Assembly: GCA_033398695.1 (NCBI GenBank) | Contig: CM065811.1 | Span: 119,335,501 to 119,399,500 of the forward strand | Direction: 5' to 3' | Length of the DNA: 64,000 nucleotides | From: Orobanche coerulescens | Lineage: Eukaryota > Streptophyta > Magnoliopsida > Lamiales > Orobanchaceae | Shown: positions 1 through 64,000 of the stretch, piece after piece | How positions within the stretch are numbered: the stretch's first letter is position 1 | How the letters are laid out: the number at the start of each line of letters is the position of its first letter | Notes under the pieces: generated by a model | The model's database searches: none | Told to the model about the DNA's origin: nothing | Seen by the model: only the letters and a program-made list of their open reading frames with translations | Position numbers and translations under genes: made by a program

Positions 1-513
1 TAAATACATACAACTCAATTCCAAACACATACCCACGCAGGGGTCAAAATATAATAAACTCCCGTACAACGGGGAAAAGATACTGCAGCGGAAAAGAAAA
101 TACAACTAGACCAATACGACATCAACGGATCCTCGTGTGATTAGTATCGTTCATCTTTCATCATCCTTCGTGCCGGCCCTGTGTTATGCTCCCAAACCTG
201 AATGCAAAAACAAACATCCACCCCCCGAATACTCGGGGGTTAGCAAAACTCTACTGTTTTTCTAGTGCAAGTACAAGTGCAAAAATACGAGCCATACAAT
301 TCACATTCCACGAATAACAATAACCAGGAAATCCTCAAAGATTCAAACGTAATGAAAAGTACTTCCCGAGGCATGAGTTTGGGTAAAATACTTCAAAACC
401 GAAAGATCACAAATCAAGAGAAAACAATTTATAAAACCATTTAAAGTGCCATCGAGAGTTTTAATAGAAAACAATTTAGGATTATTAAATCCTCCTCATT
501 CCAAAATCAACAG
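1..513 (-). mobile_element. Element A, LTR fragment (left part)
   Basis: Minus-strand LTR sequence, separated from its right part (12616-15065) by insertion of element T. Read on the minus strand, the TTTTGCTAACCCC stretch near 230-250 and the following leader resemble the 3' portion of the LTRs of C (about 20121-20180). The LTR's 3' end lies beyond the window start. The last five bases (509-513, AACAG) are one copy of T's target-site duplication. Confidence 0.75.
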
Positions 514-620
514 TGTTGTGCGGTGATTAATACACCTCGATAGGCGATCGGCATCACGATCAGGGAAGCCAACAATGGAAGACATACTCTGGACAAACGC
601 CCAGAGTTCGGCACAATACA

Positions 621-700
621 GCGACCGTCTTTTGGTACCCAGCGATCGTCTTTCGATATCTGACGATCGTCTTTAATGAGCGAACCAGAGGCGATCGTCT
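621..700 (+). promoter_or_regulatory. Short direct repeats GCGATCGTCT in T's LTR
   Basis: Four copies of GCGATCGTCT or close variants start at 621, 642, 663 and 691, so the first three have a 21-bp pitch. Each holds the palindrome CGATCG or one mismatch from it. The cluster lies about 350 bp upstream of the TATA box and is repeated in the 3' LTR. A role as an enhancer is inference from position. Confidence 0.5.
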
Positions 701-1046
701 CGTACCACATATGGATCCAGCATCCGTCAAAGTCGTCGAATACCGAATCTTGGGCGGTGGCCCACGTGCAGATCTTCAAAAGGCGCCGACAGATAGGACA
801 TTTGACCACAACCTGTCACCTACCTCACCTACCGACAAGGCCGCCGAAAGGTACAAAGTGGGTCCTCCCCGGACAGCGACTCAATACGCGTGCTGGCTTC
901 CCATTAGTTTGCCCAGCTGGCCACCAGCAGCGACCTCGGACCTCAAGGGAACAGGCCCACGTGACGGGACAATCGGCCATCTTATTTTAATATAGAAAAC
1001 GGCGGTCGCCCGCGATCGCCTGAGGAGTCCCAACTACCTTGTCCCC

Positions 1047-1054
1047 TATAAATA
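1047..1054 (+). promoter_or_regulatory. TATA box of T's 5' LTR
   Basis: TATAAATA in a C/T-rich context, at the expected place for the LTR promoter. The copy in the 3' LTR is at 12184-12191. Confidence 0.65.
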
Positions 1055-1480
1055 GAGAACATACTGCAATGGACAAAAGGAGGCGAATTTGCTACGAATT
1101 CAGTGCAAAACACACACAAAAAGAGAATCAAAGACTCTTTTGGAAACCACTTATACATTCATAGTGATATTCATACACATTTTATCATATATCCCAAGCA
1201 AGAACTCACAGATTTACTTATCTGGTTCTTCCGGCAATCTACGCGCTCTACAGCCTAGATAACTAGAAGTCTTTACACTCCTTGTAATAGACTCTAACAT
1301 TAATATTTGTACTCGACAGTATATTTATTAATAACATCTCGCGAGAGCATTCAATCCCGGGATTAACAACCCCGGCAAATCTTGTGTTACTTATTTTCTC
1401 ACGGAAGTGTTCTCGCATTTGTTTGTTACTCGATCATTCCAGCAATACTATCTCCGGATAATATTTTGGGTAACAACAAT

Positions 1481-1498
1481 TGGCGCTAGAGGAAGGGG
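1481..1498 (+). other. Primer binding site of T
   Basis: TGGCGCTAGAGGAAGGGG begins two bases after the 5' LTR end. The TGG start is as expected for pairing with a tRNA CCA end. I cannot name the tRNA with certainty. Confidence 0.6.
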
Positions 1499-1606
1499 AT
1501 CTAAACCTTCATTTTTATTCCTACCGTCTCGAAGAACACTCACTGTTCTCCGGACATACACTTGAAGAAACACTCACTGTTCTTCAATAGAAAAGCCTTC
1601 AGAAAA

Positions 1607-3158
1607 ATGACATCTGCAACGACCTCCAAGAGAGCCACCCTAAGATCTGCCGGAAATCTCATTCCGGCCCGATCAATCCCACCACACGGCGGAAGGCGAC
1701 CGTGGCGACGCTAGGCTCTCACTCCCGCCCCAAGGGACGGTTCTAGCCTCTCACTCGATCGGCCCTGCATCGGAATAGATTGAGGAGGCTATAGCCATCC
1801 TCAGGGAGCGACGGAAGGCCTACGACTCGCCCACCATCACTCCATCGGCCATCCGTCGGGCAGGCAAGCGGAAGCTTAAGGGGATCTATGTTGAGAAATC
1901 GACAGAAAGCCCCGAGCCGCAGGAGAAGGCTCTGGTGAGGCGGGACAATTCCGTCTTCAGCCGCCTAGGGAGCGATCCCTCATGGCGACCCGGGTACTCA
2001 GGCCCCAGCCGGGAGACATCGGAATCCGAATCCTTTACCAGGAGTTCGGCATATCCGACTCCCAGGAGACAGGTCGGTCAACGAGCCCCTGCTCGCCTAA
2101 GGAAGGAACCCACTGGCAGGGATCTCGTCATTCACCACGGGGCTAGGGGATCAGTACACGATCGCCTTAGTTCGCGTTCTGAGAGCCAATCGGCGAGCAG
2201 TCAGGCGACGGCGATGGCCGCCATGCAACGCCAGCTCGACGAGATGAAGGCGCTCCTAGAAACTGGGGCAGGTGCCAGGAGATCGATCGCTAGGCTAAAT
2301 GAACCACTCGCGGTCCAAATCGAGATCACCCCAATTCAACCAAAGATCGCTCCCCCACAAACGCCTCTATATGAGGGGAGGTCGGATCCGGAGACCCACT
2401 TTGGCAAATTCCGGATCTACATGACCGGATGCGGAGCCTCAGATGCGACGAAATGTCGAATGTTCCCGTTAACTCTGGGCGATCTCGCCCACAGGTGGTA
2501 CATCTCACTACTATCTCGCTCAATCAATTGCTTTGAGAAGCTGGCGAACGACTTCACGTCGTACTTTGCCGCCAAAGTCGCTCGCCCGGAAGGTCCCCAC
2601 CGCATGATGAAAATCAGGCAGGGGAAGGACGAATCAGATGAGGATTACATTGACCGGGTAGACGAGATAGTCCTCACCGGTGAGCCCATAAGCGACGAGC
2701 TCGCTCTCCACGCAGTCCTGAGCGGATTCCACGGACGCTCGCCCATGTTCAGGCACCTCACAAAGAATATTCCCCCGACCTATACGGTCTTTCGCGTCAG
2801 AGCCGCCGATTTTATGGCCAGGCAGAGTATGCTCTCCCTCCGTTTAGGCGAGGAACCCTACGGAGAAGGGAAGACACCTTCCCATGTCCAGAAGAAGGCG
2901 ATCGCCAAGCCCAGAAAGGCGGTCGCAAAGCCGCCTGGTGAGTTCAAAGCCTTCGAGGATGTGGAGGTCCACCTTCTCCACAACCTCAACTTATCTCCGG
3001 CCCACATCTTCAACGCAATCAAAGGTCGCGAGTGGCTCTCCAAACCAAAGCCGATAAGGGACCACGGTCACCTAGATCGCAGCAAATTCTGTGCATACCA
3101 CAAGAGTCCCGGCCACAACACCAGCCAATGCCGCGACCTCCTCAGACAGCTCTGGTGA
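1607..3158 (+). pseudogene. gag: gag of element T (broken)
   Basis: Encodes the capsid/nucleocapsid polyprotein that packages element RNA. A likely start ATG at 1607 opens a basic N-terminal peptide (MTSATTSKRAT), but that frame stops at a TAG near 1712. The main frame is open from about 1771, after a TAG, to a TGA at 3156-3158, and the stretch 1935-3158 is 407 codons. It contains a retrotransposon gag domain (around HRWYISLLSRSINCFEKLA) and ends with a knuckle-like motif CAYHKSPGHNTSQC, with His in place of the second Cys. The frame continues past the TGA directly into pol, so gag and pol were one ORF or are separated only by this stop. The N-terminal break and internal stop make the copy probably non-functional. 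Confidence 0.8.
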
Positions 3159-4935
3159 CTGTTTGAGGAAGGCAAACTGGACAGCTTGGTCACCAAGCCA
3201 GAACCTAGGATGGAGAGAACCGGAGGGCGCGATTGCCGACCAAACGAAAGAACTCCTCCAAATCCGGTCGCCAGAATCGAGCATGAGCCGGAATACTCTG
3301 ATGAGTCGATCCCTTCGATCAACCCGGGCGGTCGGATCAACATGCTTCAAGCAGGAGATGGAAACCTCGGGGGTATTTCCCCAGTTTCCACCATGTCAAA
3401 CAGGAAGCGAAAGTCCCAGCTGAGGGCGTTCGCCGGGGTCCATACCGTGGTTCCTCCGGAGCCGACAATTTCTAAAGACGCACTCATCACCTTTTCCAAC
3501 AAGGACAGGGAGGGAGTGCAATGCCCCAAAGAGGACGCACTGGTGATCTCCGCCTGTATCCTTGGGAAGAAGGCCGATCGTGTGCTGGTCGACAATGGGA
3601 GTTTCTGCAACATCATATTCAAATCCGCCCTAGACCAACTCGGCAACTTAATCAAATTCATCAAGCCGTTCGACACCGTGCTCCAAGGGTTCGGCGACAA
3701 CACAGTCCAAGCCTACGGGAGGATCAAGCTCTCCGTCGAGCTAATCTGCTTTTATGATCCCAAGGTTAGGATTACTAGGAACCTAAGTTTTGTAATCATA
3801 GATAGGCCCAGCATCTATAATGGGTTCCTAGGTCGCCCCTTTTTAGAAACCTTTGAGGCGGTCGCCTCATCTTTCTTTTACTGTATCAAATTCCCCACTG
3901 CCGATGGGACGGTCGGTACTGTAAAAGGAGATCAGCTAATGGCAAAAAGATGTTTGAGTTACTCCTATGTTGTTACTTCTTTCAATACATCCCATACTAT
4001 ATGTAACATTGAAGCGATCGACGATCAACCCATGGAGATCGACGAGCCAAGCACATCGTATCAACCCGACTCAGGGGACGCCATCTCTCATCAATCGACG
4101 GACGACATCGAGCCAAGGATCGGTTTCGAGCCAAGTCTCGACATCGATCCAAGGACCGAGTCCGGAGATCGTAACAAACGAGAGGCGACCGTCCCTGTCG
4201 AAGAGTTGGAAAGCATTATGATGGATCCGGTTCATCCAGAACGGGAAGTACAGATCGGCGCAAGCATCGACCACGAATTAAAGGGGGATCTGATCAACTT
4301 GCTACGTAGGAACATCGGAGTCTTTGCCTGGTCGCATCAAGATATGGTTGGGATAAGTCCCGAACACGCTTGCCATTATCTGAAGATCGACCGGGCGATG
4401 AAGCCTGTTCACCAGAAGCGTAGGAAGTTCGGTCCCGAGAAATACGCGGCGCTCAACATAGAAGTCCAGAAGTTACTCAACAACAAATTAATCGGAGTAG
4501 CTACAGACGAACCACAGTGGGTCGCCAACGCGGTGCTCGTCAAAAAGCCAACTAGCTCCTGGAGGTTATGCATCGACTTCACCGACCTCAACGCGGCATG
4601 TCCAAAAGATCACTTTCCGATGCCTCATATTGATCACTTGGTCGATAGTACGGCAGGTTGCGAAATGATGTCATTTATGGATGCCTTCACCGGATATCAT
4701 CAAATCCCAATGGCGGAGGAAGACATAAAACACACATCTTTCCACACGAAAAAAGACATATACTTTTGGGTCCGAATGCCGTTCGGCTTGAAAAACGCAG
4801 GGGCGACCTACCAGCGACTAGTCAACAGAATGTTCGCTAATCATATCGGCAAGACCATGGAGGTCTACATTGACGATATCGTAGTCAAAAGCCTCAAGAA
4901 GGAGGATCATCTCAACGATCTCGCCGACGTTCGTC
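3159..4935 (+). pseudogene. pol: pol of T, part 1: protease and reverse transcriptase
   Basis: Same frame as gag after its TGA. A retropepsin-like site appears as VLVDNGSFCNIIF (about 3585-3625), with Asn-Gly-Ser where Thr/Ser-Gly is usual, as is common in Tat elements. The reverse transcriptase follows: the DFTDLNAACPKD motif, MPFGLKNAGATYQ, and the catalytic YIDDIVVKS at about 4864-4890. Near 4932 a one-base loss shifts the frame. The domain continues in the next frame from about 4936. This part would provide polyprotein cleavage and cDNA synthesis. Confidence 0.85.
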
Positions 4936-5676
4936 ATCCTCGAGAAATTCAACATGAAACTGAACCCCAAGAAATGCAACTTCGGAGTAGGCTCCGGGAA
5001 ATTCCTAGGGCACATCGTGAGCCAAAGGGGGATTGAGGCGAACCCCACCAAGATTCAGGCGATCCTCGACATGCAGGAGCCGCAAAACATCAAACAGGTG
5101 CAACGCCTCACAGGTTGTCTAGCCGCCCTCAACCGTTTCATATCACGGCTCGGCGATAAAAGCAAGCCTTTCTTCGCAACCATCAAGAACAAGAAGTTCG
5201 CATGGACGAAGGAAAACCAGATAGCGTTCGCCAAAATAAAGGAATATCTATCTAACCCCCAGATCCTGGCAAAGCCGATCCCCGGTGAGAAACTATTCCT
5301 TTACCTGGCACCCTCGGAGGTCGCACTAAGTGCCGTTCTGGTGCGAGCGGAGGGACAAGCCCACTTGCCCATCTATTATGTTAGTCAAGCGCTCCACGAC
5401 GCTGAAACACGTTATACACCATTGGAGAAGATCGCATACGCCCTTGTCATGAGTGTTCGTAAGCTGAGGGCTTACTTCTTCGATCACCAAGTGGAAGTCC
5501 TAACAACTCTACCTCTAAGGCAAGTCCTACACCGACCGGACACCAACGGGCGACTCCTCAAGTGGTTGCTGGAGATCGCCCAATACGGTATCACTTACGC
5601 TCCTCGCACGGCAATCAAGGGCCAAGCTCTGGCGGACTTCGTGGTGGAATTAACTTTCCCTCACAGTCCGACCTAG
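4936..5676 (+). pseudogene. pol: pol of T, part 2: RT thumb and first RNase H
   Basis: This continues the reverse transcriptase after the frameshift (LNPKKCNFGVGSGKFLGHIVS, about 4957-5019). A Ty3-type RNase H domain follows (around VALSAVLVRAEGQAHLPIYY and YTPLEKIAYALVMSVRKLRAY). The usual first catalytic Asp of RNase H is not obvious in this copy. It is known that Tat elements often carry a degenerate first RNase H plus a second one, which fits here. The frame ends at a TAG at 5674-5676, after which recognisable protein continues in the same frame. Confidence 0.82.
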
Positions 5677-5979
5677 GTCGGCCGACCTGCCTGGAAATTA
5701 TATGTGGATGGCTCGGCGACCAATTCGTGAGCAGGGGCAGGGATTGTCCTCATCAGTCCCGACGGTCAAAGTTTCACAAATGTTGTACGTTTCAGTTTTC
5801 GTGCGACCAACAATGAAGCTGAATACGAAGCTTTCGTAGGCGGGCTCGATCTAGCCCTCGCCCTAGATGTTCGTCGCCTCCATATCTTCATGGGCTCCCT
5901 TTTGGTCGTGAACCAAGTCAAGGGAGAATATGAGGCGCGCGGCGAACATATGGTCAAATACCAATAGCTGGTCGCCGAA
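5677..5979 (+). pseudogene. pol of T, part 3: second (archaeal-type) RNase H
   Basis: Reading on in the same frame gives KLYVDGSATNS, NNEAEYEAFVGGLDLAL and, further on, EHNSQADALSKLAS (near 6025-6065). These are the catalytic Asp, Glu and Asp neighbourhoods of the additional RNase H found only in the Tat lineage. Two stops interrupt it, TGA at 5728-5730 and TAG at 5965-5967, besides the TAG at its start. Three in-frame stops without frameshift point to base substitutions rather than missed bases. Confidence 0.82.
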
Positions 5980-6535
5980 ATGTGCACAAAATTTGAAGAA
6001 GTGCTAATCGAACAAGTCCCGAGAGAGCACAACTCCCAGGCCGATGCTCTTTCCAAACTAGCATCATCGGATGGGGCAGCCGACTTCTCCAATATCCAAA
6101 TCACAAAGTCAGCAAGGCCGGCGATCGACAGAAGCCTGGTTACCACGATTGCCATCGCCGAGGAGAACTGGATGACTCCGTTCATCAAATACTTAAAGGA
6201 CGGAACGGTCCCTGACGACCGTGTTAAAGCTCGCCAACTCCAGCTCCGTGCGACCAGATATACCCTATTGGACGACCAGCTTTACAAGCGAGCCTTCAGC
6301 CTTCCCCTCCTCAAGTGTATTACACCGGAGGAAGGTCGGCTCGTTTTAGCCGAGATCCATGACGGGATTTGCGGAAACCATGCGGGCGGGCGAGCTCTCA
6401 TCCATAAGACAACCAGGCAAGGTTTTTTCTGGCCATCACTTCAGAAGGATGCGATTGCCTATGCCAGATCGTGTCACAAAGCGATAATGGGCCCAAACAT
6501 CAAACTCTCCCCGAACAGCTCACCTCCATGTACGG
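5980..6535 (+). pseudogene. pol: pol of T, part 4: end of second RNase H and integrase zinc finger
   Basis: Open frame beginning with the end of the second RNase H and passing into the N-terminal integrase region. The two His of the HHCC finger are visible in HDGICGNHAGGRALIH (about 6358-6403). The Cys pair is damaged: only CHKA is seen where C-x-x-C is expected (about 6475). Near 6535 the frame is lost and the core continues in another frame. Confidence 0.78.
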
Positions 6536-7377
6536 CCCTTGGACATTTGCGCAATGGGGCATCGACCTTATTGGTCCCTCGCCGACGGCTCTGTGGGGTC
6601 AGAATTTGCTATCGTAGGGGTCGACTATTTCACCAAGTGGGCAGAGGCCGAGCCACTAAACAAGATCGCCAAGAACAGTGATCAAGTTTATCTGAAAACA
6701 TCATATGCCGATTCGGTGCCTGTGCCATCATCTCCGACAATGGAAAACAATTCGACGGCCTAGAAGTCATGCAATTCTCGTGAAAAGTGGGGAATCAAAA
6801 GGTTATTCTCGGCGCCCTATCACCCTCGCATTTAACGGGCAGGTAGAGGCAGTGAATAAGATCCTCAAACACACGAATAAAGCGCGACTCGAATCCAGGC
6901 AAGGACGATGGGCGAGCGAGCTCCCAAACGTTTTGTGGTCCTACCGAACGACGACCCGCAATTCAACTGGCAAAACCCCATTTGCCCTTGCCTTCGGAAC
7001 AGAAGTGGTGATTCCTTCAGAGATCGCCGTCCTCAGCCATCGAACCGAACAGGAGATGACGACCGACAACGATGTGGCCCGACGAATCGACCTAGACATG
7101 CTCGAAGAACGACGGCTGACCTCAGAAATGAAGAACACAATCCACAAAAGGAGAGCCGAGAAGTTCTTCAATTCAAAGGTCAAAGAAAGAAGGTTTCAAG
7201 TGGGCGATCTCATCCTCAAGAAGATCCAAACCCACACAGGCGTTTTCGGTCCGAACTGGGAGGGACCTTTCAGAGTATCCAGATGGCTAACTAAAGGAGC
7301 CTACGAACTGGAACATCCTGACGCATTCGGATCAATACCCCTGGAACGCCGTGCATCTGAAAAAATACTACCAGTGA
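6536..7377 (+). pseudogene. pol: pol of T, part 5: integrase core and C-terminus
   Basis: The catalytic core is spread over several frames. The first Asp lies in EFAIVGVDYFTKWAEAE (frame of 6539-6763), the second in IISDNGKQFDG (about 6727-6760), and the Glu in NGQVEAVNK (about 6837-6863). All three catalytic residues are therefore kept although the reading frame is not. The C-terminal part (FFNSKVKERRFQVGDLILKK) and the last motif WNAVHLKKYYQ end at TGA 7375-7377, in a frame shifted near 7330. Confidence 0.78.
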
Positions 7378-8447
7378 TAATTTTGTATTCAATTTCAATG
7401 ATGTACAAGGAATATAATGAGATTTTTTCCTATCCCATCTATTCTGGCGATCGCCCCACCAGGCATATCGCATACCACCGACGATCGTTGATCATGACGA
7501 TCCGAGGTAAAATCAATGCAGCCATGGTTCTGGAGGTCGATGGAACCGACAGTTTCGCCCATGCAAGGTTCCTTTGGGCTGAGATCGCCCGCCCTTCGTT
7601 TAAATATGAGGCCGGCGTAGCCGGAGGACCCTCCAAAATAATCAGTAGACACGATCGCACGTCCTCAAGGTACATCATCTAACATGGTGAACCCGGACAA
7701 TGCGACGTGCCACTACCCCCGTCTCAACGTACACCGTCGAGGGTCGCCATCTTCATGGCGGGCCGAGGTGGAAGCAGAGCCGACAATCCGCGGACGTGGA
7801 GTCGAATAAGCCAACGACGCCCCGCGCAAGGACTCCTCCAGACCAAGATCGCCCGCCTTTCGTTTTAACACAAGGCAGGCGTAGCCTAACGGAGGACCCT
7901 CACAAAAAGTGAGTCGCGGGATACACAATATCCCTCGCACACAATGACACGATTGGGGAGGTCGGTCCATCGAACACCCCAACCGTACATGATTCTTTAG
8001 AATCGGCAAAACTGAAGATAGCTCGCCAGACAAACTAGTTTTTGTTTCCTTACTTACAATAAGTAAACAAAAACAAGGGGGCAGAGATGGGTCGAGCTAA
8101 TCCCAAATACGATCGAACAAAAAGGAACCACGCACGATCGGCTTCACTCAAACACACGCAGGACGATCGGAATCGTTCGACAAAAATTACAAGTAAGAAT
8201 TCCGATTCAAAACATATCAATGCTTTCAACACTCAGACAATCGGTCGGATGAACAAAACGTCAAAAGCAATCATACACGTACTTGTAAAAATTGCACGCA
8301 AACATTCAAAGGCGATCGTATGTAAAGAGACAGTATGAAAAGAGGAACATTTTATTCATAATGCAAGTTTCGTACATTACGGGGCCCGAAGGCATTACAA
8401 AAGGAAAACAAAAAAGTACAAGTTACAGAGGAAAACAAAAATGTCTC
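7378..8447 (+). other. Non-coding stretch of T after pol
   Basis: No convincing gene on either strand. A roughly 50-bp sequence (from GATCGCCCGCC to GGAGGACCCTC) occurs twice, at about 7584-7632 and 7848-7893. CGATCG-containing motifs are frequent. The right end runs into the 3' end of the antisense gene. Confidence 0.5.
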
Positions 8448-11081
8448 TCAAGGCCCCACCGGCTGGTCATCGCCCTCAGGTTGCGGATCGGCTTGGGCCC
8501 CCCCATCGGCCTCGGGATGAATGAGTTTACCAGTATACCAACTCAAGTCGATCCCGAAGTCGACAAAGTCAAGGATCAGCAAGGAGAACTCTGGGTGCAG
8601 AGGATGCTCGAGGGCATAGGATTTGAAGCTCTCCATCAAGGGACCAATCTCGATCCCTGCCTTTTTAGCGGCTCGAAAAGCGTCAGCATAGGCCAAGTAA
8701 TAAGCGAACTCGCCGACGAGCGCAACGTTGAGGTAGGGATCGGCCTCGATCGCCTTCAGCTGCCCCTTCAACTCCTCGGCCGTCTTCTCAGCCTCCGCCA
8801 GCTCGACCACCTTGGCGGCATTCTCACCCTTGGCCTTCTCCAGCTCCTTCTTCGCCGCCTCCATCTCACCGCTGAGCCGATCCACCATCGCCTTCACCCC
8901 GACCGCCTCCTCCTGCGAAGCCGCGTACTTCTGGCGGGTTTCCTTCTCCTTATCACGGGACCGGTCGGCAGCCTCCTTAGAGCGGCTCAGCTCCTGCTTC
9001 AATCGGTCAACGTCCTGTTTAGCCCTTTTGGCCGTCTCCTCATACTCCTTCTCCATAGACTGGATCCGGTTAGCAAGTTCAATGTTTTTATTCCGGGCGG
9101 CCTCGAGGTCGCTATGGAGACGAGCAGTGGAGGGTCGCCCCTCAAAATCCCTAGCGGCTTGGACGGCCATCGTCGCCGTCTGGAGAGCTGTGGCAACGTC
9201 GCCGCCTGCATGGCATTTCCAGATCGCCGACGAGCGATCGCATCAAGATCGGTCGTCCAGGCCTTGGGCAGAGAGGTGATAGCCTGCTGGACGTAAGTAG
9301 GGACTTCGAGAGATGTTTGCGGAGCCTTACTCGACAAAAAGTCCATCACCATAGGAGCGACGTCTGGATCGGCGAGACGAACCCTGCAGCACAAACCAAA
9401 GAAACCAAGGAGTTAGCCTATACCTTACTCAGAATGCCTAACTCAGAAAATTTTGATCCTTTCTTACCTATTGACCAGCTCGGGATCGCGACCAAAATAA
9501 GGCTTACCCCGAGAGGTTTCCGCCTCAGCGATCGCCACCTACTTCGTAGGGCCGCCCGATGACCGGGAGTCGGTCGCCGAGGGCCTAGGGCCTGATCGCT
9601 CCGTCATCGAGATGGCAGAAATAGGAGCCGCAGCAACCGGAGGCTCAAGAATGGATACATCCGCCTCAGTAATCGGCAGGGACTCCTCCGACCTCCGCCT
9701 CTTGCGGCGCTGAAGTTGTTCCTCTCCCTGAACTACCGGCCGGGCGACGGCACCTCAAAGAGCCTCACACCGGAGCAGGGCGAGACGTCGTCGTAGGAAT
9801 GCGACCAGTCTGCTTACCCAAGTGAAGGCGTCCGATGAGTCCCGGGTTTGACATGGCGATATCTGGCGGCGGCTCGGCAAATCGGGGAAAATGAACCTCT
9901 GTCAAAGAAGAGGTACAAACAAGTTAGACAACAACTTAAACGATACGACCTCCTGGAGACGATCGTCAAGCAAGGAAGCACCACTTAAGCTCATACCTGG
10001 AACTTTCAAGTGATGGGGGAAGCAAAACAATCGAGCCCCCAACCGATGAATTTCGTTACCAAGCGAGCGAACGTCAATAAAGGAATCCGGCAAGGCACGG
10101 ATCCGCTCCCAAACGATCAAGAAATCGAAAGGAAGGTCGCCGATCGCTGGAACGAGAGGTCCTGCAAAAAGAAAACAAAATTAGATCAGTCCAAGACAAG
10201 CTCAATCAAGGGGAGAGTTAAAATCCTTACTCGGATTCCTCTCCCGGAAAGTGGTGGGGATCTCCAACTCCTCATTCGGCCTGTCACTCGATGCCGATCG
10301 CCACGCCCCGCCGACCCAGCACCATTTAGCCAGGTCACCCTTGGTCTTGTTCGGCACTCCGAGGACCACTCTCCCTATTCGGCCTTGTATATGATTGCCG
10401 CCGATCGACCCTTTCTGCGTGGCCAGTTTAAACAGATAATTCATCTCCAGCGCAGTAAGGAGGCGGAACAACCGGTGACCGCCAAACAGTGTCAACGTGC
10501 AGATGACCAGAGCTGCCGCTCGGCGTCAATTGAAGAGGCGCCAAATTCCAGGCGATCAGCAAGTAGGAGACGGCGAATGGCAGAGGAAATCGCAGACCGG
10601 CCTCTATAATCATCTCGCTGACGGCAACCATATCCTCGGGCGGTTGATCGGCACGTTCATTCTCCGAGGGCACGTGCAAGGAAACGTCAGAGGGGATGTG
10701 ATATTTGGCCCTCCAACGGCTCAGGTCTTTCTTGGTCGCCGTACTCCGGATCTTTCCGAGAGTCCACGGAGACGGGACGGCGGCCCGAAAAACCGTCCGC
10801 TTCACATGTTCGTAAGGGTGAGCGGCAGAGTAGGCTTCGAAGTCGAATTCCGGACAGGGTCCGGCGATCGCTTCCATCATCTGAGCGAAAGCCACATAAG
10901 CAGGGCCGAATCTACTCTCTCGTTCCCAGGCCGCCCGCACCAAATCATCCTCATCCACCGGCAAGCCCCCCTGCTCCGCCATCGTCGCCGTCCTCGCCAC
11001 TTCGGCCTCGTTGAAAAGTTCTTCGAGTTCTGCGGGTGCAATCCCCGCACGAATAGCTTCAACTGCCATCTCCATATCCAC
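8448..11081 (-). pseudogene. Antisense gene of T, 'putative gypsy type transposon' family, spliced and broken
   Basis: Read on the minus strand from about 11081 down to the TGA at 8448-8450. The first part resembles the plant protein domain known as 'putative gypsy type transposon' (IPSDVSLHVPSENERADQPP, then FPLPFAVSYLLIAWNLAPLQ). Near 10510-10530 one base is gained or lost and the domain continues as LTLFGGHRLFRLLTALEMNY. GT-AG introns can be read at 10162-10230, 9899-9996 and 9384-9467. The last part (8448-9170) is a long Lys/Glu/Ala coiled coil. It is joined to the preceding exon by another frame change near 9180. An in-frame ATG is at 11073-11075, and the frame stays open upstream without another ATG. 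The plus-strand ORF of 334 codons over this region (8292-9296) is a mirror of the coiled coil. Antisense ORFs of unknown role are known at this place in Grande- and Retand-type elements. Confidence 0.72.
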
Positions 11082-11300
11082 TCCAACGGGAATCTTCTCC
11101 TGCTCAGCGACGCGCGGAAGAACTTCCGGTCTCGAAGGTTTTGGATCCTCCCGACATATTAGAAAGTAAAGGGAGAGAGAAGATTAATTTTTCTTACCTA
11201 GAGAAAAGATGGAGATCGGCACAAGAAGCTCCAGAAATTTTTGCAGAGTTTCGGCTATGGATGCAAGGACGCGTAAAGAATGAAAGAGAAGAAGACCCAG

Positions 11301-11312
11301 CCTTTTTATAGA
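11301..11312 (-). promoter_or_regulatory. Possible TATA box of the antisense gene
   Basis: The minus strand reads TCTATAAAAAGG, about 230 bp upstream of the antisense coding start. A good splice donor (CTAG/GTAAG, near 11198) lies between them, so a 5' untranslated exon is plausible. Confidence 0.45.
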
Positions 11313-11640
11313 TGGAGGCGGGGGTCTAAGTGCAAATAGGTGAAATCTCGAGGGCCGGATCGCAACCGTCATCGTGGGGACGCATTAAATGCTGCCCTCA
11401 AATCCCGCGGACGCGTCTTTTCGAGGGCACGCCAGGCAACAAAGTCTGACAAACCGTCGGACTCCCCCAACAATAGCGCGACGCGTGTCCCTGCAACTTT
11501 TCGAGAGCCCGCCTTCATTTCCCGCTGCTCCCGGCGCAAAAGGAGATCGTCCAGATTTGAATTCAGGTCGGCTGATCGGCTAAACATTGGCGATCGCTAA
11601 CAGTGCCACCTCACCCCGTGTTTTCAACATAGAGGCGAGC

Positions 11641-11650
11641 TGGGGGCAAT
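11641..11650 (+). other. Polypurine tract of T
   Basis: TGGGGGCAAT directly abuts the 3' LTR start at 11651, where plus-strand cDNA synthesis is primed. Confidence 0.6.
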
Positions 11651-12615
11651 TGTTGTGCGGCGATTAATACGCCTCGATAGGCGATCGGCATCACAATCAG
11701 GGAAGCCAACTATGGAAGACATACTCTGGACAAACGCCCAGAGTTCGGCACAATACAGCGACCGTCTTTTGGTACCCAGCGATCGTCTTTCGATATCTGA
11801 CGATCGTCTTTAATGAGCGAACCAGAGGCGATCGTCTCGTGCCACATATGGATCCAGTATCCGTCAAAGTCGTCGAAGACCGAATCTTGGACGGTGGCCC
11901 ACGTGCGGATCTTCAAAAGGCGCCGACAGATAGGACATTTGACCACAACCTGTCACCTACCTCACCTACCGACAAGGCCGCCGAAAGGTACAAAGTGGGT
12001 CCTCCCCGGACAGCGACTCAAGACGCGTGCTGGCTTCCCATTGGTTCGCCCAGCTGGCCACCAGCAGCGACCTCGGACCTCAAGGGAACAGGCCCACGTG
12101 ACGGGACGATCGGCCATCTTATTTTAATATAGAAAACGGCGGTCGCCCGCGATCTCCTGAGGAGTCCCAACTACCTAGTCTCCTATAAATAGAGAACACA
12201 CTGCAATGGCCAAAAGGAGGCGAATTTACTACGAATTCAGTGCAAAACACACACAAAAAGAGAATCAAAGACTCTTTTGGCAACCACTTATACATTCATA
12301 GTGATATTCATATACATTTTATCATATATCCCAAGCAAGAACTCACAGATTTACTTATCTGGTTCTTCCGGCAATCTACGCGCTCTACAGCCTAGATAAC
12401 TAGAAGTCTTTACACTCCTTGTAATAGATTCTAACATGAATATTTGTACTCGACAGTATATTTATTAATAACATCTCGCGAGAGCATTCAAGCCCGGGAT
12501 TAACAACCCCGGCAAATCTTGTGTTATTTATTTTCTCACGGAAGTGTTCTCGCATTTGTTTGTTACTCGATCATTCCAGCAATACTATCTCCGGATAATA
12601 TTTTGGGTAACAACA
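11651..12615 (+). repeat. 3' LTR of element T
   Basis: 965 bp, the same length as 514-1478, with about 25 substitutions by eye and no indels. It is followed by the duplicated target AACAG (12616-12620). Confidence 0.95.
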
Positions 12616-15065
12616 AACAGGGTCCTCGACCAATAGGCGGAAAGCAATTTGCAAGAAAACCATTCAATCAACACAAGCGAGTCTTCACAAATATTTCCCA
12701 CGGGGTTCTCGACCCAATCCAAATAATATCAACACGAGATCAAACATCTCAACATCACACGGGGTCCTCGACCCAAAACACAAAATGTCAACACAGTATA
12801 ATCAAGGACACAGCCTTTCGTCCGCCCAAAAACTACTCAAGACCCCTGATTAATTAACCCTGAGATCTCACAAATGTCCTTGGTTAATTAACCACGATAC
12901 CAACACTTTAAAACAAGTTGAAACACACTTTCGTAAAACATGAATCACGGTCTATATCGAGACCAAGATTTGAAAAGAGTTGAAAGAATTTGAAATACGA
13001 TAATCGTTCTAAGAACGGGGTCTTAGCTAAACACTCAAATATCCATTACCAATAAGCTCACAGCGCCCATCAAACGCCCGTGCACCGGCGTTCACTCCAC
13101 ATGTCACCGCACATTGTCCGTGTCCACCGTGCCGCGGCCACTCCCATAAGAGCCGCCCCTTGCACGCGCATCGTAAACACCGGCGTTCACCAACCATATG
13201 GAGCCGCACATTGCAAAGATACACTGCCGGAGATCGCACGCCCCGCCCTCAGAGGCTCCCGGATATGACGTCTTTCACAACAAGTATTCACATTGTCACA
13301 AACATCAAGTACACAGTCATCGTCGTAACAATTATCAAATCAATACACCAATTCACATAATTCATCCGTCAGTCCACGACCACACGAATAAATAACAACA
13401 CGCACGTCAACCATAACGCGATGGAAATAAGCAATATACAAACGCACGCATTATCAAGCGCAACATCAACACCAAATATATTCAAAGGATTCACGTAGTC
13501 ACTTACAACCCACACAATTACAAAACACACGCGTTTTGAAAGTGAGCCTTTAACGAGGCTAGCCGAATCCTTCGAAAACTCATTTCAAACAATTAACAAA
13601 CACACCAAGATGATCACCAATTATCATATCCACAAAACAAGAATAGTATGGGCAAGGTACTTGCCTTGAACAACCACAACGCGGAGAATCGACCGGAGTA
13701 GGTTGGCACGAACCGCCTATGAACCCGCCGTCTCCACCGATCGCCAACTCACAGTCATAAACTACGAAGGACAAGAACAACAATGAAATAAATTCCATAA
13801 CACGACTCAAAGCCGTTGAATTCAAGGAACGAACGACGAATGTTCAAGTGTTTTCCCCAAAATGGCCAAGAACACGATTCGTCCCGACAAAACACGAAAA
13901 TGGAATTCCAAGTTGAAATATGGATATACAATCCATAGAATATGTTTAACAACATCATTTAACCACAATCGATCCATCAAAACGGATGGAAAACGAGATC
14001 GAGAACAAATCCCTCAAAAAGTCGATTCGAAGGAAATCAAGAAATATACTTCGATTCGACGAAGAGCAATGGATTAAATGATGTTAAACACATGAATACT
14101 ACCAACATTAATCATACCCATCATGAATTAATCAACAATACGGAACGAATTGGACAAAAACGCAAAAACCCCCAAATTCAAGAATTTGGGGTTCTAAGGA
14201 AGATTACCTTGATTCGCTGGATCAAAGGATGATAACGGATGATTGATCAATGATATAACCTCAAGAACTTCATGGATTTGTTGTTAAACAACATGGCTCC
14301 ATGATAAGCACACCCTCAGTTGCGGAAGAGAAGGAGAAGAAGGAGAAAAATGGCCAAAATCCCGCCTCAGGGGCCTTATATAGTCGTCTCGGCCGTTACG
14401 ACGTAATCGCCAAGGCTTACGACGTAACCGAGTCATCGCCTAAAATCGCCGCCCGCTACGACGTTACGGCCGTGGCCTTACGACGAATCGCCCTTACGCA
14501 CATAACTGCCGAGCACTAACGCACGTAACTCGGCCTGGGCCCAGACTGCCCGGCCATGACTCGGCCGGGGCCAACCCCGACAGCTCGAACGACCCCGAAA
14601 CCCAAACCTGAATACGAATCGAAGATACGGTTACGAAGTACTCGCAAAGACGAATTCGAGCACTAAGAGAACACACGATTCCGACCACCCGAAGGCTCGA
14701 AATTCGACAACGGAAAGTAATTACCCCAAACTTTGGGAAATTACGAAAATGGCCCAAAACGACCGAAATACACGATACATGATCGAAACACCAAACCGAA
14801 ATTCACAACACGTCTAACAAAGTTAAACGGACTTACGGGAAACTCGAAACAGCAGTTTTGGACGAGATTCGCAAGAATCGAACTCAAGTACGGAAAAGTC
14901 GCTAAAAAGCACGGAACTCAACAAAACGACACGGAAACGAACTCAGATGTCAAAAAGTGTAAAATTAATCATTCTCAGAATGACGAAACGGTCATGGGAG
15001 AGTCGTCAAAATGGACTTCCGCCTAAAAACAAAATTACCGGAAATTGAAATTACGGGTTATTACA
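12616..15065 (-). mobile_element. Element A, LTR fragment (right part)
   Basis: The LTR start, read on the minus strand, is TGTAATAACCCGTAATTTC at 15065 downwards. The stretch around 14700-14800 is the reverse complement of the start of E's LTR (about 42056-42130), so A is related to E. With the part at 1-513 about 2.96 kb of LTR is present and its 3' end is off the window. GGGGTCCTCGACCC-like units recur at about 12620, 12700 and 12760. The five bases right of the end (15066-15070, AAGGT) should be one copy of A's target duplication, with the other outside. I see no gene in it. Confidence 0.8.
14375..14528 (-). promoter_or_regulatory. Palindromic box array and TATA box in A's LTR
   Basis: TTACGACGTAA is seen at 14396-14406 and 14417-14427, with variants starting at 14456, 14478, 14494 and 14517. 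On the minus strand they lie directly upstream of TATATAAG (14375-14382). The arrangement parallels the arrays in families B, C, E and L but with a different box. Confidence 0.6.
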
Positions 15066-15206
15066 AAGGTAGACTCCAAATGATCAACAAAGGACCAACA
15101 ATAACCGAGAATACCCTCAACAAGGTAAACTCTAAATGATCAAAAGGACCAACAATAACTGAGAATACCCTCAACAAGGGAGACTCCAAATGATCAACAA
15201 CAATGG
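15066..15206 (-). repeat. 54-56-bp tandem repeat
   Basis: Two and a half copies start at 15066, 15122 and 15176, each containing ACTCCAAATGATCAA or a close variant and ending in GAGAATACCCTCAAC. The same unit, reverse-complemented and more diverged, occurs in the internal region of L (about 58510-58650). Confidence 0.75.
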
Positions 15207-16660
15207 ATCTCAAAGAAATTACTCTGACTGTCGAACATACCCCTCGGGCATATGAACAACCAGTCGCAAATCGTCGAACATACCCAATCATACCTGGACT
15301 ATGAACGACCCAACAATATGGCTCAAAAGATGGACGTCACAGTACACCCGATCCAGAAATGTGTCCGTGCACAAGCCACCCCGGGTATCGATCAAATACA
15401 CGTGTGGTCTTGTACCTAATTAGCCTCACGAACTACGTCTCGTGTGCACGGTTCAGTGCGGAAATATCCACGCATAACCATCATGTGCCCGGCTAAAAAT
15501 CCTACACAATAACCAATCGGCACGCAGATATGACTCCAGATATGTCACGATGTAACATGACAACGAAACTCAAGAATTACATATCCCATGAGGATCAAAA
15601 GACTCACCGAAGTGAACAACGACGATCTGACAAAGAAAAGTCCACACGACTAATCAATATCCAAAACAACAATCCTGGGATCATCATCCCCGACAAATAA
15701 TCAACACGATCAACGATGTCAATACAATCAGCCCTGGGATCATCATCCCTCAACGAAATATCCAACACAAATCTCAATATATGAAGCCTCAACGTACAAC
15801 ATATACAACAACTCAACATAATAATTATCTCACAACTAAACAATACATAAATTACCTCAAAGTCGAAGACAACATCCTTTCCACGAACCAACATCCCTGA
15901 ACGAATACACAGTTATACGAATAATCTCAAATAAGGTATCATCCATTCAATACCAATAAATCTTTATCCCGATACTTATGTCATCGCGATAACTATCCTC
16001 GATATCCGATATACTATACCCTTGACCAAAGATAACTCACGTCTTCCTTGAACACAATTAAATCATATACCTTATGATTTAATACAAACCAGAGCACGAT
16101 ATACAACTCATTAACCGACAACTTACCTTTCTAACAAAATTGCTATACGAATTATAAATTGAATGAAAATGAAACCATTCATCAAATATTATAAACTGAA
16201 CAAGTATAAACTTGCCTCGATACCGATACCACGAAGCTGTTACCAGAATCCATTGCCTTCTTCTCCGAGCTCCTCATCCCCGACCAAAAGCAACCTACGA
16301 ACTCTTCAACCTTGACCGCAACACAACGGCCATAATCAACGCTCAATTAACACAACCTAATGCAATAATCAAATGACAACACATCCGATAATAATCAATA
16401 ACCGGTATAACCAACCAATCAAACTCAGCGGCTCAACAATACCTCGATCATTTACAAAACCGAACAATACAACTCAAACAATTACGAACTCATATCAACA
16501 ATACAAGCCGAAATTCGATAAATCATAATTATCAATCAATAACCGATCAATAAACCCAACAGTTCCACAATATCTCGATTAAACACAGTCTTAAACAATC
16601 CAGTTCAAACCATCACGAATTCATAATCTCAACACGAAAATACTACACTGTCTGCCTACT

Positions 16661-16742
16661 TAGCGCACGTTAAACGCATAACGTAGCGTGCGCTAAGTTG
16701 CTCCCGTTAGCGTGCGCTAGCCAGTAAGCTTAGCGTGCGCTA
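16661..16742 (-). promoter_or_regulatory. Four-box palindrome cluster downstream of B's TATA box
   Basis: 12-bp boxes of the TAGCGYRCGCTA type start at 16661, 16684, 16708 and 16731 (pitch 23, 24, 23). The corresponding cluster in L (60641-60722) has the same four-box pattern. Confidence 0.7.
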
Positions 16743-17599
16743 ATGCTACAGTGGCATGCATTCCAAGCATCGACTAACACCTTGCGACTACGAATCCGAA
16801 TGAAAAGGAAATCATACTCCAAGATTAACAATAACCTTCCAAATCCAAACTCATCATCATACTCATATTCGTATTCTTATACGAATATTATATCAAAACA
16901 CAGAACTTCGCTCTAGATACGAATATCCCATATTCATATCCAAAACACCAATACCTTCTATACATAATCATCATATCCTGTAATTTCAGAGATCTTCAAG
17001 AACACGAAATATCCGACATCACGTTCAAAACAACATAATCCGAGGTATATATCATAATGTTTATCATTTTCTTCATTATGCAAATCACATAATCAAACCA
17101 ACCCGATAACAAGGATCATCTCATACATAATCTGGAATACAACCTCATATCATGATTTAACTCATCTAAATCGACCACTGAAATTATCATGATTCAGAAA
17201 TCCATGATTCAACCTCATCAAGTTAAACGAATCACCATTAACATGAAGAATCTTAAATAACATCCGAAAACTCTTATCATAATCCCATAAAATCTCATAT
17301 AATATCGTCACATGATTATCCAACATGTTCCTCACATGTAATCATCCTTAAAAACGAACAACTAACAAGGGATACGAATATTACCTGGATTTAGATGAAC
17401 CAAGAAGAAGAACACTTGAACTCCATTCCAAGAATCATGAGTAACTTGAAGAACAAGGCTTGAATCCATGCTCTCTATCTTAATCTTGTTAAAAATCACC
17501 ACCTCACCGTGTTTGGGAACCTCAAGATCCTCCCAAAGCTCTCTCTATCGACTGAAGGAGAAATAATGGACTAAATGCATCTCAAAACCCATCTGTCCC

Positions 17600-18112
17600 C
17601 TTATATAATAAACATTACTAACGTGCGCTACTCTCATAAAATAGCGTGCGTTATTGCCCTAGGGTGCGCTAACTGACTTTGTTAGCGTGCGCTATCGCAG
17701 CCCAGGGGCCACTGTCTTGCCTCGTACATCAGCTTACGTACGTAATACCCATGCATTAGCGTACGTAACTTACACTGTCTAGCGTACGCAATTCCTTGCA
17801 TTTAGCGTGCGCTAACATCAGTTGACTTGCTACAGTCTACCTACCGCATGTGCCCCCACATGCCGATATGACAAGGATAAGATTCCCTTTGACCGATCTA
17901 CAATTAGTGTGCGTTAAGCCTCATGCTTTAGCGTGCGCTAATACTTCAGGACAAACAACCGTTGACCTTATCCGGACACGCACAGAAAGCAGCCGGGTCC
18001 ACACGCAGATTCCTTCCGATCTGACTGCATTTAGCGTGCGCTACATTCTGCCTCTAGCGTACGCTAATCATGAACGATAGCGTGCGCTATACTTGAACAT
18101 TAGCGCGCGCTA
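17600..18112 (-). promoter_or_regulatory. Palindromic box array and TATA box in B's LTR
   Basis: Boxes start at 17619, 17642, 17660, 17683; 17734, 17757, 17780, 17803; 17905, 17929; and 18032, 18055, 18078, 18101. Two groups of four keep an exact 23-bp pitch. Variants include TTACGTACGTAA (17734) and TAGCGCGCGCTA (18101). On the minus strand the array lies upstream of TATATAAG (17600-17607). Confidence 0.75.
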
Positions 18113-18277
18113 ATCAGGCTATACTTTGTAATACCCGAGATTTCTGTTATGTATTTGGAACTTGTGATATTGTATTGATTGTACTTTTGTCTGAGTACTA
18201 TTCTCCGTATTTCATAATCCGATATTGTCGAGCGTTTAATTTCGTGTTTGTGATTTAAAGATTGTATTCTGCGCATG

Positions 18278-18593
18278 TAGCGCACGCTATCGGCTACGTT
18301 TAGCGTGCGCTAACGTGGATTAATAGCGCACGCTACTGAGGGTCATTAGCGCACGGTATGCGTGGTCAATTTGATTGAGACGTGCGGTAGGTGAGATCTG
18401 GCCGGGGGACCCCTGTCGGATCGTGTCGGATGTACCTGGACGGCTTTCGGGAAAAGTCGAGTCAACGCCTTAGCGCACGCTACAGGTATATGCGTAGCGC
18501 ACGCTAAGTGCCGAGTACAGTTAAGTCAGTTAGCCGTTAGCGCACGCTACGAGCAGGGTCTAGCGCGCGCTAATAGCCATTTCTTATAAATAG
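18278..18593 (+). promoter_or_regulatory. Upstream palindromic box array and TATA box, C 5' LTR
   Basis: 12-bp boxes TAGCGCACGCTA and variants start at 18278, 18301, 18324 and 18347 (exact 23-bp pitch), then at 18471, 18495, 18538 and 18561. The 11-bp spacers are unrelated to each other. The array ends a few bases before TATAAATAG (18585-18593). The copy in the 3' LTR is at 25532-25847. Confidence 0.8.
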
Positions 18594-19247
18594 GACAGCA
18601 TCCTATTCGTGATTTCAGTTCTTTCTTCACCCATTACACGAATTCTCACACTTAGAACATAACGTCCTTCATCCTAAACACTTCATATCAACATCCTAGT
18701 TCGTGATTGAAGATCGTATATCATTGGAGATTGGTGTTCAAGCTTTCGGTGTTGGATTGCTTCAATTTCCTCCGTGTTCTCCACTACCTTGAGGTAGGTG
18801 ATTCTTCACCAATACTAGTAGTGTTCTATAGGATGTTGATCATGTTCATCTAGTCAGTTAGATTCGTTATTAGTCGTACATCTTGTGTTAGAAGGATATT
18901 TTCGACGTTTCGACACTTATTCATCGTATGAACCCTTGAACCATCTTAGTAGTATGGAATCCTAAGCGTTTTTCAATCGATTTATGATCAGTGTATGAAG
19001 ATTACCTAGTTCGTATGTTTTACGTAAGGAATCATATGTTTTGGGACTTGGAATATTTCTTGAAGATCTTGGATGAGTTATGGTGTTGAGATAATTATCC
19101 GTATATTTGTATCTCATAATCATAGAATTTCCACAAACCTTATTAGCATGATATACCCGAGGATAATTTGTATTATCACCATAGAGTTCATGAATTCACC
19201 ACCTTTCAACCCAGTTTTTCCGTTAGCAGTATTCTGCCATGCAAGGT

Positions 19248-19439
19248 TAGCGCACGCTAACATATGTGAGTTAACGTGCGCAATCGGGGTTCAGTTAGCG
19301 CACAATACGTACGTAGCGTATGTTATGTATCAGCCGATTCGAACTGTCAGTTCGTGGCTAGCGCACGCTAGTCTTCCACGATAGCGTACGCTAACAGGCC
19401 GGCTTAGCGCACGTTACGTAGAGTACGTAGCGCACGCTA
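19248..19439 (+). promoter_or_regulatory. Second palindromic box array, downstream of the TATA box, C 5' LTR
   Basis: Boxes start at 19248, 19272, 19296, 19314 and at 19359, 19382, 19405, 19428. The second group has an exact 23-bp pitch. Several boxes are imperfect (19272, 19296, 19314). Because it lies about 650-850 bp downstream of the TATA box it should be part of the transcript. Confidence 0.72.
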
Positions 19440-19809
19440 AGCAGTCCAGGCAGATTGTTTATTTTGAGCTTTTCGGCCGTAGACCGAATTGTTAGGCCAT
19501 CGTTCGACTTGAGATGATTTGTATATCATTCCTTTTGTTAAGGTTCGAGCTTGTTACGTTGATCGAAGGAGGCGGCCTTCGAGTGTGTCGAGATCATTGA
19601 AGTGTTTTGTCCTTGCCATTTTCGAGGCAAGTATCATATGTGGAGTTCGATTTATATTGAAACTTTGATCATGCTTGTGGTTTTGTTCATATTGTTGAAT
19701 ATGAGATGTATTTCTGAAAATTCTCGTGATATTCGTTGTTATTTGTTCGTATTGATGAACATATTGAAATGCATATGTGTATGCATAGTTGATTGATTAT
19801 GGTATAAAT

Positions 19810-19990
19810 GGTCCGAGGGGATCATGAGGATCTATGCTGAGGGCGCTGGATCGAATGTCCACCATGCGTTGGTCCGACGGGATCATCATGGGGATCTATG
19901 CTGAGGGCGCTGGATCGTTGGATGGGTTTTCCACCATGCGTTGGTCCGACGGGATCATCATGGGGATCTATGCTGAGGGCGCTGGATCGC
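19810..19990 (+). repeat. Tandem repeat in C's LTR
   Basis: Three units of about 62-72 bp, each with GGGATC..ATGaGGATC, CTATGCTGAGGGCGCTGGAT and mostly CCACCATGCGTTGG. The same units occur in the 3' LTR (27064-27245) and in both LTRs of L (55380-55710, 61540-61870). Short ORFs read through them only because of the repeat. Confidence 0.8.
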
Positions 19991-20475
19991 TGGAATACTC
20001 TGTATTGTGTTGATGGAATCGTGAGGATTCGCATCGTTAGATTCCAGTGGCGGAAGTCCGTTTTGCATGTTCTATGATGCATTGATGATTTATTGTATGA
20101 TGATAATTGTACTAGCATTGTTTTGCTAACCCCTTCGGGGGTGGGCATTGTTTTGATGTTCAGGTAGCCGAGGAGCGGGGAGGCAACCACAGTACCGACA
20201 GGACGATGAAATGGCTCAGTGATGTGGTTGATGTTATTGTTATTATGAATTGTCTTCTTGGTTCGTTTAGTACTCGAGTACGTCTGTTTTAATAAGGTCA
20301 TTTCGATATGGTTGTATAAGTTAACTTATTTGATCGGTTGAATCAAATCTGTATTTGAACTTCAGTTGTTCGATTGGATTATTTTTACACTTCTTTAAAA
20401 TTAGCCTTGTAAATCCTTATCTAAAGGGTTTACGGCGCTGTAATTATTCCGAATATCTCGGGGTGTTACAGAATA

Positions 20476-20487
20476 TGGTATCAGAGC
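20476..20487 (+). other. Primer binding site of C (initiator tRNA-Met)
   Basis: TGGTATCAGAGC, five bases after the LTR end, is the well-known plant primer site complementary to initiator tRNA-Met. Confidence 0.88.
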
Positions 20488-20711
20488 TAAGATTCATGGA
20501 TATCTTGGCAGTGGGGTTAGTTGGGTCTGTTTACGTTATTTGATTATTGGTTGTACGTAACATCACTGTTGAGCCAGCATCGTCGTGTGGACCGTGGTTG
20601 TAAGTTTCCTAATCTCGAATACTACCGTTTTATTTAATTCATGTCTTGTAAACATTGATGGATGTACTTTGAGAAAGTTTGCCCTGGATATTGAGTATTT
20701 ATGTTTACAGT

Positions 20712-21920
20712 ATGTTGAGAGGCAGTCGTGGACGCGGACGCGGTCGTGGACGCGGACGTGGAAATGCGAGGCAAGAAGAGTCGGTATCTACCCCAGAGAT
20801 AACCGCTAGTCGAACGGATTCCCATTCCGGGGGACAGCAGGGATCGGCAAATAATAATGCAGATCCTAATGTGCTAGGAGTGCTTCAGCAGGTGGTTGCC
20901 CAGATAAACCAGTTTGCTCAAGTTGTGGATCGCATGCAGACGGCGATGGGACAGCAGCATAACGTGGAAAATCGAGGAGATAGATGGCTTACCGAAGTGA
21001 TCAAATTGCATCCTCCGAAATTTGATGGTTCGACTGAGACGCTTTCTTGGGATCACTGGCTGAAGGAATTAGAGAAGGTTTTTGCGGGGATTAACTGTCC
21101 CAACGATAGGAAGGTTCCGGTCTCCCAGTATCTTTTGACCGGGGAGGCTTTCGACTGGTGGGAGGCCATTCGACCGGAGGAGCACAATGTTGACTGGACG
21201 GAATTCAAATTGATGATGGAGGCGCAGTATTGTCCTCGCCCAGTTAGAGAAGCCCGAGTTCGGGAGTTTTTCTCACCACAAAATTCGAAAGCATCTGTGA
21301 CGGACGTGATTAAGACTTTTAATCACCAGCTGACTTATGTGCGCCACTTGGTCAGGACCGAGGCGGAGAAGATTTTTCATTTTGACATGCGAATGAAGCC
21401 GGAAATTCAGCAGTATATGTCAGGATTTGAATGTACTACCTTGCGACAGTATCAGGACAAGGCGTTGGCCTATGATATGAAGGAGGCAGCAGTAGAGAAA
21501 TCGACGGAAGCAAAGAAACAGAAGGTGTCTGGAAACTTCACGGAGGATAAGAGTAGTGGGCCTCGCAGGGGTCAGTCCTCTTTTCACTCATCTAGGAGAC
21601 CTCCGCATCCTTCTCGAGGTGGAAAGAAGTTCCGGGCGGCGCCAACTGTTTCAGACGCAGGGAAGAAGTGCTATAACTGTGGCAAAGCGGGACATGTTCG
21701 ACGTGATTGTTTCGCGCCTGCTATGACCTGTTTCGAGTGTGGACAGGAAAGACATCGCGCAATATTTTGTGGGAATGCGACCCGATCTTTTGGTACTCGC
21801 ACTCCAGCTCCAGTTCCGAAGGAGACGAGTGTGAACCAGACGCAGCAGAGTGGATTTCAGCAGCAGAACGCTGGGAAGAGAGAGACATCCAGTGCTGGGT
21901 CCGTTCCTCCGCACCTGTAA
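20712..21920 (+). CDS. gag: gag of element C
   Basis: 402 codons from ATG 20712 (MLRGSRGRGRGRG). A frame 11 codons longer lacks an ATG upstream, so this start is preferred. The N-terminus is an Arg-Gly repeat. A retrotransposon gag domain follows, around FDWWEAIRPEEHNVDWTEF and FFSPQNSKASVTDVIKTF. Two CCHC zinc knuckles close the protein, CYNCGKAGHVRRDC and CFECGQERHRAIFC. It should form the virus-like particle and bind element RNA. It ends in TAA at 21918-21920, and pol continues in the same frame three bases on, so gag and pol are one frame split by a stop. D (minus strand) encodes a close relative. Confidence 0.9.
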   Translation: MLRGSRGRGRGRGRGRGNARQEESVSTPEITASRTDSHSGGQQGSANNNADPNVLGVLQQVVAQINQFAQVVDRMQTAMGQQHNVENRGDRWLTEVIKLHPPKFDGSTETLSWDHWLKELEKVFAGINCPNDRKVPVSQYLLTGEAFDWWEAIRPEEHNVDWTEFKLMMEAQYCPRPVREARVREFFSPQNSKASVTDVIKTFNHQLTYVRHLVRTEAEKIFHFDMRMKPEIQQYMSGFECTTLRQYQDKALAYDMKEAAVEKSTEAKKQKVSGNFTEDKSSGPRRGQSSFHSSRRPPHPSRGGKKFRAAPTVSDAGKKCYNCGKAGHVRRDCFAPAMTCFECGQERHRAIFCGNATRSFGTRTPAPVPKETSVNQTQQSGFQQQNAGKRETSSAGSVPPHL

Positions 21921-21923
21921 GAA

Positions 21924-24815
21924 ATGAGGAAATCTGATGATCAGAACACAGCTGTTGCATCAGGTACGATTCAGATCCTTTTGCAACCAGTTAGTGTCTT
22001 GTTCGATTCGGGAGCTACGCATTCTTTTATATCTTTGAACTGTGTTAATCGTTTGAAAATCTCGTGCTTGTATAATTGTGAACCTTATGTTGTGGGTTTG
22101 CCGAGTGGAGAGAGAATCGTGGGAACCCTAGAGGCTAGAGATTTTCCAGTAACTATAGGAGGGAGAGATTGGCCATCGAATCTTATTGTAGTTGACATCT
22201 GCGGTGATGATTTAATTCTCGGAGATGATTGGCTCAACCGTTATGGAGCTATTCTGAATTACCGAGAGAGAGTCATTTCTATCATTGCTGATGACGGATC
22301 TGAACACTTATTCCGAGGATGGAGACCAGGAAGCTCGGGAAAATTGATCAAAGCAATGAAAGCCGCGAAATTACTGAAACAGGGATGTCAGGGACTTTGG
22401 TGCTATGCCATGAGGAAAGAGGAAGGAGTAGAGCTCTCGTCTATTTCAGTTGTGAATGAGTTCTCAGATGTATTTCCTGACGAACTACCTGGATTACCTC
22501 CGCAGAGAGAAGTGGAATTCACTATCGAATTAGAGCCTGGAGCAGCTCCTATTTCCAGAGCACCATACCGCATGGCGCCAACCGAGATGTATGAACTCAA
22601 GAAGCAACTGGAGGAATTGTTACAGAAGGACTATATCCAACCTAGTGTTTCTCCTTGGGGAGCGCCCGTTCTCTTTGTTCGGAAGAAAGACGGATCCCTC
22701 CGACTGTGTATTGATTACAGGGAGCTCAATAAGATGACGATCAAGAATAAGTATCCTATACCTCGGATCGACGACTTGTTTGATCAACTACAAGGGGCAA
22801 GGGTATTCTCGAAGATTGACTTACGATCAGGATACCACCAGTTGAGGATTAAGGAATCGGATATACCAAAATCTGCTTTCAGATCCCGGTACGGGCATTA
22901 TGAGTTCGTAGTGATGCCGTTTGGACTTACCAATGCTCCTGCAGTATTCATGCAATTGATGAATCGGGTATTCTTGGAATACTTGGATAAATTTGTGGTC
23001 GTCTTCATTGATGACATCTTGATATATTCGAAGGACGCAGAGGAACATGCTGAACATTTACGTGTGGTTTTGAGCACCTTGAGGAAGGAACAGCTGTATG
23101 CAAAACTTTCAAAATGTGAGTTCTGGCTTAAGGAAGTAACCTTCCTTGGGCATGTGATATCAGCCGACGGAGTTCAGGTGGACCCTAAGAAAGTCGAAGC
23201 AATCTTGGATTGGGAAGCTCCTAAAAACGTGAAAGAAGTCCGAAGCTTCTTAGGACTTGCTGGATATTATCGCCGCTTTGTAGAGGGATTTTCCAAAATT
23301 GCTCGTCCGCTCACTCAGCTGTTACAGAAAACTCAAAAGTTCATATGGAATGAGAAGTGCGAGGCTGGTTTTGACGAACTTAAGAGGAGACTAACGACAG
23401 CACCTATATTAGCGCTGCCAAAGGGAACTGATGGATTCATGGTATACAGCGACGCTTCAAATCAGGGTTTGGGTTGTGTGTTAATGCAGAAAGATAAAGT
23501 GATTGCTTATGCTTCTCGGCAATTGAAACCGTACGAGATTAATTACCCGACTCATGATCTGGAGCTAGCAGCTGTGGTCCTTGCCTTGAAAATTTGGCGA
23601 CATTATTTGTACGGCACTCATTGTCAGATCTTTACAGATCATAAGAGCCTCAAGTATATTTTCAGTCAGAAAGAATTAAACATGAGGCAGAGAAGGTGGC
23701 TGGAATTGATCAAGGATTACGACTTGGAGATTCTCTATCATCCGGGGAAAGCAAACGTAGTAGCCGATGCCTTGAGCCGAAAACCTGTTTCTCTTCGAGT
23801 GTTGGAAGCACTTACGTCCCAAACCAGTATTCAACGAGAACTGATCCGCGAGGGGATTGAAGTATGGGCACCAGGAATCCAAGGGCAACTTTATGTGATG
23901 GAACTGACTTCATCACTAGTCGAGGAGATCAAGTCTAAACAATTGAACGATTCTCTGATCCTTCGATTATGTGACGAAGTAAAGAAAGGAAAAGCCCCAG
24001 GATTCGTGATACAAGACGATGGAGTTCTGAGATTTCAGAGTCGACTTTGCGTTCCCGAGGATGATGATTTGAGACGGACAATTTTGAAGGAAGCTCATAG
24101 CGCGCCCTATTCTATTCACCCAGGCAGTAGTAAGATGTATAAGGATTTAAAGCAAAACTTCTGGTGGGGGAATATGAAAAAGGACGTAGCGGAGTACGTT
24201 TTGAAGTGTTTGACTTGTCAGCAGGTTAAGATTGAACATCAACAACCTGCCGGAATGTTAAAGCCGCTTCCGATCCCTGAGTGGAAGTGGGAGGATATCT
24301 CGATGGATTTCATCACTAGTATGCCAAGGACTAGAACGGGAATGAACATGAATTGGGTTGTAGTTGATCGACTAACCAAGTCAGCTCATTTCTTGGGAAT
24401 TAAAGATACATGGGGACCCGAGAGATTGGCACGAGTATTTATTGCGGAGATAGTCAGATTGCATGGGACGCCGATGACCATTATTTCGGATCGAGACGGT
24501 CGCTTCGTGTCACATTTCTGGAAAGCAGTTCACAGGGCTCTGGGGACTGAGCTCAACTTTAGCACAGCTTATCATCCCCAAATGGACGGTCAGTCCGAAA
24601 GGACTATTCAAACTGTAGAAGACATGCTTAGAGCTTGTGCTTTGGATTGGTCAACTGATTGGGAAGTTCATTTGCCATTAGTTGAATTCACCTACAATAA
24701 TAGTTGGCATGCTTCAATTAAGATGGCACCATTTGAAGCTTTGTACGGGAGAAGATGCCGATCACCCCTATGTTGGGATGATTCTTCGGATTTGATCGGA
24801 CGGAACCGGAATTGA
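21924..24815 (+). CDS. pol: pol of C: protease, RT, RNase H, integrase core
   Basis: 963 codons. Protease has [11 protein letters not shown] (Asp about residue 28). The reverse transcriptase has YRELNKMT, the [12 protein letters not shown] stretch and [10 protein letters not shown] (Asp about 363-364). RNase H starts at [11 protein letters not shown] (Asp about 510) with [13 protein letters not shown]. The integrase finger [11 protein letters not shown]...CLTCQQ is near 735-765, and the core has MDFITSMP (Asp about 796), IISDRDGRF (about 855) and [10 protein letters not shown] (Glu about 891), the usual D-D-35-E spacing. The frame is lost near 24785 by one extra or missing base, and the C-terminus follows in the next frame. 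Domain order PR-RT-RH-IN is that of Ty3/gypsy. Confidence 0.92.
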
Positions 24816-25345
24816 TTATTCAGACTCAAGAGAAGATAGCCTTGATTCGAAAGAGACTGTTGACTGCCCATAGTCGACAGAAGTCTTATGCAGATATACG
24901 TCGTCGCCCTCTAGAGTTCGACGCTGGGGACCATGTACTATTGAAGGTGTCTCCTACACGAGGGATTTTCCGTTTTGGGAGAAGAGGCAAGCTTAGTCCG
25001 AGATATATCGGACCATTCGAGATCCTAGAGAGAGTTGGAGATTTAGCATACAGGTTGGCCTTACCGCCATCGCTGAGTCACGTTCACAATGTGTTTCACG
25101 TATCCCAACTGCGGAAGTATGTACCAGACCCCAGTCACATCATTGATTTCGACGAGATCGAGATAGCTAATGATGGCACCTTCGAAGAGAGACCAATCAA
25201 GATACTTGAGAGCCGGATCAAACAATTGAGGAATAAGCCAATACACTTGGTTAAAGTACAATGGTCACGACATGGAGTCGAAGAGGCCACTTGGGAAACG
25301 GAGGACAGTATGAAGACTAGATATCCGGAGTTGTTTTCATCTTAA
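24812..25345 (+). CDS. pol: pol of C, C-terminus: integrase end and chromodomain
   Basis: 177 codons in the frame shifted by one base from the main pol ORF. It begins in the integrase C-terminal region ([20 protein letters not shown]), has the GPY/F module ([15 protein letters not shown]) and the [13 protein letters not shown] motif. It ends with a chromodomain-like segment ([19 protein letters not shown] through [12 protein letters not shown]). In plant chromoviruses this domain directs integration to particular chromatin. The true product is almost certainly one polyprotein with 21924-24815. Confidence 0.88.
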
Positions 25346-25380
25346 GTTTCGGGACGAAACTTCTTTTTAGGGAGGAAGGA
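25344..25380 (+). other. Pre-PPT hairpin and polypurine tract of C
   Basis: AAGTTTCG (25344-25351), a GGA loop and CGAAACTT (25355-25362) form an 8-bp stem. AGGGAGGAAGGA follows and abuts the 3' LTR. The same hairpin stands at nearly the same distance from the LTR in E and L. Confidence 0.72.
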
Positions 25381-27724
25381 TGTAATACCCGAGATTTCTG
25401 TTATGTATTTGGAACTTGTGATATTGTATTGATTGTACTTTTGTCTGAGTACTATTCTCCGTATTTCATAATCCGATATTGTCGAGCGTTTAATTTCGTG
25501 TTTGTGATTTAAAGATTGTATTCTGCGCATGTAGCGCACGCTATCGGCTACGTTTAGCGTGCGCTAACGTGGATTAATAGCGCACGCTACTGAGGGTCAT
25601 TAGCGCACGCTATGCGTGGTCAATTTGATTGAGACGTGCGGTAGGTGAGATCTGGCCGGGGGACCCCTGTCGGATCGTGTCGGATGTACCTGGACGGCTT
25701 TCGGGAAAAGCCGAGTCAATGCCTTAGCGCACGCTACAGGTATATGCGTAGCGCACGCTAAGTGCCGAGTACAGTTAAGTCAGTTAGCCGTTAGCGCACG
25801 CTACGAGCAGGGTCTAGCGCGCGCTAATAGCCATTTCTTATAAATAGGACAGCATCCTATTCGTGATTTCAGTTCTTTCTTCACCCATTACATGAATTCT
25901 CACACTTAGAACATAACTTCCTTCATCCTAAACACTTCATATCAACATCCTAGTTCGTGATTGAAGATCGTATATCATTGGAGATTGGTGTTCAAGCTTT
26001 CGGTGTTGGATTGCTTCAATTTCCTCCATGTTCTCCACTACCTTGAGGTAGGTGATTCTTCACCAATACTAGTAGTGTTCTATAGGATGTTGATCATGTT
26101 CATCTAGTCAGTTAGATTCGTTATTAGTCGTACATCTTGTGTTAGAAGGATATTTTCGACGTTTCGACACTTATTCATCGTATGAACCCTTGAACCATCT
26201 TAGTAGTATGGACTCCTAAGCGTTTTTCAATCGATTTATGATCAGTGTATGAAGATTACCTAGTTCGTATGTTTTACGTAAGGAATCATATGTTTTGGGA
26301 CTTGGAATATTTCTTGAAGATCTTGGATGAGTTATGGTGTTGAGATAATTATCCGTATATTTGTATCTCATAATCATAGAATTTCCACAAACCTTATTAG
26401 CATGATATGCCCGAGGATAATTTGTATTATCACCATAGAGTTCATGAATTCACCACCTTTCAACCCAGTTTTTCCGTTAGCAGTATTCTGCCATGCAAGG
26501 TTAGCGCACGCTAACATATGTGAGTTAACGTGCGCTATCGGGGTTCAGTTAGCGCACAATACGTACGTAGCGTACGTTATGTATCAGCCGATTCGAACTG
26601 TCAGTTCGTGGCTAGCGCACGCTAGTCTTCCACGATAGCGTACGCTAACAGGCCGGCTTAGCGCACGTTGCGTAGAGTATGTAGCGCACGCTAAGCAGTC
26701 CAGGCAGATTGTTTATTTTGAGCTTTTCGGCCGTAGACCGAATTGTTAGGCCATCGTTCGACTTGAGATGATTTGTATATCATTCCTTTTGTTAAGGTTC
26801 GAGCTTGTTACGTTGATCGAAGGAGGCGGCCTTCGAGTGTATCGAGATCATTGAAGTGTTTTGTCCTTGCCATTTTCGAGGCAAGTATCATATGTCGAGT
26901 TCGATTTATATTGAAACTTTGATCATGCTTGTGGTTTTGTTCATATTGTTGAATATGAGATGTATTTCTGAAAATTCTCGTGATATTCATTGTTATTTGT
27001 TCGTATTGATGAACATATTGAAATGCATATGTGTATGCATAGTTGATTGATTATGGTATAAATGGTCCGAGGGGATCATGAGGATCTATGCTGAGGGCGC
27101 TGGATCGAATGTCCACCATGCGTTGGTCCGACGGGATCATCATGGGGATCTATGCTGAGGGCGCTGGATCGTTGGACGGGTTTTCCACCATGCGTTGGTC
27201 CGACGGGATCATCATGGGGATCTATGCTGAGGGCGCTGGATCGCTGGATTACTCTGTATTGTGTTGATGGAATCGTGAGGATTCGCATCGTTGGATTCCG
27301 GTGGCGGAAGTCCGTTTTGCATGTTCTATGATGCATTGATGATTTATTGTATGATGATACTTGTACTAGCATTGTTTTGCTAACCCCTTCGGGGGTGGAC
27401 ATTGTTTTGATGTTCAGGTAGCCGAGGAGCGGGGAGGCAACCACAAGATCGGCGTAACGATGAACTGGCTCAGTGATGTGGTTGATGTTATTGTTATTAT
27501 GAATTGTCTTCTTGGTTCGTTTAGTACTCGAGTACGTCTGTTTTAATAAGGTCATTTCGATATGGTTGTATAAGTTAACTTATTTGATCGGTTGAATCAA
27601 ATCTGTATTTGAACTTCAGTTGTTCGATTGGATTATTTTTACACTTCTTTAAAATTAGCCTTGTAAATCCTTATCTAAAGGGTTTACGGTGCTGTAATTA
27701 TTCCAAATATCTCGGGGTGTTACA
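25381..27724 (+). repeat. 3' LTR of element C
   Basis: 2,344 bp, equal in length to the 5' LTR. It keeps both box arrays (from 25532 and 26502). One box that is imperfect in the 5' copy at 18347 is perfect here at 25601. A cluster of seven differences in 12 bp is seen at about 27446-27457 against 20191-20202. Confidence 0.95.
25532..25847 (+). promoter_or_regulatory. Upstream palindromic box array and TATA box, C 3' LTR
   Basis: Boxes start at 25532, 25555, 25578, 25601, 25725, 25749, 25792 and 25815, each exactly 7,254 bp from its 5' LTR partner. TATAAATAG is at 25839-25847. Confidence 0.78.
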
Positions 27725-28027
27725 TACTTAGCCATTTTCCAACTCTCCTCGTCTGTCTCGACATACCAAATACGAACATACGACATACTGAATACATGTA
27801 CTGAATCCAATAACATCATCATACGATATACCCAATATCAAAAGTACGATAACCTGATACACGATATCCTCAAAATAATTGTCGAACCACTACGACAGTT
27901 ATACGAGTACAAATACAGCTGTCTCAGTTCTGAATTTATTTTATCCATACTGTATAAACACCAAGCCATCCAGTATATCTTAGATAAAATAACGCGAAAA
28001 ATTCATACTGAAAATTCGGGTATTACA
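27725..28027 (-). mobile_element. Element B, 5' end of LTR
   Basis: On the minus strand the LTR starts TGTAATACCCG at 28027. The bases to its right show no polypurine tract, so this is the 5' LTR border of B and GTTAC (28028-28032) is its likely target duplication. 27725-27729 is the duplicated TACTT made by C. Confidence 0.75.
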
Positions 28028-29506
28028 GTTACCATGTTACAATTTTATCATTTCGTATCACTATGCCTTGATTTTTTTTTAAGATTTTGTCATTTCGTAT
28101 CAGTATGAAGTTACGAAATTCGAATTTCGTAACACATTTATGCCGATTTGAAATTTTTGTATTGGAGATTTGGTATACATGTTACGAATTTCGTAACTGC
28201 TACGATTGGTGAATTGATACGATTTGTGGTTGAACTGATGGGTGAATTCATACGAATCTTGTTATTATTGCCTGTTTTTTTCTCAGATCTGTTACACATG
28301 TTACGAAAATTGCAATTTCGTATTGAATATTTTGTTACGATTTTAGATTTTCGTATTGAAATAATGATACGAAAAGCAAGAATAAATGATACGAAATGTA
28401 ATTTTCATAATAAGGTCATAACTTTGTTACGAATTTAGAATTTCATATTGGATATTTTGTATCCTTGTTACGAAATTCGTATTTCGTATCATCATTTTTA
28501 TGCTTATTGGGCTTTTTGTGCGATTTAGTAACACTATTAATTATGTTGTTACGAATTTCGTATTTCGTAACAAATGTTATCAATTTCGTAACAGGTGTTA
28601 CGAATTGAATTTCGTATTTCGTAACAATTTGCATTATAGGTCAAATGCAGCTCATCAAATGCATACATAATTTGCTATTTCGTAACATTATTTATATGTT
28701 CCGAATTATTGATTTGGTTTTATTGTTTGTTTATTGTAGAACAAATGAACTTTTAAACGAAAGAATATGGCATCATAAGACTACCGAAATCATCAAATTG
28801 TAACACAAAAACAGAACCGTAAAAATTTGTTTTGGTACGAAATAAACAAACTGTAACACACTAAATCGTACGAAAAGATAAATTCGTAATGAACTTAATA
28901 AAATCTCAACAAGTCGTAACAGCAAAACAAAATCGTAACAAATCGTTTCGTTACGAAATCCACAAATAATAATAAAACAGTTACCAACACAACAAATCGT
29001 AACACGAAAATAAAATCGTAACAACATGATGAGAGAGAAAATGAGAAAAAATGAAAAGTAAGGGTAAAATGGTCCCAAATCACTCAAATGGCTAGAATTT
29101 GTCCATATTAAGTTTCTTGACAAATATTGTATTCCACCTAGTCAAAGTTGCTTGTATTACCTCAATTTTTAATTGGCGGATAGTATATAATGGAATAACC
29201 CTCTAATCCATTTTATTTAAGATTTAAAAAAAAACAATTAACGTGGAGATTCAGATGACACATGTTTTCCTTAGATTTTTTGCGACTTTCTTTTAATATT
29301 AAGTATGGATATAATTATATATTTATAGTTATGTGAAATCAACTTCTATTTTGTTAGGATTCTATTGTCATAATATATCATATTTTTAATTCTGTAATAA
29401 TTAGTAATCTATATTTTATTTATATTCTATAAGAGAATATTTTTAGGTACTTTGAATATAAATAGATTATTATTTTGTATAAGATCTAATGGTTCTAATT
29501 TATCTA
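28028..29506. repeat. AT-rich region with TTACGAAA-type palindromes, no gene
   Basis: About 28060-29030 contains dozens of copies of (T)TACGAAAT and its complement. A perfect 24-bp palindrome is at 28110-28133 and an odd 17-bp one (GTTACGAATTTCGTAAC) near 28174-28190. The right half (28790-29030) favours TCGTAAC and the left half favours TTACGAT/TTCGTA, so the whole could fold back. 29030-29500 is plain AT-rich DNA. Nothing here looks coding. 29502-29506 (ATCTA) is F's target duplication. Confidence 0.6.
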
Positions 29507-30723
29507 TGTTGGGTTAAATAATGTTGTTTTGATAATTACCAAACAACTATCCTCCATACAGCAGATGAAAAATGCGCAGCATACAGCAAGCCGCTGTATC
29601 GAAAGTCCGATCGAAGGTGTCAATACTGTATCGAAGACCTTCTCATAGCACCAGCATACAGCGAGCTCTCGCTCTACCAAGATACAACAACAAAGCCTAA
29701 GTAAACGCCTAGTATGGAAGCTATGTGAATACAGCTTCTTTTCATACAGCACCGGACTACTCCAATATGCCTACAACATAAATGGATACAGTAATCACAT
29801 CGGAACAGGACTGAAGACCGTTTGGAGAGGAATCTTTAGTATTCACTAAAGTCAAGTCCCGTTTAATAAAGAAGTATTTAAATACTGAAAGGATAAAATA
29901 TTTAAATACTGAAGCTGTCAGAGATCTTCAAATCCCGCAATATCCGGATCGTGTTTTTCATCCCGTTGTAACGGAATCTCACTCAATGGACATATCTCAA
30001 CGGATATATTTTCCAGAAGACTATATATATCTCATGAAGGCATTGAAGATCAGTAACCAAGTTACCGAAATTATCAAGTTATCAAAGTTATTATCAGAGC
30101 AAAACATATCTCCAAAGCCTACTGTAACTCAGAACTAAGAGATATACAGTGCTCATCATCGTGAACAACACATCATCAGCTCGAAGCTCAAAAAGTAAAA
30201 GCTGTTGTTCATACCCTGTTCATATACTTTGAACAAACCCAGAATCAGCCCTGTGTGGACTGAGGAAGACGAAGCTTCAGAACTCTGTGTGAAGAAGTCA
30301 GTTAAGAAGGAAGCTTCAACCAAATCTGTGTGAACGGTTGAAAGCGAAAGTCTTTGTATTTATCTGTGTGAACGATACAAGGATAGGTTTGATTATATAT
30401 ACATAGTTGTGTATGCAGTATTTATAATAAACATTTTACTCCTGTGTGGAGGACCAGTGGACGTAGAGGGGTTTACCTCGAACCACTTAAATACTGTGTT
30501 ATTTACCTTTCGCCGCTACTGTTTTCATAACTGTGATTTATTCAAGTATACACTGAAAAACCCTGTACGCACCAAGCTAACAGGAGATTATACCGAGTTG
30601 CTGTATCGATAGCAACTTACTGTTTTAAGACTTCCGCTATGCACTCAGATTAGAAAGCCATACAGCCTGTTGCCTAAAGCACTTTCCCAAGCTGTATCCT
30701 GTATACTTTAGAAGGGACCAACA
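29507..30723 (+). repeat. 5' LTR of element F
   Basis: 1,217 bp starting TGTTGGGTTAAATAATG and ending GGGACCAACA. A TATA-like stretch (TATATATAT) is at 30022-30030. Confidence 0.93.
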
Positions 30724-30725
30724 AT

Positions 30726-30737
30726 TGGTATCAGAGC
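30726..30737 (+). other. Primer binding site of F
   Basis: TGGTATCAGAGC, two bases after the LTR, complementary to initiator tRNA-Met, as usual in plant Ty1/copia elements. Confidence 0.88.
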
Positions 30738-30834
30738 GGTTGATTCTAAAAAGAATCAGTCGTATTTTTAACTGAATCAGATCCTTAAAAACACTTATTT
30801 TCGAAAACAGTCTTTGTATTTCCCATCTTCTAAT

Positions 30835-32160
30835 ATGGATACCTTTATGTCAAATAAGATATCTATGTTTCACATTAATGAGGTTGATGACTGGAGAAAC
30901 AGGATGAAGAACAAACTCAAGGCCTTCATTGGAGAATCAAAAGCTTCACCCGCATCAACAAAGACCGAAGAGTGTCTTCAGGTGGTCACTGACAGTGACT
31001 CGTCAGATGATGAGCTAGAAGATAGAGCCTATATGTGCTCTATGGCCGAAGTTAAAGAGGAAAATGAAGACGGCGATGATGATGAGGTAAGCTCTACCTC
31101 AACTATTCCTGTAAATGCATCTCATACCTTTGAAAACATGTTGAATGAATTTAATAACATTAAAAAGGCCCATGAGATATTGAAAAGAGAAAACATACAA
31201 CTTGAAATTTCTAACTTAGAGCTGAAGGAAGAAAACGACTTGCTGAAGGATAATTACGAAAATATGTCAGTCGATTGCGAAAACAGCAAAGTCAATTTAG
31301 AAAAACTCATGGAGAGCAATCATCAACTTGCTCACGATCTAAATGAGACTAAGTCTAATATTGAAAGCAAGACAAATGATTTGGCTCTACTCGAAGCCAA
31401 AGTAAAATCACTCGAGAAACATGAAGGAGAATTAGAGACAATCTTGAATTCTTTCGAGAAATCCTCTAATAGAATGGAAGAGATCCTAAGCACTGGGCAA
31501 TATGCTCATGATAAACGTGGCTTAGGGTACAACTCGTTCTCCAATAAAGAAAAATCTAGTACGGTATTCGTCAGGAGTGAGGAATCCATTCCTGTATCGA
31601 AGGAAATTCCAAGTTCCGTGAAGGAACCCGCTGCACCGCGAAAACCGAAGGCTGCCATTCCGCCCCCGCAATCCTATTCCAGACAGCGGAATCATAAGCC
31701 GTTCCAACCTGTGAGACGCACTCAACAGTATGCTCCCAGAGTATATTAACAGCGCCAACAGCCATTCAGAAAGAAGGCTGTACCCAATTATCTAAGGCCC
31801 GTACGGCAGTACTCTCAGTACAGCGCGCCTAGATATTGAATACAGGAGCCCCGTTATCCATCAAGAAAACAGGTCGCAGCGCAGTATCAACAACAGCGTT
31901 GGGAACCCAACTGGAGACCCAGAAGGCAAGCTGTTAGGCCAAAGAAAATGGCTCCACCTCCGAGACGACAATCGTACTGGAATAACAACTATAATTCTCG
32001 ATTTTTCATGCATTATAATTATCATGATTACAACGACTACGTGCCTGCCCCACGTAGATATCGAAATAATGGACCAAAAGTAGCCTACAACAAACCAATT
32101 GTTGTCAGGCAAATTTGGGTACCGAAAGGAACTATCACACCAGGACCCAAATTTACTTGA
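30835..32160 (+). pseudogene. gag: gag relic of element F
   Basis: From ATG 30835 (MDTFMSNKISMFHINEVDDW) the frame is open to TAA 31747-31749 and continues, after a second stop TGA 31837-31839, to 32160. The start resembles the copia gag N-terminus (W..RM...L). It then passes at once into an acidic stretch (DSDSSDDELEDR) and a long coiled coil (about residues 100-220). The UBN2-type capsid core and the CCHC knuckle expected between them are missing, so an internal deletion is inferred. The tail is rich in Arg, Gln, Tyr and Asn and ends with IWVPKGTITPG, a motif often seen at the end of SIRE-type gag regions. Whether the shortened protein is made is unknown. Confidence 0.72.
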
Positions 32161-32918
32161 TTTCTATGCTTAAACAAGAATTGGGAACACTACAGCTAGA
32201 CTCCATGTAAGTTCTTATGCTTTTACTCATTAATTGAGGGGGAATGCTGTAAGACCCAAGAATACAGTATCCAACGTTAATTAACTGTACACTCAGAACC
32301 GTCAATACAGCACTGTAGTGAACAAAGACATATGAATCATCCTACAGCTGACGTGTGCAATAATTAAGGGGGAATACAGTACGACCCATGAATACAGTGT
32401 TAATCCTAACATTAATGTAAGAATTGAAACCTGTATGTATCTTTTAAAGGGCAACGCTGTATTATTCGCGGATACATTACTTACACTACAGGACATCAAT
32501 TATGATTGATAAATTTATTTTATTGTGTATTGCTGTAAGAACTCGTCTGCGAACAGTTCATAGGTTCAGTTGTACTCAACTAAGATTATACTGTAAGATT
32601 GTGCCTGCGCGCCAATCATAGGTTTAAGATGTAAATACACTTACCTGTTTGATGTTATCATTTTTTAGAACTTGCCTGCGAGCAGTTCACATTTCTTTTA
32701 GACTAAGTGCTGAAGACCAGATCATTTGACAGAAAGAAGTCTGCTCAAGACATTATCAAAAAGAGAGGGAAACAGTGGGATCCTGTATCGAAGTCCTCTC
32801 AAATTGGCAACAAGTTGTTATCGAAAAAGAAGGAGAAATTGTTTTAGCTTAAAGAGGTCTTGGCATCAAATTTTTGGGATCATCAAGATGTTTTGGAAAT
32901 TATCAAAAATGGGGAAAT
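32161..32918 (+). other. Non-coding 3' internal region and polypurine tract of F
   Basis: No ORF of note. The text repeats TGTAAGA..CC and ACAGT-rich phrases. The tract AAAAATGGGGAAAT (about 32905-32918) abuts the 3' LTR and is the plus-strand primer site. Confidence 0.65.
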
Positions 32919-34134
32919 TGTTGGGTCAAATAATGTTGTTTTGATAATTACCAAACAACTATGCTCCATACAGTAGATGAAAAATGCGCAGCATACAGCA
33001 AGCCGCTGTATCGAAAGTCCGATCGAAGGTGTCAATACTGTATCGAAGACCTTCTCATAGCACCAACATACAACAGCTCTCGCTCTACCAAGATACAGCA
33101 ACAAAGCCTAAGTAAACGCCTAGTATGGAAGCTATCTGAATACAGCTTCTTTCCATACAGCACCGGACTACTCCAATATGCCTACAGCATAAATGGATAC
33201 AGTAATCACATCGGAACAGGACTGAAGACCGTTTGGAAAGGAATCTTTAGTATTCACTAAAGTCAAGTCCCGTTTAATAAAGAAGTATTTAAACTGAAAG
33301 GATAAAGTATTTAAATACTGAAGCTGTCATAGATCTTCAAATCCCGCAATATCCGGATCGTGTTTTTCATCCCGTTGGAATGGAATCTCACTCAACGGAC
33401 ATATCTCAACGGATATATTTTCCAGAAGACTATATATATATCTCATGAAGACGTTGAAGATAAGTAACCAAGTTACCGAAATTATCAAGCTATCAAAGTT
33501 ATTATCAGAGCAAAACATATCTCCAAAGCCTACTGCAACTCAGAACTAAGAGATATACAGTTCTCATCATCGTGAACAACACATCATCAGCTCGAAGCTC
33601 AAAAAGTCAAAGCTGTTGTTCATACCCTGTTCATATACTTTGAACAAACCCAGAATCAGCCCTGTGTGGACTGAGGAAGACGAAGCTTCAGAACTCTGTG
33701 TGAAGAAGTCACTCAAGAAGGAAGCTTCAACCAAATCTGTGTGAACGGTTGAAAGCGAAAGTCTTTGTATCTATCTGTGTGAACGATACAAGGATAGGTT
33801 TGATTATAAATACATAGTTGTGTACGCAGTATTTATAAGAAACGTTTTACTCCTGTGTGGAGGACCAGTGGACGTAGAGGGGTTTACCTCGAACCACTTA
33901 AATACTGTGTTATTTCCCTTTCGCCGCTACTGTTTTCATAACTGTGATCTATTCAAGTATACACTGAAAAACCCTGTACGCACCAAGTTAACAGGAGATT
34001 ATACCGAGTTGCTATATCGATAGCAACTTACTGTTTTAAGACTTCCGCTACGCACTCAGATTCGAAATCCATACAGCCTGTTGCCTAAAGCACTTTCCCA
34101 AGTTGTATCCTGTATACTTTAGAAGGGACCAACA
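32919..34134 (+). repeat. 3' LTR of element F
   Basis: 1,216 bp, closely matching 29507-30723, and followed by the target duplication ATCTA (34135-34139). Confidence 0.93.
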
Positions 34135-34403
34135 ATCTATTTTATGATCCAACGGTTAATATCTTTTTTTGTAATACTGACGACCATTACAACCATATAC
34201 TACCAAAGCTCCCTCTTGCGCTTATTATATATAAGGATAAAATTCTAAGTATTCGATATTTATTTAGTACTTGGACTTTTTTGGGCCTAAAGGCTAAATC
34301 TAAACTCTATTTTAATCGGTCTAATTGTATTACAAACTGATTCTTATTATAATATCTTTTAATTTAATTAATTTAAATACGTTTTTAATGACTTACGAGT
34401 CAT

Positions 34404-34506
34404 TCAGACCCGTGCGATGCACACGGCCTGTATCTAATTGTTCATTGCGTAATGTTAGATCTTGTATTCAGACCCGTGCGATGCACATGGGTTGTATCTA
34501 ATTGTT
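34404..34506 (+). repeat. Tandem pair of Helitron-like 3' ends
   Basis: CCCGTGCGATGCACA.GG followed by TGTATCTAATTGTTCATTGCG occurs twice in a row, about 67 bp apart. A short GTGC..GCAC hairpin followed by CTAA and T is how plant Helitron 3' ends look. No 5' TC end or Rep/helicase gene is visible, so this is tentative. 34140-34400 and 34507-34614 hold nothing I recognise. Confidence 0.35.
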
Positions 34507-34614
34507 CATTGCGTAATGTTTGTGTAAATGGTTGAAGTATAAGTAAGATGGTGCATCTAATTGAAACGTATCGCGTAAGGTTTAGCTAAATAGTTATAAA
34601 ATAAGTTGAGTTAA

Positions 34615-34884
34615 ATGAAGCTTAAACGCATACAACTCTATCAAAATAAGGTAACCACCGACGTTCATATGAGTGTCGGGATTTTAGCTTTTCATTTGCT
34701 TGCACTTATCGCACCATTTACGTTTACTTGGGGTGCGTTTCGGGTGGCAGTTGTGCGTTATATACTTTGTGGGCTTTTTGGTGTAACTCTCACATATCAT
34801 CGTATTCTAGCTCACCATAGTCTCAAGGTGCCTAAGTGGCTCGAGTACATATTTGCTTATCTTGATGTCAATCTTATCATTTAA
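34615..34884 (+). pseudogene. Acyl-lipid (ADS-type) desaturase exon fragment
   Basis: 90 codons from ATG 34615. The segment HLLALIAPFTFTWGAFRVAV and the following ITLSYHR-like stretch with HRILAHHSLKVPKWLEYIFAY match the first membrane segment and first histidine box (H-R-x-L-A-H) of plant ADS/FAD5-type delta-9/delta-7 desaturases. These introduce double bonds in fatty acids of membrane lipids. The similarity ends at LEYIFAY, close to where the first exon of such genes ends, and a stop follows. The other two histidine boxes are absent. It is a relic or a captured exon, not a working gene. Confidence 0.75.
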
Positions 34885-35172
34885 AAATTTCCGATCTAGC
34901 CGTGAGATAATAGTCAACCACGTAAAAAATTATTAAGCTCAATATCACACCTTTAGTCCAAAAATAATGCCAAAAAAAATCAATCCAACCAACAACCAAC
35001 TATATCATTTAATTAAGCCATAACAACTAATTCCATAACCAAAAATAATTCCAAAATTTTATCCATATCACACCATTTTTATAATAAAAAAAACTGCTAT
35101 GTTAACTCACATTAGCCCAAAATCCGATTTAGTAGTCAAGGCCCAATATTCGTTTAGTTAAAGATTCGCAGG
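34885..35172. other. AT-rich spacer
   Basis: No gene seen. The last eight bases (35165-35172, TTCGCAGG) are the probable target site of the hAT-like element. Confidence 0.5.
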
Positions 35173-36163
35173 TAGGGCTGTCAAAAAAATTCGAAAAATC
35201 TGATATCCATCCGAAATATTTGTATTTGTATCCGAAAAAAGCGGATATTATCTATATCTGAAAAAAGAGGATACACATATTATCCGTATCTGAAGATTCC
35301 GGATACGGATATGGATATAGCACTAGTAGAATAAACATCAAAGACTTCGGTACGTCTCACTTCGGTAATGTATATTAGCAAAGTAAAAACAAACAACAAC
35401 TTCGCTTTTCAATTTACTGAAGTAAACAACACACAGACTTGATGGTAGTGCAAACAAAAAGCGAGGTAGTTAGAAATTTTAAGTTCTGAAAAGATTTGAT
35501 TTTATAATTACTGAAGTAAAAAGTGTGAAATTATATTTTTTACCGCACGACCATGTTTGTATATTGTCTTTGTTGATAGTGTTGGTGGTGATTCACAGAG
35601 TTTGGGCGAGATCTTTAAGTAAGATACACTTCAGTAAATTGTTAATTAACGAAGTAAAAACAACGGCAAAAATTTCTAAAAAAAATATTCCATCAAAATT
35701 GAAGTGAAAGTCAAGTGGCGGGCTTTGAAAAAAATAAAAGGTATAAACAACCAAAATAAGGAGCCCTCATTCTAATCTGTCTCTCACTATCCTCCCGTTC
35801 TACACAGCTGCACCACCACGTTCTGGCTTCCACTGCTGCCACTCGACCACCACCTCTGTTGCCTTCTCCATCAGCACCACTGCCGCTCTAGACCTACGCC
35901 ATGGCCGCTGCCACCTCTGCTCTCCACACGCTAACGCACACATATGTAACCCTTCTTTTCTGAATCTACGGCTCCCGGTGCCTCCCTCTCTCAATTTCGG
36001 TGTTGCTCCCTCTCTAACTTCTCTAGTTTTTCATTAGAATCCATATCCCCAAATCTCTCTCTCTCTCTAATCCGAAGTGCTACATAACTTGGCTAGAAGA
36101 ATTCAGTTGTCGGCATCAATTTCGCGGCAGTATCCCCCCCCTGCTCCACCCAAGGGCGCCGCC

Positions 36164-36209
36164 ATGGCTAATCTAGTCGGAGTTCTTCGCCAGCTCGGTG
36201 ACCTAGCGA
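36164..36209 (+). pseudogene. SCAR/WAVE N-terminal exon fragment
   Basis: From ATG 36164 the reading MANLVGVLRQLGDLA ends at a splice donor GTGAGT (36210). VGVLRQLGDLAEFAAE is the hallmark of the N-terminal domain of plant SCAR/WAVE proteins, which activate ARP2/3 actin nucleation. Only this piece is present. The preceding codons (PPAPPKGAA) do not clearly belong to SCAR. It is one of several host fragments on the same strand of the CACTA element. Confidence 0.65.
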
Positions 36210-36489
36210 GTGAGTTTCCGATTTTCACATTTTTTGTTTTATTTTGTGAATGATTGTGTTTGGATTTTTTGTGTTTCGGTTGGAATGTGGGTTGAGGCAA
36301 TTATGATATTGATAGGTTGGAGATTTCAGTTTATGAGTTCCTAATTGTGCTGTATGTGTGTGTTTGGATTTTAATTTTAATTTTTATGTTTCTTCTGAAT
36401 TTCGGTGTTGCGGTATAATTGCTCAAATTTGAATGCTCCATGAATTGAATGTATTTTAATTCAAGGCGCTCAAACTTTATGGTTTACAG

Positions 36490-37571
36490 CTCGGACAAGA
36501 TTTAAGCACGAGACCGGATATACTGCCTAAAATATATTGCAACGAACTTGCTAAATTGCAGGTATGCGTACTGTTGCTATTTAATTTGTACTTTGATTGA
36601 CTGTTTGATCAGGCTCAGATATTTTTACCCATTAACATAAATTTTTTGGGGCATGCTACGAGTGTTACTACTGAAGTTCTGTACTAATTCCAGGATCAAA
36701 TACCTCCATTTCCAACTCCTGTGGCCATCAAACCCATTAAATGCCAGTTGGGAATGCCAATATCAAAGATATTTGCTGATATCAGTCAGGAGCTATTGCT
36801 GCCGCATCCTTGGGACAGGTTTATAAAGGTTAGATAACAGAGATCTTTAAAGAAAAATTAGACTGGTGTGATTTTTTCGTTCTGTTTCTTGGTGGGTGGG
36901 TGAGGGGAGAATGAAGCCGTATGGCCTGGTTGGAATTGTAATTCAACAAGATGTGCTTTTGTGGCTTCAAGTTTTGCAGCTCACCTGCACTCCGGAGAGC
37001 TTGTAGCTGTTAAGGTTCAAAGGCCTGATATGTCCCCATCATTGACCCTTGATGCGCTGCTATTTAAGATGATTGGAGTCCAGTTAAAAAGATTTGCCAA
37101 AGCTCGTAAAGATCTTTTGGTAGCTATGAATGAGATGGTGAGCCTCCTGTTTGGGACACATGCACACCCACCATTTTCTTATAGCATTGTGCCTGTGGTT
37201 TAAGAAACAATCACGTACACCTTTATTGACACCCTCTCTCTGAATTCGGGTGTCTTTTGACTTTAGTATTGGTTATCAAGTCATTATTGTTGACAGCTAT
37301 CAGACTGAATTCTTCTCCAAATCTGCATTTTCGAGATGTTTTTCTGCATGTGACCACTTACAATATTAAGATCCTTTTTAAGCTATATTGAATGTGATTC
37401 TCGTTCATTCTCCCCAGTTTGGTGGTTGGTATGTGGCTTGTCAAAATTTTTAATTTAACCATATTATTGGACCTATGCATGTATAGGTAAGACATATGTT
37501 TGAAGAGATTGACTACATCCTGGAGGGTCAAAATGCAGAGCGGTTTGCTGCTTTATATGGCTGCCAACACT
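36490..37571 (+). pseudogene. ABC1-type (UbiB/ADCK) kinase gene fragment, four exons
   Basis: Exons with GT-AG borders are seen at 36490-36561 (LGQDLSTRPDILPKIYCNEL), 36694-36828 (DQIPPFPTPVAIKP..PISKIFADIS), 36980-37137 (HLHSGELVAVKVQRPDMS..LLFKMIGVQLKRFAKARKD) and 37487-37571 (RHMFEEIDYILEGQNAERFA). They follow the order of plant chloroplast ABC1K atypical kinases, including the VAVKVQRP motif with its ATP-binding Lys. The Ala-rich loop AAASLGQVYK is readable at about 36797-36827 only in a shifted frame, so one base is missing near 36790. The rest of the kinase, including its catalytic motifs, is absent. A captured, non-functional fragment is the best reading. Confidence 0.8.
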
Positions 37572-37755
37572 GTAAGTTCTTCCAAATTTTAGACCAACAC
37601 ATATTTGGTGTTCATGTTGTGGTAATTTCGTTCTACCTCTTGGGTGTAGAAATTCTCCCATCTTTGGATACATGTGACATAAATGCTTCATGTACCACTA
37701 CAAACAATAAAGTAAGATATCACCCCAGTTTCGAACTTTGAATTTTCTGGTCGGA

Positions 37756-37794
37756 CAATATATTTTAGGCAGTATATCCGGTCTCGTGCTTAAA
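37756..37794 (-). repeat. 39-bp inverted copy of an ABC1K exon segment
   Basis: 37756-37794 is the exact reverse complement of 36501-36539, inside the first captured ABC1K exon. A transcript of the element could fold this pair into a 39-bp perfect stem with an arm-to-arm distance of about 1.2 kb. Confidence 0.9.
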
Positions 37795-38408
37795 GCATGC
37801 TATACATGCGACTTTCAACATAGTGTAACATGAAGATTGATCTCCTGGTCATCCTTTTTTTCATATCTCTTTCTCTCTTTGTGTGTATGTGTGAGTTGTT
37901 ATTGGAACTCCGGAATTGTCAATGAAATTCTTTAGTTTTAAAAATGCTATTCGAATAAAGAACTCTCATACATGTGTTCTTGATATTAAGGGGATACAGT
38001 TGTTGTTGGCATGCTCGAACTCAGATCTTTCTTAAAATATGTCGAGGGAAAAATGATCTGTTACTTTCTTGTTCGGTTCAGGCCGATTGGAAAGGCTTAT
38101 TGGAAGGTTCGATTTCTTGACCGTCTCTAGCTGTAGTAATTCGGTTTGATGGCTAGCATTATGTTTTTTTTATGTATCACTGGAATTGTTATTCTGTGGT
38201 GATATCTTTACATATTAGAGAAATCGGAAGTTTCGCACTTTAATCGATCAACGTGCTGCCGAAATTTTGGATTGTGTCGATCATAATATTTCTATGGTTC
38301 ATCACACTTTGTAGAAGTTATTTTTGACTGTTTGATAATGTTGTAGTATGTGTGTTACGACACATTATGCTAATATATTTTAGTTGGTAATATAATTTTG
38401 GCTTTTAG

Positions 38409-38600
38409 GCAAAACCTTGTAATTTCTTTATTGGGGAAGAAGATTTGTTAAATCAGCAACAAAGTGATTATGTGGATTTGTTTGCTTCACATGCCGATGT
38501 TGAATATTTGAAGAAGAAAGTTGATGAGAAGATGATTTCATGAACAAGAAGTATGATCGTCTGATGAAAAGCAATGATGTGCTGAAGAGAGATTTTGTCG
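38409..38600 (+). pseudogene. Coiled-coil exon fragment of unknown origin
   Basis: After a possible splice acceptor (TTTTAG) the frame reads AKPCNFFIGEEDLLNQQQSD and on through DVEYLKKKVDEKM to a TGA at 38541-38543. One base later the coiled coil goes on (MNKKYDRLMKSNDVLKRDF). Codon use and the heptad-like Leu/Lys/Glu pattern suggest real former coding sequence. I do not recognise the gene. Confidence 0.4.
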
Positions 38601-38860
38601 TTTCGAAGTATATGATCTTTTTTAATCTTTTTTGTCCTATTTGTGGTGTTCATGATGAAATAGATAGAATCTTATTACACATTCTGTCTTTGTTATGATA
38701 TGTATCTGGTTTTGAATTGGTTGGAACGCATGTTATTTTTTTTAAGATGGGATGATATGAAATTGTTGGTTCTTATATTATTGAGCTCTTGTGGTTGATG
38801 ATTAGTTATAGTTGAATGTGGATTTTGGCAATGAATTTTAAATTTAAATGTGAAATATTA

Positions 38861-38914
38861 ATATATATATATATATATTACTGCAGAAAATACTAATATA
38901 TATATATATATATT
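38861..38914. repeat. (TA)n microsatellite pair
   Basis: Two runs of alternating T and A, about 20 bases each, separated by TACTGCAGAAAATACTA. Confidence 0.85.
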
Positions 38915-39379
38915 ATACAATAACTGAAGTAAAAAGTTCTTTATTGACTATGGCAATTATAAAATAACCGAAGTTAAAGGCATTCCTTTATTTCACTTAC
39001 CCCCCACATTTGGATCATAATTAGAAAAAAAAACCGAGATAGACTTCGGTTATTAGGATATTAGACTTCGCATAAAAAATGAAGTCTAAAGTATACCTTT
39101 TACTACACGAACATAGACTTCGGTAATTATAACATTTTATATTATCCGAAGTCTTTAACGTTAGTTCTTATAGTGTAGGCGCATCCGTATCCAAAATTAA
39201 TTATATATAATATATATTTTTAGTATAATTTTAATATATAATTATAAAATATAAGCATGCTACTCCCAATAATACTTTGTCACATGTCTTCATTCTTTAT
39301 TTCTCAATATTAAAATATAAGCATGCAGTATAAGTTATCTTTACTTATTAGTTATTTTCCTTTCTAACACAACAATCAG

Positions 39380-39450
39380 GTTAGCTAGCTCAAATGGTAT
39401 TGACTGGTAAGGAGAAGGAGCTCCACCAGGGTTCAAATCCCTCCTGCATT
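39380..39450 (+). repeat. tRNA-like sequence, possible SINE head
   Basis: TAGCTCAAATGG (39386-39397) fits the RNA polymerase III A box and GGTTCAAATCC (39430-39440) the B box, 32 bases apart. A short A-run follows at about 39467. No cloverleaf can be closed with confidence, so a SINE or tRNA relic is more likely than a tRNA gene. Confidence 0.45.
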
Positions 39451-40948
39451 TAAAATTTTGAAGATTAAAAAAAAGTGGCTCCGTATCCGATCCGTCCGGA
39501 TATTTCTGAATCCGGATACAGATTCGGATACCTTTACTAAATGCCGGATCTGGATGCGGATATGGCTATGTCCGGCTTCGTATTATCCGTTTGACAGCCC
39601 TATTCGCAACCTATTGACCGTTTAGCCCAAATTTCGTTAAAGCCCAAATCAATTTTCGAATATCCCTCTTGGTGTGGCCCAACAAAAAAACTCAATGATT
39701 GCTTTAAAACAACTAACCCTAATTTCATTTCATTAGCTAACCGTAATTTATCTCTCACCCACAAACCATCTGCCTCTCACATTCATTTCATTTATAGTCA
39801 CCAAACCAATCCAACCTCTTTTCCTTTACAGCTCTTGAAAATCGAACACATATACACTACTGTATATGGTTGTTTGTTATCGAGATACATCAAACAAATG
39901 TATTTATTGTTTTTCGAATGACGAGACACGCACGACAACTCTATACGGCTTCAAGATCGTCTGAACGGTCTCGGGTAGGTGATGTTTTATTTTCGGTTAT
40001 GTATTACTTTGATCGAAACAAAGGATGAATTTAAACAATATTGTTTTTGTTCGTCCTTTAATATTTCGAATAATAAAAAAAGCTATGATCTACATAGATC
40101 GATGATGATTTTTGTTTCTTTTGTATTTTGATCTTTAAATGTATATGTGTTTGTTGTAACACACGAAAAAGAAAAAAAGATCTGAGATCATTAGTTAATT
40201 TTTTTTAGTTCGACTGAGTAGTGGTTAGTATTGTGTGGAGATGGGGTTAGGATAGTTTTGGATTTGTTGTTGAAGGTTTTTAATGTTGTGACAGTGTGAT
40301 TAAAGGATTAGAAAAAGATAAGATCTATGAGGATTAACTGAGATCATTGTCAATTCTTTTTTTTTTGTTTTTCGTTTTTTTTTTGTTTGTATTTGATTAT
40401 GGATTAGGGTAGAAATAGAGGATGGTGGTGAAGAATCGTTAAAAAAAACGATGGTGGTGAAGATGGTGATAGTTTTATTTATGATCTTCAAAAATCCAAC
40501 CGAAAAGTCATATTTAAAGACTTATTGATATAATCACGATGCTTCGTATTCTTTTGGGTTCTAATGAAACGATCAGTGTAATCCCGAGATGGTTTATATT
40601 CCAACGAACACTTCATATTCACCTTCATTACTTCGTGCAATTAAACATGGCGATGGTTATTCAATTTGCAAAGAGAAACTTCAACTTTAATACTCCACAT
40701 TTAATAAGAGGACTGAATCTTTCAATATATAAGATAAAAATTAAAGTCATTAAGACTCCAAATTAAATTTTAGGACTGAATCTTATATATAAGATTTTGA
40801 AAACCTATTATGACAAGATTAATTGTTTTAAAAACCTATTTTAATCATCACACATATAACTATTTTAAGTACAGCTATTCTGTAAAACTAAAATAATGAT
40901 AAATAAAGTATTGTAATACAAATAATGTGATAACAAATATTAAAACAA

Positions 40949-40976
40949 CCGTGCATTGCACGGGATATAAACTAAT
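40949..40976 (+). repeat. Helitron-like 3' end
   Basis: CCGTGC-ATT-GCACGG (40949-40963) forms a hairpin, followed after eight bases by CTAA (40972-40975) and T. That is the form of a Helitron 3' terminus. No matching 5' end was found, so it stays tentative. Confidence 0.35.
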
Positions 40977-41004
40977 CTATAATATAAAAATAGAGTTTTT
41001 ATTA

Positions 41005-41120
41005 TAATGATATTGTTAAGACTTGCATTTAAGTGTAACTTTATATTTCAACTTTTGATAATGATATAGTTAAGACTTGCATTTAAGTGTAATTTTATAT
41101 TTCAACTTTTTATTGTCATT
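41005..41120 (+). repeat. 54-bp tandem duplication
   Basis: GTTAAGACTTGCATTTAAGT and the following bases are repeated once with a period of 54 (starts 41015 and 41069). Confidence 0.8.
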
Positions 41121-41261
41121 AAGTATAGTGGGAATTAATTTTTTAATATTAAATTATAAAATTGACAAGTTTTATATCCACATTCATAAGAGTATAAGAC
41201 CCTGTTCTCTTTGCTGTTTTGAGGTCATTTTCTGTTTTTATTTTCGAAAACACTACAAACG

Positions 41262-41775
41262 TGTTCTTAATGCCTAGGAAATGAGCTGATTTGGTTAAAC
41301 GATCAACTATCACCCAAATCATGTTCATTCCTGTCCTGGTTCTCGGCATTTTAGTGATAAAGTCCATCGATATGTCCTCCCACTTCCATTCAGGAATTGG
41401 GAGCGGCTTCAACATTCCGACAGGCCGTTGATGCTCGATCTTAACCTGCTGACAAGTCAAGCATTTCAAAACATAGTCCGCTACATCTTTCTTCATGTTG
41501 CCCCACCAGAAATTCTGCTTCAAGTTCTTATACATTTTACTGGTGCCCGGGTGGATAGGATAGGGCGAACTGTGAGCTTCCTTCATAATCGTCTGTTTCA
41601 GAACATCATCATCGGGAACGCAGAGTCGGTTCTGAAATCTCAAAACTCCATCATCATGAATTATGAATCTGGGGGCCTTTCCTTTGATCACTTCATCATG
41701 TAACCGAATCATCAGAGGATCATCTGCCTGTCTAGATTTGATTCCTTCGGTTAATGATGAAGTTATCTCCATCAC
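41262..41775 (-). pseudogene. pol: pol of D: integrase N-terminal part, truncated
   Basis: The minus strand encodes the end of the RNase H/integrase linker (EITSSLTEGIKSRQADDPLM), the HHCC finger ([18 protein letters not shown] to [12 protein letters not shown]) and the start of the core ([13 protein letters not shown], with the first catalytic Asp, then [14 protein letters not shown]). After that the frame enters unrelated AT-rich DNA. The second Asp and the Glu of the active site are lost. 41771-41775 is part of the ATCAC duplication caused by E. Confidence 0.87.
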
Positions 41776-44712
41776 TGTAATACCCGTGATTTTCTTTTTC
41801 GGTAATTTTTCGTTTTTGGCATTTTTCTAGTTTCCAGAACTCGCTTGCGACCGTTTTGACATTTTGACAATGTTTTGTTCTTCGTGTTTGGTCATCCGAG
41901 TTCGTTTCGGTATCGTTTTGTCGAGTTCTGTGCTTTTTGGCGACTTTTCCGCACTTGAGTTCGATTCTTGCGAATCTCGTCCGAAACTGTTGTTTCGACT
42001 TTCTCGTAAGTTCATTTAATGTTATTATTCATGTTGCGAGCTTTGGCTTGGTGTTTCGATCACGTATCGTGATTTTCGGGCGTTTTGGGCCATTTTCGTA
42101 ATTTCCCAAAGTTTGGGGTAATTACTTTCCGTTGTCAATTTCGAGCCTTGGGTGGTCGGAATCGTGTGTTCTCTTAGTGCTCGGATTCGTCTTTGCGAGT
42201 ACTTCGTAACCGTATTTTCGATTCATACTCGTGTTCGGGTTTGGGTCGTTCGGACCGTCGGAGTGGCCACGGCCAAAGGGCAGCGGCAGTCTTGAGTCCG
42301 CCGAGTTACGGCCGTAAGGTGCGGTTACGGCCGTAAGTGTTCGGCAGCATGGCTCGACGAATGCGGTCTGGCCGTAAGTCGGAGTTACGGCCGTCTGCGG
42401 GTGCTGTGCAACTTAGGACGAATGCGGTTCTGGCCGTAAGGACTGCCGTGTACGGCCGTAAGTCGAGTTACGGCCGTAAGGTCTGTCGATTCTGGCCGTA
42501 GCGATCGGCATCTTGTTGGCGGATTTTGACGAATGCGATTCTGGCCGTAAGGTCGGCCGATTCTGGCCGTAAGTGGTCGGCAGGATCTTTGGGGAGTATA
42601 TATATGTTCGAGCAATCGGGTTTACACCCATTTTCTCATCCCTTTCATTTCCTTCCGGTAGGGGCTTGGAGTACGTGATTAGATGTTGTTTATATATCAA
42701 TCCACGAAGTTCTTGAGTTTCTAACATCAATCCATCACCCCATAACCTCCTCCGATCTACCGAATCAAGGTTAGATTTCTTGATAATCTAATTTTGGGGA
42801 TTTTGGGTATTTTGTTCGATTTCGTCCGTTTTATCCGATTTAACTTAGTATTGTGATGGATTGATGATTATTTAGATGTATTATATCATTTCCCTTGTTA
42901 TTCCATGGTTGGATCGTATCGATTCATTATTTTGGTCGAGTTCTTGATCGACGCCTTGAAGGTGTCCGGTAAAATGTCATAGAGGGTTTTCGGGCGTTCT
43001 ACGATTATTCTTCCTCGTATGATTGATGATTTATTGATTATATGTTGTTAGGGTCGAATTCTTGTGAAGAACTCGAGTCGGAACCCTTTCGCTCATTGTC
43101 TTCTTGGTCCGAGCTTCCCGGTTGAATCGTGTTCTTCGGAGTGTTCGGTAGCGGTCATTAAGTCGAGCTTTCCGTTGCTCGCGTGCGTTGGACTTGAGGC
43201 GAGTATCTCGTCTATATTCTTTATACTTTGAGAATGTGATGTGTCGTGAATCTAACGTGGACTTGTTAGTGACGATATAATTAACCGTAACTTACTTTAA
43301 ATGAAAATGTGAATTTATGAAAGTAATTACAAACGTAACTTGAGTTTCATAAAGAATGATAACTATTTCATGTTATTTTGTGCTTACGGTGGATACTAGA
43401 AATGAGTAGTTAACCGAGGAATTGTGGAATCGCGTAATACTTGTATTATTAGCTCGTTAGTCTTTTTCCTGAATGATGGTGTGCTGTGAATATTGTGCCT
43501 TTGTGGAAGTTATGTTACATTAACTTATATGTTACGTGTTTAGGTTGTAGTGAATATTGTGCCTTTGTTGTTGTTGTGTATCTTAGCGAATTGAGATGTT
43601 GTCGGGTAGGGTCCGTCGAGGCCTCGGAGGAGCGTGCTTGCGAGTACGGCCAGACGTTATGTTGTGACCATAAGGTTATCAATTCGGGTAGGTCCGGGAG
43701 GGCTCAGAATCGGCACTTGCGAGTGCGATGTCATGATAACTTATGGGCGTGCTTGAATGGTGTTATCCGTGCAGTCCGTCGAGGCCTCGGAGCGCGTGCT
43801 TGCGAGTACGGCCGGATGTTACGATTTGACCATAAGGTTATCTAATCGGGTAGGTCCGGAGAGGGCTCGAGAATCGTCACTTGCGAGTGCGATGTCAAGA
43901 TAACTTATGGGTGTGTTCGAGTTTATTCTTGATGACTAATCCGGTGGGACCCTTCGGGCCACGGAGACATTTTATTCGTTGATTTGATATCTCTGAATTG
44001 TTTATGTTTGAATCTTGAATCCCGATTATATTGGTGAATATGGTTTTGGTCTTGAGTTTTGAGTTGAGAATAAAATCATTTGTATGATTTTGAAAGAAAA
44101 CCTTTTAAAAAGGAAAAACATTCATATTTCAGGATTTTACACTGAGACCCCCGAAGTCTCTAAATAATCTCTTACAGTGATTTCGGAGTAATCCCCATGG
44201 TTTGTTTAAAGGAATAAATTTTCAAAAGACTTTAGACTCGGGGATCGTGTTACTACCTTGTCGAAATGTTATTTTCATAACGGTCGTATTCTTGATGTAT
44301 AATTGTATAGCTTGGTTACTTGCTAGCGATTCCATCGCTAACCCCTCGTTGGGGATTTTGTTATTTATTCCGGTGTTCTGATGGAGAGTGAGCAACCACA
44401 GATTGGCTCGGAGGATGATGCAATGCGTGATACTAGTCACGGTTGTAGTACGTCTGCATCGGTGATATGTCAGTTTGAGTTCTTGTCATCCTTGAGGGGA
44501 TGGACATTTTATGTACTATGTGATCGAGTTGTAATTTAGTTTCATCAGATGTACGGTTATGCTATGTTTTGAGAGACCTAATCGGTCTACGGTATTATGT
44601 TTTGGTCAAGTTGACCGCATGTGGGTTTTGATTTGTAGTCTCCCGCCTGGTAGCTCCTTGTGGAAAGGGGTCTACGACGTGTAATATCCCTGAGTGGATT
44701 GGGGGTGTTACA
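41776..44712 (+). repeat. 5' LTR of element E
   Basis: 2,937 bp, 54 bp shorter than its partner. Most differences are losses of one or two bases in C/G runs or CCGG-like sites. It carries a TTACGGCCGTAA array, a TATA box at 42597-42604 and an imperfect tandem repeat at about 43609-43930. Confidence 0.93.
42306..42604 (+). promoter_or_regulatory. TTACGGCCGTAA box array and TATA box, E 5' LTR
   Basis: The perfect palindrome TTACGGCCGTAA starts at 42306 and 42325 and recurs with variants (TTCTGGCCGTAA, GTACGGCCGTAA) to 42572. TATATATA follows at 42597-42604. Pitch is partly disturbed by small deletions compared with the 3' LTR. Confidence 0.72.
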
Positions 44713-44716
44713 TAAA

Positions 44717-44728
44717 TGGTATCAGAGC
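44717..44728 (+). other. Primer binding site of E
   Basis: TGGTATCAGAGC, four bases after the 5' LTR, complementary to initiator tRNA-Met. Confidence 0.88.
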
Positions 44729-46245
44729 TTAGGTTTGCGAAAACCTAGGCAGTTGGGTCTAGTTGGGTCTTGTCGAGTCGTGTCTTGTCGGAGTCGTGTC
44801 TTGTCGTGTCACCCGGGTGAGCAGTTGTGAGCAAGCGAGATCATTGCAATCCGTTGTGATCAATTGTGGTTCGTGTGATTAGTATCGTGTTGCAGCCATT
44901 ATCTCCGTGCGGCCTGTGGACGTAAGTCTCCTCCTTTATGTGAGGTACCTGTATTTCATGTTTTTACGTGTGCGAATTAAATGTGATGTGTGTCCTTATT
45001 TACACGGTGTTGTGTAAGGGAGTTGTAATCGATGCTTGTGGCCTTGCGGTATACGGATATGACCGAACGTATTGATGTTTTGACTTTGAACCGCCGTGTG
45101 GGGTGGTATGTTGTGAAATTTGTGAACCTTGATGGGTTTTGAAAGTGTCCGACAGTTGATTCGGTGAAAAGCTCAAATGATAGTCTTGATATATGTTTTA
45201 ACTTGATGCGCCCGAAATGTGTTTGGTTGAATTTGTGATTTTGTTTGTCGTTTGAGCGGTGGTTTTTAGTTCGATCGGTTTGTTTGGACTATCGTAATTA
45301 TTCCGCTGAGCGGATTTGAGAATATATTTTGAGGGGCCATAAGGGTCGGAACATTTTTGTGAAAGTTGATTTTGAAAATATTTTTATGGTTCGATTAAAC
45401 CAGCAGCCCGTATCAATTTTGAAATCGGTCGAGTCTTGACAGAGTTAATCCTGTATTTTCAAATGACACCATCAGGCGGTATGAGGAAAAATGTATATCA
45501 ATGTATTTACAGCCGCAAAATATTACCGTCACCTTGGTTGAGACCAAAAGAATTTTGAAAAATTTCTGTTATATGTTTGTTATGTTGTTTTGCCCGTCGG
45601 AAAATTTTTACAGTACCTTTGCTGTTACAATTCTATAGGTGATCATTTTCTGTTGCTCAATCTCTATCGACCTAATCATATGGTCCGTCTATGACGATCA
45701 TGAACCCTAACTGCGATATCAGTATTGCACTTAGTTGCTTCACCTGTGTGGATATTATTGACGTATTATATATTGTTACAATTCTTGTTAGCAAGTTATG
45801 GGTGTACGCCTAGATATGATGATTTCATAGTTCGGTTTAATTGTGTTGTTTCTTTGACGTTATCCGGATGTGGTAATTCAGAATGTTTTGTACATGGTTT
45901 TCTTTTCTAAAATTCGCTTCAGCAAATTTCTCAAATTCAGGAATTTTAGAATGCTATCATTTGGACAAGCACCTTGAAAAAAAAAAAAAATTTGTTTTTA
46001 AAATATTACCCATATTCGACCCTGATGATATGTTTGTGGTTTTGACCGTGATAAAGTTGGTAAAGGTCGTACGTTATGTTAACATGGCTAAGTGAATGAT
46101 TTATGAATTTGAATTCTATCGTTGCAGTGATAGTTCATGTATTCGTGTTACAACTCGGAATGAGTATTTTATTGTGTTATTGTTGGTTGCTCTATATTGA
46201 TTATGTGGTGGTTGTTTTGTTGTTCTGAACGGTTATCCATTCAGT
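44729..46245 (+). other. Long leader of E, no gene
   Basis: About 1.5 kb without a convincing ORF, with an A-run at 45977-45990. The first 100 bases (GAAAACCTAGGCAGTTGGGT and on) are shared with the leader of L, which shows common descent of the two. Confidence 0.6.
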
Positions 46246-47276
46246 ATGCCGAGAGGTCGAGGTCGTGGTAACCCTCCGCGCGACCAGGATCGTACTACCG
46301 GTAATGGAATTAGTACTGGTGTTGCTACTGTGCTCCAACAGGTGGCAAACCAGATGACACATTTAGCTCAGGTGGTTCAGCGTAACCATACTGCGAATGA
46401 GGATGTTGGATCGACTCGGTGGCTTAGAGAAGTGGTTCGTATGCGTCCCCCTCGCTGCGGGAGCGGGTGATACTTTGGTGAGGGCCGGTGGCTTATCCAA
46501 TTGGAGAAGATTTTCAAGGCGATTGGTTGTCCCGAGGAGCGGAGGATTCCTATCGCTCGGTTCCTTCTCGTTGATGACGCCGCTAGCGGTGGGAGGCCGT
46601 TGAGCCTCAAGATCATGCTGCTACTTGGGAAGAGTTCAAGAAGTTGATGGAAGCGGAGTTTTGCCCGAGGCCGATCCGAGAGCAGAGGATCCGAGATTTT
46701 TACCTAGCCGAGCCGCAGGATGTACCCGTGTCGCAGGCTATTGTCGATTATAGTCGACAGCTCGCCTTTGTGAAGAATCAGGTGAGGACCGAGGAGGACA
46801 AGATCCGTCATTTTGATATGCGGATGAGACCAGAGATTCGACAGTACATGTCGGGTTTCACTTGTGCTACTTTGAGAGAGTATCAGAATCGAGCCATGGC
46901 GTACGAGATGGCATCGTTATCTACTGGGCCTTCGCATGAGTCGAAGAGACAGAGGACGTCTGGAGATTTTTCGGACGGTGCAAGAGACGGAAATTCTTCT
47001 CATCGAGTTTCGCGTAGTCGTACGGCGAAACCTTCAATTTCTTCGTTCGGTGGAACCAAGAGTTCCAAGTTGTCTTCTTTGACTCCTAGTCAGACTGGGA
47101 GGTGCTTTAACTGCAATGTTTTCGGTCATGTGCAAGCTAATTGTTCTTCGCAACGGATTACTTGTTATAATTGTGGACTCGAGGGCCACAGAGTTCAGTA
47201 TTGTGAATTATTCCATGAGGTTTCCCAGAATCGTGTTTCGGCATCAGTATCGGGATCGGTTCGTCGGGACCGTTGA
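46246..47276 (+). pseudogene. gag: gag of element E (frameshifted)
   Basis: Starts at ATG 46246 (MPRGRGRGNPPRDQDR), like the Arg-Gly start of C's gag. The frame is lost near 46450-46470, continues in another frame (WFVCVP region, with LEKIFKAIGCPEERRIPIAR readable about 46500-46562) and returns at 46644-47276. The last part has the gag core (EFCPRPIREQRIRDFYLAEP) and two CCHC knuckles, CFNCNVFGHVQANC and CYNCGLEGHRVQYC. It ends at TGA, 88 bp before the 3' LTR. Small indels near C/G-rich spots cause the breaks, and since the element's own LTRs show the same kind of indels, some may be assembly errors. If repaired in reality, it would supply particle protein only. Confidence 0.82.
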
Positions 47277-47327
47277 GATTTTGTCGGACATGCTTTGTTG
47301 TTTGTGACTTCACTTTTTTTTTAGTTT

Positions 47328-47364
47328 AAGTTTCGGGACGAAACTTTTTTTTAGAGGGGTAGAA
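47328..47364 (+). other. Pre-PPT hairpin and polypurine tract of E
   Basis: AAGTTTCG-GGA-CGAAACTT (47328-47346) followed by a T-run and AGAGGGGTAGAA, which abuts the 3' LTR. The stem is identical to that of C. Confidence 0.75.
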
Positions 47365-50355
47365 TGTAATACCCGTGATTTTCTTTTTCGGTAATTTTTC
47401 GTTTTTGGCATTTTTCTAGTTTCCAGAACTCGCTTGTGACCGTTTTGACATTTTGACAATGTTTTGTTCTTCGTGTTTGGTCATCCGAGTTCGTTTCGGT
47501 ATCGTTTTGTCGAGTTCTGTGCTTTTTGTCGACTTTTCCGCACTTGAGTTCGATTCTTGCGAATCTCGTCCGAAACTGTTGTTTCGACTTTCTCGTAAGT
47601 TCATTTAATGTTATTATTCATGTTGCGAGCTTTGGCTTGGTGTTTCGATCACGTATCGTGATTTTCGGGCGTTTTGGGCCATTTTCGTAATTTCCCAAAG
47701 TTTGGGGTAATTACTTTCCGTTGTCGAATTTCGAGCCTTCGGGTGGTCGGAATCGTGTGTTCTCTTAGTGCTCGGATTCGTCTTTGCGAGTACTTCGTAA
47801 CCGTATTTTCGATTCATACTCAGGTTCGGGTTTCGGGGTCGTTCGGACCGTCGGAGTGGCCACGGCCAGAGGCCGCGGCAGTGATCGTGCGGCCGAGTTA
47901 CGGCCGTAAGGTGCGATTCTGGCCGTAAGTGTTCGGCAGGCATGGCACAGCGAATGCGGTCTGGCCGTAAGGGTCGAGAGTTACGGCCATACGGGTGCCA
48001 GGCAACTTCCGGACGAATGCCGGTTACGGCCGTAAGGACCTGCCGTGTACGGCCGTAAGGACCTGCCGTGTACGGCCGTAAGTCCCGAGTTACGGCCGTA
48101 AGGTCCTGTCGGTTACGGCCGTAAGCGATCGGCATGCGCTGGGCGGATTTTGACGAATGCCGGTTACGGCCGTAAGGTCGGCCGGTTACGGCCGTAAGTG
48201 GTCGGCAGGATGCTGGGGAGTATATATATGTTCGAGCAGTCGGGTTTACACCCATTTTTCTCATCCCTCTCATTTCCTTCCGCGGCTGGGGCTTGGAGTA
48301 CGTGATTAGATGTTGTTTATATATCAATCCACGAAGTTCTTGAGTTTCTAACATCAATCCATCACCCCATAACCTCCTCCGATCTACCGAATCAAGGTTA
48401 GATTTCTTGATAATCTAATTTTGGGGATTTTGGGTATTTTGTTCGATTTCGTCCGTTTTATCCGATTTAACTTAGTATTGTGATGGATTGATGATTATTT
48501 AGATGTATTATATCATTTCCCTTGTTATTCCATGGTTGGATCGTATCGATTCATTATTTTGGTCGAGTTCTTGATCGACGCCTTGAAGGTGTCCGGTAAA
48601 ATGTCATAGAGGGGTTTTCGGGCGTTCTACGATTATTCTTCCTCGTATGATTGATGATTTATTGATTATATGTTGTTAGGGTCGAATTCTTGTGAAGAAC
48701 TCGAGTCGGAACCCTTTCGTTCATTGTCTTCTTCGGGGTCCGAGCTTCCCGGTTGAATCGTGTTCTTCGGAGTGTTCGGTAGCGGTCATTAAGTCGAGCT
48801 TTCCTGTTGCTCCGCGTGCGTTGGACTTGAGGCGAGTATCTCGTCTATATTCTTTATACTTTGAGAATGTGATGTGTCGTGAATCTAACGTGGACTTGTT
48901 AGTGACGATATAATTAACCGTAACTTACTTTAAATGAAAATGTGAATTTATGAAAGTAATTACAAACGTAACTTGAGTTTCATAAAGAATGATAACTATT
49001 TCATGTTATTTTGTGCTTACGGTGGATACTAGAAATGAGTAGTTAACCGAGGAATTGTGGAATCGCGTAATACTTGTATTATTAGCTCGTTAGTCTTTTT
49101 CCTGAATGATGGTGTGCTGTGAATATTGTGCCTTTGTGGAAGTTATGTTACATTAACTTATATGTTACGTGTTTCCGGTTGTAGTGAATATTGTGCCTTT
49201 GTTGTTGTTGTGTATCTTAGCGAATTGAGATGTTGTCCGGGTAGGGTCCCGTCGAGGCCTCCGGAGGAGCGTGCTTGCGAGTACGGCCAGACGTTATGTT
49301 GTGACCATAAGGTTATCAATTCGGGTAGGTCTGGGGAGGGCTCCGAGAATTGGCACTTGCGAGTGCGATGTCATGATAACTTATGGGCGTGCTTGAATGG
49401 TGTTATCCGGGTAGGGTCCGTCGAGGCCTCCGGAGGCGCGTGCTTGCGAGTACGGCCAGATGTTACGATTTGACCATAAGGTTATCTAATCGGGTAGGTC
49501 TGGAGAGGGCTCCGAGAATCGTCACTTGCGAGTGCGATGTCAAGATAACTTATGGGTGTGTTCGAGTTTATTCTTGATGACTAATCCGGGTGGGACCCTT
49601 CGGGGCCACGGAGACATTTTTGTTGATTTGATATCTACGAATTGTTTATGTTTGAATCTTGAATCCCGATTATATTGGTGAATATGGTTTTGGTCTTGAG
49701 TTTTGAGTTGAGAATAAAATCATTTGTATGATTTTGAAAGAAAACCTTTTAAAAAGGAAAAACATTCATATTTCAGGATTTTACACTGAGACCCCGAAGT
49801 CTCTAAATAATCTCTTACGGTGATTTACGGAGTAATCCCCATGGTTTGTTTAAAGGAATAAATTTTCAAAAGACTTTAGACTCGGGGATCGTGTTACTAC
49901 CTTGTCGAAATGTTATTTTCATAACGGTCGTATTCTTGATGTATAATTGTATAGCTTGGTTACTTGCTAGCGATTCCATCGCTAACCCCTCGTTGGGGAT
50001 TTTGTTATTTATTCCGTGTGTTCTTCGAGAGTGAGCAACCACAGGATTGGCTCGGAGGATGATGCAATGCGGCGATACTAGTCACGGTTGTAGTGCAGTC
50101 ATCGGTGATATGTCAGTTTGAGTTCTTGTCATCCTTGAGGGGATGGACATTTTATGTACTATGTGATCGAGTTGTAATTTAGTTTCATCACATGTACGGT
50201 TATGCTATGTTTTGAGAGACCTAATCGGTCTACGGTATTATGTTTTGGTCAAGTTGACCGCATGTGGGTTTTGATTTGTAGTCTCCCGCCTGGTAGCTCC
50301 TTGTGGAAAGGGGTCTACGGCGTGTAATATCCCTGAGTGGATTGGGGGTGTTACA
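47365..50355 (+). repeat. 3' LTR of element E
   Basis: 2,991 bp, the longer and apparently more complete copy. It is followed by the duplication ATCAC. Confidence 0.93.
47898..48229 (+). promoter_or_regulatory. TTACGGCCGTAA box array and TATA box, E 3' LTR
   Basis: Boxes start at 47898, 47917, 47959, 47981, 48024, 48047, 48070, 48090, 48113, 48164 and 48186. Steps of 22-23 bp, or about twice that, dominate. TATATATA follows at 48221-48229, about 25 bp after the last box. Confidence 0.75.
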
Positions 50356-50360
50356 ATCAC

Positions 50361-52405
50361 GCACAGTTGTCCTTGGACTCTTTGTAACCACACTTCAATT
50401 CCTTCACGAATCATCTCTCGTTGAAGGCTAAGTTGGGAGGTCAGCGTCTCCAGCATCTGAATAGAAACAGGCTTGCGGCTAAGGGCATCGGCCACTACAT
50501 TTGCTTTGCCTGGATGATACAAAATCTCCAAGTCATAGTCCTTGATCAGCTCTAACCATCTTCTTTGCCGCATGTTCAACTCTTTCTGACTGAATATGTA
50601 CTTGAGACTCTTATGATCCGTAAAGATCCGATGTGAGTCCCGCATGAGATAATGCCTCCGCATCTTCAAAGCAAAAACTACTGCCGCTAGCTCCAAATCA
50701 TGTGTTGGGTAATTCACTTCATAAGGTTTCGATTGTCGCGACGCATAAGCGATCACCTTATCATTCTCGCATCAATACGCACCCAAGTCCTTGGTTCAAG
50801 CATCACTGTAAACTATAAATCCTCCAGCCTCGTGGAAGTGATAGAATCCTGCCGTCGTCAATCTCTTCTTCAATTCATCAAAGCTAATCTGACACAACTC
50901 ATTCCACTCAAACTTTTGAGTTTTCTGCAGGAGTCGAGTAAGTGGGCGGGAGATTTTAGAAAACCCTTCCACTAATTGACGATAATATCCAGCAAGTCCT
51001 AAGAAGCTTCGAACTTCTTTCACGTTCTTTGGAAGCTTCCAATCCATAATTGCTTCGATCTTCTGAGGATCTACTCGGACTCCTTCAGCTGACACCACAT
51101 GGCCGAGGAACATTACTTCTTTTAGCCAGAATTCACACTTAGAAAGTTTGGCGTACAATTGCTCGCTTCTCAAAAGTTCCAATACAATCCGCAAATGTTA
51201 CGCATGTTCTTCCGGGCTCTTAGAATACACTAGAATGTCATCAATGAACACGACCACAAATTTATCCAAAAATTCAATGAACACTCTATTCATCAATTGC
51301 ATTAATACAGCAGGTGCGTTAGTGAGACCAAACGGCATCACTACAAACTCATAATGTCCGTAGCGAGTTCTGAACGCTGATTTCAGAACATCAGATTCCT
51401 TAATCCTCAGCTGATGATACCCTGATCTCAGATCGATTTTAGAAAATACTGTTGCCCCTTGCAACTGGTCAAACAGATCATCAATCCTTGGCAACGGATA
51501 CTTGTTCTTAATCGTCATCTTGTTCAGCTCTCGATAGTCAATACACAGTCGGAGCGATCCATCCTTCTTTCGGACAAAAAGACCTGGCGCTCCCCAGGAT
51601 GAAACGCTTGGCTGAATATAGCCCTTGTCCAGTAACTCCTCCACCGCTTCTTGATTCGTACATCTCAAGAGAGGTGCCATACGATACGGCGCCTTAGAAA
51701 TTGGTGTAGCTCCGGGTTCTAGCTCAATGGTAAATTCTACATCCCTTCGTGGAGGTAGTCTAGGTAACTCGTCAGGAAATACATCTGGAAATTCGTTCAC
51801 AACAGGAATGGGTGAAAGTTCCACAATTTCGTCTTCTTTCTTCATTGCATAACACCGCATTCGATACACTGTTTCAACAATTTGTGACTTTCATCGCCTT
51901 GATCAATTTTCTGAGCTTCCGGTTTCCACCCCTCGAACAATATTTTGGAACCATCGTCGCCGATCACGAGATATTCTGCTCGGTAGTTTACAATTGCTCC
52001 ATATCGATTAAGCCAATCGTCTCCGAGTATCGTCGTCTCCTTGCATTTCTATCACGATCGATTTGAGAGCCACTCGCCTCCAAATGATACAGGGAAATTT
52101 CTAGTTTCTAAGTTTACGACAATCCTCTCTCCACTCGGTAAACCAACAACATAAGGTTCACAAGTATGAAAACCGGAAATATTCAAACAATTTACACAAG
52201 ACAAAGATATAAAAGAATGTGTAGCTCCTGTATCGAATAAAACGCTTAATCGGGCCGGGAAAGGATCTCGACAAGACTGATGCGACAATGCAGATCCCGA
52301 TCGTCTGTCCTCCTCATCTCGCATGCACGTGGGGAGCACATCCGCACTCGATGTCCTGCTTCGGTCCCATTGTCCTCGCCTCGTCGCGGCCAAAATTCGA
52401 GGCAT
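50361..52405 (-). pseudogene. pol: pol of D: protease, RT and RNase H (broken)
   Basis: Minus strand. Protease with [17 protein letters not shown] (about 52200-52250). RT with [40 protein letters not shown] and [10 protein letters not shown] (about 51220-51250). A stop TAA at 51198-51200 replaces the Glu codon of EEHAEHLR. RNase H has YSDA, immediately followed by TGA (50796-50798), and a further TGA shortly after. It then runs on as [20 protein letters not shown] to [15 protein letters not shown]. The end at 50361 meets element E, and integrase resumes at 41775. The stops are base substitutions, consistent with decay. Confidence 0.85.
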
Positions 52406-52952
52406 TCGAACACTTTGCCGCGTCTGTTGGATAATGGCTTCCTTCGATCGGCCGTGTGGTGTACGGGATCTAAAAGACTTTGCGCCTCTTCACAAAACAC
52501 CGCCCGATGTCCCTCTCGTCCACAATCAAAACAAGTCACGGCAGGAAGGGGGCAATTCCGTCGATAGTGCCCCGTCTGGGCGCAGTTAAAGCATTTCCTG
52601 GTAACATCAGTAATAGTTGATGTCGCTCCGAAGTTCTTTCCGCTCCTAACTGGGTGCGGAGGTTTCTTGAAAGAGTGAAAGGATGACTGGGCCTTATGGG
52701 GCCCGCTGTTCTTGTGCTCTGTAAAAGTACCAGAGACTTTCTGTTTCTTGGATTCCGAAAATTTCTCCATAGCTGCTTCCTTGATCTCATACGCCAACGC
52801 CTTATCCTGTATTGACGGAGTGTGGTACATTCAAATCCGGACATGTACCTCTGGATTTCTGGTTTCATCCTCATATCGAAATGGATCATCATTTCTGCAT
52901 CTGTTCTGACCAGATGTCGAACAAACGCCAGCTGCTGGTTAAACGTCTTAAT
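52246..52952 (-). pseudogene. gag: gag of D, C-terminal part
   Basis: From 52952 downwards the minus strand reads KTFNQQLAFVRHLVRT.AE, HFDMRMKPEIQRYMSGFECT, and after a frameshift KALAYEIKEAAMEKFSESKK. Two CCHC knuckles follow (CFNCAQTGHYRRNC, CFDCGREGHRAVFC). It is the continuation of 62842-63436, from which it is separated by element L. 52948-52952 carries the TTAAT duplication. Confidence 0.85.
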
Positions 52953-55900
52953 TGTAATATCCGAAATTTCTACTACTGTTGTTTGATATTATTTTATCCG
53001 AGTCATATTGTACAGCATGGAATCTGTACAGTAAGGATAAAATAAATGAAGGACTGAGATATCAGTATCGGTATAATTGTCGTATTTGGTCGACAGTTAC
53101 ATTTGAGGATATTGTGTATCAGGTTATCGTACTTTTGATATTGGGTATATCGTATGATGATATTATTGGATTCAGTGTTTGTGTTCAGTGTGTCTTATGT
53201 TCGTTTTTGGTATGTCGAGACGTTGGACAAGAACTGCGGAAAATGGCTAAGTATAGCCTTATTAGCGCACGCTAATATTCATGCATAACGCACGCTATCG
53301 TGGTGATTAGCGCACGCTACGTTTATAGGTTAGCGACGCTAGTGCGCATGCATCGGAAGGAATCTGCGTGTGGACCCTTGCCGCCGCGCACGCTCGTAAG
53401 TCAACGGTTGTTGTCCTGAAGTATTAGCACACGCTAAAATATTAGGCTTAGCGCACGCTAACTATGTATCAGTCAACAAGGAATCTTATCCTTGCCAGAT
53501 GCTGTCGGAATATGGGGGCGAGTGGTAGGTGAACACTGTAGCAAGTCAACTTCGGATAGCGCACGCTAAGTGTAAGGACTTGCGTACGCTAGACATGATG
53601 ATTTACGTACGTTAATGCATGGGCATTACGTACGTAAGGTAGTTTACGAAGCAAGACAGTAGCCTCTGGGCTTCGATAGCGCACGCTAACAAAGTCAGTT
53701 AGCGCACGCTAAGGCTAGCGCACGCTAAACATAATGGTTTAGCGCACGCTAGTAATGTATTCTATTTAAAGGGACAAACGGGTGTCATGAAACATTTCGT
53801 CCATTTCTTTCCTTTCACCCGATAGAGACAACCTTGTGAGAACATTTGGAGTTCCTAAACACTGAGGGATGATCCTCTTTAACAAGATTAAAGATGGAAA
53901 TCATGGAGTAAAGCTTTGTTCTTGAAATCATTGGTGATTCTTGGAAATCAATCCTTTCCTTCAAAAAGGTAATTACTCTTCACTTTGAGATTTCGTTTTG
54001 GATTGTATATGATGTTCTTGAGTTGATGATTATCATATAAACAAGTTGATGAGCATGACAACGAGTTGGATTACCGTACTAAGTTAGTGTTGTTATCAAT
54101 ATATGAGTATTGATATGTTTGGTATGGTTTTGGATGGAATTCAAGATATATGTTGATGTAATTCCCTTCTTCAATTCGGATTTTTGATGTTTTGTCGTTG
54201 GTTACTTCGTATGGTAACGATTATGGTGATGCTACTGTGATTCTTGAAGTTATATGAATTGTATGTCGAAGAACATGATGAATAAGGATTTTTAGATGTT
54301 AGAACACATCGGATTTTATCATTTTATGGATCATGAACGTGAATTTGGATAATTCGTGTTCTTGAAGAGCTATTAAATTATATGTCATGATTGTTATGAA
54401 ATCCTTAATCTCGAGATGAGTTGATCATTGTCATGATGGAAGTGTTAGACGATGCTTGAAATGCATGCCATCGCACAGCATTAGCGTACGCTACGCCATC
54501 GCCTAGCGCGCTAATGGGAGCAACTTAGCGCACGCTACGTTAGGTGATTAACGTGCGCTAAGTAGGCGTGATAAGGCAATATTTTTGTGTTTTGATTAGG
54601 AATTCGTGATGGTTTGACTTGGTTGGTTCTGACTGTGTTTATTCGAGGTTGTGTTGAACCGTTGAGTTCGATTGGTTAGTTATGTCAGTTGTTGATTGTT
54701 ATCGGATATGTGTTATTTGATTTCTTCGATAGGTTGAGATTATTGATCGGTGATTATAACCGGATATTGCGGTCGTGTTCGAGTATGTCCATTGTATTGC
54801 TTTTGATCGAATTTGAGGAGCTCGTAGACAAAGGCAATGTGTTGATAGCGACTTCATGGTATCTGTTTCGAGGCAATTTATTTCTTGCTCAGTTATTAGA
54901 TTTAATGAATTGTTTCAGTTTCATTTCATTTATAATGCATATAGCGATGATTATTATTGTGAACTCTGGATATTCGGATCGCATATCGTTCTTTCGATTC
55001 TGGGAGGTAAATCATAATGTATATGCTTTATCTCAGTTATTGGTAACTTCGAGTATCGAGGTTACATTATAATAAAGACGAAGATATGAGTATCTATAGT
55101 TCATTATACGTTTGGATCGCCGAGCATTGAGGATAATCGTCGGTGATGATTGGACATCGAGGTTGCTCCCGAAGGACTCGGGGCAAGTATTCCATATTGA
55201 TTATGGTTTAGTGTTATTTATTTTGGTCTCGTACATTTTCTTTCATGTTGTTGAACATGAAGTAGTCCTAGTATATTGTCATGTTGTCGTGCATGTTATG
55301 TTGTTCATGTTGATGAACGTGTTGATTTGCATATATGCATGCATATTGTGTTGTTTATGTTGTGTAAATAATCCGATGGGATTATGAGGATCTATGCTGA
55401 GGGCGCTGGATCGAATGTCCACCATGCGTTGGTTCGACGGGATCATCATGGGGATCTATGCTGAGGGCACTGGATCGTTGGACAGGTTTTTCACCATGCG
55501 TTGGTTCGACGGGATCATCATGGGGATCTATGCTGAGGGCGCTGGATTGTTGGATTACCAGTATTGTGTTGATGGAATCTTGTGAATTCGCATCATTGAT
55601 TTTGTCATGAGTTGTTGTTCACATGTGTATTGTTAGTTATCCACCTTATGTTGATCTGATAGGATTAACAAAGGGATCTATGCTGAGGGCGCTGGATCGT
55701 CGGATTTCCATTGAGTATACATGATTGTTATTGCTGTGATCATATTGACGTGGTCATATGAGTATGCATTTGTAGGTCTTGTGTTAGGGCCTTGTCCATA
55801 TTGCATTGTTCTTATCTCGGATTAGACTGATATGATTATCGTGGCACATCATATCTCGAGGTATGTTCCATATTTTCTTTGGTCTTGTCTTTGGTGGACA

Positions 55901-56677
55901 ATCGGTTACCGTCTTGGGATTTGTTGATATTATTCGATGGATCGTATTGGTCAGATATGGTAGATTTCCGTATCGTGAGTTGGTTCTGATAGTTTGAGGA
56001 TCTTGAGTATTGTTTGAGGTACAATACAGATATTATGTTCGAGTTTATTGGTTAATCGAGTACAGGATGTGAAATGTGATAATGGCTACTCTGTTGAGAA
56101 TCACTTGAGTAAGCAAAGTTATGGCGGTAAGATTACATTGGTCGTATTCTTATGTTGTATTCTCATTGGTATGTTATTATTAATGTGATGTGACGGTTAT
56201 CATTGTTGGATATTATGGCTGACCCCGTCGTGGGATTTCTTTTAGGTTCTCGGAGTATCGAGCTTGTAGCGGTCGTGAAGAGATGAGCTTCCTGGAGGAT
56301 ACTGGCTAGGACATGTTCTGTACATTGAGTTTCTTGATTGGTTCTTGTTTTCCATTTGCTAGAGTATCGTTTTGGTTGGTCTTTTCCATTGCGTGAGTAT
56401 TTTGAGACGCTCTTTTGGTATCTCGTAACCGAGGTTACTTTGGAAATCGTTTTCTAAACTTTTGAGTATCGGCTGTTTGGCCTTGCGATTTCAAATGAGT
56501 TTTACGACGGTTTTTGATAAATGGATTTTATAAGTCTTTGTGAATTTTTAAAGTTAGTAGCGTCGTTGGCCTCTTGGGCATTTGTAAATGTTTGTGAAAA
56601 TTTCTTTTTAGCCTTGTGGGTTCCATCTCGGGGCCCACGGCGCTGTAATATTTCCGGTTAAATCTGGGGGTGTTACA
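52953..56677 (+). repeat. 5' LTR of element L
   Basis: 3,725 bp. It contains the box arrays (53263-53751, 54482-54560), a TATA box at 53763-53770 and tandem repeats at 55380-55710. Short ORFs here recur at the same place in the 3' LTR and are not genes. Confidence 0.93.
53263..53770 (+). promoter_or_regulatory. Palindromic box array and TATA box, L 5' LTR
   Basis: Boxes begin at 53263, 53286, 53308 and 53331 and continue to 53740-53751. Two of the first four differ by a one-base loss from the 3' LTR copy, where the pitch is exactly 23. TATTTAAA follows at 53763-53770. A downstream group lies at 54482-54560. Confidence 0.75.
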
Positions 56678-56682
56678 GAATA

Positions 56683-56694
56683 TGGTATCGGAGC
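56683..56694 (+). other. Primer binding site of L
   Basis: TGGTATCGGAGC, one mismatch from the initiator tRNA-Met site TGGTATCAGAGC, five bases after the LTR. Confidence 0.78.
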
Positions 56695-59066
56695 TTAGGT
56701 TGAGAAAACCTAGGCATTTGGGTCGAGTTGGGTCGTGTTTTTGTCACGTCATTCGAGTTGTCGATTGACAAATATTAGAGCCGTGAGTTTTTGTTGTTCA
56801 CTCAGGCTTAAGTGTTATGTGATTTGCCAGTATCGTACTGGGCTTGTTATAACTTTTCCAAATGGTGTTAATGAGATTCTCTGGAATGAGATGTGTTGTG
56901 TTCTCAAGTTGCACTGAGTTTGCAAAACGTGAGTTTTGAAAATACCTGTGTCGAGTATTTTCTTGAGTCTAGACATGTGCCAGTATCACGGGGAATCGTC
57001 GGCTTCACGATCTGTAAGTATTCGGATTTTTGAATTTCATTGAGATTTACTGCCGTTCTAAGTTGATATGTTTTGAGATTCAGCAGATATTATGCATTTC
57101 AATATAAGGTGACAGAGTTGGGATAGGATTGATGATCTTGAGAAGTTATGATTTTGGAAATCAGTATATCAGCTAGATTTTGGAACGGAATTGTGTAATC
57201 GGGAGAAGGACTATGGATTGTTGAGAAGAACATGTAGCATGTTAATTCATTTGAGATACATGAACTGTTTTGAGCATTTGAAAATGATACTTTTCAAAAT
57301 GAATATTTTACGGATGTTTTACGGAAAATGATTTTGGGCCGAGACCCAAATCGATTTTGAAATGGTTTTGTGACTCAGGACTTGGAGTCCGAAAAGGGGT
57401 TTTCTATTTTTAAACTTTTTGTAATGCGGAACGAGATATGGGCTGAGACCCTAATGTTTCTAACGGCTTTTCTGTTTTCTTAAAACTCCCGAGATTTGTA
57501 AAATACTTTACCAATCGTTTACCTATGTTATTTCCGCCTTTCGAGGCTTTGGTTTACTTGTTCAAATGGAACCTCTCAGGAAGTCTTTCGCTGTATGGAT
57601 TTGTTTCAATATTTTGTCATATCATATTTAAGGTGATCCAGGATGGGTTAATAATTGACGTTGCGAGTCATATTTGAGGAAAAAGGAGTTTTAACGGAAT
57701 TTATATATTGAGATTTTGGAACTCTATCGTGTGGTTTTTCCGATGGAATATCGGTGGATATTGGTGACGAGCTGAACTGATATACAGGAGTATGGATATG
57801 GTCACGCATTTGCATAAATCCCATTTTATTTAATCGTGTGTATTTGAAAAGAATTTTTATCGAGAACTTGACACGAGCGAGTCGGTTGGTTCGGAAATTG
57901 ATTTTGCAGTCTTACCAAAAATTTATGTTTTGAGTTTTCAAACTCTTGAAAGAATTTTTGAAAATTTGTCTTTTGACAAGAATATATGATTTCAAACTGG
58001 TTTTGAAAATGTGATTGATATACATACGCATTTAGTGCATAGTGCATAACATATTGATGGTACGATGGAAAAGGAATTCGAACTTCAGTATGTTAGTTTG
58101 ATTATCCGGTGATGATCGGTTGAGTTATCGGATAAGAGAAATATGTTGCGTGTTGTAGATTCATGCACATAATATTATTTTGGAAACTTGGGATTTTGTG
58201 AAACCGGAACATATGTGCTATGTGATTCCATTGGTATGGTAGTAGCGCGATTTTACCTTACTGATTCTGGAATGATTTCCTTGTAAGCGTAGATTTGGGG
58301 ATGGTGACCCCATACTGGTTGTTTTAGATAGTGAGTGGTCGTTTCCACTCCGTGTATGATTGGGTATGTTCGTCAGTTTGTGATTGGTTGTTCATATGCC
58401 GAGGGGTATGTTCGCCAGTCGGATATGTTTATTGAGATCCACTGTATGTGATCGGTGTCGCTTTGAGAATTTTGCTTTTCGTATATACATTTACGTGGTT
58501 ACGTGTTGATAGTGTTGGAGTTTACCGTGTGAAGGTATTCTCGATTTCCGTTGATCGTTCGTTGGTTGTATTGGAGTTTATCACGTTGATGATATTCTCG
58601 ATTGTGTTTTGACCTCTGGTTGGTCAGATTGGAATTTATCATGTCGATGATAAATTCGGTTGATTGTTGATCATTGTTGGTGATCATCTGAGCGTTCAGA
58701 TTGTCTATCGATGTTTCGGGATTCGTTGCCATTGTATTGAGTAGTTGTTTCACAGATACATCGGATATTATTCGTTTTATCAGAATTGAGACTTGATTAT
58801 GTAATCAGGCAGACAGGATTTGATTCGGGCAGATTGTTTGATCCGAAGATGATATATTTTGTTGAGAAATAGGGAATTGTGATCGTAAGCGTATTGAGAC
58901 TGTACCGTGAGAACGCTGGCTAGTATCTCCGGAGATCGTCGACCTGCGTATTTGTAAGTATGCTCTTTTGGATATTCGGTAATGATGATGATTGATCGTT
59001 GTCGTGATGGTTTTGGGATATTTTGGGTTGAACAGTATGTTTGTTTGTTTTCTATGACGGATTGCA
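56695..59066 (+). other. Internal region of L, no protein gene
   Basis: No ORF over 85 codons and no gag or pol motif in any frame. 58350-58650 includes GTATGTTCG repeats and three units of a 55-60-bp repeat that also occur, reverse-complemented, at 15066-15300 in B. Confidence 0.72.
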
Positions 59067-59103
59067 AGTTTCGAGGACGAAACTTATTTTAAGGGGTGTA
59101 TAA
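59067..59103 (+). other. Pre-PPT hairpin and polypurine tract of L
   Basis: AAGTTTCG-AGGA-CGAAACTT (59067-59086), then TTTTAAGGGGTGTATAA up to the 3' LTR. The stem is the same as in C and E and the loop is one base longer. Confidence 0.73.
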
Positions 59104-59413
59104 TGTAATATCCGGAATTTCTACTACTGTTGTTTGATATTATTTTATCCGAGTCATATTGTACAGCATGGAATCTGTACAGTAAGGATAAAATAAATGA
59201 AGGACTGAGATATCAGTATCGGTATAATTGTCGTATTTGGTCGACAGTTACATTTGAGGATATTGTGTATCAGGTTGTCGTACTTTTGATATTGGGTATA
59301 TCGTATGATGATATTATTGGATTCAGTGTTTGTGTTCAGTGTGTCTTATGTTCGTTTTTGGTATGTCGAGACGTTGGACAAGAACTGCGGAAAATGGCTA
59401 AGTATAGCCTTAT

Positions 59414-59928
59414 TAGCGCACGCTAATATTCATGCATAACGCACGCTATCGTGCAGGATTAGCGCACGCTACGTTTATAGGTTAGCGTACGCTAGTGCAG
59501 ACAGATCGGAAGGAATCTGCGTGTGGACCCGGCTGCTTTCGGCGCACGTTCTGGTAAGTCAACGGTTGTTATCCTGAAGTATTAGCGCACGCTAAAATAT
59601 TAGGCTTAGCGCACGCTAACTATGTATCAGTCAACAAGGAATCTTATCCTTGCCAGATGCTGTCGGAATGTGGGGGCGAGTGGTAGGTGAACACTGTAGC
59701 AAGTCAACTTCGGATAGCGCACGCTAAGTGTAAGGACTTGCGTACGCTAGACATGATGATTTACATACGTTAATGCATGGGCATTACGTACGTAAGGTAG
59801 TTTACGAAGCAAGACAGTAGCCTCTGGGCTTCGATAGCGCACGCTAACAAAGTCAGTTAGCGCACGCTAAGGCTAGCGCACGCTAAACATAATGGTTTAG
59901 CGCACGCTAGTAATGTATTCTATTTAAA
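59414..59928 (+). promoter_or_regulatory. Palindromic box array and TATA box, L 3' LTR
   Basis: Boxes start at 59414, 59437, 59460, 59483 (pitch 23); 59583, 59607; 59715, 59738, 59761, 59784 (pitch 23); 59835, 59858, 59874, 59898. The third group drifts from TAGCGCACGCTA through TTGCGTACGCTA to TTACGTACGTAA while keeping the pitch. TATTTAAA is at 59921-59928. Confidence 0.8.
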
Positions 59929-60640
59929 GGGACAAACGGGTGTCATGAAACATTTCGTCCATTTCTTTCCTTTCACCCGATAGAGACAACCTTGTGAGAA
60001 CATTTGGAGTTCCTAAACACTGAGGGATGATCCTCTTTAACAAGATTAAAGATGGAAATCATGGAGTAAAGCTTTGTTCTTGAAATCATTGGTGATTCTT
60101 GGAAATCAATCCTTTCCTTCAAAAAAGGTAATTACTCTTCACTTTGAGATTTCGTTTTGGATTGTATATGATGTTCTTGAGTTGATGATTATCATATAAA
60201 CAAGTTGATGAGCATGACAACGAGTTGGATTACCGTACTAAGTTAGTGTTGTTATCAATATATGAGTATTGATATGTTTCGTATGGTTTTGGATGGAATT
60301 CAAGATATATGTTGATGTAATTCCCTTATTCAATTCGGATTTTTGATGTTTTGTCGTTGGTTACTTCGTATGGTAACGATTATGGTGATGCTACTGTGAT
60401 TCTTGAAGTTATATGAATTGTATGTCGAAGAACATGATGAATAAGGATTTTTAGATGTTAGAACACATAGGATTTTATCATTTTATGGATCATGAACGTG
60501 AATTTGGATAATTCGTGTTCTTGAAGAGCTATTAAATTATATGTCATGATTGTTATGAAATCCTTAATCTCGAGATGAGTTGATCATTGTCATGATGGAA
60601 GTGTTAGACGATGCTTGAAATGCATGCCACTGCACAGCAT

Positions 60641-60722
60641 TAGCGTACGCTACGTTTACTGCCTAGCGCGCGCTAATGGGAGCAACTTAGCGCACGCTAC
60701 GTTAGGTGATTAACGTGCGCTA
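60641..60722 (+). promoter_or_regulatory. Downstream four-box cluster, L 3' LTR
   Basis: Boxes start at 60641, 60664, 60688 and 60711 (pitch 23, 24, 23), about 700 bp after the TATA box. This is identical in layout to the cluster at 16661-16742 of B. Confidence 0.75.
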
Positions 60723-62841
60723 AGTAGGCAGACAGTGCAATATTTTTGTGTTTTGATTAGGAATTCGTGATGGTTTGACTTGGTTGGTTCTGACTGTGTT
60801 TATTCGAGGTTGTGTTGAACCGTTGAGTTCGATTGGTTAGTTATGTCAGTTGTTGATTGTTATCGGATATGTGTTATTTGATTTCTTCGATAGGTTGAGA
60901 TTATTGATCGGTGATTATAACCGGATATTGCGGTCGTGTTCGAGTATGTCCATTGTATTGCTTTTGATCGGGGCTGAGGAGCTCGTAGACAAAGGCAATG
61001 TGTTGAGCGACTTCGTGGTATCGGTATCGAGGCAAGTTATTACTTGCTCAGTTATAATATTTAATGAATGGTTTCAGTTTCATTTCGTTTATAATGCATA
61101 TAGCGATGATTATTATTGTGAACTCTGGATATTCGGATCGCATATCGTTCTTTCGATTCTGGGAGGTAAATCATAATGTATATGCTTTATCTCAGTTATT
61201 GGTAACTTCGAGTATCGAGGTTACATTATAATAAAGACGAAGATATGAGTATCTATAGTTCATTGTACGTTTGGATCGCCGAGCATTGAGGATAATCGTC
61301 GGTGATGATTGGACATCGAGGTTGCTCCCGAAGGACTCGGGGCAAGTATTCCATATTGATTATGGTTTAGTGTTATTTATTTTGGTCTCGTACATTTTCT
61401 TTCATGTTGTTGAACATGAAGTAGTCCTAGTATATTGTCATGTTGTCGTGCATGTTATGTTGTTCATGTTGATGAACATGTTGATTTGCATATGTGCATG
61501 CATATTGTGTTGTTTATGTTGTGTAAATAATCCGATGGGATTATGAGGATCTATGCTGAGGGCGCTGGATCGAATGTCCACCATGCGTTGGTTCGACGGG
61601 ATCATCATGGGGATCTATGCTGAGGGCGCTGGATCGTTGGACAGGTTTTCCACCATGCGTTGGTTCGACGGGATCATCATGGGGATCTATGCTGAGGGCG
61701 CTGGATCATTGGATTACCAGTATTGTGTTGATGGAATCTTGTGAATTCGCATCATTGATTTTGTCATGTGTTGTTGTTCACATGTGTATTGTTAGTTATC
61801 CACCTTATGTTGATCTGATAGGATTAACAAAGGGATCTATGCTGAGGGCGCTGGATCGTCGGATTTCCATTGAGTATACATGATTGTTATTGCTGTGATC
61901 ATATTGACATGGTCATATGAGTATGCATTTGTAGGTCTTGTGTTAGGGCCTTGTCCATATTGCATTGTTCTGATCTCGGATTAGACTGATATGATTATCG
62001 TGGCACATCATATCTCGAGGTATGTTCCATATTTTCTTTGGTCTTGTCTTTGGTGGACAATCGGTTACCGTCTTGGGATTTGTTGATATTATTCGATGGA
62101 TCGTATTGGTCAGATATGGTAGATTTCCGTATCGTGAGTTGGTTCTGATAGTTTGAGGATCTTGAGTATTGTTTGAGGTACAATACAGATATTATGTTCG
62201 AGTTTATTGGTTAATCGAGTACAGGATGTGAAATGTGATAATGGCTACTCTGTTGAGAATCACTTGAGTAAGCAAAGTTATGGCGGTAAGATTACATTGG
62301 TCGTATTCTTATGTTGTATTCTCATTGGTATGTTATTATTAATGTGATGTGATGGTTATCATTGTTGGATATTATGGCTGACCCCGTCGTGGGATTTCTT
62401 TTAGGTTCTCGGAGTATCGAGCTTGTAGCGGTCGTGAAGAGATGAGCTTCCCGGAGGATACTGGCTAGGACATGTTCTGTACATTGAGTTTCTTGATTGG
62501 TTCTTGTTTTCATTTGCTAGAGTATCGTTTTGGTTGGTCTTTTCCGCCGCGTGAGTATTTTGAGACGCTCTTTTGGTATCTCGGTAATCGAGGTTACTTT
62601 GGAAATCGCTTTTCTAAACTTTTGAGTATCTTTGTTTGGCCTTGCGATTTCAAATGAGTTTTACGACGGTTTTTGATAAATGGATTTTATAAGTCTTTGT
62701 GAATTTTTAAAGTTAGTACCGTCGTTGGCCTCTTGGGCATTTGTAAATGTTTGTGAAAATTTCTTTTTAGCCTTGTGGGTTCCATCTCGGGGCCCACAGC
62801 GCTGTAATATTTCCGGTTAAATCTGGGGGTGTTACATTAAT

Positions 62842-63436
62842 TGCGTGGGATACTGGCACATCAGAAGGCTGAGCGGAGAAAAACTCCCGAATTTTGGCTT
62901 CCCTCACAGGACGAGGGCAATACTGAGCTTCCATCATCAATCTAAACTCTGTCCAATCGGCATCATGGTCTACAGGCCGGATGGCTTCCCACCATTCGGA
63001 CGCTTCCTATCGAGAAAATATTGAGCGATAGAGGCTCTCCGTATTGCAGGCGATTAATTCCGCAAAGATTTTCTCAGTTCCTTCAACCAATGGTCCTGTG
63101 GGAGTCTCGAAATACTGTCGAATTTGGGTGGTTGCATCTTCGCCACCTCTTGCACCCACCGGTCACCTCGATTTCCCATGTCCGGGATCCCTTGCCGTCT
63201 CTCTCCCCGCCGTAGTCCCACCGCCACTTGCATTCGTTCCACGACTTGGGCGAACCGAGTCATCTGGTTCACCACTTGACGAAGGATCTCTGCATGACAG
63301 GATCTGGTTCGTTATTAATAGATTGTTGCGGCTCGCCTGAGCTATGACTGTCCTGGTTAGAAGGCGACGCTTCCCTTTCAGCATTTCTTCGTCCGCGTCC
63401 ACGACCGCGACCACGTCCACGTCCGCCTCTCAACAT
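62842..63436 (-). pseudogene. gag: gag of D, N-terminal part
   Basis: Minus-strand ATG at 63436 (MLRGGRGRGRGRGRGRRN), as in C. The frame shifts near 63270-63290, continues as VVNQMTRFAQVVERMQVAV through PPKFDSIS and DHWLKELRKS, and shifts again near 63060. The gag core (EASEWWEAIRP, then FRLMMEAQYCPRPVREAKIR) runs to the border with element L. It shares its Arg-Gly N-terminus and gag core with element C, and with E in part. Confidence 0.83.
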
Positions 63437-63671
63437 ACTGTAAGCATAAATACTCAATATACAGGAAACAACATCGTTCTAATATTCGAGTATAAAGAGA
63501 CACAATATGTAAAGAACGAGATAGAGTTTAGGAACTTACAACCACCGTTCGCATGAAGACGTAGGCAATGCAGTGATGTCATTCACGGCTGGTTACCTCA
63601 AAAGACATAAATGACCCCTATTTTAACCCAACGGCCAAGATATCCATAATCTTAGATCCGATACCATATTC
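63437..63671 (-). other. Primer binding site and leader of D
   Basis: The minus strand reads TGGTATCGGATC at 63666-63655, five bases after the LTR end, a diverged tRNA-Met primer site. The leader of about 220 bp to the gag ATG shows no gene. Confidence 0.68.
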
Positions 63672-64000
63672 TGTAACACCCCCGATATATTCAGGAATAT
63701 TACAGCGCCGTAAATCCTTTACATAAGGATTTACAAGGCTGAAGAATTGAACAGACATTAAAAGGTACTAACGAATGGAAATAACGGAATTAACCAAATA
63801 CTGAAAGTACAATTGTTCAACAGGAACTTAATAATACATCACCAAATTCAAATTCAGCATAAATGACTTCGTACTCGAGTACTTATTGAAATAACCAATA
63901 AACAACAGACAAATAAACCCGGCCGGGACATCACTCTGCACCCTCGTCGTCATGCAGCTCCAGTGGTTGTTTTCCCGCTCTCCTGGATCCTGAACATAAA
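63672..64000 (-). repeat. 5' LTR of D, 3' end only
   Basis: The minus strand ends GGGGGTGTTACA at 63672. The sequence up to the window end resembles the last 330 bp of C's LTR (GTAAATCCTTA..AAAGG, TACTCGAGTAC). The rest of the LTR lies outside. Confidence 0.82.

Follow-up and report, generated by a model that had tools for sequence, protein, structure and literature searches.

Arrays of 12-bp near-palindromic boxes, set at a pitch of 21-24 bp with unrelated spacers, were found in front of the TATA box in the LTRs of retrotransposons of Orobanche coerulescens, and the TATA box itself occupies the next slot of the array. The boxes change more slowly than their surroundings, symmetric positions within them change jointly, and other palindromes occur in the same layout. 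The boxes are quite probably sites of a putative dimeric activator that would stack up to the TATA box and switch retrotransposon transcription on.

Little is understood of how the LTRs of abundant plant retrotransposons work as promoters. A lattice with the TATA box as one of its slots offers a simple grammar for such promoters, open to testing and represented by hundreds of thousands of natural variants in a single genome; the switching of palindromes offers natural experiments on the joint change of DNA-binding specificity and sites. The extension of the Sirevirus layout to Ty3/gypsy raises the question of independent origins around the same host proteins.

Box arrays in element A

The 5' LTR of element A (18127-20470, plus strand) is 98.7% identical to its partner LTR (25381-27724), and the element is flanked by a 5-bp target-site duplication, TACTT. 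The boxes of this LTR have the near-palindromic form TAGCG-YR-CGCTA, with TAGCGYRCGCTA as the main box. The initial annotation described groups of four palindromes at an exact 23-bp pitch. This holds for upstream group 1 (18278-18358, plus strand), in which the four boxes start at 18278, 18301, 18324 and 18347 (steps 23, 23 and 23). The four boxes of upstream group 2 (18471-18572, plus strand) depart from the exact pitch, starting at 18471, 18495, 18538 and 18561 (steps 24, 43 and 23). The reported distance of this group from the TATA box was correct: its last box ends at 18572 and TATAAATA lies at 18585-18592 (plus strand), with 12 bp between them, so that the TATA box begins 24 bp after the last box start, in the next slot. 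The word is palindromic as described, but strictly a near-palindrome, the central pair of TAGCGCACGCTA being mismatched; the box at 18301, listed as a one-base variant, is in fact the reverse complement of TAGCGCACGCTA.

A downstream group (19248-19439, plus strand) lies approximately 660-860 bp past the TATA box, with boxes of up to two mismatches at 19248, 19272, 19296, 19314, 19359, 19382, 19405 and 19428. The 3' LTR of element A repeats both the upstream arrays (25532-25826, plus strand; TATAAATA at 25839) and the downstream group (26502-26693, plus strand). Neither TATAAATA nor TATATA was found in the 120 bp read after the downstream groups of elements A and B. A total of 140 box matches (up to two mismatches, both strands) were identified in the window, that is, the whole stretch of 64,000 nucleotides analysed, compared with a mean of 1.8 and a maximum of 7 in 100 shuffles. 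The 73 boxes with no more than one mismatch comprised 57 in the LTRs of A and B, 15 in LTR C and one at 24098.

Elements carrying arrays in the window

Pfam analysis of the three long ORFs of element A revealed Retrotrans_gag, followed by RVP_2, RVT_1, RT_RNaseH and Integrase_H2C2, in that order. Element A is hence assigned to Ty3/gypsy, because the gag, protease, RT, RNase H and integrase matches stand in gypsy order. After the integrase, a Chromo match lies below the Pfam cut-off (E 1.3e-4; 22.3 bits, cut-off 25.1) and the SH3_Tf2-1 match is strong; judged by sequence, element A is probably a chromovirus. tggtatcagagc, which we take to be a methionine-tRNA primer site, stands after the LTR, and together with the long LTRs it is only suggestive of the Tekay lineage. 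Among named proteins, those of Orobanche species come closest to the end of the A polyprotein (75-81% identity).

Five LTR pairs were found in the window. Elements A and B carry TAGCG boxes and element E carries TTACGGCCGTAA boxes; the LTR pairs at 514-12615 and 29507-34134 contain none of the four palindromes tested. The LTRs of element B start at 52953 and 59104 (duplication TTAAT). Its 5' LTR has an array at 53263-53751 (plus strand), with the last box starting 23 bp before TATTTA at 53763, and a downstream group at 54482-54560 (plus strand); its 3' LTR has an array at 59414-59909 (plus strand; TATTTA at 59921) and a downstream group at 60641-60722 (plus strand). LTR C, which is B-like and interrupted by element A, has its array at 17619-18112 on the minus strand, the TATA at 17607 and a downstream group at 16661-16742 (minus strand). 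Element A is nested in this minus-strand LTR 14 bp from its outermost box (18113-18126; duplication TACTT, 27725-27729). Boxes of the TTACGTACGTAA type occur in the middle of the TAGCG arrays of B and C (53603-53637, with TTACGTACGTAA at 53626; 59784-59795; 17734-17745), and TAACGTACGTAA-type boxes are likewise found mid-array in L031, L047 and L050.

Element E (LTRs 41776-44712 and 47365-50355; duplication ATCAC) has a TTACGGCCGTAA array in its 3' LTR (47898-48197, plus strand), with steps of 19-23 bp within groups and the TATA at 48221, 35 bp after the last box start. A matching, more decayed array is present in its 5' LTR (42306-42572, plus strand). This element, with its TTACGG boxes, sits inside the pol gene of D, an older minus-strand gypsy element (41149-52830). 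The interiors of B (56678-59103) and E (44713-47364) are short, and no polymerase domain was found in them; the B interior has no ORF above 95 aa and the E interior a single ORF above 150 aa (210 aa, with zinc knuckles). Because of these short interiors without a polymerase domain, both elements look non-autonomous, despite their full LTRs and arrays.

The LTRs of A, B and E begin with TGTAATACCCG or a one-base variant. Among 49 TGTAATACCCG-like start matches in the examined sequence, some of which need not mark LTR starts, 33 had at least three boxes of the four classes within 1.6 kb and 16 did not. Downstream of the arrays, the LTRs of A and B also contain a 72-bp tandem repeat in about two copies (19821-19994, 27075-27248, 55420-55554 and 61577-61713).

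Pitch and spacers across the genome

Genome counts in this study (3.65 Gb) are lower bounds. Pairs of boxes with a spacer of 0-30 bp numbered at least 471,302, of which at least 268,679 were at exactly 23 bp; the reversed control in the same genome and a control palindrome made of the same letters rearranged gave 0 pairs each. Among the first 100 pairs listed, all on one contig (C1), the pitch was 23 bp in 54, 24 bp in 33 and 19-22 bp in 11, with 34 and 41 bp once each. The genome-wide test proposed in the initial annotation thus returned the 23-bp peak with unrelated spacers. In 20 random 10-kb stretches (200 kb), 106 perfect boxes were counted, and nine of the 20 stretches had six or more boxes with up to two mismatches. 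Four other palindromes searched in the same 200 kb gave 0 perfect matches, at most one one-mismatch match and 6-42 two-mismatch matches.

In the examined sequence, TAGCG pairs were found 109 times at 23 bp and 54 times at 24 bp. After removal of redundancy, 47 of the 109 spacers remained, and their columns held 0.02-0.16 bits each (sampling bias about 0.05). Aligned with one another, the spacers do not form a single tandemly repeated 23-mer, and boxes are present in other family members. The idea of an operator-like array under spacing constraint, put forward in the initial annotation, is supported by the 23-bp peak and the unrelated spacers. The likeness to CRISPR is superficial, as was assumed there: the arrays are parts of LTRs, many of their spacers recur in other copies, and no cas genes were found among the 11 ORFs scanned.

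Register with the TATA box

A box was found 0-30 bp before TATAAATA at no fewer than 32,549 places genome-wide (16,325 + 16,224), compared with 0 and 1 for the controls. Among the first 100 places listed, in which copies of one family recur, the gap to TATAAATA was 12 bp in 57, 11 bp in 28 and 10 bp in 5, with ten scattered between 2 and 30 bp. The distance from box start to TATAAATA start was hence 22-24 bp in 90 of these 100, which places the TATA box in the next slot.

For the examined sequence, 34 of the 45 automatic promoter calls were kept and 11 were set aside by eye as antisense or in-spacer, three of these having a favourable 21-bp distance. The 34 promoters formed 14 clusters (blastn 1e-15, at least 120 bp), some of them weakly related to each other. 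A distance of 21-24 bp from the last box start to the TATA box occurs in at least one member of 10 of the 14 clusters, which between them cover three of the four palindrome classes; each of the 10 also has at least one member with the preceding box at 42-48 bp. For the remaining four clusters, the distance from the last box to the TATA box is 34 bp, 51-53 bp (two clusters) and 58 bp. A binomial calculation for 10 of 14 gives 3e-9; it assumes uniform gaps and independence and serves as a guide only. The four GTGCCG promoters examined have TATTTA 23-24 bp after the last box start.

Conservation, symmetry and direction of the boxes

Comparison of 28 pairs of diverged copies, which are not mutually independent, revealed differences at 381 of 8106 box positions (4.7%) and at 4139 of 24596 other aligned bases (16.8%), a ratio of 0.28. 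The neutral expectation for this ratio at this divergence is about 0.75 by simulation under the same box filter, because a counted box must stay recognisable in one copy. Seven LTR pairs, with target-site duplications for A, B and E, showed 32 differences in 1698 box positions (1.9%) and 582 in 27602 other positions (2.1%), giving a ratio of 0.89 (neutral value 0.95), or about 0.64 without E. For perfect boxes only, the LTR-pair ratio was 0.71 with E and 0.36 without E (nine changes), the expectation being 0.53. Pooling of 13 near-identical pairs, not all of them LTR pairs and with 142 bp of non-LTR flank in the A pair, gave 0.49. The LTR pairs are a weak neutral control, small and uneven, yet their ratio lies above 0.28.

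Positions 3 and 10 were complementary in 308 of the 339 boxes of the form TWRCGYRCGYWA, against approximately 256 expected from column totals (copies not independent). Such joint change of positions 3 and 10 is what a dimer site would show. On the sense strand, with one member taken per cluster, the box centre was CA in 52 of 61 boxes and TG in three, and this bias indicates that the box is directional. CpG decay was considered as the full source of box variation and rejected, since the half-sites retain their CG pairs, a switch between T and A is seen at position 11, and CA and TG centres stand at 52 to 3. Polarised CpG changes outside the boxes in two clusters (CA 9, TG 3) are too few for a verdict on strand bias.

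Other palindromes and their exchange

A motif-free palindrome scan, from whose results AT-rich chains and the CGAATCGAATCG repeat in L032 were left out, revealed further arrays. Genome-wide, pairs with spacers of 0-30 bp numbered at least 20,311 + 20,446 for TAACGTACGTAA (controls 1 and 0), at least 53,946 for TTACGGCCGTAA (controls 0) and at least 14,411 for GTGCCGCGGCAC (controls 0). The modal pitch was 23 bp for TAACGTACGTAA (69 of the first 100 listed), 22 bp for TTACGGCCGTAA (26 of the first 50 listed) and 21 bp for GTGCCGCGGCAC (37 of the first 50 listed).

Five promoters with putative LTR ends share a common core (around TAAC..CTAGTT and CTATAAATA) and could be aligned over eight slots, with L037 lacking the first two slots, L031 lacking one, and one L035 box being a hybrid. 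At six of the eight slots, TAGCGCACGCTA types, some of them decayed, are present in L047, L050 and L031, whereas TAACGTACGTAA or TTACGTACGTAA types are present in L035 and L037; the two middle slots have TAACGTACGTAA types in all five promoters. Box mismatches between the two switching groups fall mostly at positions 3, 6, 10 and 11. With the boxes excluded, 48% of the aligned columns differ between the groups, and the homology of the flanks is hence only partial. In a second set, TAGCG arrays (L031 and L048) or GTGCCG arrays (L037 and L047) lie between similar stretches, 83-91% alike near the LTR start and 73-83% alike past the TATA box. In addition, L036, with TATCGG boxes, shares the 403 bp before its array with L047 at 91%. 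Such like flanks around different arrays suggest that arrays are exchanged as blocks too.

It is possible, although we hold this tentatively, that one lineage carries a swappable promoter code, in which fixed slots of 21-24 bp lead to the TATA box and 12-bp palindromes (TAGCG, TAACG, TTACGG, GTGCCG and TATCGG types) are exchanged as a set, most sets having their own pitch. The exchange of sets would then track diversified DNA-binding regulators in a race between activator and evasion.

A fifth palindrome, TATCGGCCGATA, was observed at 4650-4760 of L036, just before TATAAAT, in an LTR that begins like those of box-bearing families. L038 (1300-1600 and 8280-8580), in which the scan found no TATA box, contains the other palindromes ACACGGCCGAGT and GCACGGCCGTGT, and its LTR start equals that of a TAGCG family. 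On contig C1, TAACGTACGTAA arrays in direct orientation are often about 3.1 kb apart among the places listed, which suggests the LTR pairs of a short element.

Proposed function and alternative explanations

We infer that a dimeric, sequence-specific protein binds the boxes. This protein is predicted to occupy adjacent slots of approximately 21-24 bp along the LTR promoter, and the row of proteins would abut the transcription machinery at the TATA box, one slot further on; binding of the array would activate, rather than repress, transcription of the retrotransposon. The pitch would be set by the size of the protein, the spacers would be free, and sets of sites would be replaced together. The readers of the different palindromes may be relatives within a single protein family, or a single protein whose preference has shifted. 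A host gene probably encodes the binding protein, because Pfam matches in the three long ORFs of element A are limited to gag, protease, RT, RNase H, integrase and chromodomain-type domains.

Several points count against the activator reading. The DNA helix has 10.5 bp per turn; 23 bp corresponds to 2.2 turns, which takes successive sites off the same face. The last box lies 34-58 bp from the TATA box in 4 of the 14 clusters, and 35 bp from it in E. Furthermore, the downstream arrays of A, B and C go beyond what promoter activation accounts for, and the CA bias on the sense strand goes beyond what a fully symmetric dimer accounts for.

The same downstream groups would suit a roadblock or silencer, and together with the two or three CG in each box they favour arrays that dock a host repressor or chromatin factor, kept either since self-limitation or dormancy pays or since the site is inseparable from the promoter. 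The occurrence of different arrays within homologous promoter frames would likewise suit escape from such a factor. We regard this explanation as unlikely, the strict TATA register and the very large number of boxes being better suited to activation. It is quite improbable that the palindromes work through nucleic-acid structure, by forming hairpins or by pairing of boxes in RNA, for example as a source of small RNAs. Tandem near-palindromes can pair mutually, and the accessible part of PMC10760457 describes secondary structures of maize genes and transposable elements that are correlated with small RNAs. However, the predominant CA centre (52/61) gives two C-A mismatches per pairing whereas a CG, TA or TG centre is compatible with pairing, 14 arrays had no consistent sense or antisense advantage in predicted folding energy, and a role in structure leaves both the TATA register and the fixed pitch unaccounted for.

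The regular spacing itself has two further possible sources. If the array were a decayed tandem repeat of a 23-mer, the pitch would be a relic of duplication and the boxes its best-kept part; neighbouring spacers do agree slightly better, at 3.7 of 11 positions in 17 non-independent pairs, against 2.8 of 11 in 1081 random pairs. This origin is nevertheless very improbable, given that the spacers are nearly without information and those of young, independent arrays do not align mutually, that boxes are better kept than the rest in diverged copies, that steps run from 19 to 24 bp plus near-multiples whereas duplication yields exact copies, and that the layout recurs with other palindromes. Nucleosome or general chromatin spacing, with no protein at the box, would agree with spacing that is regular across several hundred bp, but it is hardly credible as the source of the pitch, since nucleosomes are spaced much more widely than 21-24 bp and it is particular 12-bp words, rather than palindromes in general, that are enriched. 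A role of the palindromes as insertion targets was also considered and rejected, the accessible part of PMC6911290 giving only a slight preference, not significant for Tekay.

Comparison with known systems

Sireviruses already provide an example of palindrome arrays before the LTR TATA box, and the parallel drawn in the initial annotation is real. As described in the accessible part of PMC2829016, Sirevirus RM boxes are palindromes of 10-20 bp with at least eight copies per element, located mostly in the upper half of the LTR before the TATA box. The RM palindrome varies among many of the 13 elements, with boxes kept and flanks diverging; 12 of the 13 RMs have a CGG-CCG core, and the TATA box averages 37 bp after the CpG island (PMC2829016, same part). 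The elements analysed here share with this description the many palindromic boxes clustered before the LTR TATA box. Unlike the Sireviruses, which belong to Ty1/copia, element A shows the gypsy domain order. With respect to the RM core in that part of the source, the main box TAGCGYRCGCTA lacks CGG-CCG, TTACGGCCGTAA has it, and GTGCCGCGGCAC has CCG-CGG. The same part of PMC2829016 reports no fixed pitch, no box-to-TATA register and no in-place switching of palindromes for the RM boxes.

No description of this layout in Ty3/gypsy chromoviruses was found in the open-licence literature, which was the scope of the search. The accessible parts of PMC6911290, PMC11963269 and PMC3605345 contain no palindrome-array layout for gypsy elements, and the six papers of that literature that contain one of five box words are virus, animal or protein-production work, as judged by titles and the starts of abstracts. 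As far as searched, the Ty3/gypsy carrier, the fixed pitch, the TATA register, the class-specific pitch and the switching are hence new relative to the open-licence literature.

VANDAL elements with VANC, and En/Spm with TnpA, are DNA transposons that encode a protein binding their own arrays of short motifs. The arrays reported here resemble these systems in being short-motif arrays in non-coding parts of a transposon and differ from them in that a gene for the binding protein is absent from the long ORFs of element A. A NAC factor was considered as a reader because TTACGT resembles a NAC half-site. NAC sites have the form T[G/A]CGT, with a CGT-N7/8-ACG palindrome, according to the accessible parts of PMC4081100 and PMC4106437. 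This palindrome was rejected, as the box halves abut and the next box is 23 bp off, and the NAC model of those sources also fails for the main box and for the TTACGG and GTGCCG classes. The half-sites of the second class, TTACGT and TAACGT, do contain or approach the T[G/A]CGT form given there.
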